DNA from: Bacteroidia bacterium
Lineage (GTDB): Bacteria; Bacteroidota; Bacteroidia; J057
DNA length: 50,435 bases
Assembly (NCBI GenBank): GCA_030430205.1
Contig: JAUIGE010000043.1
Coordinates: forward strand, 1-50,435
Direction of reading: 5' to 3'
Shown: one piece after another, positions 1-50,435 of the stretch
Numbering within the stretch: the stretch's first letter is position 1
Layout: the number at the start of each line of letters is the position of its first letter
Made by a program: the position numbers and the translations under genes
Notes under the pieces: model-generated
Databases searched by the model: none
What the model was told of the DNA's origin: nothing
What the model saw: only the letters and a program-made list of their open reading frames with translations

Positions 1-1
1 T

Positions 2-3000
2 GGAACAATCAGTCTGGGTGTTAGCCCAACGACTTTTGATTGTACAAGCATAGCTGGCAATCCGAATACAGTTACCCTGACTGTCACCGACGGCAGCAGC
101 AATAGCGCGAGTTGTACGGCTGGAGTAACAGTCGAAGACAATGTGGCCCCGCTGGCGCTTTGTCAGGACCTGACTATCAGCCTGGATGCCTCCGGCAATG
201 CGAGCATCGCTACGAGTGATGTCGATGCAGGATCATCTGATGCCTGTGGTCTTGCCTCACTCAGTGTCAATCCGAGTACATTCGATTGCTCGAATACGGG
301 TAGAAATGTGGTGACCCTGACGGTTGTTGACAATAATTCTAACAGCTCAAGTTGCTCCGCTACCATCACAGTTGAGGATAATATTGACCCAACGGTCACT
401 TGTCTGAGTACTTCTGTCCAGTTGGACGCAAATGGTCAGGCCACGATCGTTCCGAGTGATGTGCTGGTATCAGCGAGTGATAATTGTCCAAACTTCACTT
501 TAGCAGTGAACCCCAGTCAGTTTGATTGCAATGATCTGGCAAGCAACCCAGTGGTGGTTACTTTGACAGTAACAGATGCAAGTAGCAATACCGCAAATTG
601 CACGGCCAATGTTACCGTACAGGATTTGCTGCCACCAACAGCGCTTTGCCAGGACATCACAGTTAACCTGGATGCAAATGGCATAGCCAGTATGGTAGCC
701 AGCGATGTGGATGCCGGATCAACAGATAATTGCGCTATTAGCTCTCTCTCTGTTTCCCCCAATACATTCGACTGTAGCAATTTGGGAAGCAATACGGTAA
801 CTCTTACTGTTGAAGACGGAAGCACCAATACAGCTACATGTACTGCTGATGTGACGGTTGTAGATGGGCTTGCTCCCGTGGCTCTTTGCCAGGATTTAAC
901 AATCCAGCTGGATGCTACTGGTAATGCCAGCATCGTAGCCAGCGATGTGGATGCCGGATCATCTGATAACTGTGCGGCTGTCAACCTGAGTATTGCACCA
1001 TCCAGCTTTACTTGTCAGAACCTGGGTAGCAATACCGTAGTGCTGACCGTAACAGATGGTAGCAATAACACAGCTGATTGTACAGCTAATGTGACTGTGG
1101 AAGACAATGTGCCTCCAACGGCATTGTGTCAGGATATTACCATCCAACTCGATGCCAATGGAGATGCAAGTATTTCCGCAAATGATATAGATGCGAATAG
1201 TTCCGATAACTGTTCAATAGCAAGTTTGAGCGCTTCTCAAACGAACTTTGACTGTAATGATGTCGGAGCTAATACTGTTACCCTTACCGTAACTGATAAT
1301 AGCAACAACACAGCTAGTTGTGCTTCTATTGTTACTGTAGAAGATAACCTGGCTCCGACCGCCTTGTGTCAGGGCACAACACTTGCCCTGGATGCTTCTG
1401 GTAGCGCAAGCCTTACAGGCAGTGATATAGATGCGGGTAGTACGGATAACTGTGCGATACAGTCTCTCAGCGTTTCTCCAAATACTTTTGATTGTAGTGA
1501 TGTGGGGCAAAACCCAGTTGTGCTAACTGTTACAGATGTGAATGGTAACAGTGCAAACTGTACGGCGAATGTTGTTGTTCTCGACAATATTCCTCCAACC
1601 GCAATTTGTCAGGATGTTACGATTCAGTTGGATGCCAATGGAGTTGCAACGCTGATTGCCAGCGATATTGACGCGGGCAGTTCAGACAATTGTGATATTG
1701 TCTCCATTAGCGTGAGCCCATCAACCCTGGGTTGTGGTGATCTGGGAGTTGTTCCTGTAACGGTATTCTTTACAGATGCCAGCCAGAATGTCTCTACCTG
1801 TTCACCAAATGTGACTGTAGAAGATATCATTCCACCTGTTGCGAATTGTTTGCCTGTGACCGTCCAGTTGGATGCCAATGGGGATGCAGTAGTAGTGGCA
1901 AGTGATGTGAATAATGCCAGTTCAGATAACTGCTTTATCTCTGTAGCAACTGTAACACCGAGCTTGTTTACCTGTAATGATGTTGGACCAAATACAGTAA
2001 CACTCGAGGTATATGACCGCGCAGGCAATTCTGATCAGTGTACAACTACTGTTACCATTGAGGATAATGTGCCGCCAACGGTCTTCTGTCAGGATGTAAC
2101 CGTCCAGCTGGATGCCAATGGCAATGCATCCATAACTGCCAGCCAGGTAGATAATGGCAGCAGTGACGCTTGTGGCATCGCTTCTTATAGCGTTTCGCCT
2201 TCTAACTTTACATGTAATGATGTTAGCCAGACAGGAACATTCCTGACTGTGACTGATGTAAATGGCAATACTGCCAGTTGCCAGGCAACTGTTACTGTAA
2301 TAGATCAGGTGCCACCTGTAGCCATATGCCAGGATATTACGGTTCAGTTGGATGCAAATGGCAGCGCTTCAATTAATGGCAGCGATGTAGATAATGGCTC
2401 CAGTGATGCTTGTAGCATTGCCAGTCTGAATGTCTCTCCTGCAATATTTGACTGCCAGCATATTGGCTCAAATACAGTTAGCCTGACAGTGGCAGATGCC
2501 AATGGTAATACTGCGACTTGTTCAGCTACAGTTACCGTAGAAGATAACCTGGCTCCGACCGTGGTATGTCAGACCACTACCGTGGAGCTGGATGCGAATG
2601 GTGACGGCAGCCTCGCTGCAAGCGATGTAGATGGTGGCTCTTCTGATAATTGTGCTATCGCCAGCCTGTTGGCTTCGCCTAATACATTTGATTGCAGTGC
2701 TGTCGGTCAGGTTGCGGTTACTTTGACCGCAACAGATGCCAGTGGCAACAGTGCCGCTTGCACAGTGAATGTAACTGTCTCCGACAATGTGGCTCCGACA
2801 GCTCTTTGTCAGGATATCACGGTACAGTTGGATGCAAATGGAAATGCTTCTATCACTTCCAGTGATGTAGACAACAATAGCAGTGATGCCTGTGGCATTG
2901 CAGGATTGAGCGCAAGCCCGCTTGCATTTAGCTGTCAGGATGTGGGCGCCAATACAGTTACCCTAACTGTAACAGATGTGAATGGCAATACTGCTGAATG

Positions 3001-3995
3001 TAGGTCCACAGCTACAGTCGAAGACAATGTGCCTCCGACGGCTATCTGTCAGGATATTACCATCCAACTCGATCCACAAGGCAGAGCTTCTATCGCTGGT
3101 AGTGATATTGGTTCCGGAAGTACAGATGCCTGTGGTATCGCATCTCTGAGCGTTTCTCCGACTGCATTTGACTGTAATAATGTAGGTACCAATGGAGTAA
3201 GCATGACAGTAACGGATGTAAATGGAAACACGGCTCAGTGTTCAGCTACTGTAACAGTAGAGGACAATGTGGCTCCAACGGCTCTCTGCCAGGATATCAC
3301 AGTACAGCTGGATGCCAACGGTTTTGCCTCTATCACAGCAAGCCAGACTGATAATGGCAGCAGCGATGCATGTGGTATTGCAAGTTTGAGTGTTACACCT
3401 TCTTCATTTGACTGTAGCAAGCTGGGTAATAACAACCCAGTGGTATTGACAGTAACAGATGTCAATAACAATACTGCAAGTTGTATCTCAGTCGTGACAG
3501 TTGAAGATGTGACACCTCCAACGGCACTTTGCCAGGACTTCACCATCCAGTTGGATGCGAATGGCCAGGCAAGCATCACAGCCAGTGATATTGACAATGG
3601 AAGCAGCGATGTCTGTGGAGCGGTAAGCTTAAGTATTGCTCCTTCCAGTTTCGATTGCAATACTGTTGGACAGAATACTGTAACTCTGACCGTAACGGAT
3701 GGAAGTCAGAATACTGCTGCATGCAGCGCGACAGTCACGGTTCAGGATCTGGTGCCGCCTGTAGCACTTTGCCAGGATATCACTGTTCAGCTTACGCCTA
3801 ACAGTTTCCGATTGATCACAGGTTCTGATGTAGATAATGGCTCAAGCGACAATTGTGCTGTAGCCAGCCTGTCTGTATCTCCCAATACTTTCGATTGCTC
3901 GGATATTGGACCTAATACGGTGACTCTGACAGTCACGGATGCCTATGGCAATTCTTCAACCTGTCAGTCTACGGTTACCATAGATGAGACAATTC
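2..3995 (+). repeat. Protein-coding repeat block 1: one partial and 16 full units of about 240 bp
   Basis: Each unit starts near PPTALCQDITVQLDANG, passes through a SDVDNGSSDxCG segment and an SPxxFDC segment, and ends near TLTVTDxxGNTAxCxATVTVEDN. Four cysteines per unit are nearly invariant. Units are conserved in protein but clearly diverged in DNA, so the array is old rather than recently expanded. Confidence 0.9.
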
Positions 3996-6900
3996 CTGTA
4001 GCTTTCGGTGTTGCGACGACAACATGTGACCAAACATTATTGAACATAGATCTACAGGGAATAGTGAATAATAGTGGAAATGGCGCAGCAGCCAACTTCA
4101 CATGGTTTGCTCAGAATGCCCCAGATGTAGGAGGTGAAAGTACCAGTCCGGTGAGTGGTTCATTTATTAATGATTCTCTCTTCCTGCTTGTATCACAAGC
4201 CTTCAGAACGGTTCGCTATGTAGTGACACCCTACAGTGTGCCGGGCAATTGTCAGGGAACATCTTTCTTTGTAGATGTTACCATTCTGCCTAATCCTGAT
4301 GTGACAATTAGTGTGACGAATGGTGGCACCACGATTTGCTCTGGCGATCAGCGTCTGTTGCAGGGAACGGTTAGTGGAACGCCATACCAACCACCGTTGC
4401 CTCATACCTATACCTGGGCCATTATCGGCCAAACAGGAACTGCTGTAGGCCAGCTTAATGGAACTCCTGGTCCAGTTAATGGTTCGAATACTGGCTTTAC
4501 CGGAACAGGAAGTGGAACGGTAACGGTAGAATTGGCTCTAACAGATAATGGTGGTTGTGTGGGTCGTGATACAGTGGTCTTCACTGTGAGTAGCGGACCA
4601 ACACCTACTATTGTGGGAGCTGATTCAGTTTGTGGGGGCGCTTCGATTACCTATTACATCGCTAATCCAACTGTAGGTAGTAGCTACTTCTGGTTATTAA
4701 ACTCAGGTGGAAGCTTTGGCTCAGCCAACTTCCGGGATAGCATTATTGTACATTGGAACAACATCCCAGGTGGTCCTCACCAATTGATAGTGGTTGAAAC
4801 AGATGCCAATAATTGTACAGCGAATGATACAATCGAGGTAACGATCGCACCTCAGCTAACGCTGAATTCGATTCCTAATCTACCTTCTGTATGTCCTGGT
4901 GATACACTCGGGCCTATCAGCCTGACCGCGAACCCTGCAGATCCAAATACGGTCTTTACATGGACGGTTTCCAGTTCCGCATTTTTGGGACTTTCCGCAG
5001 GCTCAGATACAGCAACTATCGGTCAGATACCCGCCTGGATTGCTTTGAACCCATCCAATTCGGTTAAAATGGGAACTGTTACGGTGACCGCCAGTCTAAA
5101 TGGTTGCACATCAAGCAGTAAGTCATTCACATTTGAAGTGAATACAGGACCAAGGTTGGGAACTGCTGACACAGCGAAAATCTGTCTGGGTGATAGCTAT
5201 GATTTAGGTTCGGTCGTCGTTGTGGATACCAACTTACTGGCAGGCACATTGACCTACCACACAGGTATCCCTGCAACCGGAGCAAATCAATTGACCAACC
5301 TGGTCGTTTCACCCACAACAACTACTACTTATTATATTAAAAAGAATGCTGCATGCTCAGCTGTGCTGCCATTTGATGTAACGGTGAACAAGCCTGTTAC
5401 GCCGACCTTCATCAATCCACAATTGGTGGCTTGTGAAAATTCGGTAGGCATTACCTATACATTAGCACAGACTTATGCCAACCATATCTGGACAGTAGAC
5501 AGTGCAACTGTCGTCGCAGGTGGCGGGCCTTTGGATAACTTTGTCACAATTGATATTGACACAAGAAGTGTGAATATCCAGGTGATAGGAGAAGATGCTA
5601 TCGGCTGTGTAGACTCAGCCAGTATTTCTATCTCTGTCGTGTCTGCTCCATTGGCAACCATAACTGGTTTGGATAGCACATACTGTCCCAATGCTGGCCC
5701 AGTGACCTTGACAGGTAGTCCGCTGCCATCAGGACCTGGTACTTCAGCTACTTTCTCTATCAGTGTAGGAGGAGTGATTACGGATAATGGTAATGGTACT
5801 GCAAGCTTTGATCCTTCTCTGCAAGGTGTAACTACAGGAAGTGGAGTGTTCTTCATTACCTATTCTTACTTCAATGGCGCAACTTGTGGCGCTACGCTTA
5901 CTGCAAAAGTGGTGATCAAGGACGATACAGCACCGACAGCGATCTGTAAGCCAGCCAGCGTTGTACTAAATGGCAATGGTCAGGCAAGCATAGCTGCTTC
6001 TGATGTTGACAATGGTAGCTCTGATGATTGTGCTTCAATCCTGAGCCTGGCAGTAAGTCCTACGACTTTCGACTGTCAGAACATCGGAGCAAACACGGTT
6101 ACACTGACTGTGGACGATGGATTCGGAAACCAATCCTCTTGTACTACAACAGTAACTGTGAGCGAGACTGTACCACCTGTGGCCTTGTGTCAGGATATTA
6201 CTGTACAGCTTGATGCAAATGGAACAGCTGTAATAGGTGGTAGCGATGTGGATGCGGGAAGCAGTGATAACTGTGGTACGGTATCCATAGGAGTGAGTCC
6301 TTCAAGCTTCGACTGTAATGATATAGGCCAGACCCAGCCGGTTGTATTGACTGTCTTTGATCGAAGCCAAAATAGCAGCAGTTGTACGGCAACTGTCACA
6401 GTAGAAGACAACCTGCCTCCAGCGGCGTTGTGTACAGATATTCAGGTTTCTTTGAATCAAAATAGCGTGGCTTCTATCGTAGCAAGTGATGTGGATAATG
6501 GAAGTAGTGATAACTGCGGTATCGCATCTATCAGTGCAAACCCAACAAGCTTCGATTGTACCGATCTGGGTGCCAACTCTGTTGTATTGACGGTTACCGA
6601 TGTAAATGGCCTGACAGCCTCTTGCATATCAATAGTGACTGTACAGGACACCACTCCACCTGTGATTGTTTGTCCACAGAACATCAATAAGATGTTGACG
6701 CAAAATTGTGACTCAGCCATTTCATGGGTGGTTCCTGTTGCCACAGATAATTGTGGCAGTGTTACTGTGAGCAGCAATGTCACGCCCAACACTATTTTCC
6801 GGACGGGCACCAGAACGGTTACTTATACAGCAATCGATGGCTCTCAGAATAGAACGACATGTTCCTTCACAGTTACCTTGACTGAAGGCGGCGCGCCAAC

Positions 6901-9900
6901 TGCACTTTGTCAGGATGTGACAGTGTATCTGGATGCTAATGGCAACGCAGCAGCGAGTGCTTCAGCGGTTGATGCTGGTAGTACTGATAACTGTAGCGCT
7001 GTAAGCCTGGCTGTAAGCCGTACGCCTGGTCAGGGACACGGTCCTACCGCTGCATTTGGATGTAATGATGTCCTTTCTCCTGTAGTGGTTGAATTGCTTG
7101 TAGCAGATTCTTCTGGAAATACAGCTACTTGTACAGCAACTGTTACAGTTGAGGACACGATTGCACCTGTGGCAAACTGTGTAAGCGCTTTGACGATCAA
7201 CCTTGATTCACAAGGCATGGCTACACTCGCAGTTTCTGATGTCGATGCAGGTAGCACAGACAACTGTGCCATCGTAAGTTCCAGCATTGATAAGACCAAC
7301 TTCACTACAGCAGATGTGGGTAATCCTTCCATCGTCACGCTGACTGTTACAGATGCCAGTGGCAATACCGCTACTTGTCAGACAACTGTAACTATCGGTG
7401 ATAATGTGCCACCCGTTGCAGCTTGTATTTCTCAGCTGACTGTATATCTCGATGCGAATGGACAAGCTTCCATTATAGCAAGCGACGTAGATGCCGGCAG
7501 CAGTGATGATCGTGGAATCGCTTCTCTAAGTGTGAATCCAAATACATTTGATTGCAATGACCTGGGTACACCAGTGACAACTACCTTATTGGTAACAGAC
7601 TTTAGTGGAAATCAGGATGACTGTCAGACCATTATAACGGTGCTGGATACCCTGGCTCCAACGGTAAGTTGTTCTCCACTCACGATATCACTGGATCCAA
7701 ATGGTCAGGCCTCTGTCACATCTTCTGATGTGGTAGCTCAGACCCAGGACAACTGTGGCGTGACATCGATTGCTGTAGCGCCTTCAACTTTTGGATGTGC
7801 TGATGTTGGAAATACTGTCCTGGTAGGGGTAACAGTATCTGATGCAAGTCAGAATACAGCCAGATGTACTTCACCAGTAGCAGTGATAGATACAGCAGCA
7901 CCTACGGCCAGATGTGCCTCAATAACAGTCGCTTTGGATGGAAATGGACAGGCATTTATTGCGGCAAGCGATGTAGATGCCGGTAGCGGAACATCATGTG
8001 GTGGACCGATTAGCCTGAGCATCAACCCATCATCTTTCGATTGCAGCAATATCGGACAGACAAATCCTGTGACATTGACCGTTTCCAATGGTCAGTCCAG
8101 AACAGATGTCTGTACGGCGACTGTGACAGTGGTAGATACAACTGCTCCAACCATCTTCTGTAACAGCACAGCTGTTCTTTACCTGGGAACAAACAACCAG
8201 GCAACATTGGATCCAACGACGGTTGTGCCATTCGCTTCTGATAACTGCGCGCTTGCTGATACACTTGCTAGCCAGACAAGCTTTGGCTGTCAGGATGTTG
8301 GTTTGTCCAATCAGGTAGTTATCACTGTGACGGATGCATCTGCCAACAGTGCGACATGTCAGGTGACTGTCCTTGTAAATGATTCGACTCCGCCTACAGC
8401 ACTTTGTGCTCCGACCACAGTAAGCCTTGATGCCAATGGCGTCGCTAGCATCACAGGGTCGGATGTAGATGGAGGCAGCACAGACAATTGTACATTGAGC
8501 TCATTGAGTGTTTCTCCAAATACGTTTGATTGTAATGATACTGGCGCTCCTGTAGCGGTTGTTCTTACTGTGACCGATGCTTCTGGCCTCACAGCCACTT
8601 GCTCATCACTCGTCACGGTAGTTGATAACCTCCCACCAACGGCAATATGCCAGCCAGTGACAGTCCCATTGAACGTCAGAGGATATGCTGTGATCACAGC
8701 TGCAATGGTTGATGGCGGTAGCAAAGACAACTGTGGTGTGCAGAGTGTGACCATAGATCAGGATACTTTCTACTGCAACCAGTTTGGTGGCAATGTGGTG
8801 ACCCTGACTGTGACAGATGCCTTTGGAAATAGCAGTACATGTAGCTCCAATGTGTCGATAATTGACAATTTGCCTCCAACACCTGCATGTGCCACTTCTG
8901 TATCCGTAGCTCTTGGACCTAACGGTCAGGTCTTTGTACCTGTGAATCTGGTAGATGCCGGCAGCTTCGATAACTGTAGTATGGTATCTCTGACCTTATC
9001 TCAGCAAAACTTTAGTTGTGCTGATGTCGGAAATAACCGGGTGAAGTTGACCGCAACTGATGCCAGTGGCAATTCCAACTTCTGCTTTGCTAATGTCGAA
9101 GTTCAGGATAACATTCCTCCGCAGGCAATTTGTCAGGATGTAACTGTTACCCTGAATGCGAGCGGTTCTGTAGTAGTTGCTGCATCTGATGTAGATGCCG
9201 GAAGCCTCGATCTGTGTGATCTTGACTTACTTGTAGCACCTGATAGCTTCACTTGTGCTGATCTGGGTGTCAACCAGGTGGTTCTGATCGTCACCGATCC
9301 GGGTGGAAACCAGGACGCATGTACAGCGAATGTAACCGTACAGGCTCCAACAGCCATGCCGACTGCGACCATCTTCACACCAGATACGACTATTTGTTCG
9401 GCCGATACCTTCTTCCTCAGAGCGAATACGCCTGTAGGAAGTGCTGTAGGCCAATGGACAGTTCCTGTAGGAGTAACCATTGCTCCAAATAGTAATAGTC
9501 CGGTTATTTCAGCCATTGGGTTGACTGCGAATACTACTGAGCAATTTATCTGGACAGTAACTGAAGGTTGTTTCACAGTCAGTGATACTGTCTATGTAAC
9601 TGTTAATGAGTCCCCATTTGTGCTGGCATTCGAAACCAATCCTATCACCGTATTTGGCGGATCGGATGGTGAAGCGACAGCAGTGGTTGTGACCTCTACG
9701 GCAATTGCCACCTACAACTGGAGCAACGCTCAGAATACCTCAGTAGCGACGAATCTCTCCGCAGGTACCTATTATGTTTCTGTGATTGACATCAACGGTT
9801 GTGTATCTAACACAGATTCTGTGACCTTGCTCAATCCTCCATCTGCCGGAATCAATGTGAGCGTAAAAGCCATGCTTGAAGGTCCTTACAATAGCACCAG

Positions 9901-10507
9901 CATGTTGATGGATGATAACCTGAGAATATCCCGTTACATCCCAGCTACCGATCCTTACTTTGGTACTTACACGGTGGATACCACCTTGTTCCAGACTACG
10001 GGCAATAATGCTATTGTAGATTGGGTCTGTGTGAGACTGAGAGACGCAAATGACAGTACTGTAATTGTCGACAGTGTGGCCGCACTCATCCAGCGTGATG
10101 GAGATATCGTGAACGTAGATAATTTTTCACCAATCAACTTCCTGAATGTTGCTCCCGGCAATTACTATGTCGAAGTGAAACACAGGAACCATCTGTCGAT
10201 CATGAGTGATACCACGATCAATCTGCCTGGACCAACAGTCCCTGTGGACTTCTTCAATGGTACAATCTCAGCATTTGGTATAAATCCAATGAGAGAGCTA
10301 TCTCCAACAGGACCATACCTCATGTATGGAGGTGATGCAGATGGAAATGGACTGATTCAGAGTAATGACATCTTCCTTGAGTGGCTCCCTGCCCGCGGAT
10401 TGGCAGGATACTATAACGGAGATATGGATATGAACGGACTGGTTCAGTCCAATGATATCTTCCTTATCTGGCTTGCAAACCGTGGTTTTATGAGTCAGGT
10501 GCCATGA
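2..10507 (+). CDS. Giant HYR-like repeat surface protein, 5' end outside the window
   Basis: The reading frame is open from the first bases, so the N-terminus lies upstream; the first GTG at 143 is internal. Over 3,450 codons are visible. Order: one partial and 16 full repeats of about 80 residues (to about 3995), a stretch of PKD/Ig-like domains (about 3995-5930), 14 more repeats (about 5930-9350) including one close to a canonical HYR domain (about 6660-6890), a PKD-like segment, a SprB-type repeat (about 9640-9840) with the GGSDG start and LSAGTYYVSVID end, and a C-terminal tail. The tail has two EF-hand-like loops, GDADGNGLIQSNDIF and GDMDMNGLVQSNDIF (10328-10492), resembling a type I dockerin. 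No classical T9SS type A domain is seen. Role inferred: exported cell-surface adhesin or gliding-type protein, calcium-binding at the C-terminus. The family is clear; the function is inference. Confidence 0.9.
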   Translation, partial: GTISLGVSPTTFDCTSIAGNPNTVTLTVTDGSSNSASCTAGVTVEDNVAPLALCQDLTISLDASGNASIATSDVDAGSSDACGLASLSVNPSTFDCSNTGRNVVTLTVVDNNSNSSSCSATITVEDNIDPTVTCLSTSVQLDANGQATIVPSDVLVSASDNCPNFTLAVNPSQFDCNDLASNPVVVTLTVTDASSNTANCTANVTVQDLLPPTALCQDITVNLDANGIASMVASDVDAGSTDNCAISSLSVSPNTFDCSNLGSNTVTLTVEDGSTNTATCTADVTVVDGLAPVALCQDLTIQLDATGNASIVASDVDAGSSDNCAAVNLSIAPSSFTCQNLGSNTVVLTVTDGSNNTADCTANVTVEDNVPPTALCQDITIQLDANGDASISANDIDANSSDNCSIASLSASQTNFDCNDVGANTVTLTVTDNSNNTASCASIVTVEDNLAPTALCQGTTLALDASGSASLTGSDIDAGSTDNCAIQSLSVSPNTFDCSDVGQNPVVLTVTDVNGNSANCTANVVVLDNIPPTAICQDVTIQLDANGVATLIASDIDAGSSDNCDIVSISVSPSTLGCGDLGVVPVTVFFTDASQNVSTCSPNVTVEDIIPPVANCLPVTVQLDANGDAVVVASDVNNASSDNCFISVATVTPSLFTCNDVGPNTVTLEVYDRAGNSDQCTTTVTIEDNVPPTVFCQDVTVQLDANGNASITASQVDNGSSDACGIASYSVSPSNFTCNDVSQTGTFLTVTDVNGNTASCQATVTVIDQVPPVAICQDITVQLDANGSASINGSDVDNGSSDACSIASLNVSPAIFDCQHIGSNTVSLTVADANGNTATCSATVTVEDNLAPTVVCQTTTVELDANGDGSLAASDVDGGSSDNCAIASLLASPNTFDCSAVGQVAVTLTATDASGNSAACTVNVTVSDNVAPTALCQDITVQLDANGNASITSSDVDNNSSDACGIAGLSASPLAFSCQDVGANTVTLTVTDVNGNTAECRSTATVEDNVPPTAICQDITIQLDPQGRASIAGSDIGSGSTDACGIASLSVSPTAFDCNNVGTNGVSMTVTDVNGNTAQCSATVTVEDNVAPTALCQDITVQLDANGFASITASQTDNGSSDACGIASLSVTPSSFDCSKLGNNNPVVLTVTDVNNNTASCISVVTVEDVTPPTALCQDFTIQLDANGQASITASDIDNGSSDVCGAVSLSIAPSSFDCNTVGQNTVTLTVTDGSQNTAACSATVTVQDLVPPVALCQDITVQLTPNSFRLITGSDVDNGSSDNCAVASLSVSPNTFDCSDIGPNTVTLTVTDAYGNSSTCQSTVTIDETIPVAFGVATTTCDQTLLNIDLQGIVNNSGNGAAANFTWFAQNAPDVGGESTSPVSGSFINDSLFLLVSQAFRTVRYVVTPYSVPGNCQGTSFFVDVTILPNPDVTISVTNGGTTICSGDQRLLQGTVSGTPYQPPLPHTYTWAIIGQTGTAVGQLNGTPGPVNGSNTGFTGTGSGTVTVELALTDNGGCVGRDTVVFTVSSGPTPTIVGADSVCGGASITYYIANPTVGSSYFWLLNSGGSFGSANFRDSIIVHWNNIPGGPHQLIVVETDANNCTANDTIEVTIAPQLTLNSIPNLPSVCPGDTLGPISLTANPADPNTVFTWTVSSSAFLGLSAGSDTATIGQIPAWIALNPSNSVKMGTVTVTASLNGCTSSSKSFTFEVNTGPRLGTADTAKICLGDSYDLGSVVVVDTNLLAGTLTYHTGIPATGANQLTNLVVSPTTTTTYYIKKNAACSAVLPFDVTVNKPVTPTFINPQLVACENSVGITYTLAQTYANHIWTVDSATVVAGGGPLDNFVTIDIDTRSVNIQVIGEDAIGCVDSASISISVVSAPLATITGLDSTYCPNAGPVTLTGSPLPSGPGTSATFSISVGGVITDNGNGTASFDPSLQGVTTGSGVFFITYSYFNGATCGATLTAKVVIKDDTAPTAICKPASVVLNGNGQASIAASDVDNGSSDDCASILSLAVSPTTFDCQNIGANTVTLTVDDGFGNQSSCTTTVTVSETVPPVALCQDITVQLDANGTAVIGGSDVDAGSSDNCGTVSIGVSPSSFDCNDIGQTQPVVLTVFDRSQNSSSCTATVTVEDNLPPAALCTDIQVSLNQNSVASIVASDVDNGSSDNCGIASISANPTSFDCTDLGANSVVLTVTDVNGLTASCISIVTVQDTTPPVIVCPQNINKMLTQNCDSAISWVVPVATDNCGSVTVSSNVTPNTIFRTGTRTVTYTAIDGSQNRTTCSFTVTLTEGGAPTALCQDVTVYLDANGNAAASASAVDAGSTDNCSAVSLAVSRTPGQGHGPTAAFGCNDVLSPVVVELLVADSSGNTATCTATVTVEDTIAPVANCVSALTINLDSQGMATLAVSDVDAGSTDNCAIVSSSIDKTNFTTADVGNPSIVTLTVTDASGNTATCQTTVTIGDNVPPVAACISQLTVYLDANGQASIIASDVDAGSSDDRGIASLSVNPNTFDCNDLGTPVTTTLLVTDFSGNQDDCQTIITVLDTLAPTVSCSPLTISLDPNGQASVTSSDVVAQTQDNCGVTSIAVAPSTFGCADVGNTVLVGVTVSDASQNTARCTSPVAVIDTAAPTARCASITVALDGNGQAFIAASDVDAGSGTSCGGPISLSINPSSFDCSNIGQTNPVTLTVSNGQSRTDVCTATVTVVDTTAPTIFCNSTAVLYLGTNNQATLDPTTVVPFASDNCALADTLASQTSFGCQDVGLSNQVVITVTDASANSATCQVTVLVNDSTPPTALCAPTTVSLDANGVASITGSDVDGGSTDNCTLSSLSVSPNTFDCNDTGAPVAVVLTVTDASGLTATCSSLVTVVDNLPPTAICQPVTVPLNVRGYAVITAAMVDGGSKDNCGVQSVTIDQDTFYCNQFGGNVVTLTVTDAFGNSSTCSSNVSIIDNLPPTPACATSVSVALGPNGQVFVPVNLVDAGSFDNCSMVSLTLSQQNFSCADVGNNRVKLTATDASGNSNFCFANVEVQDNIPPQAICQDVTVTLNASGSVVVAASDVDAGSLDLCDLDLLVAPDSFTCADLGVNQVVLIVTDPGGNQDACTANVTVQAPTAMPTATIFTPDTTICSADTFFLRANTPVGSAVGQWTVPVGVTIAPNSNSPVISAIGLTANTTEQFIWTVTEGCFTVSDTVYVTVNESPFVLAFETNPITVFGGSDGEATAVVVTSTAIATYNWSNAQNTSVATNLSAGTYYVSVIDINGCVSNTDSVTLLNPPSAGINVSVKAMLEGPYNSTSMLMDDNLRISRYIPATDPYFGTYTVDTTLFQTTGNNAIVDWVCVRLRDANDSTVIVDSVAALIQRDGDIVNVDNFSPINFLNVAPGNYYVEVKHRNHLSIMSDTTINLPGPTVPVDFFNGTISAFGINPMRELSPTGPYLMYGGDADGNGLIQSNDIFLEWLPARGLAGYYNGDMDMNGLVQSNDIFLIWLANRGFMSQVP
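5930..9350 (+). repeat. Protein-coding repeat block 2: 14 units of about 240 bp
   Basis: This is the same unit type as block 1, separated from it by about 1.9 kb of PKD/Ig-like sequence. Units here are more divergent. One (about 6660-6890) matches the HYR consensus with VPVATDNCG and TYTAIDGSQN. One unit has lost a conserved cysteine (SSDDRG near 7505). Confidence 0.88.
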
Positions 10508-10524
10508 TAATGATGAAAAGAAAT

Positions 10525-10555
10525 GGCGGGACTAATTTTAGTCCCGCCTATTTTT
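10525..10555 (+). terminator. Rho-independent terminator after the giant surface gene
   Basis: Arms GGCGGGACTAA and TTAGTCCCGCC form an 11-bp stem 17 bp after the stop, followed by a T-rich run (TATTTTT). Confidence 0.85.
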
Positions 10556-10634
10556 CAGGATTGGTCCAATAATTGTTTATTTAGTTTGCAACTTTAAACT
10601 TTCGCACGAGATAAATTCACAAACAATAAAGCTT

Positions 10635-11780
10635 ATGAAGGCCCGGAAATCTATTATTTTTTTACCCTTGCTTTTACTCAGTCTTGCATCAGTTGGCCAA
10701 GCGATTACTTATTCTTTTACCAATGTTTCTGTAAATCCTTCAGATTCAACATTGAGTTTTTCCATTTTGGCATCCGCTGCACCTGATCCCATACATCATG
10801 CAGGGGGGGACTTGTACCTAAACTACAATTCAGCGGCTTTTGGCTCTTCTATTGCCTCTGTTGCTGCAAACACCCCTTGTGGAAAAGGTATTTGTGTCAC
10901 AGCTACCAACTCAGAATTGACGGGAAACCCCTATTCTTTGGCTGTATCTAACACTACTGCCTCTATTGTGGATGTAAACTGGGTGAATTTTACTTTTTTC
11001 TCACCTTTCCCTGTAACCTACGAAATCCAAAATACACCGGATACCCTTGCGCATATAGTGATGAAGTATATTGACCCCACAGAGCCGCTTTCTGTTTCTT
11101 TTAATCAGGGACTTTCGAATGGCACGGTTTCTTATTGGTCAAATCATCCTAATACTCCGGCAAGTGTAGGCTCCTATGGTAGTACCTATAACTATGGTTC
11201 TAATATTACCATTCCTTCCACTTCTCTGCCTGTAGAGTGGATCAGTTTTACTGCTGATCGCCTGGATAGCAGAAACATTCAGCTGCGTTGGGAGACTGCC
11301 AATGAGCAAAACAATGACTACTTTATGATACAGAGAAGTATCGATGGAGAGTTTTTTGAAGATATTGGTAGAGTAAATGGTGCTGGCAACACTACTGCGC
11401 CAACCACTTATGGCTATTTGGATAATACTTATCAGGCCAATATTAACTATTACCGCTTGAAACAGGTTGACTTTAATGGCGCCTTCAACTTCTCCAATAT
11501 TGTGGAGGTAAGGTTTGAAGGAAAGGAAGACTTTCTGGCTTTTCACGTCTATCCGAGTCCGGTAAAGGATGTACTTACCATTGAGTCATTGGGTAAAATC
11601 AATGATGTATACACCGTAAGAATATTTGACCAAATGGGACGATTGATGTATGAAACAAGCATCGATAAGAATAGATTCCTGCGTCGGATTCAGCTTTCGG
11701 ATTGGGTAGAAGGTATTTATAACTATGAAATTATTGGAGGACTGGAAATCAAAAAAACCGGTCGTTTCCTGAAATTATAG
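10635..11780 (+). CDS. Secreted protein with T9SS type A sorting domain, cohesin-like N-terminal part
   Basis: The 381-residue protein has a signal peptide (about 1-23, ending near SVGQA). A beta-rich domain (about 25-190) follows, with a strand reading GGDLYLNYNSAAFG that resembles the core of cohesin-like or extracellular Ig-type folds. Next is the FN3-like segment typical before Por sorting domains (about 205-295, starting PVEWISFTADRLDSRNIQL). The C-terminal T9SS type A domain (about 305-381) has FHVYPSPVKDVLTI and ends GRFLKL. Family knowledge: such proteins cross the outer membrane by T9SS and are attached or released. It lies just downstream of the dockerin-like giant protein with its own terminators on both sides, so it is probably a separate transcript. 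The cohesin resemblance is a weak visual match, and the function is unknown. Confidence 0.85.
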   Translation: MKARKSIIFLPLLLLSLASVGQAITYSFTNVSVNPSDSTLSFSILASAAPDPIHHAGGDLYLNYNSAAFGSSIASVAANTPCGKGICVTATNSELTGNPYSLAVSNTTASIVDVNWVNFTFFSPFPVTYEIQNTPDTLAHIVMKYIDPTEPLSVSFNQGLSNGTVSYWSNHPNTPASVGSYGSTYNYGSNITIPSTSLPVEWISFTADRLDSRNIQLRWETANEQNNDYFMIQRSIDGEFFEDIGRVNGAGNTTAPTTYGYLDNTYQANINYYRLKQVDFNGAFNFSNIVEVRFEGKEDFLAFHVYPSPVKDVLTIESLGKINDVYTVRIFDQMGRLMYETSIDKNRFLRRIQLSDWVEGIYNYEIIGGLEIKKTGRFLKL

Positions 11781-11805
11781 AATTAGTCGTTTTCCGGGCT
11801 AATCG

Positions 11806-11830
11806 AAAAAGGGGGCATTGCCCCCTTTTT
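11806..11830 (+). terminator. Rho-independent terminator
   Basis: An A5-GGGGGC stem, ATT loop and GCCCCC-T5 lie 26 bp after the stop of the T9SS protein. It would also work on the opposite strand because of the flanking A and T runs. Confidence 0.85.
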
Positions 11831-11891
11831 GTATTTATATTCGCATGATATTTTGGGAATATTATTCAGAGTAAGGCGAAAAATTGCAATT

Positions 11892-12557
11892 ATGTTAAAA
11901 GTAAAAACTTTTACGTTTAATCTTTATCAGGAAAATACCTACGTCATTTCAGATGAAAGTGGGGCGGGAGTTGTTATTGATCCGGGATGTTATAGTCAAC
12001 AGGAGGAAAGTATGCTGGCCGATTACATAGAAGAGGAAGGGATAAAACCAGCTTATCTGCTGAATACGCATGGTCATGTGGATCATATGTTGGGGAATGA
12101 TTTTGTAAAAAAGCGTTACGGCCTGAAATTTGCCACGCATCAGGGAGTGGTTGGAGAATTGGCCTCCGTACCAGCCTATGCTGCTCTGATGGGCCTATCT
12201 CCTGCTCCCTCACCCATGCCGGATCTGTTATTGGAAGAGGGAGATGAAGTCGTTTTTGGAAACAGCAAATTGGAGGTGATTTTTAGCCCGGGACATTCGC
12301 CGGGCCATATTAGCTTCTTTCATCGGAAAAGTGGACAGTTGTTTTCAGGAGATGTGTTGTTTATGGGCAGTATTGGTCGGGTTGACCTACCCGGAGGATC
12401 ATACCCTGTTTTGATGGATAGTATTGTAAACAAGATACTCCCTTTGGGAGATGAAGTTTTGGTGTACTGTGGTCATGGACCCACAACTACCATTGGGAGG
12501 GAAAGGAGAATGAATCCTTTCATTAACAGTTATTTATCCGGTGAGGGTGATTTTTGA
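11892..12557 (+). CDS. MBL-fold metallo-hydrolase (glyoxalase II-like)
   Basis: Start chosen at the ATG of MLKVKTFTFN. An in-frame TTG at 11829 lies inside the upstream terminator and is unlikely. The product is 221 residues, cytoplasmic, with no signal peptide. It has the metallo-beta-lactamase fold metal motif THGHVDH (about 59-65), a second His in SPGHSPGH, the bridging Asp in FSGDVLF and the C-terminal His in YCGHGPTT. This set matches small hydroxyacylglutathione hydrolase-like proteins, which hydrolyse thioesters or related substrates with two metal ions. The short length, without the C-terminal helical domain of true glyoxalase II, fits the broad YcbL/GloB-like subgroup. The substrate cannot be told from sequence. 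Confidence 0.9.
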   Translation: MLKVKTFTFNLYQENTYVISDESGAGVVIDPGCYSQQEESMLADYIEEEGIKPAYLLNTHGHVDHMLGNDFVKKRYGLKFATHQGVVGELASVPAYAALMGLSPAPSPMPDLLLEEGDEVVFGNSKLEVIFSPGHSPGHISFFHRKSGQLFSGDVLFMGSIGRVDLPGGSYPVLMDSIVNKILPLGDEVLVYCGHGPTTTIGRERRMNPFINSYLSGEGDF

Positions 12558-12587
12558 CCTGCTCTTTACCTTTTCATTTATTTACCT

Positions 12588-14906
12588 ATGAAGGCGTATG
12601 TGTTGAGAGCTATTTTGGGGCTCATTTTTCTTGGGGGAATAGGTGCTAAATCGCTTGCTCAGTGCACCTCTGCATTATCATTTGGAGCAGCCGCTGCTCC
12701 GGTCACAGCTTTGGACACAGTTGAATTTGGTCCATGTGTGTTTTTTAAGGATTTCGCTACGATTCTTTCCGCTCAGGGAGGGGAAACCTATGCGATTATC
12801 ATGTCTAGCCCTACTTACGTTTCTATTTATCGTGGTTCAAACCTTATTCCCGCAAATCTGGTACTTGCAGGCATGGCCAGTAATAGCATTAATTTTGTAG
12901 CACCTTCACCTGGCAGTTATGAAGTCGTATTTTATGCTAACTCTACCTGCCCCAATCAATTTGCGCCAGGTTGTCAAACAGCCAACGTTACCTGTGTGAG
13001 CTGCCCTTCCCCTATTGAAACTGATAGTTGCAGGCATGCCAGTAGGATATTAGCCGGGACCTATGCCTTCTCTACCTTGGTCGCTACTGGTACGGATGTC
13101 TCATCCTGTACAAACGGAGACTCATTAGATGTTTGGGTTGCTTATACGCCCCCGATCTCTGGTACAGTAAGTATAGAGACTTGCTCAAGTGGGTTCAATA
13201 CTTCTCTGCAGGTGTTTGAAGACTGCCCTTGTGCAGGAGGAAAAGAACTTGCATGTAATGATGACCATAAGGGCCTGCCCTCCATCGGTGGGACGAGTTG
13301 TCCGGCACCCGATGAATCCGCCATCCAAATATGGATGGATGTTACGGATACCTGCTATATCCGCCTTTCAGGAGCCAATGGCCTGAGGGGCTCTGGCCGT
13401 TTTACCATTACTGACCCCGCACCACCCAGCGGCATGCTTTGTTCCAGCGCGATTCTCCTTCAGGATGGGGTAACTACGACTCGCAACCTTGCTTCATTTC
13501 CAGGCAGCTTCACTACAAATGACCAGTTATGTAGCAATGGGGGTAACAATGGTGGGATGTTTTTTCGCCTCCTGGTTCCCGAGTGTGGAGATGTTGATAT
13601 TAACATCAGCCATACCACCTCCAGCTTTAATTGGTTTTTGCTCAGTGGAGATTGCAGTGCATTTACGGTCAGCTCTTCTAATCCCGGAACTATAAATACC
13701 TCAGGCTGTGGCACAAATAGCGTGAACTTCCGCGATGCCGCCCTTTGGATGAAAAGCTCCACACCGGGATCACGATTTACCTTTCCAATGGAATATATCC
13801 TCTATATAGAAGCCTCTGGCCAGGAAGGGCCTCTTTCAGTTACTTATAATCTGCTCAACAATAGCCCTCCCCCGGCACATGATAGATGTGATTCTGCTTT
13901 AGCCCTTTCATCTGGCAGTGGATACAGCTCAACCAACAATTTGTCATCAGCTTTATTGAGCTCTGTAAGCTGTGCCAATACAGATGCTTCGGATAATAAT
14001 ACGACGGCTTCCGCTAATCCTACTTCCGGTTGTGCCGGAGGAGGGATTACCTGGCAAAACTCTCTTTGGTACGAATGGACAGCTCCTGCTTCACAGCTGT
14101 ATTCGCTGAACATTTTCAACCAAATGTGTACTGCCAATCCTCAGAGCACAGGCAATGGCTTGCAATTTATGGTCACTACCATCAAGGATTGTAAAGATCC
14201 CGCTGCCACAGGCTCTGGAGCTGTTTTTGATCTTTCTGGCAAGAGCTGCTATTCTACGGGCACCACTGGAGATTTATCTTTTACTTTTTTTGCAACGGCC
14301 AATACCACTTATTATATTTTAATTGATGGCTATGATGGAGCCATGTGCGACTTCTCTATGCTCATCTCAGATGAGGCTTTGTTGCCTGCCCCAGCATCCC
14401 AACTAGAGGGTTGGGCCACGGCAGAAGGCAATATGCTGGAGTGGAATAAGGTAGGGGAAAGCGAGCAATTGGCGGGTATTGATATTGAGCGATCTCTGGA
14501 CGGCGCTTTTTTCCATACCATCGCTTCTTTAGATGTGGAAGCAAGGGCCCAACATCGCTTTTTGGATGAAAATCCGCAGGATGGCACGCATTATTATCGC
14601 ATTAAATCCATCACCCGTGATGGACATTTCAGTCACTCCAATACGGTTGAAATATTCAATCGCCTGAGTTTGCTTTCACTTCATTCGTATGAAAAAGGAG
14701 AGTTATTGCGGGTATACCTGGGGACAGAAAAAATAGCTGCCAGGCTCGAAATCCTGACAGCTACTGGTCAAACCGTTTACAAACAGCATTGGTCAGTCGA
14801 CGCGCAGCGTCAACAGGAACTGAGGCCCGAATTGGCCTCCGGGGTGTATTTCTACCGCCTGACAACGGTCAGTAACCAAATAAGCGGAAAATTTATCCGC
14901 TACTAA
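12588..14906 (+). CDS. Secreted multi-domain protein with T9SS C-terminal sorting domain
   Basis: The 772-residue protein has a signal peptide (about 1-25, MKAYVLRAILGLIFLGG, cleavage near SLAQ). The body holds three similar cysteine-rich beta domains of about 130-150 residues: one beginning at the pair RHASRILAGTYAFS, one at MLCSSAILLQDG and one at RCDSALALSSGSG. These resemble the PPC-like domains common in Bacteroidota surface proteins. An FN3-like linker (LEGWATAEGNMLEWNKVGE) and a degenerate T9SS type A domain follow, ending GKFIRY. It ends 1 bp before the stop of the convergent haaO gene. Probably an exported cell-surface or released protein; no enzymatic motif was recognised. Confidence 0.85.
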   Translation: MKAYVLRAILGLIFLGGIGAKSLAQCTSALSFGAAAAPVTALDTVEFGPCVFFKDFATILSAQGGETYAIIMSSPTYVSIYRGSNLIPANLVLAGMASNSINFVAPSPGSYEVVFYANSTCPNQFAPGCQTANVTCVSCPSPIETDSCRHASRILAGTYAFSTLVATGTDVSSCTNGDSLDVWVAYTPPISGTVSIETCSSGFNTSLQVFEDCPCAGGKELACNDDHKGLPSIGGTSCPAPDESAIQIWMDVTDTCYIRLSGANGLRGSGRFTITDPAPPSGMLCSSAILLQDGVTTTRNLASFPGSFTTNDQLCSNGGNNGGMFFRLLVPECGDVDINISHTTSSFNWFLLSGDCSAFTVSSSNPGTINTSGCGTNSVNFRDAALWMKSSTPGSRFTFPMEYILYIEASGQEGPLSVTYNLLNNSPPPAHDRCDSALALSSGSGYSSTNNLSSALLSSVSCANTDASDNNTTASANPTSGCAGGGITWQNSLWYEWTAPASQLYSLNIFNQMCTANPQSTGNGLQFMVTTIKDCKDPAATGSGAVFDLSGKSCYSTGTTGDLSFTFFATANTTYYILIDGYDGAMCDFSMLISDEALLPAPASQLEGWATAEGNMLEWNKVGESEQLAGIDIERSLDGAFFHTIASLDVEARAQHRFLDENPQDGTHYYRIKSITRDGHFSHSNTVEIFNRLSLLSLHSYEKGELLRVYLGTEKIAARLEILTATGQTVYKQHWSVDAQRQQELRPELASGVYFYRLTTVSNQISGKFIRY

Positions 14907-14907
14907 G

Positions 14908-15426
14908 TCAATTTTCAGGTGCGGGCAATACCGTGCCGCAGTTATCGCAAGTGCGACTTTCCTCAGAAGCATAAAACTTCGCAAATACACCCTGCATTTG
15001 CGTCATGATATTTTCCATCGGAAAATATTCCTCATACAATTTGTTATTGCATTTTTGACAAAACCACATCAGCCCGTCTTTGTGGTGATCGTCGCGTTGG
15101 CGCTCTATGACCAGCCCGACAGTATTGGCTTTCCGCTGGGGAGAGTGCGGCACTTTGGGGGGTAAAAGGAAAATTTCGCCCTCTTTTATTTCTACATCCA
15201 GAGGTTGGCCATTTTCCTGAATACGGAGGACCATATCGCCTTCGATCATTAAAAAAAACTCTTCTGTCTCATTGTAATGATAGTCTGTGCGTTGATTGGG
15301 GCCACCTACGACCATGACGATGAAGTCCTCAGTCTCTTCATAGACTACTTTGTTGCCAACGGGTGGCTTGAGCAAATGACGGTTTTCGTCTATCCATTTT
15401 TGAAAATTTAATACAGGGAATTTCAT
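14908..15426 (-). CDS. haaO: 3-hydroxyanthranilate 3,4-dioxygenase
   Basis: Start chosen at MKFPVLNFQKWIDEN, since a longer open frame upstream is low-complexity and lacks family similarity. The 172-residue length is typical of bacterial HAAO. It opens the ring of 3-hydroxyanthranilate with O2 to aminocarboxymuconate semialdehyde, the precursor of quinolinate in NAD synthesis from tryptophan. The cupin shows the Fe ligands in YHYNETEEFF (His, Glu) and VPHSPQR (His), substrate-binding Arg in NQRTDYH, and the C-terminal rubredoxin-like site with CQKC and CDNC pairs. It is cytoplasmic. No other kynurenine-pathway gene is adjacent here, so it is probably transcribed alone. Confidence 0.95.
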   Translation of the reverse strand: MKFPVLNFQKWIDENRHLLKPPVGNKVVYEETEDFIVMVVGGPNQRTDYHYNETEEFFLMIEGDMVLRIQENGQPLDVEIKEGEIFLLPPKVPHSPQRKANTVGLVIERQRDDHHKDGLMWFCQKCNNKLYEEYFPMENIMTQMQGVFAKFYASEESRTCDNCGTVLPAPEN

Positions 15427-15645
15427 AAGATATGTTTTGAGTTTCGAGTTTTGGGTTTCGTGTTTTGCATTATTCTCGGGAATTTGTAATTCTGTTTCTA
15501 ATTTAGAGCTTGGAATGACGAAAGGCAAGGGGAGGGAGGCGAGAGGCGGGAAGCGAGACAAGAGATAAGGATGGTCAGCACACAGACTGGAAAAAATGAA
15601 AAACAAAAAAACGAAAAACGAATCCGCATGCTTCCAGAACGAAAA

Positions 15646-16131
15646 ATGAATTGTCCGCACTGCAGGGAGGAAAATTCGGCTTTTGGGCCGCAGCGCTGTG
15701 GGCATTGTGGATTGAATATGATGAGCGATCAGCTCCAGGCTCTTCGGGAGCAAAAACTCAAGCCTCTGGCTGAAAAACTGGATGAGCAGTTGCTCTTTAT
15801 GCGGGCGGGCAATAACCAGGCGGTAGCCGTCAGCTATGCGCGAGAACTGTATAAATCGCTGGTGGTGTATGAAAACCATGCTGATTTTTCCTTTCTGAAA
15901 CCCTTATTGGAGCAAGCCCGGACAGCATTGGCAGCTTTTCCAGAGAAAAAAAGGAAAGACAACCGAAAGCAAATGAGCTGGCTTGTGTTCATTATTCTTA
16001 TCCTGTTTCCCCTTGTAAGCCTTCTTTTAGAGAAAGAACTGAGCCTCGCTATTCTCCTTTTTTTGCCAGTTGTAGGCTGGTTTTTTATGGGTATACTTCC
16101 TTTGCTTAAAATGAAAAAAAAGGAAGAATAA
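15646..16131 (+). CDS. Small zinc-ribbon membrane protein, function unknown
   Basis: Start taken at MNCPHCREEN; an ATG at 15628 would add six residues. The product is about 161 residues. The N-terminal zinc ribbon has two CxxC pairs (CPHC and CGHC), a charged helical middle part follows, and there are two closely spaced transmembrane helices near the C-terminus (WLVFIILILFPLVSLLL and LAILLFLPVVGWFFMGIL), ending in a Lys/Glu tail. This layout fits a cytoplasmic metal-binding domain anchored in the inner membrane. I do not recognise a named family. Confidence 0.75.
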   Translation: MNCPHCREENSAFGPQRCGHCGLNMMSDQLQALREQKLKPLAEKLDEQLLFMRAGNNQAVAVSYARELYKSLVVYENHADFSFLKPLLEQARTALAAFPEKKRKDNRKQMSWLVFIILILFPLVSLLLEKELSLAILLFLPVVGWFFMGILPLLKMKKKEE

Positions 16132-16211
16132 ATGCTAAATTTGCGCTCCTCAGCGCTGTCAGAGTTCTAATAGCCCTGAAGACTGCAAACTCAAAACTGC
16201 GAACTAACAAT

Positions 16212-17882
16212 ATGTCTGATAAAAAAATCATCTTTTCGATGCAAGGGGTAGGGAAAATCTATCCTCCCAAAAAACAAGTCCTCAAAAATATCTGGCTTTC
16301 CTTTTATTATGGGGCAAAAATCGGTGTGCTGGGCCTCAACGGTGCCGGTAAATCCAGCCTGCTGAAAATCATCGCTGGCCTCGACCAGGACTATCAGGGC
16401 AAAATCGTTTTTGATAAAGAATACAAAATCGGCTACCTCTCTCAGGAGCCTGTTTTGGACGAAAACAAAACCGTCAAAGAGATCGTGCAGGAAGGCGTGC
16501 AGCACATCGTAGATGTAGCACAGGCTTATGAAGACATCTCTATGAAAATGGCAGAGCCCATGGATGACGATGCCATGATGAAGCTGATCGAAGAGCAGGG
16601 AGAGCTCATGGATCAAATGGATCATTTGAATGCCTGGGACCTTGATCATACGCTGGAAGTAGCGATGGATTCCCTGCGTTGTCCTCCCGACGATGCAAAG
16701 GTATCGGTGCTTTCAGGTGGAGAAAGGCGACGTGTCGCCCTTTGTCGCCTACTGCTCAGCAAGCCTGACATCCTGCTGCTCGATGAGCCTACCAACCACC
16801 TCGACGCCGAGAGTGTACACTGGCTGGAGCAATTTCTCAAATCCTTTCCCGGCACGGTCATCGCCGTGACGCACGACCGCTACTTCCTCGACAATGTCGC
16901 AGGCTGGATACTGGAACTCGATCGGGGGGAAGGCATTCCATGGGAAGGCAACTACAGCAGTTGGCTGGATCAAAAAACGACCCGCCTCGCCACCGAGGAA
17001 AAGCAGGAATCCAAACGTCAAAAGACGCTTAAGCGCGAGCTCGAATGGGCGCGCATGGCGCCCAAAGCCCGCCGTGCCAAAGGCAAGGCCCGACTCAATG
17101 CCTACGAAGACCTCAGCAATGCTGAGGTGAAAGATCGCGAAGCGAAGCTCGAGCTATACATCCCGCCAGGCCCGCGCCTGGGTGATCAGGTGATCGAAAT
17201 CGAGCACCTCAAAAAAGCCTACGACAAGCGCGTGCTGATCGATGACTTCAGCGTCAGCATACCCAAAAATGCCATCGTAGGCATCATCGGGCCCAACGGT
17301 GTGGGTAAAACCACCCTCTTCCGCATGATCATGGGCGAAGAGCAGCCAGATGCTGGCAGCGTCAAAATCGGCCAAAGCGTACAGCTCGCCTATGTAGACC
17401 AGCGTCACAAGGACCTTGATCCTGAGAAAAGCATTTACGAAGTTATCAGCGGCGGCGCTGAGTTTATCACAGTAGGGCAGATGGAGCTACACGCCCGTGC
17501 CTACCTCAGTAAATTCAACTTCAACGGCAGCGATCAGCAGAAAAAAGTCGGTGTCCTCTCCGGTGGAGAGCGCAACCGCCTGCACCTCGCCATGACCCTC
17601 AAAGAGGGCGGCAACGTGCTCCTGCTCGATGAGCCTACCAATGATATCGACGTCAATACCCTTCGTGCGCTCGAAGAAGCGATCGACAACTTTGCCGGTT
17701 GCGTGATCGTCATCTCGCACGACCGCTGGTTTATCGACCGCCTCGCGACACACATCCTCTCCTATGAGGACGACGGCAAAATCCGCTTCTTTGAAGGCAA
17801 CTTCAGCGAATTTGAAGAGAAGAAGAAGGAGGAATTTGGGGAGATTAAATTGAAGCGGCCTCGGTTTAAGAGTTTGTTGTAG
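16212..17882 (+). CDS. ettA: ABC-F ATPase EttA, energy-dependent translational throttle
   Basis: The 556 residues match the usual EttA length. There are two ABC domains and no membrane segments: Walker A GLNGAGKSS (about 41-49), signature LSGGERRRV, Walker B LLLDEPTNHLD; then GPNGVGKTT, LSGGERNRL and LLLDEPTNDID. The interdomain linker is rich in Arg and Lys (PtIM-like, about 245-300). Family knowledge: EttA binds the ribosomal E site and gates the first elongation step according to ATP/ADP. The second Walker B reads NDID instead of the usual NHLD, as is common for EttA. It is transcribed after a short spacer holding a possible weak promoter box (TAAATTTG at 16136). Confidence 0.95.
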   Translation: MSDKKIIFSMQGVGKIYPPKKQVLKNIWLSFYYGAKIGVLGLNGAGKSSLLKIIAGLDQDYQGKIVFDKEYKIGYLSQEPVLDENKTVKEIVQEGVQHIVDVAQAYEDISMKMAEPMDDDAMMKLIEEQGELMDQMDHLNAWDLDHTLEVAMDSLRCPPDDAKVSVLSGGERRRVALCRLLLSKPDILLLDEPTNHLDAESVHWLEQFLKSFPGTVIAVTHDRYFLDNVAGWILELDRGEGIPWEGNYSSWLDQKTTRLATEEKQESKRQKTLKRELEWARMAPKARRAKGKARLNAYEDLSNAEVKDREAKLELYIPPGPRLGDQVIEIEHLKKAYDKRVLIDDFSVSIPKNAIVGIIGPNGVGKTTLFRMIMGEEQPDAGSVKIGQSVQLAYVDQRHKDLDPEKSIYEVISGGAEFITVGQMELHARAYLSKFNFNGSDQQKKVGVLSGGERNRLHLAMTLKEGGNVLLLDEPTNDIDVNTLRALEEAIDNFAGCVIVISHDRWFIDRLATHILSYEDDGKIRFFEGNFSEFEEKKKEEFGEIKLKRPRFKSLL

Positions 17883-17890
17883 GATATAGG

Positions 17891-17986
17891 GCAGCGATAG
17901 CATCGCTGCTGTCTTGTAGGGGCGGATTATAATCCGCCCCTACGTTTTTGTGGCGCGCATGCGCCGCAGGATGAGCAGGCCTGCGG
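17891..17986. repeat. Cluster of four palindromes between convergent genes, including a bidirectional terminator
   Basis: In order: GCAGCGAT/ATCGCTGC (17891-17909); a perfect 28-bp palindrome with arm GTAGGGGCGGATTA (17916-17943) followed by GTTTTTG; GGCGC/GCGCC (17952-17965); and CCGCAGG/CCTGCGG (17964-17986). It sits between the ettA stop and the stop of the convergent Roco gene. The second palindrome can terminate ettA transcription. The packed arrangement resembles REP-type elements. Confidence 0.75.
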
Positions 17987-17995
17987 CCAGCAGGA

Positions 17996-20900
17996 TTATC
18001 TTCCCAATCGTTTCAAAATCATTGATTTTACCCGCTCGAAATCATTTTCGCTGAGAAGGGTATTGGTACTTGAATTCATATCATTGAAATGATCAACGAC
18101 TGTAGCAAATTGATCCTTGATCACTTTGGCTTTGTTGAAACGGTCGTACTGAGGTGGCCCTACCTGCTGGGGGAAATCGCGGATGGTCTCACTCCATTCT
18201 TCAAAAAAATCTCGCCAAAAGGTCATATATGGTCTTAGGCTTCGAGGGCCGTCCAGTGTAAGAGATTCTACCCGAATGGGCAAAATGCGGGTTGAAAATC
18301 GTTTTTTATCCTGCATGCTGGTGCGATAAATTTCACACAGTTCCCACATGCAATAAGGAGATTTTAAGTATTTTTCGCTTACAAATACAACTACCAGATC
18401 GCCTTCTGCCAATTCCTGCATGAACTCACTTATCAGTCCTGCATATTCCACACTCATCTTATCCCTTCCCAGTTCAAAGCCGTCTTTCTCTAAAGCCTCA
18501 TACATCCGATCCACGATCTCCTGACGGCTTTCGCCTTCTTCTTTGTTATCGCCCCAGGCGTAGGAGAAATAGACTTTGGGTCTGTCAGATTTAATTGATT
18601 CAGTAATAGAAGCAGGTACTTTGGTGACTTGTTGCGGAGCCATTTCAATATCAATGACGGCTCCCTCGGGTACTTTATCCGCTAATTGTGTGAGGGCGTG
18701 CCGAATCTGATTGCGGGTAAGCTTGGCATTTTCAGAATTGATAAGGCCTTTGGCTTCTTCATTTTCCAGTCCATATAAACGGCTTGATTGATGTATTACA
18801 TCATTTTCCATCGAAGAATCGACTTCGGTGATGAGGCTTAATGCTTGATGGAATTCATTTTTAGCAATCAGACTCTTGATATGTTTGCGTGCAGAGACTT
18901 GCTGGGTTTTGCTCATAGGAGAAGTGATTTTATGTGGATCTGGAGAATCAATTTTCGCATTGCTATCTTTCTGCAAAAAAGGCCTAAAAGCCTCAAAATC
19001 GGCATATTTCCCATTCTCGCACTTGATCCGCTTTTCCTGCGAATCATGAGCGAGCAGGTCCTGGAGAGAAACGAAGTTCTCTCCATCTACGCTGGCGCTT
19101 TCAGTGCCGGGGCTGTTTTGGAGCTCTTCGATCAGGTTGCGGATGGCGTCGAGCAGGAATTTACCTGCGGGCGTAACGCGGATGCGCAATTCCATCCTGA
19201 CGGCTTCACCTTCCTCTATCTGTTCAAAGTTGACCAGCGCCCGTTCGTTGTCTTTTCTCAAGACGATGCCATACCGCCAGATATCTCTGACCTCTGCCAA
19301 CTGCTGGGTGCGGATAATAAAACGCTGCATAACGCCATAATGCAGAAAGTCCTGGCTGTATCGAAAATAGAGCGATGATCTGCCTTCCCAAAAATCCTCA
19401 ACGCTATTGGGGACTTCTTCATTCAGCATTTGCGGAGCGATAAATTCCCGCTCTTCAAATTTACGCGTCCATCGGTCCTTTTCTTCTTTTTCCACCTCAA
19501 AACACAACTCACAAGACAACATAAAACTGACAAAAAGCTCCCAAGCCTCCTGACTATGGGCTTTCCAGACCTTCACCAGATCCTTGCCACTGAATCGCCC
19601 TTGTTGATTCTGAAAGCTACCATAGTAGAAGTCCTCCCGATCAAAAAGCGTATAAATCGCTTTGATAGCCCATTCCTGATCCAGGATGATCTGTCCTTTA
19701 AACAAGCGTTCCTGGTTGAAGTCATAAAACAATACGCCTGTTTCACTCAACCATTGAAGTACCATGATCGGGTCTTTTACCTCAAATGGCCTAGCCAGTT
19801 CAATGAAGGCTTCTTTGGTCATCTTTTGATGCTCCCTTTCCTTTTCAGGCAATTTCTGATCTTTCTGCTGCAAGCTGCGGATGGCCTCCCTGACAGCTAC
19901 CCAATTGGAAGGAATTTCTGCTTTGGGTTTTACTCTGCCTACTGCACGTTTGATGTTTCGCAATAAGTCATCGACCCCATTTTCATCCCAATCCTTTTTT
20001 CCCGAATCAACATGGTGAAATTTTATTTTAGGATAAGCCCTGTGGATTTCTGGTAAAACCTCCTCATCTTCAGGTATATAGCATTTTGTCTGAACAATCA
20101 GAATGGGGCTTCCCTTTCCCAGGCTTTTTGCATAGGCAAGCCAATAAGGGAGTTTGAAATTCCGGTATTTCCGAAGCTTGCCCGCTTCTGTGCGCTCAGT
20201 AAAAGATTTGCCTTCCGTTTCCTTATCCCACAACAGCAGATAGACCGCATTGCTCTGCATAAAAAGCCGGTGCGTAGCATGGTAAATATCCTGCCCCCCA
20301 AAATCCCAAAAATTCAACTTCCAGGGATTCACCCGCTCATCTTCAAATGGCTCCATGATCACAATGGCATGGGTAGAATCCCAGTCAGGATTGAAATTAT
20401 CATGAACGATGCGGTTCACCAGGCAGCTTTTGCCTACGTTGCCATTGCCAATTAGCAACACTTTACATTCATTGTCGAGGGTACTGCCTTTGGCAAAATC
20501 GAGTAGGTAATCTCCCAGTTTTTGAAGGTCACATCTTTTACCTTCTGAAAAGGTCTTGATGGTATCTGGAAAATCATTTTTATCTACATTCAGGTTGAGT
20601 AAACGAGGGAAAATATTTTCCAAGGCCTCAACATCAGTGGCAGGTAGTTTCCGTAATCTATTTTGGTTGGTGTGCAAGGTCTCCAATTGCGGAAACGGCT
20701 TGATCCAATCCCAATTCTCAATTACATTTTCTCCCAGATACAGATGCTGCAAAGCAGCAAGAGGCTCTGAGAACTGAAGGGTTTTCAGGTTATTGTTACT
20801 GGCATCCAGGTAGGAAAGGGAAGGGAAACTTCCCTGCAAAACCAGTTCCCTCAGCTCCTTATTTCTGCTCACATCCAGATACTTCAGTGCCGCAAAGCCA

Positions 20901-21298
20901 TTTGCTAAAACAAGCTGTTTCGATAATTCACATTCATTTACATCCAACTCTTCCAGGGCAGGCAGTGCTGCCGAAAAAGACAAGTCAAATAGATTTTTTG
21001 CCTCACTCACATTCAAAAAACGAAGTTTCGGCATAGCTGGCAACCGCAGGCTGGCAAATCGATTCTCGCTCAGATTGAGCGAGATCAACTCACCCCAGTC
21101 AAATTCCAGAAAGGCTTTGGCTTGCTCATGCGTAAAGGCGAGGTCCAGGCCGCAGAGATTGAGAGCCGTCAGCTTGCCTGCTTCATTCACACAATAGCTA
21201 TTGCGATATGTATAGCGTATCAGCTCGGCAGCATCTACATCTGTCCGCAGTTGAGGCTGTATGCCTAATGTCTGAAATAGGTCCTGGATCTGCATCAT
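17996..21298 (-). CDS. LRR-Roc-COR GTPase with EAD11-like region and C-terminal TIR domain
   Basis: Start chosen at the ATG of MMQIQDLFQ; a TTG 45 bp upstream is possible but overlaps the predicted promoter. The product is 1,100 residues and cytoplasmic. Order: about nine leucine-rich repeats (about 35-235); Roc GTPase (about 275-450) with P-loop GNGNVGKS (284-291) and switch DFGGQ (332-336), and a G4 site reading QTKC rather than NKxD; COR-like region (about 460-745); an alpha-helical effector-associated segment (about 801-875, RKHIKSLIAKNEFHQAL to RNQIRHALTQL) matching my memory of EAD11; and a TIR domain (about 906-1045) with KVYFSYAW and the candidate catalytic Glu986 in CMWELCE. Family knowledge: bacterial TIR domains often hydrolyse NAD+ on activation, and EADs recruit partners by homotypic contact. 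Role inferred: conflict or immune-type switch. Confidence 0.9.
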   Translation of the reverse strand: MMQIQDLFQTLGIQPQLRTDVDAAELIRYTYRNSYCVNEAGKLTALNLCGLDLAFTHEQAKAFLEFDWGELISLNLSENRFASLRLPAMPKLRFLNVSEAKNLFDLSFSAALPALEELDVNECELSKQLVLANGFAALKYLDVSRNKELRELVLQGSFPSLSYLDASNNNLKTLQFSEPLAALQHLYLGENVIENWDWIKPFPQLETLHTNQNRLRKLPATDVEALENIFPRLLNLNVDKNDFPDTIKTFSEGKRCDLQKLGDYLLDFAKGSTLDNECKVLLIGNGNVGKSCLVNRIVHDNFNPDWDSTHAIVIMEPFEDERVNPWKLNFWDFGGQDIYHATHRLFMQSNAVYLLLWDKETEGKSFTERTEAGKLRKYRNFKLPYWLAYAKSLGKGSPILIVQTKCYIPEDEEVLPEIHRAYPKIKFHHVDSGKKDWDENGVDDLLRNIKRAVGRVKPKAEIPSNWVAVREAIRSLQQKDQKLPEKEREHQKMTKEAFIELARPFEVKDPIMVLQWLSETGVLFYDFNQERLFKGQIILDQEWAIKAIYTLFDREDFYYGSFQNQQGRFSGKDLVKVWKAHSQEAWELFVSFMLSCELCFEVEKEEKDRWTRKFEEREFIAPQMLNEEVPNSVEDFWEGRSSLYFRYSQDFLHYGVMQRFIIRTQQLAEVRDIWRYGIVLRKDNERALVNFEQIEEGEAVRMELRIRVTPAGKFLLDAIRNLIEELQNSPGTESASVDGENFVSLQDLLAHDSQEKRIKCENGKYADFEAFRPFLQKDSNAKIDSPDPHKITSPMSKTQQVSARKHIKSLIAKNEFHQALSLITEVDSSMENDVIHQSSRLYGLENEEAKGLINSENAKLTRNQIRHALTQLADKVPEGAVIDIEMAPQQVTKVPASITESIKSDRPKVYFSYAWGDNKEEGESRQEIVDRMYEALEKDGFELGRDKMSVEYAGLISEFMQELAEGDLVVVFVSEKYLKSPYCMWELCEIYRTSMQDKKRFSTRILPIRVESLTLDGPRSLRPYMTFWRDFFEEWSETIRDFPQQVGPPQYDRFNKAKVIKDQFATVVDHFNDMNSSTNTLLSENDFERVKSMILKRLGR

Positions 21299-21340
21299 AT
21301 AATTGGGTGAAGTCAATATTTCCGTTATCGAGGCTTTACA

Positions 21341-21373
21341 CAAATGTAAAGAAGCAGCAGGACTTTCGCTAAA
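21341..21373 (-). promoter_or_regulatory. Predicted promoter of the Roco-TIR gene
   Basis: The minus-strand -7 box TACATTTG (21341-21348) matches TAnnTTTG exactly. The -33 position has TTTA (21370-21373) at 21-nt spacing, one base from consensus. Transcription would start about 35-40 nt before the chosen ATG at 21298. Confidence 0.5.
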
Positions 21374-21630
21374 GTATGCTACTCATTCTGCTGCTTCGAG
21401 CGAAAAAATCGCTTATTCGGCTACCGAGGGGTAGCACAGGAGCAACATCTGGTCAATGGAAGCTATCCGGCATTCCTGTGAGCTGGGGGACAACACGAGG
21501 CGGAAGCCGATATTGTTGTTACGGTTCTCCGGCACGTTGTTGTTCCGATAGGCGGAGCGGCAGTTCTGCGGATTGTTGATCCAGCTGCCGCCGCGTTGCA
21601 CGCGGTTGTTGCCCTGCGATGTTGTTCCAC
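21351..21630 (-). ncRNA. Predicted DGR template RNA (TR RNA)
   Basis: The start is inferred about 4-6 nt after the -7 box at 21634-21641. The RNA would hold a leader of about 16 nt, the 131-nt template repeat (21613-21483), a segment complementary to the region downstream of the variable repeat (21483-21451), and a run of hairpins: GCTACC/GGTAGC (21420-21435), AGCGA/TCGCT (21399-21413) and a 10-bp stem GAAGCAGCAG/CTGCTGCTTC (21351-21397) that may end the transcript. An open frame across it has no plausible gene start and crosses the upstream terminator, so I regard it as non-coding. Boundaries are inference. Confidence 0.6.
21483..21613 (-). repeat. Template repeat (TR) of a diversity-generating retroelement
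   Basis: This 131-bp sequence aligns to 21777-21907 without gaps. On the minus strand, 20 of its roughly 33 adenines differ in the other copy, but only one of about 98 non-adenine bases does (a C to G). No position has A only in the other copy. Translation in the shared frame shows many Asn codons ([16 protein letters not shown]), as known DGR templates do. The last 27 nt before the end of homology contain one adenine, at the very 3' end (final CAG), and are identical in both copies, as expected for the priming side. Confidence 0.93.
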
Positions 21631-21633
21631 ATG

Positions 21634-21664
21634 CAAAAATAAAAAAATTGGGGCTACGCCCCAA
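21634..21664 (-). terminator. Rho-independent terminator of the CHAT-FGE operon
   Basis: Minus strand: stem TTGGGGC, loop GTA, stem GCCCCAA, then TTTTTTT-A-TTTTT. It lies about 110 bp after the FGE-like gene stop and separates that transcript from the template repeat. Confidence 0.85.
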
Positions 21665-21665
21665 A
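21634..21665 (-). promoter_or_regulatory. Near-perfect Bacteroidota promoter for the template RNA
   Basis: Minus strand: -33 TTTG (21665-21662), exactly 20 nt, then TATTTTTG (21641-21634), an exact TAnnTTTG match. It sits about 20 bp upstream of the template repeat. The 20-nt spacer is largely the stem-loop of the terminator of the upstream gene. Confidence 0.7.
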
Positions 21666-21772
21666 CCCCAGGAAACTCCGGCGATTACTCCTGCTCGTCG
21701 GTCGTCGTCCCTCCTCCCACTCACAGGAGCTACCGCCTGCGTAGCTCACAGGAATAGCCGGAAAAGCATCCA

Positions 21773-22495
21773 TTACCTGGGGGACAACACGAGGCGGAAG
21801 CCGAAATCGTCGTCACGGTACTCCGGCACGCGGTAGTTCCGACAGGCGGAGCCGCAGCCCTGCGGAGCGCGGAGCCAGCAGCCGCCGCGTAGCACGCGGT
21901 AGCTGCCCGTATCAGGGCCAGGCGGATTTTCGACTGTGCCGAGGTCTGCGCATTGCTGGTAGTAATCACCAGACCATCGGTCCTCGCACCACTCCCAGAC
22001 ATTGCCGCTCATATCGTAGATGCCGAGTTCGTTGGGTCGTTTGAGGCCTACTGGCTTGGTTTCGCCATGGCTGTTTTGGCCGAACCAGGCAACTTCCTTC
22101 AGCTTATCGCTGCCCGCGTAGGTGAAGCCTTGGCTGAGTTTGCCTCCGCGTGCGGCGTATTCCCACTCTGCCTCGGTGGGTAACCGATAGGTATGGCCTG
22201 TCTTTTTGTTGAGGATTTTGATGAATTCCTGAACTTCATGCCAGTTTACCTGTTCTACCGGGCGGCGCGGACCACGGAAGAAGGAGGGATTGGGTTTGTC
22301 GGCAGGCATGACTGCCTCCCAGAGGGCCTGGGTGACGGGGTATTTGCAGATGTGAAAGTCGGTGAGTTTGACAGAATGGGGTGAGTGACTGAGTTCGTCA
22401 TCTTTGCCCATCATGAAGGTGCCTCCTTCGACACAGATGGTATCGAGGGCCTGGGGGAAGGCAGTGAGGTCGAGCTGGGTCGTGGGGTGTTGCAT
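21773..22495 (-). CDS. FGE/SUMF1-like (C-type-lectin fold) protein, DGR target with variable repeat
   Basis: Start chosen at MQHPTTQLDL, 4 nt after the CHAT gene stop. It is 240 residues, about one full FGE-sulfatase domain, with no signal peptide. Family landmarks: VEGGTFMMGKDDE (about 22-34), FHICKYPVTQALWEAV, RPVEQVNWHEVQEF, YRLPTEAEWEYAARGG, GLKRPNELGIYDMSGNVWEW and the end RVLRGGCW...GFRLVLSPR. Family knowledge: genuine members generate formylglycine or bind metals, and many bacterial ones use the fold for ligand binding, a common DGR target. The last 44 codons are the variable repeat: 17 codons differ from the template, 16 of them through adenine substitutions, and two become Cys (GGCW, SACR). 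The fixed FGE active-site cysteine pair is not evident, so binding rather than catalysis is likelier. Probably co-transcribed with the CHAT gene. Confidence 0.93.
   Translation of the reverse strand: MQHPTTQLDLTAFPQALDTICVEGGTFMMGKDDELSHSPHSVKLTDFHICKYPVTQALWEAVMPADKPNPSFFRGPRRPVEQVNWHEVQEFIKILNKKTGHTYRLPTEAEWEYAARGGKLSQGFTYAGSDKLKEVAWFGQNSHGETKPVGLKRPNELGIYDMSGNVWEWCEDRWSGDYYQQCADLGTVENPPGPDTGSYRVLRGGCWLRAPQGCGSACRNYRVPEYRDDDFGFRLVLSPR
21777..21907 (-). repeat. Variable repeat (VR) of the DGR target
   Basis: This is the 3'-terminal 131 bp of the FGE-like gene; the stop codon follows at 21775-21773. Relative to the template, 20 adenine positions carry other bases (G, C and T all occur) and one C is G. 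It ends in an identical 28-nt GC-rich block. Confidence 0.93.
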
Positions 22496-22499
22496 GATG

Positions 22500-25220
22500 T
22501 TAAGAGAGTTTGAGTTTGGGTTTGAGTACGAAGTACAAGGCAATCAAAATCAGGACTAGCACAGCTAGTCCTGCAATCAGCCAGGCGAAAGCGCCTGAGA
22601 ACATCGCCTGGGCATCGCCCACCACCATCAAACTCGCCCATTGGCGAGGGTGATAGTCGAGCGCTGTGCGCGCGCTGCTTGCAGCGAGGAAGTCCCGCTT
22701 GCTATCGGCAAGCGCCAGGTCTTTGGCTTCGCCGGCTTTCAGCTTGCTGAAGAAATCCTGCAACAGTTGGGCCGTGGCCTGCTCATCACTCGACCAGAGG
22801 GTCGAGAGGATGCTCTGGCAGCCTGCGTAGGCGAAGCCACGCGCGAAGGACATCAGACCTTCTCCCCGGTATTCTTTGCCGATGCCTGTCTCACAGGCGC
22901 CGAGTACGGCGAGCTCGGCGTCGAGCTGGAGGTGGTAGAGCTCGCTGAGGTAGAGCAGGGGTTCGGGCTGGTCGTCCCGGAAACTGATCCAGGAACGGCC
23001 GGAAGCGAGGCTGTCTGCCTTGGCGTGGGTGTAGAGGTTGAGGATGCGAAAGGGCTGCTCGCGCTGTTGGAGGTGCTGGAGGAAATTATTTTTGGTAGCG
23101 GCTTCCTCTTGAAGGAGTTCGGTTTGGGGCCAGAGGGATTGCAGATGAGGGCCGAGCGATTTGCCGGCGGTCAGGTGCGGCAGATGCTGGTAAAAGACCG
23201 GAGCGAGGGAAAAGATGCCTTTTCCCTCTTTGGGCTGCTGCTGTAAGGCATGCAGCAGGGTGGCCGACCAGGCATAAGCTATGCTTTTGTCATAGATCAG
23301 GTAGGGCAGTTCCTGCCATGATTTTGGTGAATCAGGCAGCTGCGCTACGAGCGCATCAAAAGGAATGCGCGCCAAAGCGCGATCTGGGACGATGACCAGG
23401 CGAGCTGAAAGCTCGCCCAGTGGTCCCAGCAAATGCTGGTAGAGTTGGTAAGCTGCCTGCGCATATTGCGCAGGGGAGACCGGATCGGTGGAGCGCAGGC
23501 TGCGCTCCAGGATGTCGATGGCAGCCGTCAGGCTGCCGGGCTCACCGAGCTGGTAGAGTTCGAGGCCGGAGGCAGAGAGTTTGAAGGCGTAGACGCCTGC
23601 ATCGCCGTAGAAATATTCGATCAAGCTGCTTTTATGCGGGAGCTTGTGTATCATTTGATCCGAAGTCACGCTGGCGTAGTTGTATTTAAATTGATAATAA
23701 TCAGGATATAGCTGTTCGAGCGAATCAATGAATTGTGCCTGTCGAAAGCGCAATTCGCGCAGGAGGTCGCGTAGGCTGTCATTGGGCGCGTGGCCCAGCG
23801 ACATTTCCAGCTCCCGGATTTCAACTTCCTGCACCCTCCACTGAAAAGCTGCGGCTTTGGGCAGAACAGACTGGCGCGACTGGTCATTTTTCAATTCTTC
23901 CAAAAGCCCGAGTGCCTTGCTGCTTTCTACATAGGCAAAAGCGCGTTCAATGTATTTCTCCTTGTCTTTCAGCTGGCTGATCGCCCAGAGCGACATCTCC
24001 ACCCGCGGATGCCGCGAGGCACCTACGCGCAGGCGCGATGATTCAAAATCGTAGCTTTTACGAAATTTATCTTCCGTGGCATACAGCAAATCCAGCGCAT
24101 CTATCACGGCATGCAGATAGTTTTGCTTGGCTTGCTGCAGGTATTTCTCCCGCCAGCATTTCGCTTTGCCTTCCAATGCCTGGATGAAGACATTTTCCCG
24201 ATATATTTGATCTGGAGAAAAGTTTTTTCGCGGATCGAGGGTGTCGATGACACCGGGCAGGCAATGATAAAGCGCTTGTTGAAAGCTTTGCAAAGCGCCA
24301 TCCCAGTTTTTTTCCTGCATCAATACATTTCCCCAACCGATATACCACTGACCGACTTCGCGGCGTGTTTGATTGCCGTAGGCTTTTTTTGCCTGTATGG
24401 CAGCCCTTTGGAAGGCGCTTTTTGCGGAATCTATTTGTCCCAATGCCGTATAGGTTTCCCCCAACAAGCGATATGCTTCTGCCGCCGCCTCCAAAAAATC
24501 TATTGCCAAAAAGTGTCTGATGGCCTCATGAGTCATCAGGATGCCCTGAGGATAAGCTTTTTGCTGCAAAAGGCAGGCGCCCAAATTTTCTTTTGCAAGG
24601 CCCAGTTCCAGGTCAGAGAGGGAAGGGAGGGTCATCACTTCTTTAGCCTGCTTACTGGCCTTTTCCACTTCCCCTTCCCAATAGTAGGCTTTCGAAAGAT
24701 CGGAAAGGGTCATGGCAAGTAGGGAGTGGTCATTCGCAGCGCGGAAGTTGTCGACTGCTTTTTGCAGGTAGCTGATAGCTTTCTCATAATCCGCAAAGCG
24801 GGTGTAGATATTGCCGAGGGACTTGGCGCAGCTGGCGATGCGAAGCGGGGGCGCCTGGACTTGTTCGTAGTTGGCTAGCGCAAGGCTATAGGCTTGCTCC
24901 GCAGGGATAAATTGCCCGTTTATTTCAAATAAATATGCCTTGTATTGCCATGAACGGCCTTTTCGGATGTCGCTTTCCTGTGATAAAAAAATGGCTGTGT
25001 CCAGCAGCAGATGGGCATCTGCGGGAAGGCTGCGGTAAAGTCTGCGACCTACTTCGTAGTAGATTGCCAGGGAATCTCCTTGCGTTTGCGCCTGCTTCAG
25101 TGCGCAGCTTAAAAAAGGCTGATAGGAGCCTTTTTCGGGGTTTTGCGCGCGTTCCTGCGCCTGGAGGAGGCAGCTGTCAGGGATGTTTTGGGCGAGAAGG
25201 GGGCTGCCGAGGAGGAGCAT
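22500..25220 (-). CDS. TPR-CHAT protease-like protein with signal peptide and C-terminal membrane helix
   Basis: Start chosen at the ATG of MLLLGSPLLAQ; the longer open frame upstream runs through palindromic DNA. The product is 906 residues. A short export signal (1-11) lacks the usual basic N-region, so the true start may be a TTG just upstream or may have been altered by the nearby palindromes. A TPR region (about 30-480) includes IYTRFADYEKAISYLQKAV. The C-terminal CHAT peptidase domain (about 590-860) has candidate catalytic His732 in LYTHAKAD and Cys776 in GACETG. One transmembrane helix (about 876-899) is followed by a Lys-rich tail. Family knowledge: CHAT is a caspase-like protease of conflict and cell-death systems. 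Topology suggests a periplasmic protease anchored in the inner membrane. It is followed after 4 nt by the diversified FGE-like gene. Confidence 0.9.
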   Translation of the reverse strand: MLLLGSPLLAQNIPDSCLLQAQERAQNPEKGSYQPFLSCALKQAQTQGDSLAIYYEVGRRLYRSLPADAHLLLDTAIFLSQESDIRKGRSWQYKAYLFEINGQFIPAEQAYSLALANYEQVQAPPLRIASCAKSLGNIYTRFADYEKAISYLQKAVDNFRAANDHSLLAMTLSDLSKAYYWEGEVEKASKQAKEVMTLPSLSDLELGLAKENLGACLLQQKAYPQGILMTHEAIRHFLAIDFLEAAAEAYRLLGETYTALGQIDSAKSAFQRAAIQAKKAYGNQTRREVGQWYIGWGNVLMQEKNWDGALQSFQQALYHCLPGVIDTLDPRKNFSPDQIYRENVFIQALEGKAKCWREKYLQQAKQNYLHAVIDALDLLYATEDKFRKSYDFESSRLRVGASRHPRVEMSLWAISQLKDKEKYIERAFAYVESSKALGLLEELKNDQSRQSVLPKAAAFQWRVQEVEIRELEMSLGHAPNDSLRDLLRELRFRQAQFIDSLEQLYPDYYQFKYNYASVTSDQMIHKLPHKSSLIEYFYGDAGVYAFKLSASGLELYQLGEPGSLTAAIDILERSLRSTDPVSPAQYAQAAYQLYQHLLGPLGELSARLVIVPDRALARIPFDALVAQLPDSPKSWQELPYLIYDKSIAYAWSATLLHALQQQPKEGKGIFSLAPVFYQHLPHLTAGKSLGPHLQSLWPQTELLQEEAATKNNFLQHLQQREQPFRILNLYTHAKADSLASGRSWISFRDDQPEPLLYLSELYHLQLDAELAVLGACETGIGKEYRGEGLMSFARGFAYAGCQSILSTLWSSDEQATAQLLQDFFSKLKAGEAKDLALADSKRDFLAASSARTALDYHPRQWASLMVVGDAQAMFSGAFAWLIAGLAVLVLILIALYFVLKPKLKLS

Positions 25221-25225
25221 GAAAA

Positions 25226-25401
25226 CCAAACAGGTTTCCAAAACCTGTTTGGTTTGCCCTCGTCCCCGGACGTCATGCCGGAAAGGGTTGAGGCTTTGGG
25301 AAACCCTTATCCGGCATCTCCTGGACCAAAGGCCGATTGCCCTTGTCGCTGGAGATACCGGATAATTTGTTTGCAAAGCCAAACAAATTTCCGGTATGAC
25401 G
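25226..25401. repeat. Nested palindromic elements upstream of the CHAT gene
   Basis: There are three strong hairpins: CCAAACAGGTTT/AAACCTGTTTGG (25226-25252), ATGCCGGA-AAGGGTT/AACCCTT-TCCGGCAT (25275-25316) and ATACCGGA-ATTTGTTTG/CAAACAAAT-TCCGGTAT (25355-25396). Outer arms CGTCATGCCGG (25271) and CCGGTATGACG (25391) also pair, as do CCGGCATCTCC (25311) and GGAGATACCGG (25351). This is the look of a MITE-like or REP-type repeat. Confidence 0.8.
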
Positions 25402-25443
25402 CCAATGGGCGTGAGCCAACGACAAAAGGAATTTTTGTCAACA

Positions 25444-27411
25444 TCAGCGAACCATAATTTTTTTAACCCATCTCTCATTTACCCGCAAAATATACAAGCC
25501 TGCGGGCAATGTTGAAAGAGATACTTTGCTGAATCCGGTTTCACTGAAAGGGATATCCTGGATTTTGTGTCCCTGGAGATCGTAGAGGGCTATTCTTTGC
25601 ACTTTGCGCCCCAGGCTGCTGTAGTCTATCATGACCCAGTCCTGAGCGGGATTGGGGTAGACGCGCAGTTCAGCTGGGAAAAGATTTTCCCCTATGCCTA
25701 CTGAAGTGCGGTCACAGGGGTAATTGGCCAATTTTTGGTCTGTATTGGCGCAGATGTGAATGTGGACTGTGTCGCAAGTGGGGGGCGTATTGTTGTCGCA
25801 GACAATGATACTGAGCACATCCAGGCCACTATAGCCGCCTGCTACAGGCGCATAATCAAAGCGAAAGCTCCCTGCAGCGGTCTGTACAACAGGCCGTTTG
25901 CCTTGCTCAGCCGAGTCTGAAGTCAGGCTATAAGCCATGAGATGAGGATATCTCGTAGCATCGAAATAGATATTCAGATCAAAAGAGGCTTTATTCATCG
26001 AATCTGCCAACTGATCGCAGCAGTATTTGATGGTCTGGGCAGGCGCGGTCACGACTTCGGGATTGTCATCAAAATATATTTCAACCTTATTTTCAATCAC
26101 CACCCCGTATTCCATAAAAGGATAGGTGTAGATGTCAAATTCAAAACTTCCCGTGGTTTCCAGCTCGCTGAACTCTTCGCCATAACCCGACTCTTTGGTC
26201 CCCCGAAGGATGGCATTTTTGAATGCCCAGACGAAGCTATCAGCAAGTGGCTGCGTTTCGGTCTGTGCGAAAACAGGCGTAGGATTGCTCGTCGTCCAGG
26301 GGTAGGGGAGGGAAGGCAGGAGCGCGGGGTTGGGATACTTGAGCAGACTGTCTGCCGGGATGTATTGATAGCCGATGCGCATGGCTGTAAGCTGTATGGT
26401 GCTGGGATCGAGGCGGGGATCGAGCTTGTCAGTAACTTTGATACTGTCTGTAGGGCCTTCGCCGGTATTTTGAAAATGCACGATATAGTGCAGCAGTTGG
26501 GCAGGATTGGTGGAAATGGTGTCTTTGGAGACAAGCTTGTAGTTGGGGTCGTAGGACTTGGCGACAAAGATGTCGGGCAATTCGTATTTGTCACAAGGCG
26601 GTATATTGCCTTGTGGATCAAACTCGCCAAAGCTGCCTTTGACATTCAAAGGCTGACCGACTTTAATGTCGAGTGGCACCTCAAAATTGAGGAAGAAAGT
26701 ATAGCGTTCATCATCCGAAGGATTGGGGGGCGTAAATCGGGTAATATTGATGAAAAGCGAGTCTATTCCGCTGCCAAAGGAGCATTCCGAAATATTGAGG
26801 GTTTCGCTATTGTAGCCCTCCAGGATGGCTGCCACACCGCCCACGGGCGGAGCGAGGGTGAAGGAATTGTAGGTGAAAATGAATTCCCACTCAAGCATAC
26901 CGGTCATGGTCCGGCAGGCATTCAGGTCATAAGTCACGATGAAAGTCATCGGATAACCCGGACGAACCTCCCGTACCGGGTGAATCATCAGGCTGCTGCC
27001 CAGCATATTGACGTTGTTGCCTGTCTCAGGCTGGCTAAGCGAACCGATGGTGACAGTCGGTGCGCCTGAGCGCTTTACGTCATCGTCCGGAGGCACCGGA
27101 GGAGAATAGATTTGGGTCAACTCCATACGTGCCTTATAATTGCCAGTTTGCCCATAACCATAAGTTATGGGCAATTTGACATCTGCGGGCAGATTATTGT
27201 TTTTGTTGTCTATGATCTTGAAATGACCGTCCCCAAAGTTCCAGAAATAGCGATAACTGGATGCCCCGCTGATTTTTGGGAAAGTGGGATAAGAGGCAGG
27301 TTCAAAGGTGATTTCGTTGTCGTTGGTGGTAGGGACCGTGATGGTCTGAGCATCCATGAAGCCGAACCACATCAGCAGACTGAGAAACAGGAGAAAGGAT
27401 TGCTTTTTCAT
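25444..27411 (-). CDS. Secreted PKD/DUF11-like protein with T9SS type A sorting domain
   Basis: Start chosen at MKKQSFLLFLSLLMW, giving 655 residues with a clear signal peptide (about 1-22, ending MDAQ). An N-terminal PKD-type domain (about 35-90) contains YRYFWNFGDGHFKI. A long middle part includes the segment VAKSYDPNYKLVSKDTISTN and LHYIVHFQNTGEGPTDSIKV, the hallmark of the conserved-repeat/DUF11-like (DUF7619) domain found in many Bacteroidota surface proteins. The T9SS type A domain (about 580-655) reads LRVYPNPAQDWVMIDY and ends VKKIMVR. Likely an exported surface protein; the ligand is unknown. It lies 223 bp upstream of the CHAT gene start, with the palindromic block between. Confidence 0.88.
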   Translation of the reverse strand: MKKQSFLLFLSLLMWFGFMDAQTITVPTTNDNEITFEPASYPTFPKISGASSYRYFWNFGDGHFKIIDNKNNNLPADVKLPITYGYGQTGNYKARMELTQIYSPPVPPDDDVKRSGAPTVTIGSLSQPETGNNVNMLGSSLMIHPVREVRPGYPMTFIVTYDLNACRTMTGMLEWEFIFTYNSFTLAPPVGGVAAILEGYNSETLNISECSFGSGIDSLFINITRFTPPNPSDDERYTFFLNFEVPLDIKVGQPLNVKGSFGEFDPQGNIPPCDKYELPDIFVAKSYDPNYKLVSKDTISTNPAQLLHYIVHFQNTGEGPTDSIKVTDKLDPRLDPSTIQLTAMRIGYQYIPADSLLKYPNPALLPSLPYPWTTSNPTPVFAQTETQPLADSFVWAFKNAILRGTKESGYGEEFSELETTGSFEFDIYTYPFMEYGVVIENKVEIYFDDNPEVVTAPAQTIKYCCDQLADSMNKASFDLNIYFDATRYPHLMAYSLTSDSAEQGKRPVVQTAAGSFRFDYAPVAGGYSGLDVLSIIVCDNNTPPTCDTVHIHICANTDQKLANYPCDRTSVGIGENLFPAELRVYPNPAQDWVMIDYSSLGRKVQRIALYDLQGHKIQDIPFSETGFSKVSLSTLPAGLYILRVNERWVKKIMVR

Positions 27412-27483
27412 AAAGAGTTCATTTGGGTTGTGGTCCACAGGGTTTTGTTATCTTAAATTTAGCTAAAATTCTCCGGTTTCTAG

Positions 27484-29205
<1,722 letters not shown>

Positions 29206-29270
29206 TTTTGCTTAAATTTTGATTGAAAATTGAATTTTACTACATAAGTGTGAGCGAGAGAGCATAAAAT

Positions 29271-29340
29271 TCTCTATTCTCTATTCTCTGCTCTCTACTC
29301 TCTACTCTCTACTCTCTACTCTCTACTCTCTACTCTCTCA
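29271..29340. repeat. Heptanucleotide tandem repeat directly after a stop codon
   Basis: About ten copies of TCTCTAC or TCTCTAT (minus strand GAGAGTA) begin immediately downstream of the TGA of the lipoprotein gene at 29341. The outer copies are slightly degenerate. Confidence 0.9.
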
Positions 29341-30078
29341 TCAATCCGAAAGCGCTACAGCAGTAGAAGTACTGGCCGAGATGGCAATGGCTCCCGCAGG
29401 TCCTGCTACCAATCCTCCTACAAGTGCTCCGGCTACATCGCCGAGCAGCGTCTGCCACCATTTAGCCTTGCCGGTAGGGGTGCCTCCGCCTCCGGGATTG
29501 TTGCCTGCCCATAAGAAGGTACTGTGACGCATCACACTGAGTCCTGCAAAAAATGGCTCTTCATGCACGATGCCTTCATCATTCATATACTTCGTCTCCA
29601 GGGCTATGATTTTTGTGATGATAGCATTGATCTCTTTGGTGGTGCTATAGGGCATTTGTGAAACCTCATCAATGACTTTCTGAAATTGTGTCATTTCATA
29701 GGGATTGAATGGTGGCGTTTGGGTTAATTTTTCCAGGTCCAAAAAGTTTTTGCTAGGGATCTCTTCATCTGCTCTAAGGCCCAGTAGGGTCCGAAATTCC
29801 TGATGGTAAAATTTCGCTGAGTCTAACCGGGCACGTTCGTAGGCTTTCTCAAAGATGAAAACTTCTGCTCCCAATGGATCGGTCACTTGCATGGCGGTAA
29901 TTTCATCTTTGAAATTGTCGAGCAGATACTGTACACTTTCATTATGCTGTTGGCCGTAGTAATCATAAGCGTTGAGAGAATTCTCTGGCTGGAGAGGCGT
30001 GTCAAGAATGGGCTCGATGATCTCTGTACAACTGCTCAGAGCGAAGAGGGCGATAAGGATAATTGCTAAATTTTTCAT
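29341..30078 (-). CDS. Small lipoprotein with glycine-zipper C-terminus (paralogue 1)
   Basis: Start chosen at MKNLAIILIALFALSSC, giving 245 residues with the lipid-modified Cys at 17. It is strikingly similar over its whole length to the next gene on the same strand (30261-30998): shared blocks are LDTPLQPENSLNAYDYYGQQ, TTKEINAIITKIIALE and LSVMRHSTFLW. The C-terminal 35 residues are hydrophobic and Gly/Ala-rich (WWQTLLGDVAGALVGGLVAG), like a glycine zipper able to insert in membranes. An ECF-type motif lies upstream. No known family was recognised. It may be an envelope stress or pore-type protein; that is inference. Confidence 0.8.
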   Translation of the reverse strand: MKNLAIILIALFALSSCTEIIEPILDTPLQPENSLNAYDYYGQQHNESVQYLLDNFKDEITAMQVTDPLGAEVFIFEKAYERARLDSAKFYHQEFRTLLGLRADEEIPSKNFLDLEKLTQTPPFNPYEMTQFQKVIDEVSQMPYSTTKEINAIITKIIALETKYMNDEGIVHEEPFFAGLSVMRHSTFLWAGNNPGGGGTPTGKAKWWQTLLGDVAGALVGGLVAGPAGAIAISASTSTAVALSD

Positions 30079-30123
30079 GATCTTATTTTTAAAAGTTTGA
30101 ATGGATTTGTTCCTATTTGCCAC

Positions 30124-30158
30124 ATGAGTATGGCTAGCCCCCGGATTGTAATCATCGG
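30124..30158 (-). promoter_or_regulatory. Predicted ECF-type promoter, site A
   Basis: Minus strand: CCGATGATTACAAT (30158-30145), 13 nt, then ATACTCAT (30131-30124), 45-50 nt before the lipoprotein start. The same core and spacing recur at sites B and C. Confidence 0.6.
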
Positions 30159-30191
30159 ATCAGGAATTTTTTTAACTTTTTTTATCATGAA

Positions 30192-30228
30192 AGAAAAAAG
30201 CCTTGCCACTCATGGAGCAGCAAGGCTT
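30192..30228 (-). terminator. Rho-independent terminator of the second small lipoprotein gene
   Basis: Minus strand: AAGCCTTGC, 13-nt loop, GCAAGGCTT followed by TTTTC. It lies about 30 bp after the stop at 30261 and shows that the two lipoprotein paralogues are separate transcripts. Confidence 0.8.
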
Positions 30229-30260
30229 CTGGATCATGCCCTGATGGGCTATTTTTTATT

Positions 30261-30998
30261 TTATTCTTCACTCGTAGCCAGCGCACCTGATACCGCAGCA
30301 CCTAAGCCTACACCCGTAGCGGGTCCTCCCAGCAGCGTGCCTACGCCCGCACCGATGCAATCTCCCAGAACGATCTGCCACCAGGGGCGTGAAGCGTACT
30401 GTGCGCCTCCTGTGTTGGGATTGTGTCCCCAGAGAAAAACACTATGGCGCATCACACTCAGGGTTCCGAAGAAAGCCGCATCATTTTCAATGTCTTCATT
30501 GTTCAGATACTTGCTTTCCAGGGCTATGATCTTGGTGATGATCGCATTCACCTCCTTGGTCGTGCTATGTGGCATTTGTGTCACATCATCTATCACGAGT
30601 TGAAGCTGAAGCCTTTCAAAAGGATTGTAGGGCGGTATTTGGGACAGTTTTTTTATGTCGAAGAAGTTTTTCCGTGCGAAGAGGTCATCGCTTCCCATGT
30701 CAAGCAGGTGTCTGAATTCCATGTAGTAAACAGAGTCTACTTTGGCATATTTCAAGGCTTCCTGAAAGATGAAGGCTTCTGCTCCCAGAGGGTTTGTGGC
30801 TTGCCTAGCGGCGATTTCGTCTGAGAAGTTGTCAAGCAGATACTGGACGGCCTCATTGTGCTGATCTCCCATATAGTCAAAATCGTTGAGCGAATTGGCA
30901 GGCTGGAGCGGTGTGTTGATGATCGGATCGATGACTTCTGTACAGCTACTCAGGATAAGGGCCAGGAGGGTGGCGATGATGATTGCTAAATTTTTCAT
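30261..30998 (-). CDS. Small lipoprotein with glycine-zipper C-terminus (paralogue 2)
   Basis: This is 245 residues and the tandem paralogue of 29341-30078. Lipobox ALILSSC puts the modified Cys at 19. The order of conserved blocks is the same: NTPLQPANSLNDFDYMGDQH, a helical acidic middle, TTKEVNAIITKIIALESKY and LSVMRHSVFLWGHNP. The hydrophobic C-terminus is WWQIVLGDCIGAGVGTLLGG with extra small residues to the end (GAAVSGALATSEE). It is divergently transcribed from the ECF sigma gene, and site B of the shared motif lies upstream. Probably an envelope protein controlled by that sigma factor; the function is unknown. Confidence 0.82.
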   Translation of the reverse strand: MKNLAIIIATLLALILSSCTEVIDPIINTPLQPANSLNDFDYMGDQHNEAVQYLLDNFSDEIAARQATNPLGAEAFIFQEALKYAKVDSVYYMEFRHLLDMGSDDLFARKNFFDIKKLSQIPPYNPFERLQLQLVIDDVTQMPHSTTKEVNAIITKIIALESKYLNNEDIENDAAFFGTLSVMRHSVFLWGHNPNTGGAQYASRPWWQIVLGDCIGAGVGTLLGGPATGVGLGAAVSGALATSEE

Positions 30999-31059
30999 GA
31001 TGTTATTTTTTAAAAGTTTGAGTTCAATGTTTTTGAATCCGTTTGTTTCGATTCGCCAG

Positions 31060-31094
31060 ATGAGTATAGCAGCCTATAGAATTGTAATCATCGG
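31060..31094 (-). promoter_or_regulatory. Predicted ECF-type promoter, site B
   Basis: Minus strand: CCCGATGATTACAAT (core 31089-31081), 13 nt, then ATACTCAT (31067-31060), about 62 nt before the start of the lipoprotein gene. Confidence 0.6.
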
Positions 31095-31133
31095 GAATGA
31101 AAATTTTTATAATTTGGCTGAAAGGGGGATCAA

Positions 31134-31161
31134 ATGATTACAATCAGCCCCTTATGCATAC
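31134..31161 (+). promoter_or_regulatory. Third copy of the ECF-type motif, at the sigma gene (site C)
   Basis: ATGATTACAATC (core 31136-31144), 13 nt, ATAC (31158-31161). Same core and spacing as sites A and B but on the plus strand. It ends only 2 nt before the chosen ATG, so as a promoter it would give a nearly leaderless RNA; autoregulation or a feedback site is possible. Confidence 0.4.
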
Positions 31162-31163
31162 AT

Positions 31164-31748
31164 ATGAATAAAGCACAGACATACACAGAGCAGGAGCTGG
31201 TCGCCCGGATCAAAGATGAAGGGAGCAGAAAAGAAGCAGTAGTCCAGCTCTATCAGCATACAAAGGATAACATCCTGCGTTTTGTCCTGAAGTACGGCGG
31301 AAAGAACGAAGACCGGGACGAACTGATGAATGAAGGCTTTTTGGTACTGATTAAAAGCGTGGAAGCGGATAAGTTTCAGTTTCAGGCGCAGCTCAGCACC
31401 TACTATATCGGGATCTGCCGGCGGATCTGGCTGAATTGGCGAAAGAAAGATACCGCAGAAGCGGGGCGGCACAATCCGATCACAGAGCAGACCGAAGCGA
31501 GCCTTTTTGTAGGCTCCATTCAGGACGATATTGAAAAAGAAGAACGCCTGCATATACTCGATGGCTGTCTGGATGAGTTGGGGGAAAGGGGCAAAGAGCT
31601 GCTCATCATGAGCAGAGAAGACCCACCGATCCCCTGGCCGAAGATAGCCGAGATGCTGGCCTTTAGTAGCCATCAAACAGCCAAAAATGCTGCACAGCGC
31701 TTTATGAAGCGTGTTTCAGATTGTGTGCAGGCGAAGCTGGCTGCATAA
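31164..31748 (+). CDS. ECF-type RNA polymerase sigma factor
   Basis: Start chosen at MNKAQTYTEQELVARIKD; an ATG 30 bp upstream lies within the shared promoter-like motif. The product is 194 residues. Region 2 (about 20-90) has YQHTKDNILRFVLKYGG and the -10 recognition helix DELMNEGFLVLIKS, with the WRKK end of region 2. Region 4 (about 125-185) is a helix-turn-helix with IPWPKIAEMLAFSSHQTAKN. Family knowledge: ECF factors direct polymerase to a small set of promoters and are held inactive by a membrane anti-sigma factor, here probably the next gene 12 bp downstream. Confidence 0.9.
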   Translation: MNKAQTYTEQELVARIKDEGSRKEAVVQLYQHTKDNILRFVLKYGGKNEDRDELMNEGFLVLIKSVEADKFQFQAQLSTYYIGICRRIWLNWRKKDTAEAGRHNPITEQTEASLFVGSIQDDIEKEERLHILDGCLDELGERGKELLIMSREDPPIPWPKIAEMLAFSSHQTAKNAAQRFMKRVSDCVQAKLAA

Positions 31749-31760
31749 AAAAATAGAAAA

Positions 31761-32498
31761 ATGAATCACACCGAAAACATACTGGCTTATCTCCGGGAGG
31801 AGTTAAGCGAAGCCGAAAAGCTCGATTTCGAGCAGCAGCTCCAGGCCGACCCGGCCTTAGCGGCCGAGCTCTCCAGCCAGCAGCAAAGCTGGCAGCTATT
31901 GGGCGAACTGCCCGCCCGCGCCCGCCAAAAAGCCGAAATCGGCTCCTGGATAGCGGAGGCCTCCGCGGCTGAGCCTGCGGCCCGGATCAGGCGATTTTCG
32001 CCTGTGAGTCGCTATATCTCTATCGCGGCAGCGATCATCCTGCTGGCGGCTCTGGGCTACCTGTTTTTACCCAAAACCGCAACTACCGAAAGCCTGTATG
32101 CTGATTATTATCAGCCCTATACCTACTCCCAGACTATGGGAGCGGGTGACTCCACCGACTCTCTTTTCCAGCAAGGGGTGAGGCTTTTCAAGGAAGAAAA
32201 GTTTGATCTGGCCATCCGTGAGTTACAACTGATCGCAAGCGATGCTACGATATATGCCGATGCCTGCATGTTGATAGGCGCTGCTTATATGCAGCAGAAA
32301 ATGTATGCTTCCGCTATTCCTTATTTTCAGCAAGCTTCAATAAGCCCTTCACTGGCAGATCAAGCCCACTGGTACCAGGCATGGGCTCACCTCATGGCTG
32401 GCGAAAAGGCAGAAGCCAAAGAGTTGCTACAAAAAACAGCAGCTTCCCAGGGCTATAAACACCAGGAAGCTGCGGACTTATTGAGAAAGCTGGACTAA
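31761..32498 (+). CDS. Membrane anti-sigma-like protein with periplasmic TPR domain
   Basis: This is 245 residues. The N-terminal cytoplasmic helical region (about 1-80, ILAYLREELSEAEKLDFEQQ) has the look of an anti-sigma domain without the HxxxCxxC zinc motif. One transmembrane helix follows (about 86-106, YISIAAAIILLAALGYLFL). The periplasmic part (about 107-245) has TPR motifs (GVRLFKEEKFDLAIRELQLI, YASAIPYFQQAS). It lies 12 bp after the ECF gene, so a sigma/anti-sigma operon is likely; the TPR part may sense an envelope ligand. Its stop overlaps that of the convergent stress protein by 4 bp. Confidence 0.82.
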   Translation: MNHTENILAYLREELSEAEKLDFEQQLQADPALAAELSSQQQSWQLLGELPARARQKAEIGSWIAEASAAEPAARIRRFSPVSRYISIAAAIILLAALGYLFLPKTATTESLYADYYQPYTYSQTMGAGDSTDSLFQQGVRLFKEEKFDLAIRELQLIASDATIYADACMLIGAAYMQQKMYASAIPYFQQASISPSLADQAHWYQAWAHLMAGEKAEAKELLQKTAASQGYKHQEAADLLRKLD

Positions 32499-33313
32499 TT
32501 ATAATTCAATGCAAATATGGGGGCACTTGAAGGAAGGACATCCAGGACCGAGGAAGAGGGAGATAGCCAGCCTCTCCACCAATTGGAGCGCTTCAAAGGC
32601 ATAACCCAAAAACCCGGCTGGTATTTTTTCCATGCGGCATCCAGGTTCTGATAAACCTCCTGTTGGTACAAAACTTCAAATGAAATCAGGCCTTTTTCAA
32701 TTTCCTTTCTGTAATGTTGTTGCCAGGGAATAACTTTGGAAAGGTCGATTTCTCCCTTATCCTTTTTTATGTGAATGCAATGTAATTTGCCCGAAAAATC
32801 CTCTGCAAATGCGAGCAACTTATCGATGATCCGTTGGTCTTCCTTGCGGAAGTTAGTTGCATAAACCAGGTTGGGTGAAGCCAAAATATCCATATTGGGC
32901 GAAAGTGCCAGAACAGGGCAGGGAGCCGATTTGATTAATTTTTCTATCACAAAGGTCCTTTTATTTGCTCCTTCATCTCCTAACAAAATAACACTCGGCT
33001 GATACTTTTTGGCAGCCAGCAAAATGCTCTCCAACTGATTACCTATAATCAGCTCCATCTGTAAATCCACTTTGCCCATCAAATCCTGCGGGAGGCTTCT
33101 TTTAAGCGCAAGAAAATCTTTTTCCCGCTTCTCTTGTGCTTCTTCCAGAGCAAAGTTGAGCAAAGATGCTGTAGGATGCACGTAGGGATCTGGCACCTCA
33201 ATATGAGCTAAAACAATGATCTTTGCCCCATTTTGATGAGCCAGACGGCTGGCAGAAGCAAGCCTTTCAGCTGCAAAATCAGAGAAATGGGTATGAAAGA
33301 GGATGGTTTTCAT
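32495..33313 (-). CDS. Universal stress protein with two tandem Usp domains
   Basis: This is 272 residues, cytoplasmic, with two UspA-fold halves. The first (about 1-140) starts MKTILFHTHFSDFAAER and ends with the ATP-loop-like segment VILLGDEGANKRTFVIEKL and SAPCPVLALS; the second (about 148-272) is more divergent and ends SSSVLDVLPSSAPIFAL. Family knowledge: Usp proteins bind ATP or other nucleotides and modulate stress physiology or partner transporters. Its ATG overlaps the TGA of the SulP gene by four bases (33310-33313), so translation is coupled, and it may regulate that transporter. Confidence 0.9.
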   Translation of the reverse strand: MKTILFHTHFSDFAAERLASASRLAHQNGAKIIVLAHIEVPDPYVHPTASLLNFALEEAQEKREKDFLALKRSLPQDLMGKVDLQMELIIGNQLESILLAAKKYQPSVILLGDEGANKRTFVIEKLIKSAPCPVLALSPNMDILASPNLVYATNFRKEDQRIIDKLLAFAEDFSGKLHCIHIKKDKGEIDLSKVIPWQQHYRKEIEKGLISFEVLYQQEVYQNLDAAWKKYQPGFWVMPLKRSNWWRGWLSPSSSVLDVLPSSAPIFALNYN

Positions 33314-34893
33314 GAGAATTTCATTTTAACCGGCGCAGGAATCCTGACTTCTCCATCAGGTGGAAAGCCCGTCATTTTTATTAAAACATTCCTGTTTGCT
33401 GCCTGCAGTTTGTATTCCTGAATGAGTTCCAATACATCATGGTCAATATGCACAGTTGCAGATGCATCTATCTCCACCTCGGCTCCATCAGGGAGCTCCT
33501 TGAGTTGTTTGAGCAAAGATGCTTTGTTGAGAAAGCTGATTTCTTCAGCAAGGGTCAATTTGAGGTGGAACTCATCCTCTTTGAGTATTTTGTGAAAAGA
33601 AAAAGCATTGAGGTAATGGCTGCGCAGGATAAAAAATATCGCCACGGCCATGCCGATGCCGATGCCTATCAAAAGGTCTGTAAACAAGATTGCCAGGATA
33701 GTGATCATAAAAGGGATAAACTGCTGCCAACCCATTTTATACATTTGCTTAAAAAGGGTAGGTTTTGCCAATTTAAAGCCCACCATCATCAGGATAGCTG
33801 CCAGACTTGCCAGAGGAATCAGGTTCAGGATATTGGGAATAGCCAAAACCGATATCAGCAACAAAATGCCATGGAAGAAAGAAGCCGCCCTGGTTTTACC
33901 ACCTGTCTGAATATTTGCAGAGCTTCGGACAATCACCTGTGTGATAGGCAAGCCCCCTATCAGGCCAGCAACAAAGTTGCCTGCACCCTGAGCAATCAAT
34001 TCTTTATTGGGAGGGGTACTGCGTTTGTAGGGATCAAGCTTATCGGTCGCTTCCGATGTCAACAAAGTCTCCAGGCTGGCTACGATCGCCAAAATGACAG
34101 CAATTTTATAGACAATGGGATTATTCCATTGAGAGAAGTCCGGGAAAGTCAGAAGAGAAACCATGCTTTCGCCTTTTTCCAGGACAGGGATGCTGACAAG
34201 GTGATTGCTGGCGAGGGAAAATTCAGGGAAAAAGGCATTATAAGAAAGGCTGAGGCCAATACCCGCCAGCACCGCTACCAATGCACCAGGGACAATCTTT
34301 GCCCAGTTTTGCCTTTTGATAAAAGGCCGATCCCATAAAATCAGGATGGCCAAAGAGACCAGGCTGATGATAATGGCGCCGGGACTCAGAAAATCCCACA
34401 TCGCTCCCAACTCAGAAATGGTATTGTGACCATCCCGCTGCCAGAATCTGCTGCTGAAAATCGCAGCCTCATCATCTCCGAGTGCATGGGGGATTTCTTT
34501 TAAAATAATAATAACACCAATGGCTGCAAGCATGCCTTTGATGACTGCTGAAGGAAAGTAATAAGTTACAAATCCAGCCTTAAAGACGCCCATCAAAAAT
34601 TGGAGAAAACCAGCAATCATTACTGCCAGAAGGAAAGCAGGAAAACTGCCCCCCAGCTCTTCAAGACCAGCAATCACAATCACAATCAGACCTGCGGCAG
34701 GGCCGCTTACTCCCAGGTTGGAGCCACTCAAAAGTGCTACCAGTGTACCGCCAAGTATACCGGCTATCAAGCCCGCAAACATCGGTGCGCCACTTGCCAG
34801 GGCTATGCCCAAACAAAGCGGCAATGCTACCAAAAATACTACCAATCCCGCTGGGAGGTCATGTTTTAGTTCAGAGAAAAAGCCAAATTTCAT
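33310..34893 (-). CDS. SulP-family anion transporter (bicarbonate- or sulfate-type)
   Basis: This is 527 residues, with about 11-14 transmembrane helices (about 10-415). The SulP signature region is near the N-terminus (VVFLVALPLCLGIALASGAP) and NLGVSGPAAGLIVIVIAG follows. A C-terminal STAS domain (about 440-527) has VEIDASATVHIDHDVLELI. Family knowledge: SulP proteins carry inorganic anions (sulfate, bicarbonate, others) across the inner membrane, often with Na+ or H+. Bacteroidota members with this short STAS are often annotated as bicarbonate transporters, but the substrate cannot be fixed from sequence. It is co-transcribed with the Usp gene and lies downstream of a two-component system. 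Confidence 0.92.
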   Translation of the reverse strand: MKFGFFSELKHDLPAGLVVFLVALPLCLGIALASGAPMFAGLIAGILGGTLVALLSGSNLGVSGPAAGLIVIVIAGLEELGGSFPAFLLAVMIAGFLQFLMGVFKAGFVTYYFPSAVIKGMLAAIGVIIILKEIPHALGDDEAAIFSSRFWQRDGHNTISELGAMWDFLSPGAIIISLVSLAILILWDRPFIKRQNWAKIVPGALVAVLAGIGLSLSYNAFFPEFSLASNHLVSIPVLEKGESMVSLLTFPDFSQWNNPIVYKIAVILAIVASLETLLTSEATDKLDPYKRSTPPNKELIAQGAGNFVAGLIGGLPITQVIVRSSANIQTGGKTRAASFFHGILLLISVLAIPNILNLIPLASLAAILMMVGFKLAKPTLFKQMYKMGWQQFIPFMITILAILFTDLLIGIGIGMAVAIFFILRSHYLNAFSFHKILKEDEFHLKLTLAEEISFLNKASLLKQLKELPDGAEVEIDASATVHIDHDVLELIQEYKLQAANRNVLIKMTGFPPDGEVRIPAPVKMKFS

Positions 34894-34922
34894 TTCAAGT
34901 ATGAGGATTTTAGTCGTGTAAA

Positions 34923-34940
34923 AGGGTGTTATAACACCCT
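34923..34940. promoter_or_regulatory. Perfect 18-bp palindrome upstream of the SulP gene
   Basis: The arm AGGGTGTTA and its complement lie 30 bp before the SulP ATG. Without a loop it is more like a dimeric repressor site than a terminator. Confidence 0.45.
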
Positions 34941-34974
34941 GTTAAACGAGATGCCTCTTAAAGCAAGGTTAAGA

Positions 34975-34996
34975 TGAGATTAGAATGAGATTAGAA
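34975..34996 (-). promoter_or_regulatory. Tandem 11-bp direct repeats, candidate response-regulator site
   Basis: Minus strand: TTCTAATCTCA occurs twice head to tail, with a weaker third copy (TCTTAACCTTG) next to it. They lie right after the histidine kinase stop, upstream of SulP. An 11-bp period fits OmpR/PhoB-type winged-helix dimers, and a -7-like box (TAACCTTG) overlaps the third copy. Confidence 0.5.
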
Positions 34997-34997
34997 T

Positions 34998-36347
34998 TTA
35001 AGAAAAGATAACACGAACTTCGGTCCCTTTGCCTTCGATAGAGTGAATAGCCAACTCGGCCTGATGCATCTGGATGATTTTGTCTGTAAGAGGAAGCCCG
35101 ATGCCAAAGCCTTTGAAGCTGCGCGCATTGTGAGCCCGATAGAAGGGCTCCAGGATCCGGGGCAACTCCCGGGAAGGAATACCCACACCCTGATCTGATA
35201 TCCAGACTTGTAGACTGCCTTCCACTTCTTTCAGAGAAAGGAGTACTTCCTTATACTCAGAAAATTTACACGCATTTTCCAGCAGGTTGAGGAATGCGAT
35301 GCGCAGCAAATTGGGATTGCCGTGGAGTTGAAGGTGGTCGGAATTTTCGGGAGCCTGAGAAAAATCAATTTTGATTTTCCTTTTGGGGATTCGGGTATGC
35401 AAATCCGATACAATATCCAGCAGCAACTCATCCAGGCGGAAATCCGCCCGCAAAATCTGGCTGTCATCAAAGCCTGTCTTGGCCAGGCTCAACAGATTGA
35501 TCACCAGCATATCGAGGCGCTCAGCCTCTTCCAGGATGGTTTGGAGCGATTGCTTGTATTCTTCCCCGCTCCGCATTTTCTCCAATGCCAATTCAGCCTC
35601 TCCGATGATCGCTGTCAACGGATTTTTGATTTCATGAGAAGCATTGCTGATGAAACTCCGCTGCATATCGAAGGCTGATTGCAGCCTGTCCAGCATATTA
35701 TTGAAAGTAATGGCGAGTTCGCCTATTTCGTTCTTTTTATCATACACCTTGAGGCGGAGGTGAAGATTGGAGGCGCTGACAGATCTCGCTTTAGCAATGG
35801 TATCTGAAATAGATTTCAGGATCTGACGGCCTTCCAGCCAGGCAATCAAAAAGATAAGTGCCACACCCAAAATGCCTGAAAAAATCAGTATCCTCCTCAA
35901 ATGGGCCATTTTTCGTATGCCATCCTGATCAATTGCCGTTACGATCACCCAATAATTTCCTCCTACTGCTTCATAGACACGCCCCACACCCTGCCTGCGT
36001 TTTTTCTCAAATTCGGCATAGCCAGTCTCCTGCAGTTGCTCAACAAAGGCCGGGGGGTATTTCTGCCTCAGTTTTTCGAATTCTGCGGCCTCTGCCAGAC
36101 CGACTTCCTCGGTTTCATCTGGCAGCACCCTGAGAAATTTTTCCCGAATATCCTTATACACTTCTGCCTTCATGTTCTCTGATTCCAGAAACAATTTTTC
36201 CGTTATATCCACCCTTTCCTGCAGGTGTCGGGTAAATTCCTTTTGGCGAAAATTGGAACTGAAATAATACACAAACAGGCTCATGCCCAAGAGCACCATG
36301 CTGGTAGAAAGGGTAAAAATCAGCGGTAAGCGGTGGCGAATTTTCAT
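34998..36347 (-). CDS. Sensor histidine kinase
   Basis: This is 449 residues: transmembrane helix 1 (about 7-29), a periplasmic sensor loop (about 30-150), transmembrane helix 2 (about 152-171), a HAMP linker (about 172-225), HisKA with phospho-acceptor His238 in NASHEIKNPL, and HATPase_c with NLLENACKFS (N box), DQGVGIPSRE (G1) and KGFGIGLPL (G2). Family knowledge: it autophosphorylates on His and passes the phosphate to the partner regulator, encoded 1 bp upstream. The signal is unknown; the neighbouring anion transporter suggests an ion or envelope cue. Confidence 0.95.
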   Translation of the reverse strand: MKIRHRLPLIFTLSTSMVLLGMSLFVYYFSSNFRQKEFTRHLQERVDITEKLFLESENMKAEVYKDIREKFLRVLPDETEEVGLAEAAEFEKLRQKYPPAFVEQLQETGYAEFEKKRRQGVGRVYEAVGGNYWVIVTAIDQDGIRKMAHLRRILIFSGILGVALIFLIAWLEGRQILKSISDTIAKARSVSASNLHLRLKVYDKKNEIGELAITFNNMLDRLQSAFDMQRSFISNASHEIKNPLTAIIGEAELALEKMRSGEEYKQSLQTILEEAERLDMLVINLLSLAKTGFDDSQILRADFRLDELLLDIVSDLHTRIPKRKIKIDFSQAPENSDHLQLHGNPNLLRIAFLNLLENACKFSEYKEVLLSLKEVEGSLQVWISDQGVGIPSRELPRILEPFYRAHNARSFKGFGIGLPLTDKIIQMHQAELAIHSIEGKGTEVRVIFS

Positions 36348-36348
36348 C

Positions 36349-37026
36349 TTAGTTTTCTTTTACAACATAGCCCATGCCGATGACTGTATGGATAAGTTTG
36401 GGAGAAAAACCCTTGTCAACCTTTTTGCGGAGGTAATTGACATAGACATCCACCACATTGGTGCCTGTATCAAAATCAAGCTCCCATACCTGTTCCAAAA
36501 TGGTATTTCGAGAAATGACCCTGCCTTTATTCCGGATAAAATACTCAAGCAAATTAAATTCCTTGGCGGTCAGAGTGATCTCTTTTCCGTTCCGGGTGAC
36601 GGTCTTGCCGTCGAGGTCCATCTCCAGATTGGCTACCCGCAATTTGCGGTTATTTGGCATGATCTGCCTGCGCCGGGAAAGCGCCTGTATGCGCGCCAGC
36701 AATTCCTGAAATTTGAAAGGCTTGCGCAGGTAATCATCTGCACCTGCCTCCAGGCCCGCGACCAGGTCAGAGGTTGTACTGAGGGCGGTCAGCATCAGGA
36801 TTGGGACATCTTTATGTCCTTCTTCCCGGAGCTCACGGCAGACTTCCATGCCATTTTTATGAGGTAAAATCAGATCAAGGATGATGAGGCCAAAAAGCCC
36901 TTGTCGAGCCAGACGGAAACCTGTATCTCCATCAAAAGCCTGTTGTACCTCAAAGCCATGTTCTTCAAGACCTCGCTTGATAAAGGAGGAAACGCTGGGC
37001 TCGTCTTCGATCAAAAGGATTTTCAT
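36349..37026 (-). CDS. OmpR/PhoB-family response regulator
   Basis: This is 225 residues. The receiver domain (1-120) starts MKILLIEDEPSV, with phospho-acceptor Asp51 in LIILDLILPHKNG, Thr in MLTALS and Lys in YLRKPF. The C-terminal winged-helix DNA-binding domain (about 130-225) has LTAKEFNLLEYFIRN and TNVVDVYVNYLRKKVD. It forms an operon with the kinase (1-bp gap). A probable target is the 11-bp repeat site ahead of the SulP gene. Confidence 0.95.
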   Translation of the reverse strand: MKILLIEDEPSVSSFIKRGLEEHGFEVQQAFDGDTGFRLARQGLFGLIILDLILPHKNGMEVCRELREEGHKDVPILMLTALSTTSDLVAGLEAGADDYLRKPFKFQELLARIQALSRRRQIMPNNRKLRVANLEMDLDGKTVTRNGKEITLTAKEFNLLEYFIRNKGRVISRNTILEQVWELDFDTGTNVVDVYVNYLRKKVDKGFSPKLIHTVIGMGYVVKEN

Positions 37027-37099
37027 AAGGATATCGGGAGATTTTTTACAAGTTAAAAAGAATGGGAGAACTCAAAAAAATATGTAATTTCGAGGCCTG

Positions 37100-38092
37100 A
37101 TGAAAAAAATCATGAGAGAAATACAATTTAGAGAAGCGCTTCGTGAAGCCATGCAGGAAGAAATGCGCCGCGATGAGCGCGTTTATTTGATGGGAGAAGA
37201 AGTAGCTCAGTATAATGGCGCATACAAGGTGAGCCAGGGGATGCTCAAAGAATTTGGTCCTGAGCGCGTGATCGATACACCGATCGCAGAGCTGGGATTC
37301 GCCGGTATAGGCGTGGGTTCTGCTATGATGGGGCTGCGCCCGATCGTGGAGTTTATGACCTTCAATTTTTCGTTGGTAGCTATAGACCAGGTGATCAATA
37401 ATGCAGCAAAAATGCTGCAAATGAGTGGGGGACAGTACAGTGTACCCATTGTATTCAGAGGCCCCAGCCAGAGTGCCGGCCAATTGGCCGCGACTCACTC
37501 TCAGAGTTTCGAGTCTTTCTACGCCAATGTACCCGGCCTCAAGGTCGTTTCCTGTGCTACCCCTGCCGACGGCAAAGGCTTGCTGAAGGCAGCTATACGC
37601 GACCCTAACCCCGTTTTGGTGATGGAGTCTGAGCAGATGTACGGGATGAAAGGCGAGGTGCCTGAGGGAGAAGACTTTCTCCTGCCGCTCGACAAAGCTG
37701 ACGTCAAACGTCAGGGCAAGGACGTAACCCTCATTACCTACGGTAAGATGTACCATGTCTGCGTAGAGACTGCCGATGCTTTGGCAAAAGAAGGAATCGA
37801 TGCAGAAATCATCGACCTGCGCTCTCTGCGACCGATAGATTATGATACCCTGATCACATCGATCAAAAAGACCAACCGCGCTGTAGTAGTAGATGAGGCA
37901 CCGCCTCAGTGCTCTATCGCCAGTGAAGTCGCATACATCCTCCAGCGTCATGCATTTGACTACCTGGATGCGCCAGTCGTCAAAGTCAATGGGCTGGATA
38001 CGCCTATCGCTTATTCCGGCGTTTTTGTTGACTATTACCTGCCAAGTCCCAAGCGGATCGCAGAGGCTGTCAACTATGTGATGTATAGGTAA
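37100..38092 (+). CDS. pdhB: Pyruvate dehydrogenase E1 component, beta subunit
   Basis: This is 330 residues, the usual length of stand-alone E1-beta. MREIQFREALREAMQEEM at the start (an ATG at 37112 is an alternative) is followed by the transketolase-type pyrimidine-binding domain (about 5-185, with MGEEVAQYNGAYKVSQGM, DTPIAELGFAGIGVG and GPSQSAGQLAATHSQSFES) and the C-terminal domain (about 195-320, LITYGKMYHVC, DLRSLRPIDYDT). It works with E1-alpha and thiamine diphosphate to decarboxylate pyruvate and acetylate lipoyl-E2. Alpha, E2 and E3 genes are not in the neighbourhood, so the complex is encoded at several sites. Confidence 0.95.
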   Translation: MKKIMREIQFREALREAMQEEMRRDERVYLMGEEVAQYNGAYKVSQGMLKEFGPERVIDTPIAELGFAGIGVGSAMMGLRPIVEFMTFNFSLVAIDQVINNAAKMLQMSGGQYSVPIVFRGPSQSAGQLAATHSQSFESFYANVPGLKVVSCATPADGKGLLKAAIRDPNPVLVMESEQMYGMKGEVPEGEDFLLPLDKADVKRQGKDVTLITYGKMYHVCVETADALAKEGIDAEIIDLRSLRPIDYDTLITSIKKTNRAVVVDEAPPQCSIASEVAYILQRHAFDYLDAPVVKVNGLDTPIAYSGVFVDYYLPSPKRIAEAVNYVMYR

Positions 38093-38170
38093 AAAGTACG
38101 AGTACCAGGTATGGGTACGATTTTTTAGGAAATTTTTACAAAAAAGTGTAGCAAGGAAAAAAGAGATTGC

Positions 38171-38178
38171 TATCTTTG
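38171..38178 (+). promoter_or_regulatory. -7 box of the tRNA-Ser promoter
   Basis: TATCTTTG followed by CAC lies 12 bp before the tRNA and is an exact TAnnTTTG match. No clear -33 TTTG is seen. Confidence 0.65.
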
Positions 38179-38190
38179 CACAGCATGTTT

Positions 38191-38280
38191 GGAGAGGTGG
38201 GTGAGTGGCTGAAACCACATGTTTGCTAAACATGCGAACCGTAACTGGTTCCGCGGGTTCGAATCCCGCCCTCTCCGCCA
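38191..38280 (+). tRNA. tRNA-Ser (anticodon GCT)
   Basis: Acceptor GGAGAGG pairs with CCTCTCC, followed by G and an encoded CCA. The anticodon arm is CATGT-TTGCTAA-ACATG with GCT at 38225-38227. A long class II variable arm (AACC...GGTT) and a T arm GCGGGTTCGAATCCCGC are present. It reads AGC/AGU codons. Confidence 0.97.
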
Positions 38281-38285
38281 CAAAA

Positions 38286-38323
38286 AATCCTTCTTTGACT
38301 TCGGTTGAAGAAGGGTTTTTTTT
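38286..38323. terminator. Bidirectional terminator between tRNA-Ser and the ABC exporter
   Basis: The CCTTCTT/AAGAAGG stem with a TTCG centre has T8 on the plus side and an A-run giving T6 on the minus side, so it serves both convergent transcripts. Confidence 0.88.
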
Positions 38324-38325
38324 AT

Positions 38326-40125
38326 TTACCCCAATCCCCCCAGTACAGCCTGGCTTCGGTACAAGCCATCGGCTTGCTCAAACAGCTCCTCATGCGTACC
38401 TGTCTCCGCGATCTTGCCCTGATCCAGCACATAGATTTGGTCCACATCGCGGATGGTAGACAGCCTGTGGGCGATGATGATGGAGGTACGTCCTTCCATC
38501 AGCTTGTCCAGGGCGTCCTGTACGACCTTCTCCGACTCTGCGTCGAGCGAGGAGGTGGCCTCGTCGAGCAGGAGGATCTTGGGGTCTTTGAGGATCGCGC
38601 GGGCGATCGCGATGCGCTGGCGCTGACCGCCAGAGAGCTTCACGCCGCGCTCACCGATGAGCGTTTCGAGCCCTTCGGGAAATTTGCTGATAAACTCCCA
38701 GGAATTGGATTTCTCCGCGGCAGCGATGATTTCCGCTTCGGTGGCGTCTTCACGGCCATAGAGGATATTTTCGCGTATGCTGCCCCCAAAGAGGATGACC
38801 TCCTGTGGCACCAGCGCCAGGTTGTGGCGGTAGTCGCGGATATTGCTGTCGTAGATGCTTTTGCCATCGACGAGGATATCGCCAGCTTCAATCTCATAAA
38901 AGCGCAGCAACAGCTGGATGATGGTAGATTTTCCGGCACCGGAAGGACCCACAAGCGCCACTTTTTGGCCCGCCTTGATGTCCATATTGATGCCTTGAAG
39001 GACCTCTATGTCGGGGCGGGTAGGGTAGCGAAAACGAACATCTCTGATGCTGATATGCCCTTCAATGGGCGATGAATCGATGGGAGGCAAACCTTCCAGC
39101 TCTACTTCGCTTTCGGTATTGAGGATTTCGCGGACGCGTTCTGTGGCGCCTATGGCGCCCAAAATTTCCGGCGTAAAATTGCCGAGGCCTCCAATGGCGG
39201 CGCCGATGATACCGGTATAGGTGATAAATGCTACCAGATTTCCTACGGACATATCTCCTTTTTGCACCATCAGCGCGCCTTGCCAGATAATAAAGAAAAT
39301 GGCGCCAAACATGACCGTAACGATAAAGACGGAAAATGCAGCCCGGCTTCGGGCGTATTTCAGCGCAACGCTGACCACATTGGAAATGGATTTGTTGTAT
39401 TTCCTGAGCTCAAAAATCTCAGAGGTAAAAGCCTTGATCACCATGATCGTCTGTATGCTTTCGCTGAGAAGGGAGTTGGAATGAGCGAGTTCTTCCTGCC
39501 GTTTTTTGGATAATTTCCGGATAAAGCGCCCAAAGAATATGGCTGCGATCACCACACCCGGAAAGGTCAGGATCATGATTAGGGAAAGTTGGGGGGAAAT
39601 GATGCCCAAAAATACGATTCCGCTCACGAGGATAATCACCTGCCGTAAGAACTCGGCCAGAGAGAGCGAAAAAGTGCTGTACAGCTTTTCGACATCCGCC
39701 GTCAGGCGGCTGATCAGGTCACCGGATTTATTTTCTTCAAAGAAAGTGATGGGAAATGAAATCAGCTTTTGATAAAGCGCCTTGCGGATATCCGCGATGC
39801 CCTTTTCGCTCACGATAGCAAAAGCGATAACCCGCGAAAACGAGATCGCTCCCTGCACAATCAGCAGGGCCATCAGGCCCAGGCCTACCTCTACCAGGCT
39901 ATAATCGAAAGTGGCTTTCCCCGCAGCAATATCCACCATCAAACCCGCCAAAAACGGAAAGACCATAAAGAGCGAACTTGACAAAGTCAGCAAGATCATC
40001 CCCACAATAAAATAGCCGCGGTAAGGGCGGATAAACCTGAATATTTTTAAAGCTTTTTTAAAGCTTTCCCGTGACACCTTTGGCTTTGTCGGTTCCTTGA
40101 GATCTGATTTATTTCGACTAAACAT
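38326..40125 (-). CDS. ABC exporter with fused membrane and ATPase domains (MsbA-like)
   Basis: Start chosen at MFSRNKSDLKEP, because the open frame upstream has no family similarity and the promoter box lies at 40164-40171. The product is 599 residues. Six transmembrane helices lie in about 35-320. The ATPase domain (about 355-595) has Walker A GPSGAGKST (393-401), Q-loop VPQEVILFGG, signature LSGGQRQRIAIARAI, Walker B ILLLDEATSSLD and H-loop IIIAHRLSTI. It works as a homodimer in the inner membrane. Family members flip lipid A-type lipids or export drugs and peptides; the substrate here is not assignable. It is transcribed alone, away from pdhB. Confidence 0.93.
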   Translation of the reverse strand: MFSRNKSDLKEPTKPKVSRESFKKALKIFRFIRPYRGYFIVGMILLTLSSSLFMVFPFLAGLMVDIAAGKATFDYSLVEVGLGLMALLIVQGAISFSRVIAFAIVSEKGIADIRKALYQKLISFPITFFEENKSGDLISRLTADVEKLYSTFSLSLAEFLRQVIILVSGIVFLGIISPQLSLIMILTFPGVVIAAIFFGRFIRKLSKKRQEELAHSNSLLSESIQTIMVIKAFTSEIFELRKYNKSISNVVSVALKYARSRAAFSVFIVTVMFGAIFFIIWQGALMVQKGDMSVGNLVAFITYTGIIGAAIGGLGNFTPEILGAIGATERVREILNTESEVELEGLPPIDSSPIEGHISIRDVRFRYPTRPDIEVLQGINMDIKAGQKVALVGPSGAGKSTIIQLLLRFYEIEAGDILVDGKSIYDSNIRDYRHNLALVPQEVILFGGSIRENILYGREDATEAEIIAAAEKSNSWEFISKFPEGLETLIGERGVKLSGGQRQRIAIARAILKDPKILLLDEATSSLDAESEKVVQDALDKLMEGRTSIIIAHRLSTIRDVDQIYVLDQGKIAETGTHEELFEQADGLYRSQAVLGGLG

Positions 40126-40163
40126 GAATTCTTGAGTTGTACGAAGCGAATTTTTTACGCCTG

Positions 40164-40171
40164 CAAAGGTA
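40164..40171 (-). promoter_or_regulatory. -7 promoter box of the ABC exporter gene
   Basis: Minus strand TACCTTTG, an exact match to TAnnTTTG, lies 39 bp before the chosen ATG. It supports the shorter start. Confidence 0.6.
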
Positions 40172-40210
40172 GTACTTAAAACGGAAGATTTTGTTGGAGA
40201 TAGAGAGGGA

Positions 40211-40308
40211 ATTGACGCGGATGGACGCAGATTATTATGATTATTTATGTTTACATGCGGTGTCCTGAACATCTTCAATCATAAAAAATCAATGTAAATC
40301 AGCGTCCC
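40211..40308. repeat. Imperfect palindromic intergenic repeat
   Basis: GACGCGGAT...GATTATTTATG at the left is complementary to CATAAAAAATC...ATCAGCGTCC at the right. A partial third copy (TTGACGCTGATTCCCGCAGA) occurs at 40574-40606, beyond the tRNA. These resemble the dispersed palindromic repeats common between Bacteroidota genes. Apart from the tRNA and this repeat, 40172-40658 shows no gene. Confidence 0.6.
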
Positions 40309-40425
40309 TCTTCCTCTCCTCAAAAACAAATCTCCAAAAGCCTTGCACGAGTCCCAAATTATTCTTTCCTTTGCGAAGCTTTTGAAAAAAGGCATACCCA
40401 AGGGCATCAAAACCCAGGGTGGATA

Positions 40426-40500
40426 CGAGGTGTGGCGCAGTCCGGTTAGCGCACCTGCTTTGGGAGCAGGGGGCCGCAGGTTCGAATCCTGCCACCTCGA
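40426..40500 (+). tRNA. tRNA-Pro (anticodon TGG)
   Basis: Acceptor CGAGGTG pairs with CACCTCG, discriminator A, no encoded CCA. The anticodon arm is CCTGC-TTTGGGA-GCAGG with TGG at 40461-40463. The T arm is GCAGGTTCGAATCCTGC. It reads CCN codons. Confidence 0.96.
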
Positions 40501-40505
40501 CAACA

Positions 40506-40548
40506 AAAGAGTGAATATCGGTGAAAACCTTTGTTCACTCTTTTTTTT
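40506..40548 (+). terminator. Terminator after tRNA-Pro
   Basis: AAAGAGTGAA pairs with TTCACTCTTT across an 18-nt loop, followed by further T residues. Confidence 0.85.
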
Positions 40549-40658
40549 GTCTATGATTTAGATGGGAGAAGAGTTGACGCTGATTCCCGCAGATCATTAT
40601 GATAAGGTTATGTTGGGTCCGGGGACCTTAATCCAGGATCTACTAGTCGTCCAGGCGC

Positions 40659-41108
40659 TTAAAACATACTTTTGATTAACCAAATCAGCAAAGGCAGCAC
40701 AAATGACCCCAGCGTCACGCCCAGAAACCATGCTCCTTTCCTGGCGACTTGTTGTTGCTCAGTTTCAGGCAGCCCGCTAAAATCTGCCTTGATCTTTTTA
40801 TACCTGGCGGGAGTCCCTACCGTAAAGCGTACGATCGGGTAAAAAATAAGCAGGCCAAAGATCACCAGGAGTTTGCCCACACTCCTGCCTAGCCTGCGGC
40901 CAAAGATGTCTTTGAGCAAGTCCTCCACGCCATCTCCAAAACCCGGAAAAATAAGCGCTATCATGGCGATTACACTCCCCACAAATACAATCAAACAAAG
41001 AGACATTACGATATTGGCACTGAGCGGGCTGTCGCCTGCAGGCGTATTTGCCTTGATTCGGGAATCATAGAGGGATGCGTATAAAGATTCAAACAGATTC
41101 ATAAGCAT
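40659..41108 (-). CDS. Small membrane protein, function unknown
   Basis: This is 149 residues (an ATG 6 bp downstream is an alternative start). There are three predicted transmembrane helices: about 34-55 (VMSLCLIVFVGSVIAMIALI), about 77-95 (VGKLLVIFGLLIFYPIVRF) and about 128-147 (FLGVTLGSFVLPLLIWLI). Between the first two is an amphipathic, charged stretch GVEDLLKDIFGRRLGRS. It is flanked by tRNA-Pro and tRNA-Arg and shares no operon. I do not recognise the family. Confidence 0.75.
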   Translation of the reverse strand: MLMNLFESLYASLYDSRIKANTPAGDSPLSANIVMSLCLIVFVGSVIAMIALIFPGFGDGVEDLLKDIFGRRLGRSVGKLLVIFGLLIFYPIVRFTVGTPARYKKIKADFSGLPETEQQQVARKGAWFLGVTLGSFVLPLLIWLIKSMF

Positions 41109-41223
41109 GTTACTTTACAAAAAGATCAGGATCTTTTCTACTTTAATATTTGTATGAAAACACGCAACTTAGCATCTTTGTAGACTTTTTGAAAATCTCA
41201 GGCTTTTCAATATTGTTCTTTTA

Positions 41224-41297
41224 GGTCCCATAGCTCAATTGGATAGAGCAACTGCCTTCTAAGCAGTAGGTTCCAGGTTCGAGTCCTGGTGGGATCA
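41224..41297 (+). tRNA. tRNA-Arg (anticodon TCT)
   Basis: Acceptor GGTCCCA pairs with TGGGATC (one G-T pair), discriminator A, no encoded CCA. The anticodon arm is ACTGC-CTTCTAA-GCAGT with TCT at 41258-41260. The T arm is CCAGGTTCGAGTCCTGG. It reads AGA/AGG codons. Confidence 0.96.
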
Positions 41298-41300
41298 CTG

Positions 41301-41337
41301 AAAACCCTCAATGCGATATGTGTTGAGGGTTTTGTTG
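41301..41337 (+). terminator. Terminator after tRNA-Arg
   Basis: AAAACCCTCAA and TTGAGGGTTTT form an 11-bp stem with an 11-nt loop, followed by a T-rich run. Confidence 0.85.
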
Positions 41338-41358
41338 TTTTTTACTGACAGTCCCCAT

Positions 41359-42273
41359 TTAAGTCAACTTCAGATTTAAATATTTTAGGTACAAACCTAA
41401 ATCCATTAATTCTTCACTATATCTAATACCATCTTCATCATCCAAAGCCTTATCAGAATTTTCAAGGATTTCAATGAGTTTTTTAGTGCCTAAATCTGGT
41501 TTGAATGGAGGGCAATTTTTTAAATCTACCTTCTTAAATAAAATATAGGGCCCTTCTAAAAAATCTTTGATACCCGGGTATTTTTGATGGCTAATATTAC
41601 GATCATAAACATAACAAATCGACATACAACTGTAAGACATCCAGCTAGATAGGCGGTGAACTTCGTTTGATTCTAAATATCCATAGTACCTTAATTTTCC
41701 AAGAAACAAGTTGGTATATGGCATACTCGTTTTCTTATACTCATTTTCCAAAACCCACATTCCTAACTTAATTCGGAAATCAATATTAATGTTATTTAGA
41801 GTAATATCTCCATTCATAAATTTGATGATTTGTGGATCTATTTGAAAGCTAAAAGACGCTACTCTACAACAAATATGTTTAACAAAATACCGTAAAAGAT
41901 TTTTTTTCTCCTGAACCCAATTTGTTCCATAAACTTCTCTTAAATCGACTGTCTCTTTTTCTAGAATTATACCTACATTTTTCACAAAGAATTCCATAAA
42001 GAAATCATAGGCTTGATCAAATGGTTGACTCTTTGTTGTATTACATTCTGAGCAAAGAGAATTGTCAAATTTTATATGATTTGACCCTGGACCTTGAATA
42101 AATTTAAAACCTGATGGAGAAATTAGATTAGGTCTTGTTTCTGAGTCTTTGTATGGACCTTTTCCATAGATTCTAACGAAGTCAGTCTTTTTGAACTTAT
42201 GCTCTTTTGAATTTGCTGGGGAATTGCACCACCAGCATAGGTTTTTATTTTGTTTGAGGGGTATAATTTTCAT
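41359..42273 (-). CDS. HNH-like zinc-finger protein, function unknown
   Basis: This is 304 residues, notably A+T-rich in codon use compared with its neighbours. The N-terminus has two zinc-binding pairs, CWWC (about 14-17) and CSEC (about 74-77), and between them the segment SKEHKFKKTDF, in the place of the His-containing core of HNH/McrA-type nucleases, followed by CNTTKSQPFDQAYDF. The rest is helical without known motifs. Family knowledge: this arrangement is common in predicted HNH endonucleases of defence and mobile contexts. Catalytic competence is uncertain. It is the first gene after tRNA-Arg in an accessory-looking stretch. Confidence 0.7.
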   Translation of the reverse strand: MKIIPLKQNKNLCWWCNSPANSKEHKFKKTDFVRIYGKGPYKDSETRPNLISPSGFKFIQGPGSNHIKFDNSLCSECNTTKSQPFDQAYDFFMEFFVKNVGIILEKETVDLREVYGTNWVQEKKNLLRYFVKHICCRVASFSFQIDPQIIKFMNGDITLNNINIDFRIKLGMWVLENEYKKTSMPYTNLFLGKLRYYGYLESNEVHRLSSWMSYSCMSICYVYDRNISHQKYPGIKDFLEGPYILFKKVDLKNCPPFKPDLGTKKLIEILENSDKALDDEDGIRYSEELMDLGLYLKYLNLKLT

Positions 42274-42328
42274 TAATATTATTTAGGAATAGCGATAAAA
42301 TAAATCATCAGTTTGTTTCAAGTAGTTT

Positions 42329-42446
42329 GTCATTTCGACGAGGCTTTGCGAGGAGAAATCTCCTGAACTCATTCATTAAAAGCCTGATTATCAATAACTC
42401 AGGAGATTTCTCCTCGAAGACTCCTCGAAGACTCCTCGAAATGACA
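42329..42446. repeat. MITE-like palindromic repeat
   Basis: Outer ends TGTCATTTCGA (42329) and TCGAAATGACA (42436) are inverted. The inner 17-bp arms starting at 42350 and 42399 (GAGGAGAAATCTCCTGA and its complement) are perfect. TCCTCGAAGAC is tandemly repeated near the right end. This type (CATTTCGA...GAGAAATCTC) is frequent in Bacteroidota intergenic DNA. The 308-bp interval 42274-42581 holds nothing else recognisable. Confidence 0.85.
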
Positions 42447-42581
42447 CCTCCAGGCAATAAATGAAACTGATAGTTTATTTCGTCACCGTTCCTTAGGGGC
42501 TTGTACAATAAACTTTATTTGAAAATAAGGTTTTGTAAGCAGAAAGGAAAAAGTAACAGATTTGGGCAAGAGAGAAGAAAA

Positions 42582-43490
42582 TCACAAGTGATCATCCAAT
42601 ATATCCCAAAAATCAAACTCATGCACAATCATAATATTCTGCCCATCCTTCCTAAGCTTGATAGCCTTTTCAACTTTTCGCCCATAGCATGCAAATGCCC
42701 AGGCGGGATTTCCACTATCGCCGACTACTAAGTAATTGGTTTTTGAACTGACATTATTAACATAGCTCCCACCAGCGGATATAATCTGATTTACCAAATC
42801 TCCGCGATTTCCTCGTGTTAAAGTTCCCGTAATACAGAAGTAATGATTCTCAAACTCAACAGATGGATCAAAGGTGCAAAGGCCAGATATTAATTTCACA
42901 TCTGACAGTTCTTCTTCAATTTTTTGGCGCACCTGATCGTCCTGAATAAATACAAAATCATTCAGTAAGGCTAAGAGCATTTTTCGTTCATGTTCTTCAA
43001 TTATTCCATCTTGGAGAATGGTTACTAACAAACTTCTGATTTCATCATAAGGATAATATTTAGCAAGGTGCTCGTTTTCATCTATCCAATTCTGGAGGTT
43101 GACTATCTCCTCATCATTAATGACTCCATCAGCCAAAATTCCATGGCAGATTCCTTGGAGTGTTTGTAGATCCATGGTGTATCCATCATAATACTCATTG
43201 TCTCTTTTATTCTTATTGATTAGCCATTTCATATCCAGGAGAATTTCATCTACCGGGATATCTTCTTTTTCGAGTTCCTGGATACTTTGGGCAAAGTCTT
43301 GGAATGGATATTTGCTAACTAATTCTTGATGAGCTTCAACCCACCTTTTAAGTTCATTAATCTCCTTTTCATTAATCCGTTGGTCCATTGTAATCCCCAA
43401 CAATATTCCATCGAGCGAAGACATTGCTTTATCTAATTCAGCTCGGGTAGTAAATTTTCGATAGTCTTGATTTTCTTGTGGCATGGGCAA
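42582..43490 (-). CDS. BRCT-domain protein with helical acidic repeats
   Basis: This is 302 residues. The N-terminal two thirds contain three related helical segments of about 65 residues with the pattern DGILLGITMDQRINEKEINE / LQGICHGILADGVINDEEIV / LVTILQDGIIEEHERKML. These resemble TerB-like or EF-hand-like acidic turns and may bind metal. The C-terminal part (about 210-302) is a BRCT domain like that of NAD-dependent DNA ligase: HYFCITGTLTRGNRGD, AGGSYVNNVSSKTNYLVVG, GRKVEKAIKLRKDGQNIMIV. Family knowledge: BRCT domains bind DNA ends or phosphorylated partners. It may act in DNA repair or in response to foreign DNA; that is inference. Confidence 0.8.
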   Translation of the reverse strand: MPMPQENQDYRKFTTRAELDKAMSSLDGILLGITMDQRINEKEINELKRWVEAHQELVSKYPFQDFAQSIQELEKEDIPVDEILLDMKWLINKNKRDNEYYDGYTMDLQTLQGICHGILADGVINDEEIVNLQNWIDENEHLAKYYPYDEIRSLLVTILQDGIIEEHERKMLLALLNDFVFIQDDQVRQKIEEELSDVKLISGLCTFDPSVEFENHYFCITGTLTRGNRGDLVNQIISAGGSYVNNVSSKTNYLVVGDSGNPAWAFACYGRKVEKAIKLRKDGQNIMIVHEFDFWDILDDHL

Positions 43491-43670
43491 TTATTTTATA
43501 CTCAAATATGGCATAATTGCACCACAATAGAAAGAGGATATGGCATTTTAGAATAAATCGAAGAGGGTTGTTTTCATTAATCCAAATTTACCAACATTTC
43601 ACTTGAAAAGTTCATTCCCTTACCTTATAAATGCCCTATCAGAACTCCATCTTGGCATAAAGCCATTCCC

Positions 43671-44453
43671 TCACCCCAACCCAACCCCTTCCAAATACGC
43701 CGGAAACAACAAAATCTTTTTCTCATCCTCCGGATTAAATAAAAACGGTTTTACATCTGCGGCCATTTCTTTCATATCCAGCGTCGAACATTTTTCCAAA
43801 ATCTTTTGCCTCAGCTCTTTGGGCGTTTGCACCCCTATTTTTTCAAATAAGTAGGCATAATTTGGTGTTTGGCCTCGACCGAGTAAGAATACAATGTCAA
43901 AAAAGTCTCTGCCTTTATTTCTTTTCCGATTTACAACTGCATAGAATTTCTGGGCTAAAAGGATATCCTGGGGCGTGGTTTTGATTTGTGTAAAAACATC
44001 GAATTTATTTAAAATGGGGTTATCTGCCTGGTAATCAAAATGATGAGGTTCTGTATCAAGTTGAATAAGGATTTTTTCTTCTTTGTGATTGGACAGGCCT
44101 TCTTTGTGTAGGAGATCCGGAAATCGGATATAGCAGTGATAAGCTCCCTTATACACATTTCGCATTTCTACCTCATAGCCTAGCTTGCCCAGTCTGGTTT
44201 TTACAATCTCGGTGATGGTGTTAAAATCATTTTCGGAGAGATTGAAATTATCAAAATCCAGGTCTTCAGAGAAACGATTGTTTCCGTGCACAATGCGCAG
44301 GCAGGTACCCTCCATAAAGGCCAATTTGCTTTCATAGGGACTTTCAAAAATGATTTCCAGGATTTTGTATTGCAGATATTCCCGGATAATAAATCGCTCA
44401 AAAAGCTGCAATGATTCCGGATAATACGGTTTGATTTCTTCTAAACTAAGCAT
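43671..44453 (-). CDS. AbiEii-type nucleotidyltransferase toxin
   Basis: This is 260 residues. The nucleotidyltransferase core is EGTCLRIVHGNNRFSEDLDF (about 48-67), the usual GGT...RFSEDLDFD motif with the first Gly replaced by Glu. The later motifs are QDILLAQKFYAVVNRKRNKG and RDFFDIVFLLGR. Family knowledge: AbiEii/AbiGii toxins add nucleotides to tRNA or other targets and give abortive infection with the AbiEi antitoxin. It lies 11 bp after the antitoxin gene on the same strand, the usual order. Confidence 0.92.
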   Translation of the reverse strand: MLSLEEIKPYYPESLQLFERFIIREYLQYKILEIIFESPYESKLAFMEGTCLRIVHGNNRFSEDLDFDNFNLSENDFNTITEIVKTRLGKLGYEVEMRNVYKGAYHCYIRFPDLLHKEGLSNHKEEKILIQLDTEPHHFDYQADNPILNKFDVFTQIKTTPQDILLAQKFYAVVNRKRNKGRDFFDIVFLLGRGQTPNYAYLFEKIGVQTPKELRQKILEKCSTLDMKEMAADVKPFLFNPEDEKKILLFPAYLEGVGLG

Positions 44454-44464
44454 ATATCACGTTT

Positions 44465-45058
44465 TTAAATAAGGCTTATCCTCCTATTCAAAACCTTCGA
44501 ATCAAATACCCCCAAATACCTCCCCATTTTCTCAAAATCAACCATTTCCTTCACCAAACGCAGATTGAACCGCATCCCTTCCATTTCTGCGAGGGTATTG
44601 ATTCTGTTCAGGTAAAAATAATCCAGGAGCACCTTTTCGGGATTTGCCATTTTTAGGGTATAATCTTCTTCCTGAAGAAGTCTGTAACCAAAAAAGAGGC
44701 TCGGTTTCAGGTGCCGGTAGGCAAAATTGCCTAAGGACGTTTCGAAATTTGCGGTGTTGCGAGTGGTCGCAGAGGTGGTCGTGAAAACGCCCTCGGGTAT
44801 CAGGCTATAATAAGCCAGTGCGCTTTCAAAAGATACATAGGAGGGGGAGTATATTTTATTGGCAGAGAAGTAGAGAAAGCGCTCATCTTTTTTGCGGTCC
44901 TCAAAGCAGTAATAACCTCTTCGCACTTTTTGGATATAGCCTTTCCGTTGCCACTCCACCAACCGCCTGCTGTCGAAATCAGGAAATCGCTTCTGAATGT
45001 CTTTGACAGAAATAATGGGGAAGTCTTGAAATGTATTGTTAAAGGCCAAGTAGTTCAT
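44465..45058 (-). CDS. AbiEi-type antitoxin
   Basis: This is 197 residues. The N-terminal winged-helix part (about 15-60) has ISVKDIQKRFPDFDSRRLVE and KVRRGYYCFED, and the C-terminal AbiEi domain has PSYVSFESALAYYSLIPEGV and NPEKVLLDYFYL. Family knowledge: it represses its own promoter and neutralises the toxin (type IV system). It is upstream of and co-transcribed with the AbiEii gene. Confidence 0.88.
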   Translation of the reverse strand: MNYLAFNNTFQDFPIISVKDIQKRFPDFDSRRLVEWQRKGYIQKVRRGYYCFEDRKKDERFLYFSANKIYSPSYVSFESALAYYSLIPEGVFTTTSATTRNTANFETSLGNFAYRHLKPSLFFGYRLLQEEDYTLKMANPEKVLLDYFYLNRINTLAEMEGMRFNLRLVKEMVDFEKMGRYLGVFDSKVLNRRISLI

Positions 45059-45512
45059 TTTGTATTAGAAAATTGTTAAAAACCACAATTTTCCAAGATA
45101 AAACAACGCTCCCCCTTCCGCTAAGTGGTAAACATTTCAGTTAACATAAACCCCAATAGAAGAGCATAATAGGAGGATACATAGGCAAAAGCAACTTACA
45201 TTTTTTAGGTACTGACAAATGATATTTGGAGAAATGAAGGCCGTTAGATTTTTTCATTTCTACGGCTAGCCAGTCATATTAGCCGTTATTTCCTGAAATA
45301 ACCATTGCTTTTCAAACTACATAACTCGGGAATTTTGCCTTCCCAAGACAATGGCCCACCCAAAAATCCCTTAACCCAATTTCACAGAAGTAGATAATTT
45401 CTGAGTCGTTTTTGTATATAGAAGTACAATGCTGGCGTAATAATTACCTATTTTTCACGGCTTATTGCCTTTTTTAACTACCTCCTATTGTGAGTAAGTC
45501 CAGTTTAAGTTT
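45059..45512. other. 454-bp intergenic region without a recognisable gene
   Basis: Only a short perfect hairpin (GTTATTTC/GAAATAAC, 45285-45302) and two direct copies of GCCGTTA (45239-45245, 45283-45288) stand out. No clear promoter consensus or RNA gene was seen. Confidence 0.5.
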
Positions 45513-46328
45513 ATGAAAAAATTCATCCTTCTAACCGCCTTCCTCGCCAGCTTCACCGCCCAGGCCCAAACCCAGGCCGACTTCTACACTTCCATGGGCA
45601 ACTTTCGCGTAGAGCTCCGCGAAGACCTCATGCCCATCACCGCCAACAATTTTATCAAATTGTCGAGGAAAGGCTTTTACGACGCCACGATCTTCCATCG
45701 TGTGGTGACGGACTTTGTGATACAGGGCGGAGATCCGATAGGGGACGGCTCGGGTGGCCCCGGATATACCATCCAGGACGAGGACCATATCAGCATGAAC
45801 CACGACTCGGCGGGTGTGATCGGCATGGCCAAAGACGTTGCGCCAAATAGCGCGGGCTCGCAATTTTACTTTACGCTCTCGGCGCAGCCGGGCCTGAACA
45901 GGCGCTATGCCGTCTTTGGCTCCTGCATACAGGGCTTGCAGGTGATTTTGGATATCGGGATGGTCAGGGTAAATGCGAATGACAAACCGCTGGTGCCGGT
46001 GATACTTGACAGCGTACGTGTGCTCAACACGACGGCCATAGGCCCGAATCTGGCCATGCAGATGCCATTGGAGGTCTTTCCGAATCCCTTTGCTGCGCAA
46101 AGCTACATCCGCTATGAGGTCAATCGGGCGGGCCCGCTGAGGCTGGGTATCTACGACCTGAAGGGTCGTCTCGTCCGGTCACTCATTGACGGGAATATGT
46201 CTCCCGGCATCTACGATGCCTCCTGGGATGGACGGGATGCGCAGGGAGCCGTGGCTCCAGCGGGGGTTTACCTGCTGCTGATCCAGGGGATGGACGGAGT
46301 AGGGGAGCAGCGCCTGCTCAAGTTGTGA
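45513..46328 (+). CDS. Secreted cyclophilin-type peptidyl-prolyl isomerase with C-terminal FlgD/T9SS-like domain
   Basis: This is 271 residues. The signal peptide (about 1-19) ends TAQAQ. The cyclophilin domain (about 20-165) has TSMGNFRVELRED, ITANNFIKLSRKGFYDATIF, HRVVTDFVIQGGDP, SAGSQFYFTL and RRYAVFGSCIQGL, covering the catalytic Arg (FHRV) and the QFF-like substrate groove. A C-terminal domain (about 185-271) reads LEVFPNPFAAQSYIRYEV, GIYDLKGRLVRSL, WDGRDAQGAVAPAGVYLLLI and ends LLKL. This combines FlgD-Ig-like and T9SS sorting features. The enzyme would fold proline-containing surface proteins outside the cytoplasm, perhaps at the cell surface. Confidence 0.93.
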   Translation: MKKFILLTAFLASFTAQAQTQADFYTSMGNFRVELREDLMPITANNFIKLSRKGFYDATIFHRVVTDFVIQGGDPIGDGSGGPGYTIQDEDHISMNHDSAGVIGMAKDVAPNSAGSQFYFTLSAQPGLNRRYAVFGSCIQGLQVILDIGMVRVNANDKPLVPVILDSVRVLNTTAIGPNLAMQMPLEVFPNPFAAQSYIRYEVNRAGPLRLGIYDLKGRLVRSLIDGNMSPGIYDASWDGRDAQGAVAPAGVYLLLIQGMDGVGEQRLLKL

Positions 46329-46363
46329 CAGCAAAAGCAGATTACAATCCCATTTACTTTTCT

Positions 46364-46371
46364 TACCTTTG
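46364..46371 (+). promoter_or_regulatory. -7 promoter box
   Basis: TACCTTTG is an exact TAnnTTTG match about 74 bp before the next gene's ATG. Confidence 0.5.
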
Positions 46372-46444
46372 TAGCACCCTTTCGGCGTGAAGCTTACATG
46401 CTGAAAAAGGCTTTTGGGTATGCTTGATCTCTCACATTTTCAGT

Positions 46445-47530
46445 ATGGCATCAGTTTCAAAAGGCAGGTTATATTTTTTGGATGGCCTCCGGGCCTTCGC
46501 TATCCTGTTGATGCTACAGGGGCATTTTATTGATTTGCTGCTGGAACCAGGATTTCGGGACGAGAACAACACTTTGTTCTCCATCTGGTTGTATTTTCGG
46601 GGAATTACGGCCCCGGTCTTTTTCACGATTTCGGGGACGATCTTTACCTACCTGCTGATACGCTGGGAGGGACCGATTTTGCAAAATCCCCGCATCAGAA
46701 AGGGCCTCCAGCGAGGCGCTTCTCTCATTCTGATGGGCTATGTGCTGCGCCTGAACATTTGGGAACTTTTTACCTTCTCTTTCTCCCGGGATATATGGGT
46801 GGTAGATGTGTTGCACTGCATCGGCCTTTCGCTTTTTTCCATTATCCTGCTGTATGTTGTTTCGGGGGGAAAGCGCATTTTGCTCTTTCAAATACTGGCC
46901 CTGAGTGCCGGGATACTCATTTTTCTTTTTGAAAGAAACTATTATGACCTCAGCCTGGAGGGCTGGCCGGTATTCTTGAAAAACTATATAGTGAAGAAAA
47001 ATTCTGTCTTCACGATCATCCCCTGGCTGGGGTATGCCCTGATCGGGGCTTATCTGGGAACGGTTTTTCATTGGTTGGGAAGAAAAAAATGGGAACATAG
47101 CCTGCACGCCCTGGCGGGTATTTTTATCCTGCTCGGCCTATGGTTTATGAATAAATCCGCAGCGGGTTTGATGCATCTCTATCGTTTCACCGATATCCAA
47201 CTCTTTCACGATGTCGCCTGGTACAATTACCTGTTTCAGCGACTGGGTGATGTGTTGGTGGTTTTTGGCGTATTTATGCTGCTGGAGTCTGTTTTGAAAA
47301 GATTTCCCGTTTTCCTGGAAATGGGCAGAAGCACACTCTCCATTTACAACCTGCATTTTGTGGTCCTTTATGGGTCCTGGTTTGGCCTGGGGCTGGACAC
47401 CTTTTTTTACCACAAACTGACGCCAGTCTCGGCTGTGGCAGGGGCTGTTCTATTTATCATTTCCGTATGTACAGTGGTTTATTTTTGGAACCGGCGTAAG
47501 GAGGTTTTGGATAAAATGCGTCGTGATTGA
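46445..47530 (+). CDS. DUF1624 / heparan N-acetyltransferase-like membrane protein
   Basis: Start chosen at MASVSKGRLYFLDGLRA, giving 361 residues; the longer frame adds only seven. About ten transmembrane helices are spread over the whole length. The N-terminal signature RLYFLDGLRAFAILLMLQGH matches the DUF1624 (heparan-alpha-glucosaminide N-acetyltransferase) family; the HCIG and YNLHFV segments are also conserved in such proteins. Family knowledge: acetyl transfer across membranes onto glycans is known for the mammalian homologue, while bacterial ones are uncharacterised. Probably an inner-membrane acyltransferase for an envelope glycan. Confidence 0.85.
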   Translation: MASVSKGRLYFLDGLRAFAILLMLQGHFIDLLLEPGFRDENNTLFSIWLYFRGITAPVFFTISGTIFTYLLIRWEGPILQNPRIRKGLQRGASLILMGYVLRLNIWELFTFSFSRDIWVVDVLHCIGLSLFSIILLYVVSGGKRILLFQILALSAGILIFLFERNYYDLSLEGWPVFLKNYIVKKNSVFTIIPWLGYALIGAYLGTVFHWLGRKKWEHSLHALAGIFILLGLWFMNKSAAGLMHLYRFTDIQLFHDVAWYNYLFQRLGDVLVVFGVFMLLESVLKRFPVFLEMGRSTLSIYNLHFVVLYGSWFGLGLDTFFYHKLTPVSAVAGAVLFIISVCTVVYFWNRRKEVLDKMRRD

Positions 47531-47540
47531 TAGGGGAAGT

Positions 47541-47572
47541 CTTTCATAATTGAAAGTATATTTTGTTTTTTT
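47541..47572 (+). terminator. Probable terminator
   Basis: CTTTCA-TAAT-TGAAAG is followed by a T-rich run (TATATTTTGTTTTTTT), 11 bp after the stop of the acyltransferase-like gene. The stem is short and A+T-rich. Confidence 0.55.
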
Positions 47573-47574
47573 AG

Positions 47575-47623
47575 AATTAAAGCAACTTATGATACTAATA
47601 GGTCGCTTTAATTGCTATATTTG
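47575..47623 (+). promoter_or_regulatory. Promoter box with inverted repeat ahead of the DUF234 ATPase
   Basis: The inverted repeat AATTAAAGC (47575-47583) and GCTTTAATT (47605-47613) directly precedes TATATTTG (47616-47623), an exact -7 match. It could be an operator. Confidence 0.45.
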
Positions 47624-47692
47624 GTATAGTAAAAGCAGAATATGCTAATTATATCCTGCTTTTATTTCAAAATGGAGCTCAAATTATAGGCC

Positions 47693-49132
47693 ATGAAAAA
47701 AATCCTTACAGGCAGAGAAAAAGAGATAAAGGTACTTGAGTTAAGTCTTGAATCACCTAAACCTGAATTGATTGCTGTGATTGGCCGAAGGCGGGTAGGA
47801 AAAACCTTTTTGATAAAGCAGACCTATCAGGACGAGATTGACTTTGACTTGACTGGCTTGCAGCACGCCAAAAAATCAGACCAGTTACAAAATTTCATTT
47901 TTGCCTTACGCAATGCTTTCCCGGATTATGAGATAAACAAAAAACCCGGCTCCTGGCTGGAGGCTTTTTACCTATTGTCCAAGGCACTCGAAGAAAAAGG
48001 CAAAACGGGAAAAATGCTTGTTTTTTTGGACGAATTACCCTGGTTAGCCACCAAACGCTCTGGATTTCTCACAGGTTTGGGATGGTTTTGGAATAGCTGG
48101 GCTGTCAATCAACACATCGTACTCGTTATCTGTGGCTCGGCAGCTTCCTGGATGATTGATAAAGTCATTAATAACAGAGGAGGCCTCCATAACCGGGTCA
48201 CACAGTTGATGTTTTTATCACCATTTTCTTTAGGAGAGACAGAAGCTTTTTTACAAGCCAAAGACATTCATTTAAGTCGCTACCAAATCACTCAACTTTA
48301 CCTTGCGATGGGAGGTATCCCTATGTATTTGGATCAGGTAAAACCGGGTCTATCTGCCGTGCAAAATATACATGCTATCTGTTTCCAAAGAGAGGGATAT
48401 TTACGGAAGGAATTCGACAGACTTTTTGCCTCTCTTTTTGATAATCCCGAAAATCATCTTGAAATCATTCGGGCTTTAGCTACCAAAAAGATAGGCATGA
48501 CCAGGGATGAGATTATAAAAGCCACCAAATTTAGCAATGGCGGTATGTTGACCACCGTTCTCAACGAACTCAATCAATCGGGTTTTATCGAAATATATGC
48601 GGGATATGGCAAGAAAAAGCAGTTGAGCCTTTACCGCCTCACGGATCCTTACAGCTTATTTTATTTGACCTTTTTGGAATCTCTTGCAGGGAATGCAAAA
48701 GTAGATTTTACAAAATTAAGCGACCTGCAGCATTACAAATCCTGGAGCGGCTATGCTTTTGAAAACATTTGCCTGATGCACATTGATCCGATTAAAAAGG
48801 CCCTGGGCATTTCTGGAATTTATACTTCTGTTTCTTCATTTGTGGTGAAAGCAACAGATGATATGTCTGGTGCCCAAATAGATTTATTGATAGACAGAGG
48901 GGACCATTCGATCAACTTAATTGAAATAAAATACAGTAGCCAGGAGTATGAGCTAACTAAAAAGGAGGTAGAAAATATTGAAAGGAAAAAGCAGGTTTTT
49001 CAATATTACACCCAAACGAAAAAACATATTTTTGTTTCCATGGTGACTACTTTTGGACTTCGCAAAAACAAACACAGCTTAGCTGCTATAGACCAAAGTA
49101 TCACGTTGGAGGATTTATTCACAAAGGCATAA
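47693..49132 (+). CDS. Archaeal-type AAA ATPase with DUF234 PD-(D/E)xK nuclease-like C-terminus
   Basis: This is 479 residues. The ATPase (about 1-230) has Walker A GRRRVGKT (31-38), Walker B MLVFLDELPWLA and the sensor LVICGSAASWM. A winged-helix segment (about 270-320) contains ALATKKIGMTRDEIIKATKF. The C-terminal DUF234 domain (about 330-479) has a nuclease-like core with Asp397, Glu411 and Lys413 (AQIDLLIDRG, LIEIKYS). Family knowledge: these ATPases are widespread in archaea and Bacteroidota, often in accessory regions, with unproved roles perhaps in defence or genome maintenance. It is alone, downstream of an inverted-repeat promoter. Confidence 0.9.
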   Translation: MKKILTGREKEIKVLELSLESPKPELIAVIGRRRVGKTFLIKQTYQDEIDFDLTGLQHAKKSDQLQNFIFALRNAFPDYEINKKPGSWLEAFYLLSKALEEKGKTGKMLVFLDELPWLATKRSGFLTGLGWFWNSWAVNQHIVLVICGSAASWMIDKVINNRGGLHNRVTQLMFLSPFSLGETEAFLQAKDIHLSRYQITQLYLAMGGIPMYLDQVKPGLSAVQNIHAICFQREGYLRKEFDRLFASLFDNPENHLEIIRALATKKIGMTRDEIIKATKFSNGGMLTTVLNELNQSGFIEIYAGYGKKKQLSLYRLTDPYSLFYLTFLESLAGNAKVDFTKLSDLQHYKSWSGYAFENICLMHIDPIKKALGISGIYTSVSSFVVKATDDMSGAQIDLLIDRGDHSINLIEIKYSSQEYELTKKEVENIERKKQVFQYYTQTKKHIFVSMVTTFGLRKNKHSLAAIDQSITLEDLFTKA

Positions 49133-49201
49133 ATCGCCTTAGCCCGATTTTTCATCCCAATCACCACTTTTCCCATCACCCCACCTTCCTCAAAAGCTTG
49201 T

Positions 49202-50170
49202 TCACTTTTCTATGCTAATCAAAATCTTCCCCTGGGCATGGCCTTCCTCCAGGTAAGCGATCGCTTCAGCAGTCTGTGCCAGCGGATAGCTTCTGTCGAT
49301 GACAGGAACGACTTTTCCTGTTTCAAGGAGGCTATTCAGGAAAATAAGGTCTGCCTGATTGGGTTTTGCCGTGAAAGTGAGGATGTTTTGCTTATGTGCC
49401 TGGGCCTTTTTGCTGCTCGCCAACATGATTTTCATCATGTGAGATGCCGTGGAGAAACCCACCACCACACAGTTCCCGCCCGGGCTTAAAGAGCCCTTAT
49501 ATTCCGCTGCGGTATAATTGGCCACCATATCCAGGATCAGGTCATACTGCTTGCCGTTTTGGGTGAAATCTTCCAGCTTGTAGTCAATGACATGATCGGC
49601 ACCGATGGCGCGGGCCGTTTCCACATTGCGGGTACTGCATACCCCCGTCACTTCTGCGCCAAAGGCTTTGGCGATCTGCACAGCAAATGTTCCCACGCCG
49701 CCGGAAGCGCCGTTGATGAGGACCTGCTGCCCTGGCTGAATATTGCCATGGTCACGGAGGCCTTGCAGTGCTGTCAAGGCAGCTACGGGAATGGCCGCGG
49801 CCATTTCAAAAGTGATAGTCGCAGGCTTATGCGCCAGCAATTTTTCCTGTACACAGCTGTATTCGGCAAAGCCGGTTTTGCTTACCTCGCCATAGACTTC
49901 GTCTCCCGCCTTAAATTGCGTCACCTGGCTGCCAACAGCCTCTACCGTTCCGGCGATATCCGCCCCCAAAATTTTGACCTTCGGTCGGAACAAGCCCGAA
50001 ATGAGGCGAACCAAATAGGGCGTTCCCCGCATCAGGTGCCAGTCGAGCGGGTTGACGGATGCTGCATGGACTTTGACAAGGACTTCCTTGTCTTTGGGTG
50101 TGGGAGAAGGTACTTCTTTCAATTGAAGGACTTCTGGCCCCCCATATCGGGGGTAGGTAATTGCTTTCAT
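49202..50170 (-). CDS. Zinc-free MDR-family NAD(P)H oxidoreductase (quinone reductase-like)
   Basis: Start chosen at MKAITYPRYGGPEVLQL; the longer frame has no family similarity upstream. It is 322 residues, the usual length. The GroES-like N-terminal domain (about 5-120) has VHAASVNPLDWHLMRG and LGADIAGTVEAVG, without the structural-zinc cysteines. The Rossmann domain (about 130-260) has the NAD(P) loop LINGASGGVGTFAVQIAKAFGA. It ends GKILISIEK. Family knowledge: it reduces quinones or enones with NADPH; the substrate is unknown. Confidence 0.92.
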   Translation of the reverse strand: MKAITYPRYGGPEVLQLKEVPSPTPKDKEVLVKVHAASVNPLDWHLMRGTPYLVRLISGLFRPKVKILGADIAGTVEAVGSQVTQFKAGDEVYGEVSKTGFAEYSCVQEKLLAHKPATITFEMAAAIPVAALTALQGLRDHGNIQPGQQVLINGASGGVGTFAVQIAKAFGAEVTGVCSTRNVETARAIGADHVIDYKLEDFTQNGKQYDLILDMVANYTAAEYKGSLSPGGNCVVVGFSTASHMMKIMLASSKKAQAHKQNILTFTAKPNQADLIFLNSLLETGKVVPVIDRSYPLAQTAEAIAYLEEGHAQGKILISIEK

Positions 50171-50358
50171 GGAGTGAATATTTTGTCCATAGGTCGCAAA
50201 AACTGATGCCTTTGTTACAGGCAATTTGTTAAGCCTGCAAGAAGAGCTTACCTTGAAAAAAAAATCTCTCAACATGCAATCAGGAAGACGTTATAGCCTA
50301 TTTCAGACTAGTCGTGTTCATTCAAAAGTCGTATTATTAATCAAAACTGTAATTGTCG

Positions 50359-50435
50359 ATGAAAATCTCCCAGAAAAAGCCTTTAAGCAGTGGAGGCCAC
50401 AATATCGGAGTCAAAGAATTGCTGGATTTGATCCC
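50359..50435 (+). CDS. Start of a gene running off the window edge
   Basis: ATG opens a frame (MKISQKKPLSSGGHNIGVKE and a few more residues) that stays open to the last base. It is divergent from the oxidoreductase. Too short to name. Confidence 0.35.
   Translation, partial: MKISQKKPLSSGGHNIGVKELLDLI

Follow-up and report, generated by a model that had tools for sequence, protein, structure and literature searches.

The stretch of DNA considered here (the window: 50,435 nucleotides, contig C51 of a 7.24-Mb Bacteroidia draft genome in 80 contigs) carries three neighboring genes on its minus strand. The first encodes a TPR-CHAT protein (22500..25478; CHAT, 2.6e-41) and ends 4 nt ahead of the ATG of the second, which specifies a 240-residue FGE-sulfatase/C-type-lectin-like protein (21773..22495), hereafter the target. 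The third encodes an LRR-Roc-COR-EAD11-TIR protein (17996..21298; Roc, 1.7e-21; COR-A, 2.4e-22; EAD11, 4.3e-19; TIR_2, 9e-12). The ATG at 22495 is our choice of start, the list of open reading frames beginning at a TTG at 22543; on the longer, 256-residue reading, a profile search matched PF03781 (FGE-sulfatase) at 1.4e-47. The nearest solved chain is 2y3c, variable protein 1 (TvpA) of Treponema denticola (6.9e-34). Compared with the PADLOC models, the three proteins matched no system, TPR aside. Elsewhere in the window, positions 143-10507 of the plus strand form a single open frame of 3454 amino acids, and 29501-30080 and 30421-31000 make up a tandem-like duplication of 0.6 kb, 69% identical, that covers two minus-strand reading frames.

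In the available text of two reports, lectins varied by diversity-generating retroelements (DGRs) and encoded beside effector genes of this kind are proposed to be antigen sensors (PMC10907252, PMC7159879), and the target gene probably encodes a diversified sensor serving the CHAT or TIR effectors next to it. The arrangement resembles the ternary and related conflict systems, in which, as far as the accessible part of the source goes, an FGS/FGE variable domain also lies among effector genes (PMC7159879). The MoxR ATPase and vWA partner of ternary systems were not seen among the five window proteins scanned; the neighbors here are the TPR-CHAT and LRR-Roc-COR-EAD11-TIR genes.

The 3' end of the target gene (VR1, minus strand 21907-21777) recurs downstream, after a gap of 163 bp, as TR1 (minus strand 21613-21483). 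Program alignment reproduced what had been counted by hand in the original prediction: the copies are 131 nt each, gap-free, and differ at 21 sites. One further upstream base is identical in both, extending the repeat to 132 nt and TR1 to 21614. The earlier estimate of about 33 adenines in TR1, 20 of them altered, with a single C to G change besides, proved exact. Read from TR1 to VR1, the changes are A>G (10), A>T (6), A>C (4) and C>G (1, at template position 55), so that G, C and T all occur as replacements, as had been claimed; VR1 bears an A at none of the 21 sites. The adenine-bias test that had been recommended gave a hypergeometric P of 5.4e-14 for at least 20 of 21 differences falling on A. 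At the codon level 17 of 43 amino acids are changed, 16 through adenines alone, the number predicted, and the seventeenth (R>G) through the C>G change, while the A-poor 3' end is the same in both copies, again as predicted. VR1 occupies the C terminus of the target, as in C-type-lectin (FGE) DGR targets, and the PF03781 match and the kinship with TvpA uphold the assignment of this copy to an FGE-like lectin gene. Both copies are homologous coding sequence, as a duplicated and drifting gene fragment would be; yet the confinement of 20 of 21 differences to the adenines of one copy (P = 5e-14) contradicts ordinary divergence, as the original prediction had argued, and the template copy moreover bears a conserved RNA element (see below). 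We regard drift as practically out of the question. Judged by its sequence, TR1/VR1 is the template/variable repeat pair of a DGR.

What the original prediction did not provide for is the lack of an enzyme. Its DGR reading stands for the repeat pair, its direction, the class of the target and the adenine specificity, but is incomplete in that the window yielded no reverse transcriptase (RT). Three RVT_1 matches occur genome-wide, none on C51: a 498-residue protein on C13, a short one on C31 that adjoins a Cas1-like gene (so labeled from its translation), and a 335-residue RT on C60. The last contains YMDD and IGNLTSQ, of which we take the second to be a mark of DGR RTs. Directly before it lies an HRDC gene (PF00570, 3e-16), and the two are flanked by two FGE targets, with variable repeats VR2a and VR2b, and a template, TR2. 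Used as a query at 1e-20, this RT recovered the C60 locus alone in the genome. It is accompanied by HRDC, where an RT of the BPP-1 type would have Avd; the same contig also carries a bAvd-like gene, some 167 kb away. Thus, the genome possesses a DGR-type RT, but the TR1/VR1 locus has none beside it. As the sole RT of this type is on C60 with a template of its own, TR1/VR1 is either an RT-less satellite or a remnant, not a complete DGR.

It might be supposed that VR1 is rewritten from TR2 and that TR1 is inert, given that TR2 is linked to the RT and that its own variable repeats differ from it at adenines only (19/19 sites for VR2a, 21/21 for VR2b). This is contradicted by the 40 mismatches between TR2 and VR1, 18 of them not at A, against 21 and 1 for TR1, and we give the idea hardly any credence, having rejected TR2 as the template of VR1. 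The two templates themselves differ at 25 sites, 19 of which are not at a TR1 adenine. Since TR1, and not TR2, templates VR1, the pair has a history of its own. Two other features of C60 may be recorded. At about 20.6 kb (L015), an AAC-rich, TR-like FGE fragment (6637-6755, minus strand) adjoins a bAvd-like gene on the opposite strand (PF22296; 6757-7086, plus strand); a search of the genome with the fragment recovered TR1, TR2 and 26 bp of VR1 and nothing else, hence no variable repeat of its own, and fragment and bAvd-like gene together look like what is left of an Avd-type DGR. At about 193 kb (L016, 12983-13780), an FGE gene follows an LRR-Roc-CHAT gene; its variable part (VR2c) is 68% identical to TR2 and has no flank of the S type defined below, and a perfect hairpin, GGTCAGC...GCTGACC, lies behind the gene.

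The interval between VR1 and TR1 offers a clue to that history. The usual gene order in relatives is VR - HRDC - RT - TR, with an LRR-Roc protein following the TR on C60 and in genome G411 and also, from reading of translations, in G009 and G004. The 163-bp interval, which contains no HRDC gene, matches the VR-to-HRDC leader of G009, a member of the same genus, with a score of 45 that was attained in 0 of 100 shuffles. The matching stretch (21632..21670, minus strand) consists of a GC-rich hairpin, a T run and TATTTTTG, the last of which we assume to fit the Bacteroidota TAnnTTTG promoter box, and resembles what stands before HRDC in relatives. As this leader is kept and TR1 retains its 3' RNA element, HRDC and RT seem to have been cut out from between VR1 and TR1, with the leader left before TR1; it is likely both the scar of the deletion and the TR1 promoter. 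One could argue instead that the HRDC and RT genes truly lie between VR1 and TR1 and that assembly or binning went astray, the contig being joined across them, for this is a draft of 80 contigs and repeats are known to cause such mis-joins. But the interval is made up of the leader, a short unique stretch and TR1, without a repeat junction, the RT query finds no second locus in the genome, and similar pairs exist in other assemblies; an artifact is highly improbable.

TR1 keeps the conserved 3' element of the TR RNA. We built a model (R1) from the 3' flanks of 39 RT-linked TRs, leaving out this genome and its genus (hence G009). R1 matches the window at 21416..21496 (minus strand; 64.3 bits, E 8.9e-15), and scores 60.8 at TR2 and 76.4 in G009. 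Across 395 genomes of the class it gave five matches below 1e-5, in four genomes; comparison by eye placed an RT within about 1.1 kb of four of the five, the window being the exception. The terminal stem-loop of the TR RNA, with GTAG and GCGAAAG, is also retained (21351..21397, minus strand), and a stretch of 36 nt running on from it shares 97% identity with the TR2 locus. Folding of the 146-nt 3' region gave a z of -2.5 relative to shuffles, 2 of 200 of which did equally well; the small GCCGGATAGC hairpin of the consensus is absent from the lowest-energy fold of the window region. TR1 also has UGACC in place of UGAAC, the AAC of which is invariant in 39/39 modeled flanks; the form TGACCAG was seen elsewhere only in the flank of locus L122, which is outside the modeled set and pairs weakly.

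These observations bear on the chief competing explanation, a retired remnant: a complete DGR that was active until HRDC and RT were deleted, its TR1/VR1 idle since and starting to decay. The apparent deletion, the one non-adenine difference between the repeats and the change of UGAAC to UGACC at an otherwise invariant base all speak for it. Against it, the leader, the template, the RNA element and the flank pairing can all still be recognized, a suitable RT is present in the genome, and adenine-only pairs without a local RT occur in two other genomes, G408 and G411. We view retirement as possible but rather doubtful.

The latter pairs came from a search with R1 of 39 genomes (reached through 40 of the 80 RT loci), a set that includes G009 and in which every genome had been picked for such an RT. 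It returned 59 matches in 37 genomes, 52 of which, as assessed by eye, lie no more than about 4.2 kb from an RT on their contig. Of the remaining seven, all inspected, three (L286, L287 and L290) hold as pairs without a local RT. L291 was discarded as spurious and L288 for want of a TR/VR pair; at L292 the RT is cut by the contig end. L289 (G437:C28:11000-26000) was likewise set aside: it has the TR RNA element, the RT immediately upstream is truncated, both VRs have drifted (17/26 and 18/26 differences at A), and the whole is a DGR caught in decay. Apart from these seven, a match in G003 proved to be RT-linked. In G408:C288, 15 of 15 differences are at A; in G411:C70 all 21 are, though this contig (L290) has only 4,607 bases and an RT may lie past its ends; and in G437:C41 the shares are 15/21 and 18/24. 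Against these VRs, the RT-linked TRs compared from the same genomes show 23 non-A mismatches in G408 (one TR), 23-28 in G411 (three) and 13-20 in G437 (two). The layout in G411 is TR - LRR-Roc-COR - FGE, and the target in G408 is a caspase-FGE fusion. Pairs that differ at adenines only and have no RT nearby speak for action in trans, or else for very recent loss of the RT.

We compared the 3' flank of the TR RNA (F) with the reverse complement of the 3' flank of the VR (S) in 83 stretches (80 RT loci, the window and two from this genome). TR/VR pairs at an adenine share of at least 0.7 were obtained in 71, and 90 pairs had sufficient flank. The mean F-S score was 31.8 for a locus's own flanks, 15.4 with the VR flanks of other loci and 12.6 with shuffles, and 79 of the 90 pairs reached at least the 99th percentile of shuffles. 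Control comparisons, made with 5' flanks, with mixed flanks or in direct orientation, stayed at background (11.5-12.8). Among 53 loci selected at a score of at least 22, own partners matched at 493 of 530 positions, against 267.5 (s.d. 12.7) when permuted. In eight multi-locus genomes, with every VR counted, the mean was 36.2 within loci (n=56) and 20.9 across them (n=70), cross-matches between closely related loci reaching 39. In the window, F (21451..21482, minus strand) scores 38 with its own S (21743..21776, minus strand), a value unequaled by any other locus's VR flank; the VR2 flanks give 30 and 29. The pairing beside VR1 needs a 1-nt bulge. At loci L132 and L134, one TR serves four and three VRs, respectively, over about 10 kb, and every VR has its own S. 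The comparisons thus indicate that, in the HRDC-type clade, the TR RNA 3' flank is antisense to the 3' flank of its own VR, a feature defined here.

The mismatches are telling in this regard. In 77 pairs, 92 preserve G-U/G-T pairing between TR RNA and VR sense strand, as opposed to 7 other transitions and 54 transversions. With identical flanks collapsed the figures are 48, 4 and 31; by distinct position and type the G-U class outnumbers other transitions 25 to 4, and outside the GCCGGATGGC motif 14 to 4. Such an excess favors pairing under selection over passive copying.

The register of the pairing is constrained as well. If a nucleotide of the RNA primes the cDNA, then the RNA up to that nucleotide and the cDNA should together be continuous antisense to V (the variable repeat) and S. 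We scored every possible joint with gaps allowed, and 75 of 80 pairs with a recognizable motif reached 14. The last RNA nucleotide fell at the A, A or C of UGAAC in 65.25 of the 75 (ties shared), compared with 6.5/19 when another locus's VR flank was used, 1/20 with a shuffled flank and 7/10 with the TR's own flank as target. Ungapped scoring was weak in this clade (mean 12.8 versus 11.3 for shuffles; GAAC on top in 15/90) because S has indels. The A of UGA near 21453 is accordingly a candidate priming nucleotide in the window. For the flank pairing in itself, a skeptic might hold that F does not guide the cDNA to the target DNA but is an antisense RNA that regulates the target mRNA, or that S has been copied passively from F during homing. 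Since the mRNA and the sense strand of the DNA read alike, sequence alone cannot separate regulation from targeting; however, regulation has no need of a pairing that abuts the VR in a fixed register ending in UGAAC, and passive copying does not predict the 48 to 4 excess of G-U-type mismatches. We consider either version unlikely.

The same test, run ungapped on 53 BPP-1-like viral pairs, placed 43.3 joints at GTGGTCA, the VR mostly ending in GTCTG or a similar CTG, and so recovered the joint of Bordetella phage BPP-1; these positions presumably correspond to A56, the adenine that primes, and G117, the base copied first. The BPP-1-like loci are not independent, being related (RT identity of 57-100% for most). 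Extended flank complementarity had to be abandoned as a general DGR feature: among BPP-1-like pairs, 1/55 reached at least the 99th percentile of shuffles and 9/55 at least the 95th. No joint pattern emerged in 28 pairs of other viral DGRs, of which four showed local complementarity at p <=0.01, none at a convincing joint. BPP-1 itself has flank complementarity at p 0.015-0.03, a score we do not rely on, as the sequence of its hairpin stem could be changed without loss of function according to the available text (PMC3240598). For BPP-1, an internal spacer adenine is described as priming cDNA within IMH* (PMC12875486, as excerpted). The HRDC-type loci share with BPP-1 adenine-specific transfer from TR to VR, a structured RNA 3' of the TR and signals 3' of the VR (available sections of PMC3240598 and PMC12875486). 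They differ in having HRDC where BPP-1 has Avd, and in a complementarity of about 30 nt outside the VR, as opposed to about 7-9 nt inside the IMH.

Taken together, the data lead us to favor, with reasonable though not strong confidence, the view that TR1/VR1 is the satellite, devoid of an RT, of an HRDC-type DGR, and is served in trans by the C60 RT and HRDC. In its support are the role of TR1 as template, the intact RT with HRDC on C60, the leader match, the RNA element, the F-S antisense relation and the recurrence of such pairs; the single non-A difference (none in the TR2 pairs), UGACC and the bulge beside VR1 count against it, as does the failure of the flank rule in the 28 pairs of other viral DGRs and, in its extended form, in BPP-1-like ones. 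One could envision TR1 being transcribed as a small RNA on which the C60-encoded RT and HRDC would act in trans. The cDNA would begin at the adenine of UGA(A)C, at the 3' end of F, and copy TR1 with errors at A. RNA guide and mutated cDNA, still joined, would pair without a break, as a single antisense strand, with the sense strand of VR1, F lying on S and the cDNA on V; exposure of the sense strand on the lagging strand is favorable in the portion of the BPP-1 work accessible to us (PMC12875486). The pairing would mark the VR as the target, and not the TR, which lacks S, and the lectin tip would be rewritten.

How far this extends is a more delicate matter. We rate as an even bet the general proposal that RNA guides a DGR to its target, with the segment just ahead of the priming nucleotide and the cDNA growing from it making one antisense strand and each TR carrying its own address; that RT-free TR/VR cassettes are modular satellites sharing one RT in trans; and that BPP-1 uses a short form, GTGGTCA on the IMH. 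A close parallel is the HRDC-type DGR of T. denticola, with a TvpA-related FGE/C-type-lectin variable protein and an HRDC gene beside the RT. There, the available text reports remote targets, and others in isolates that lack both RT and TR; such remote VRs or leftover targets differ from the present case, in which TR and VR stand together without an adjoining RT (PMC4891356). Thiohalocapsa PB-PSB1 likewise has several DGR loci per genome, some of its targets being best explained by RT and TR in trans; its DGR targets include CHAT, TIR and NACHT domains, and incomplete loci with private VRs (DGR 3, 7) show intact variants in long reads. In the sections at hand its trans targets match a remote RT-linked TR, whereas here a private TR accompanies the VR and the enzyme alone is remote (PMC10907252). 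For conflict systems with DGR-linked FGS domains, the accessible text places the TR nearby or elsewhere in the genome (PMC7159879). Leftover targets, and the use of a remote TR in trans, are on record (e.g. PMC4891356, PMC10907252, in part). Complementarity between TR and VR flanks was not found in the available portions of the open-licence PMC literature (including PMC3240598, PMC12875486, PMC3521204, PMC4891356, PMC10907252, PMC7159879, PMC10053308, PMC8867640 and PMC8144416), nor was biochemistry on the HRDC-type clade. The flank rule may already be in print, key BPP-1 biochemistry lying outside the literature searched.

Even for BPP-1, the way in which the mutated cDNA reaches and enters its target is described as not fully understood (PMC12875486, available text). 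In the loci compared, a stretch of the TR RNA is able to pair with sequence flanking its own target, which suggests a means by which these elements locate the gene that they mutate. The covarying flank amounts to a concrete base-pairing rule, points to a likely priming nucleotide for the clade and would account for the TR not being its own target. If RT-less satellites are real, surveys seeded with RTs would miss templates and targets, and one enzyme could serve several sensors per cell.
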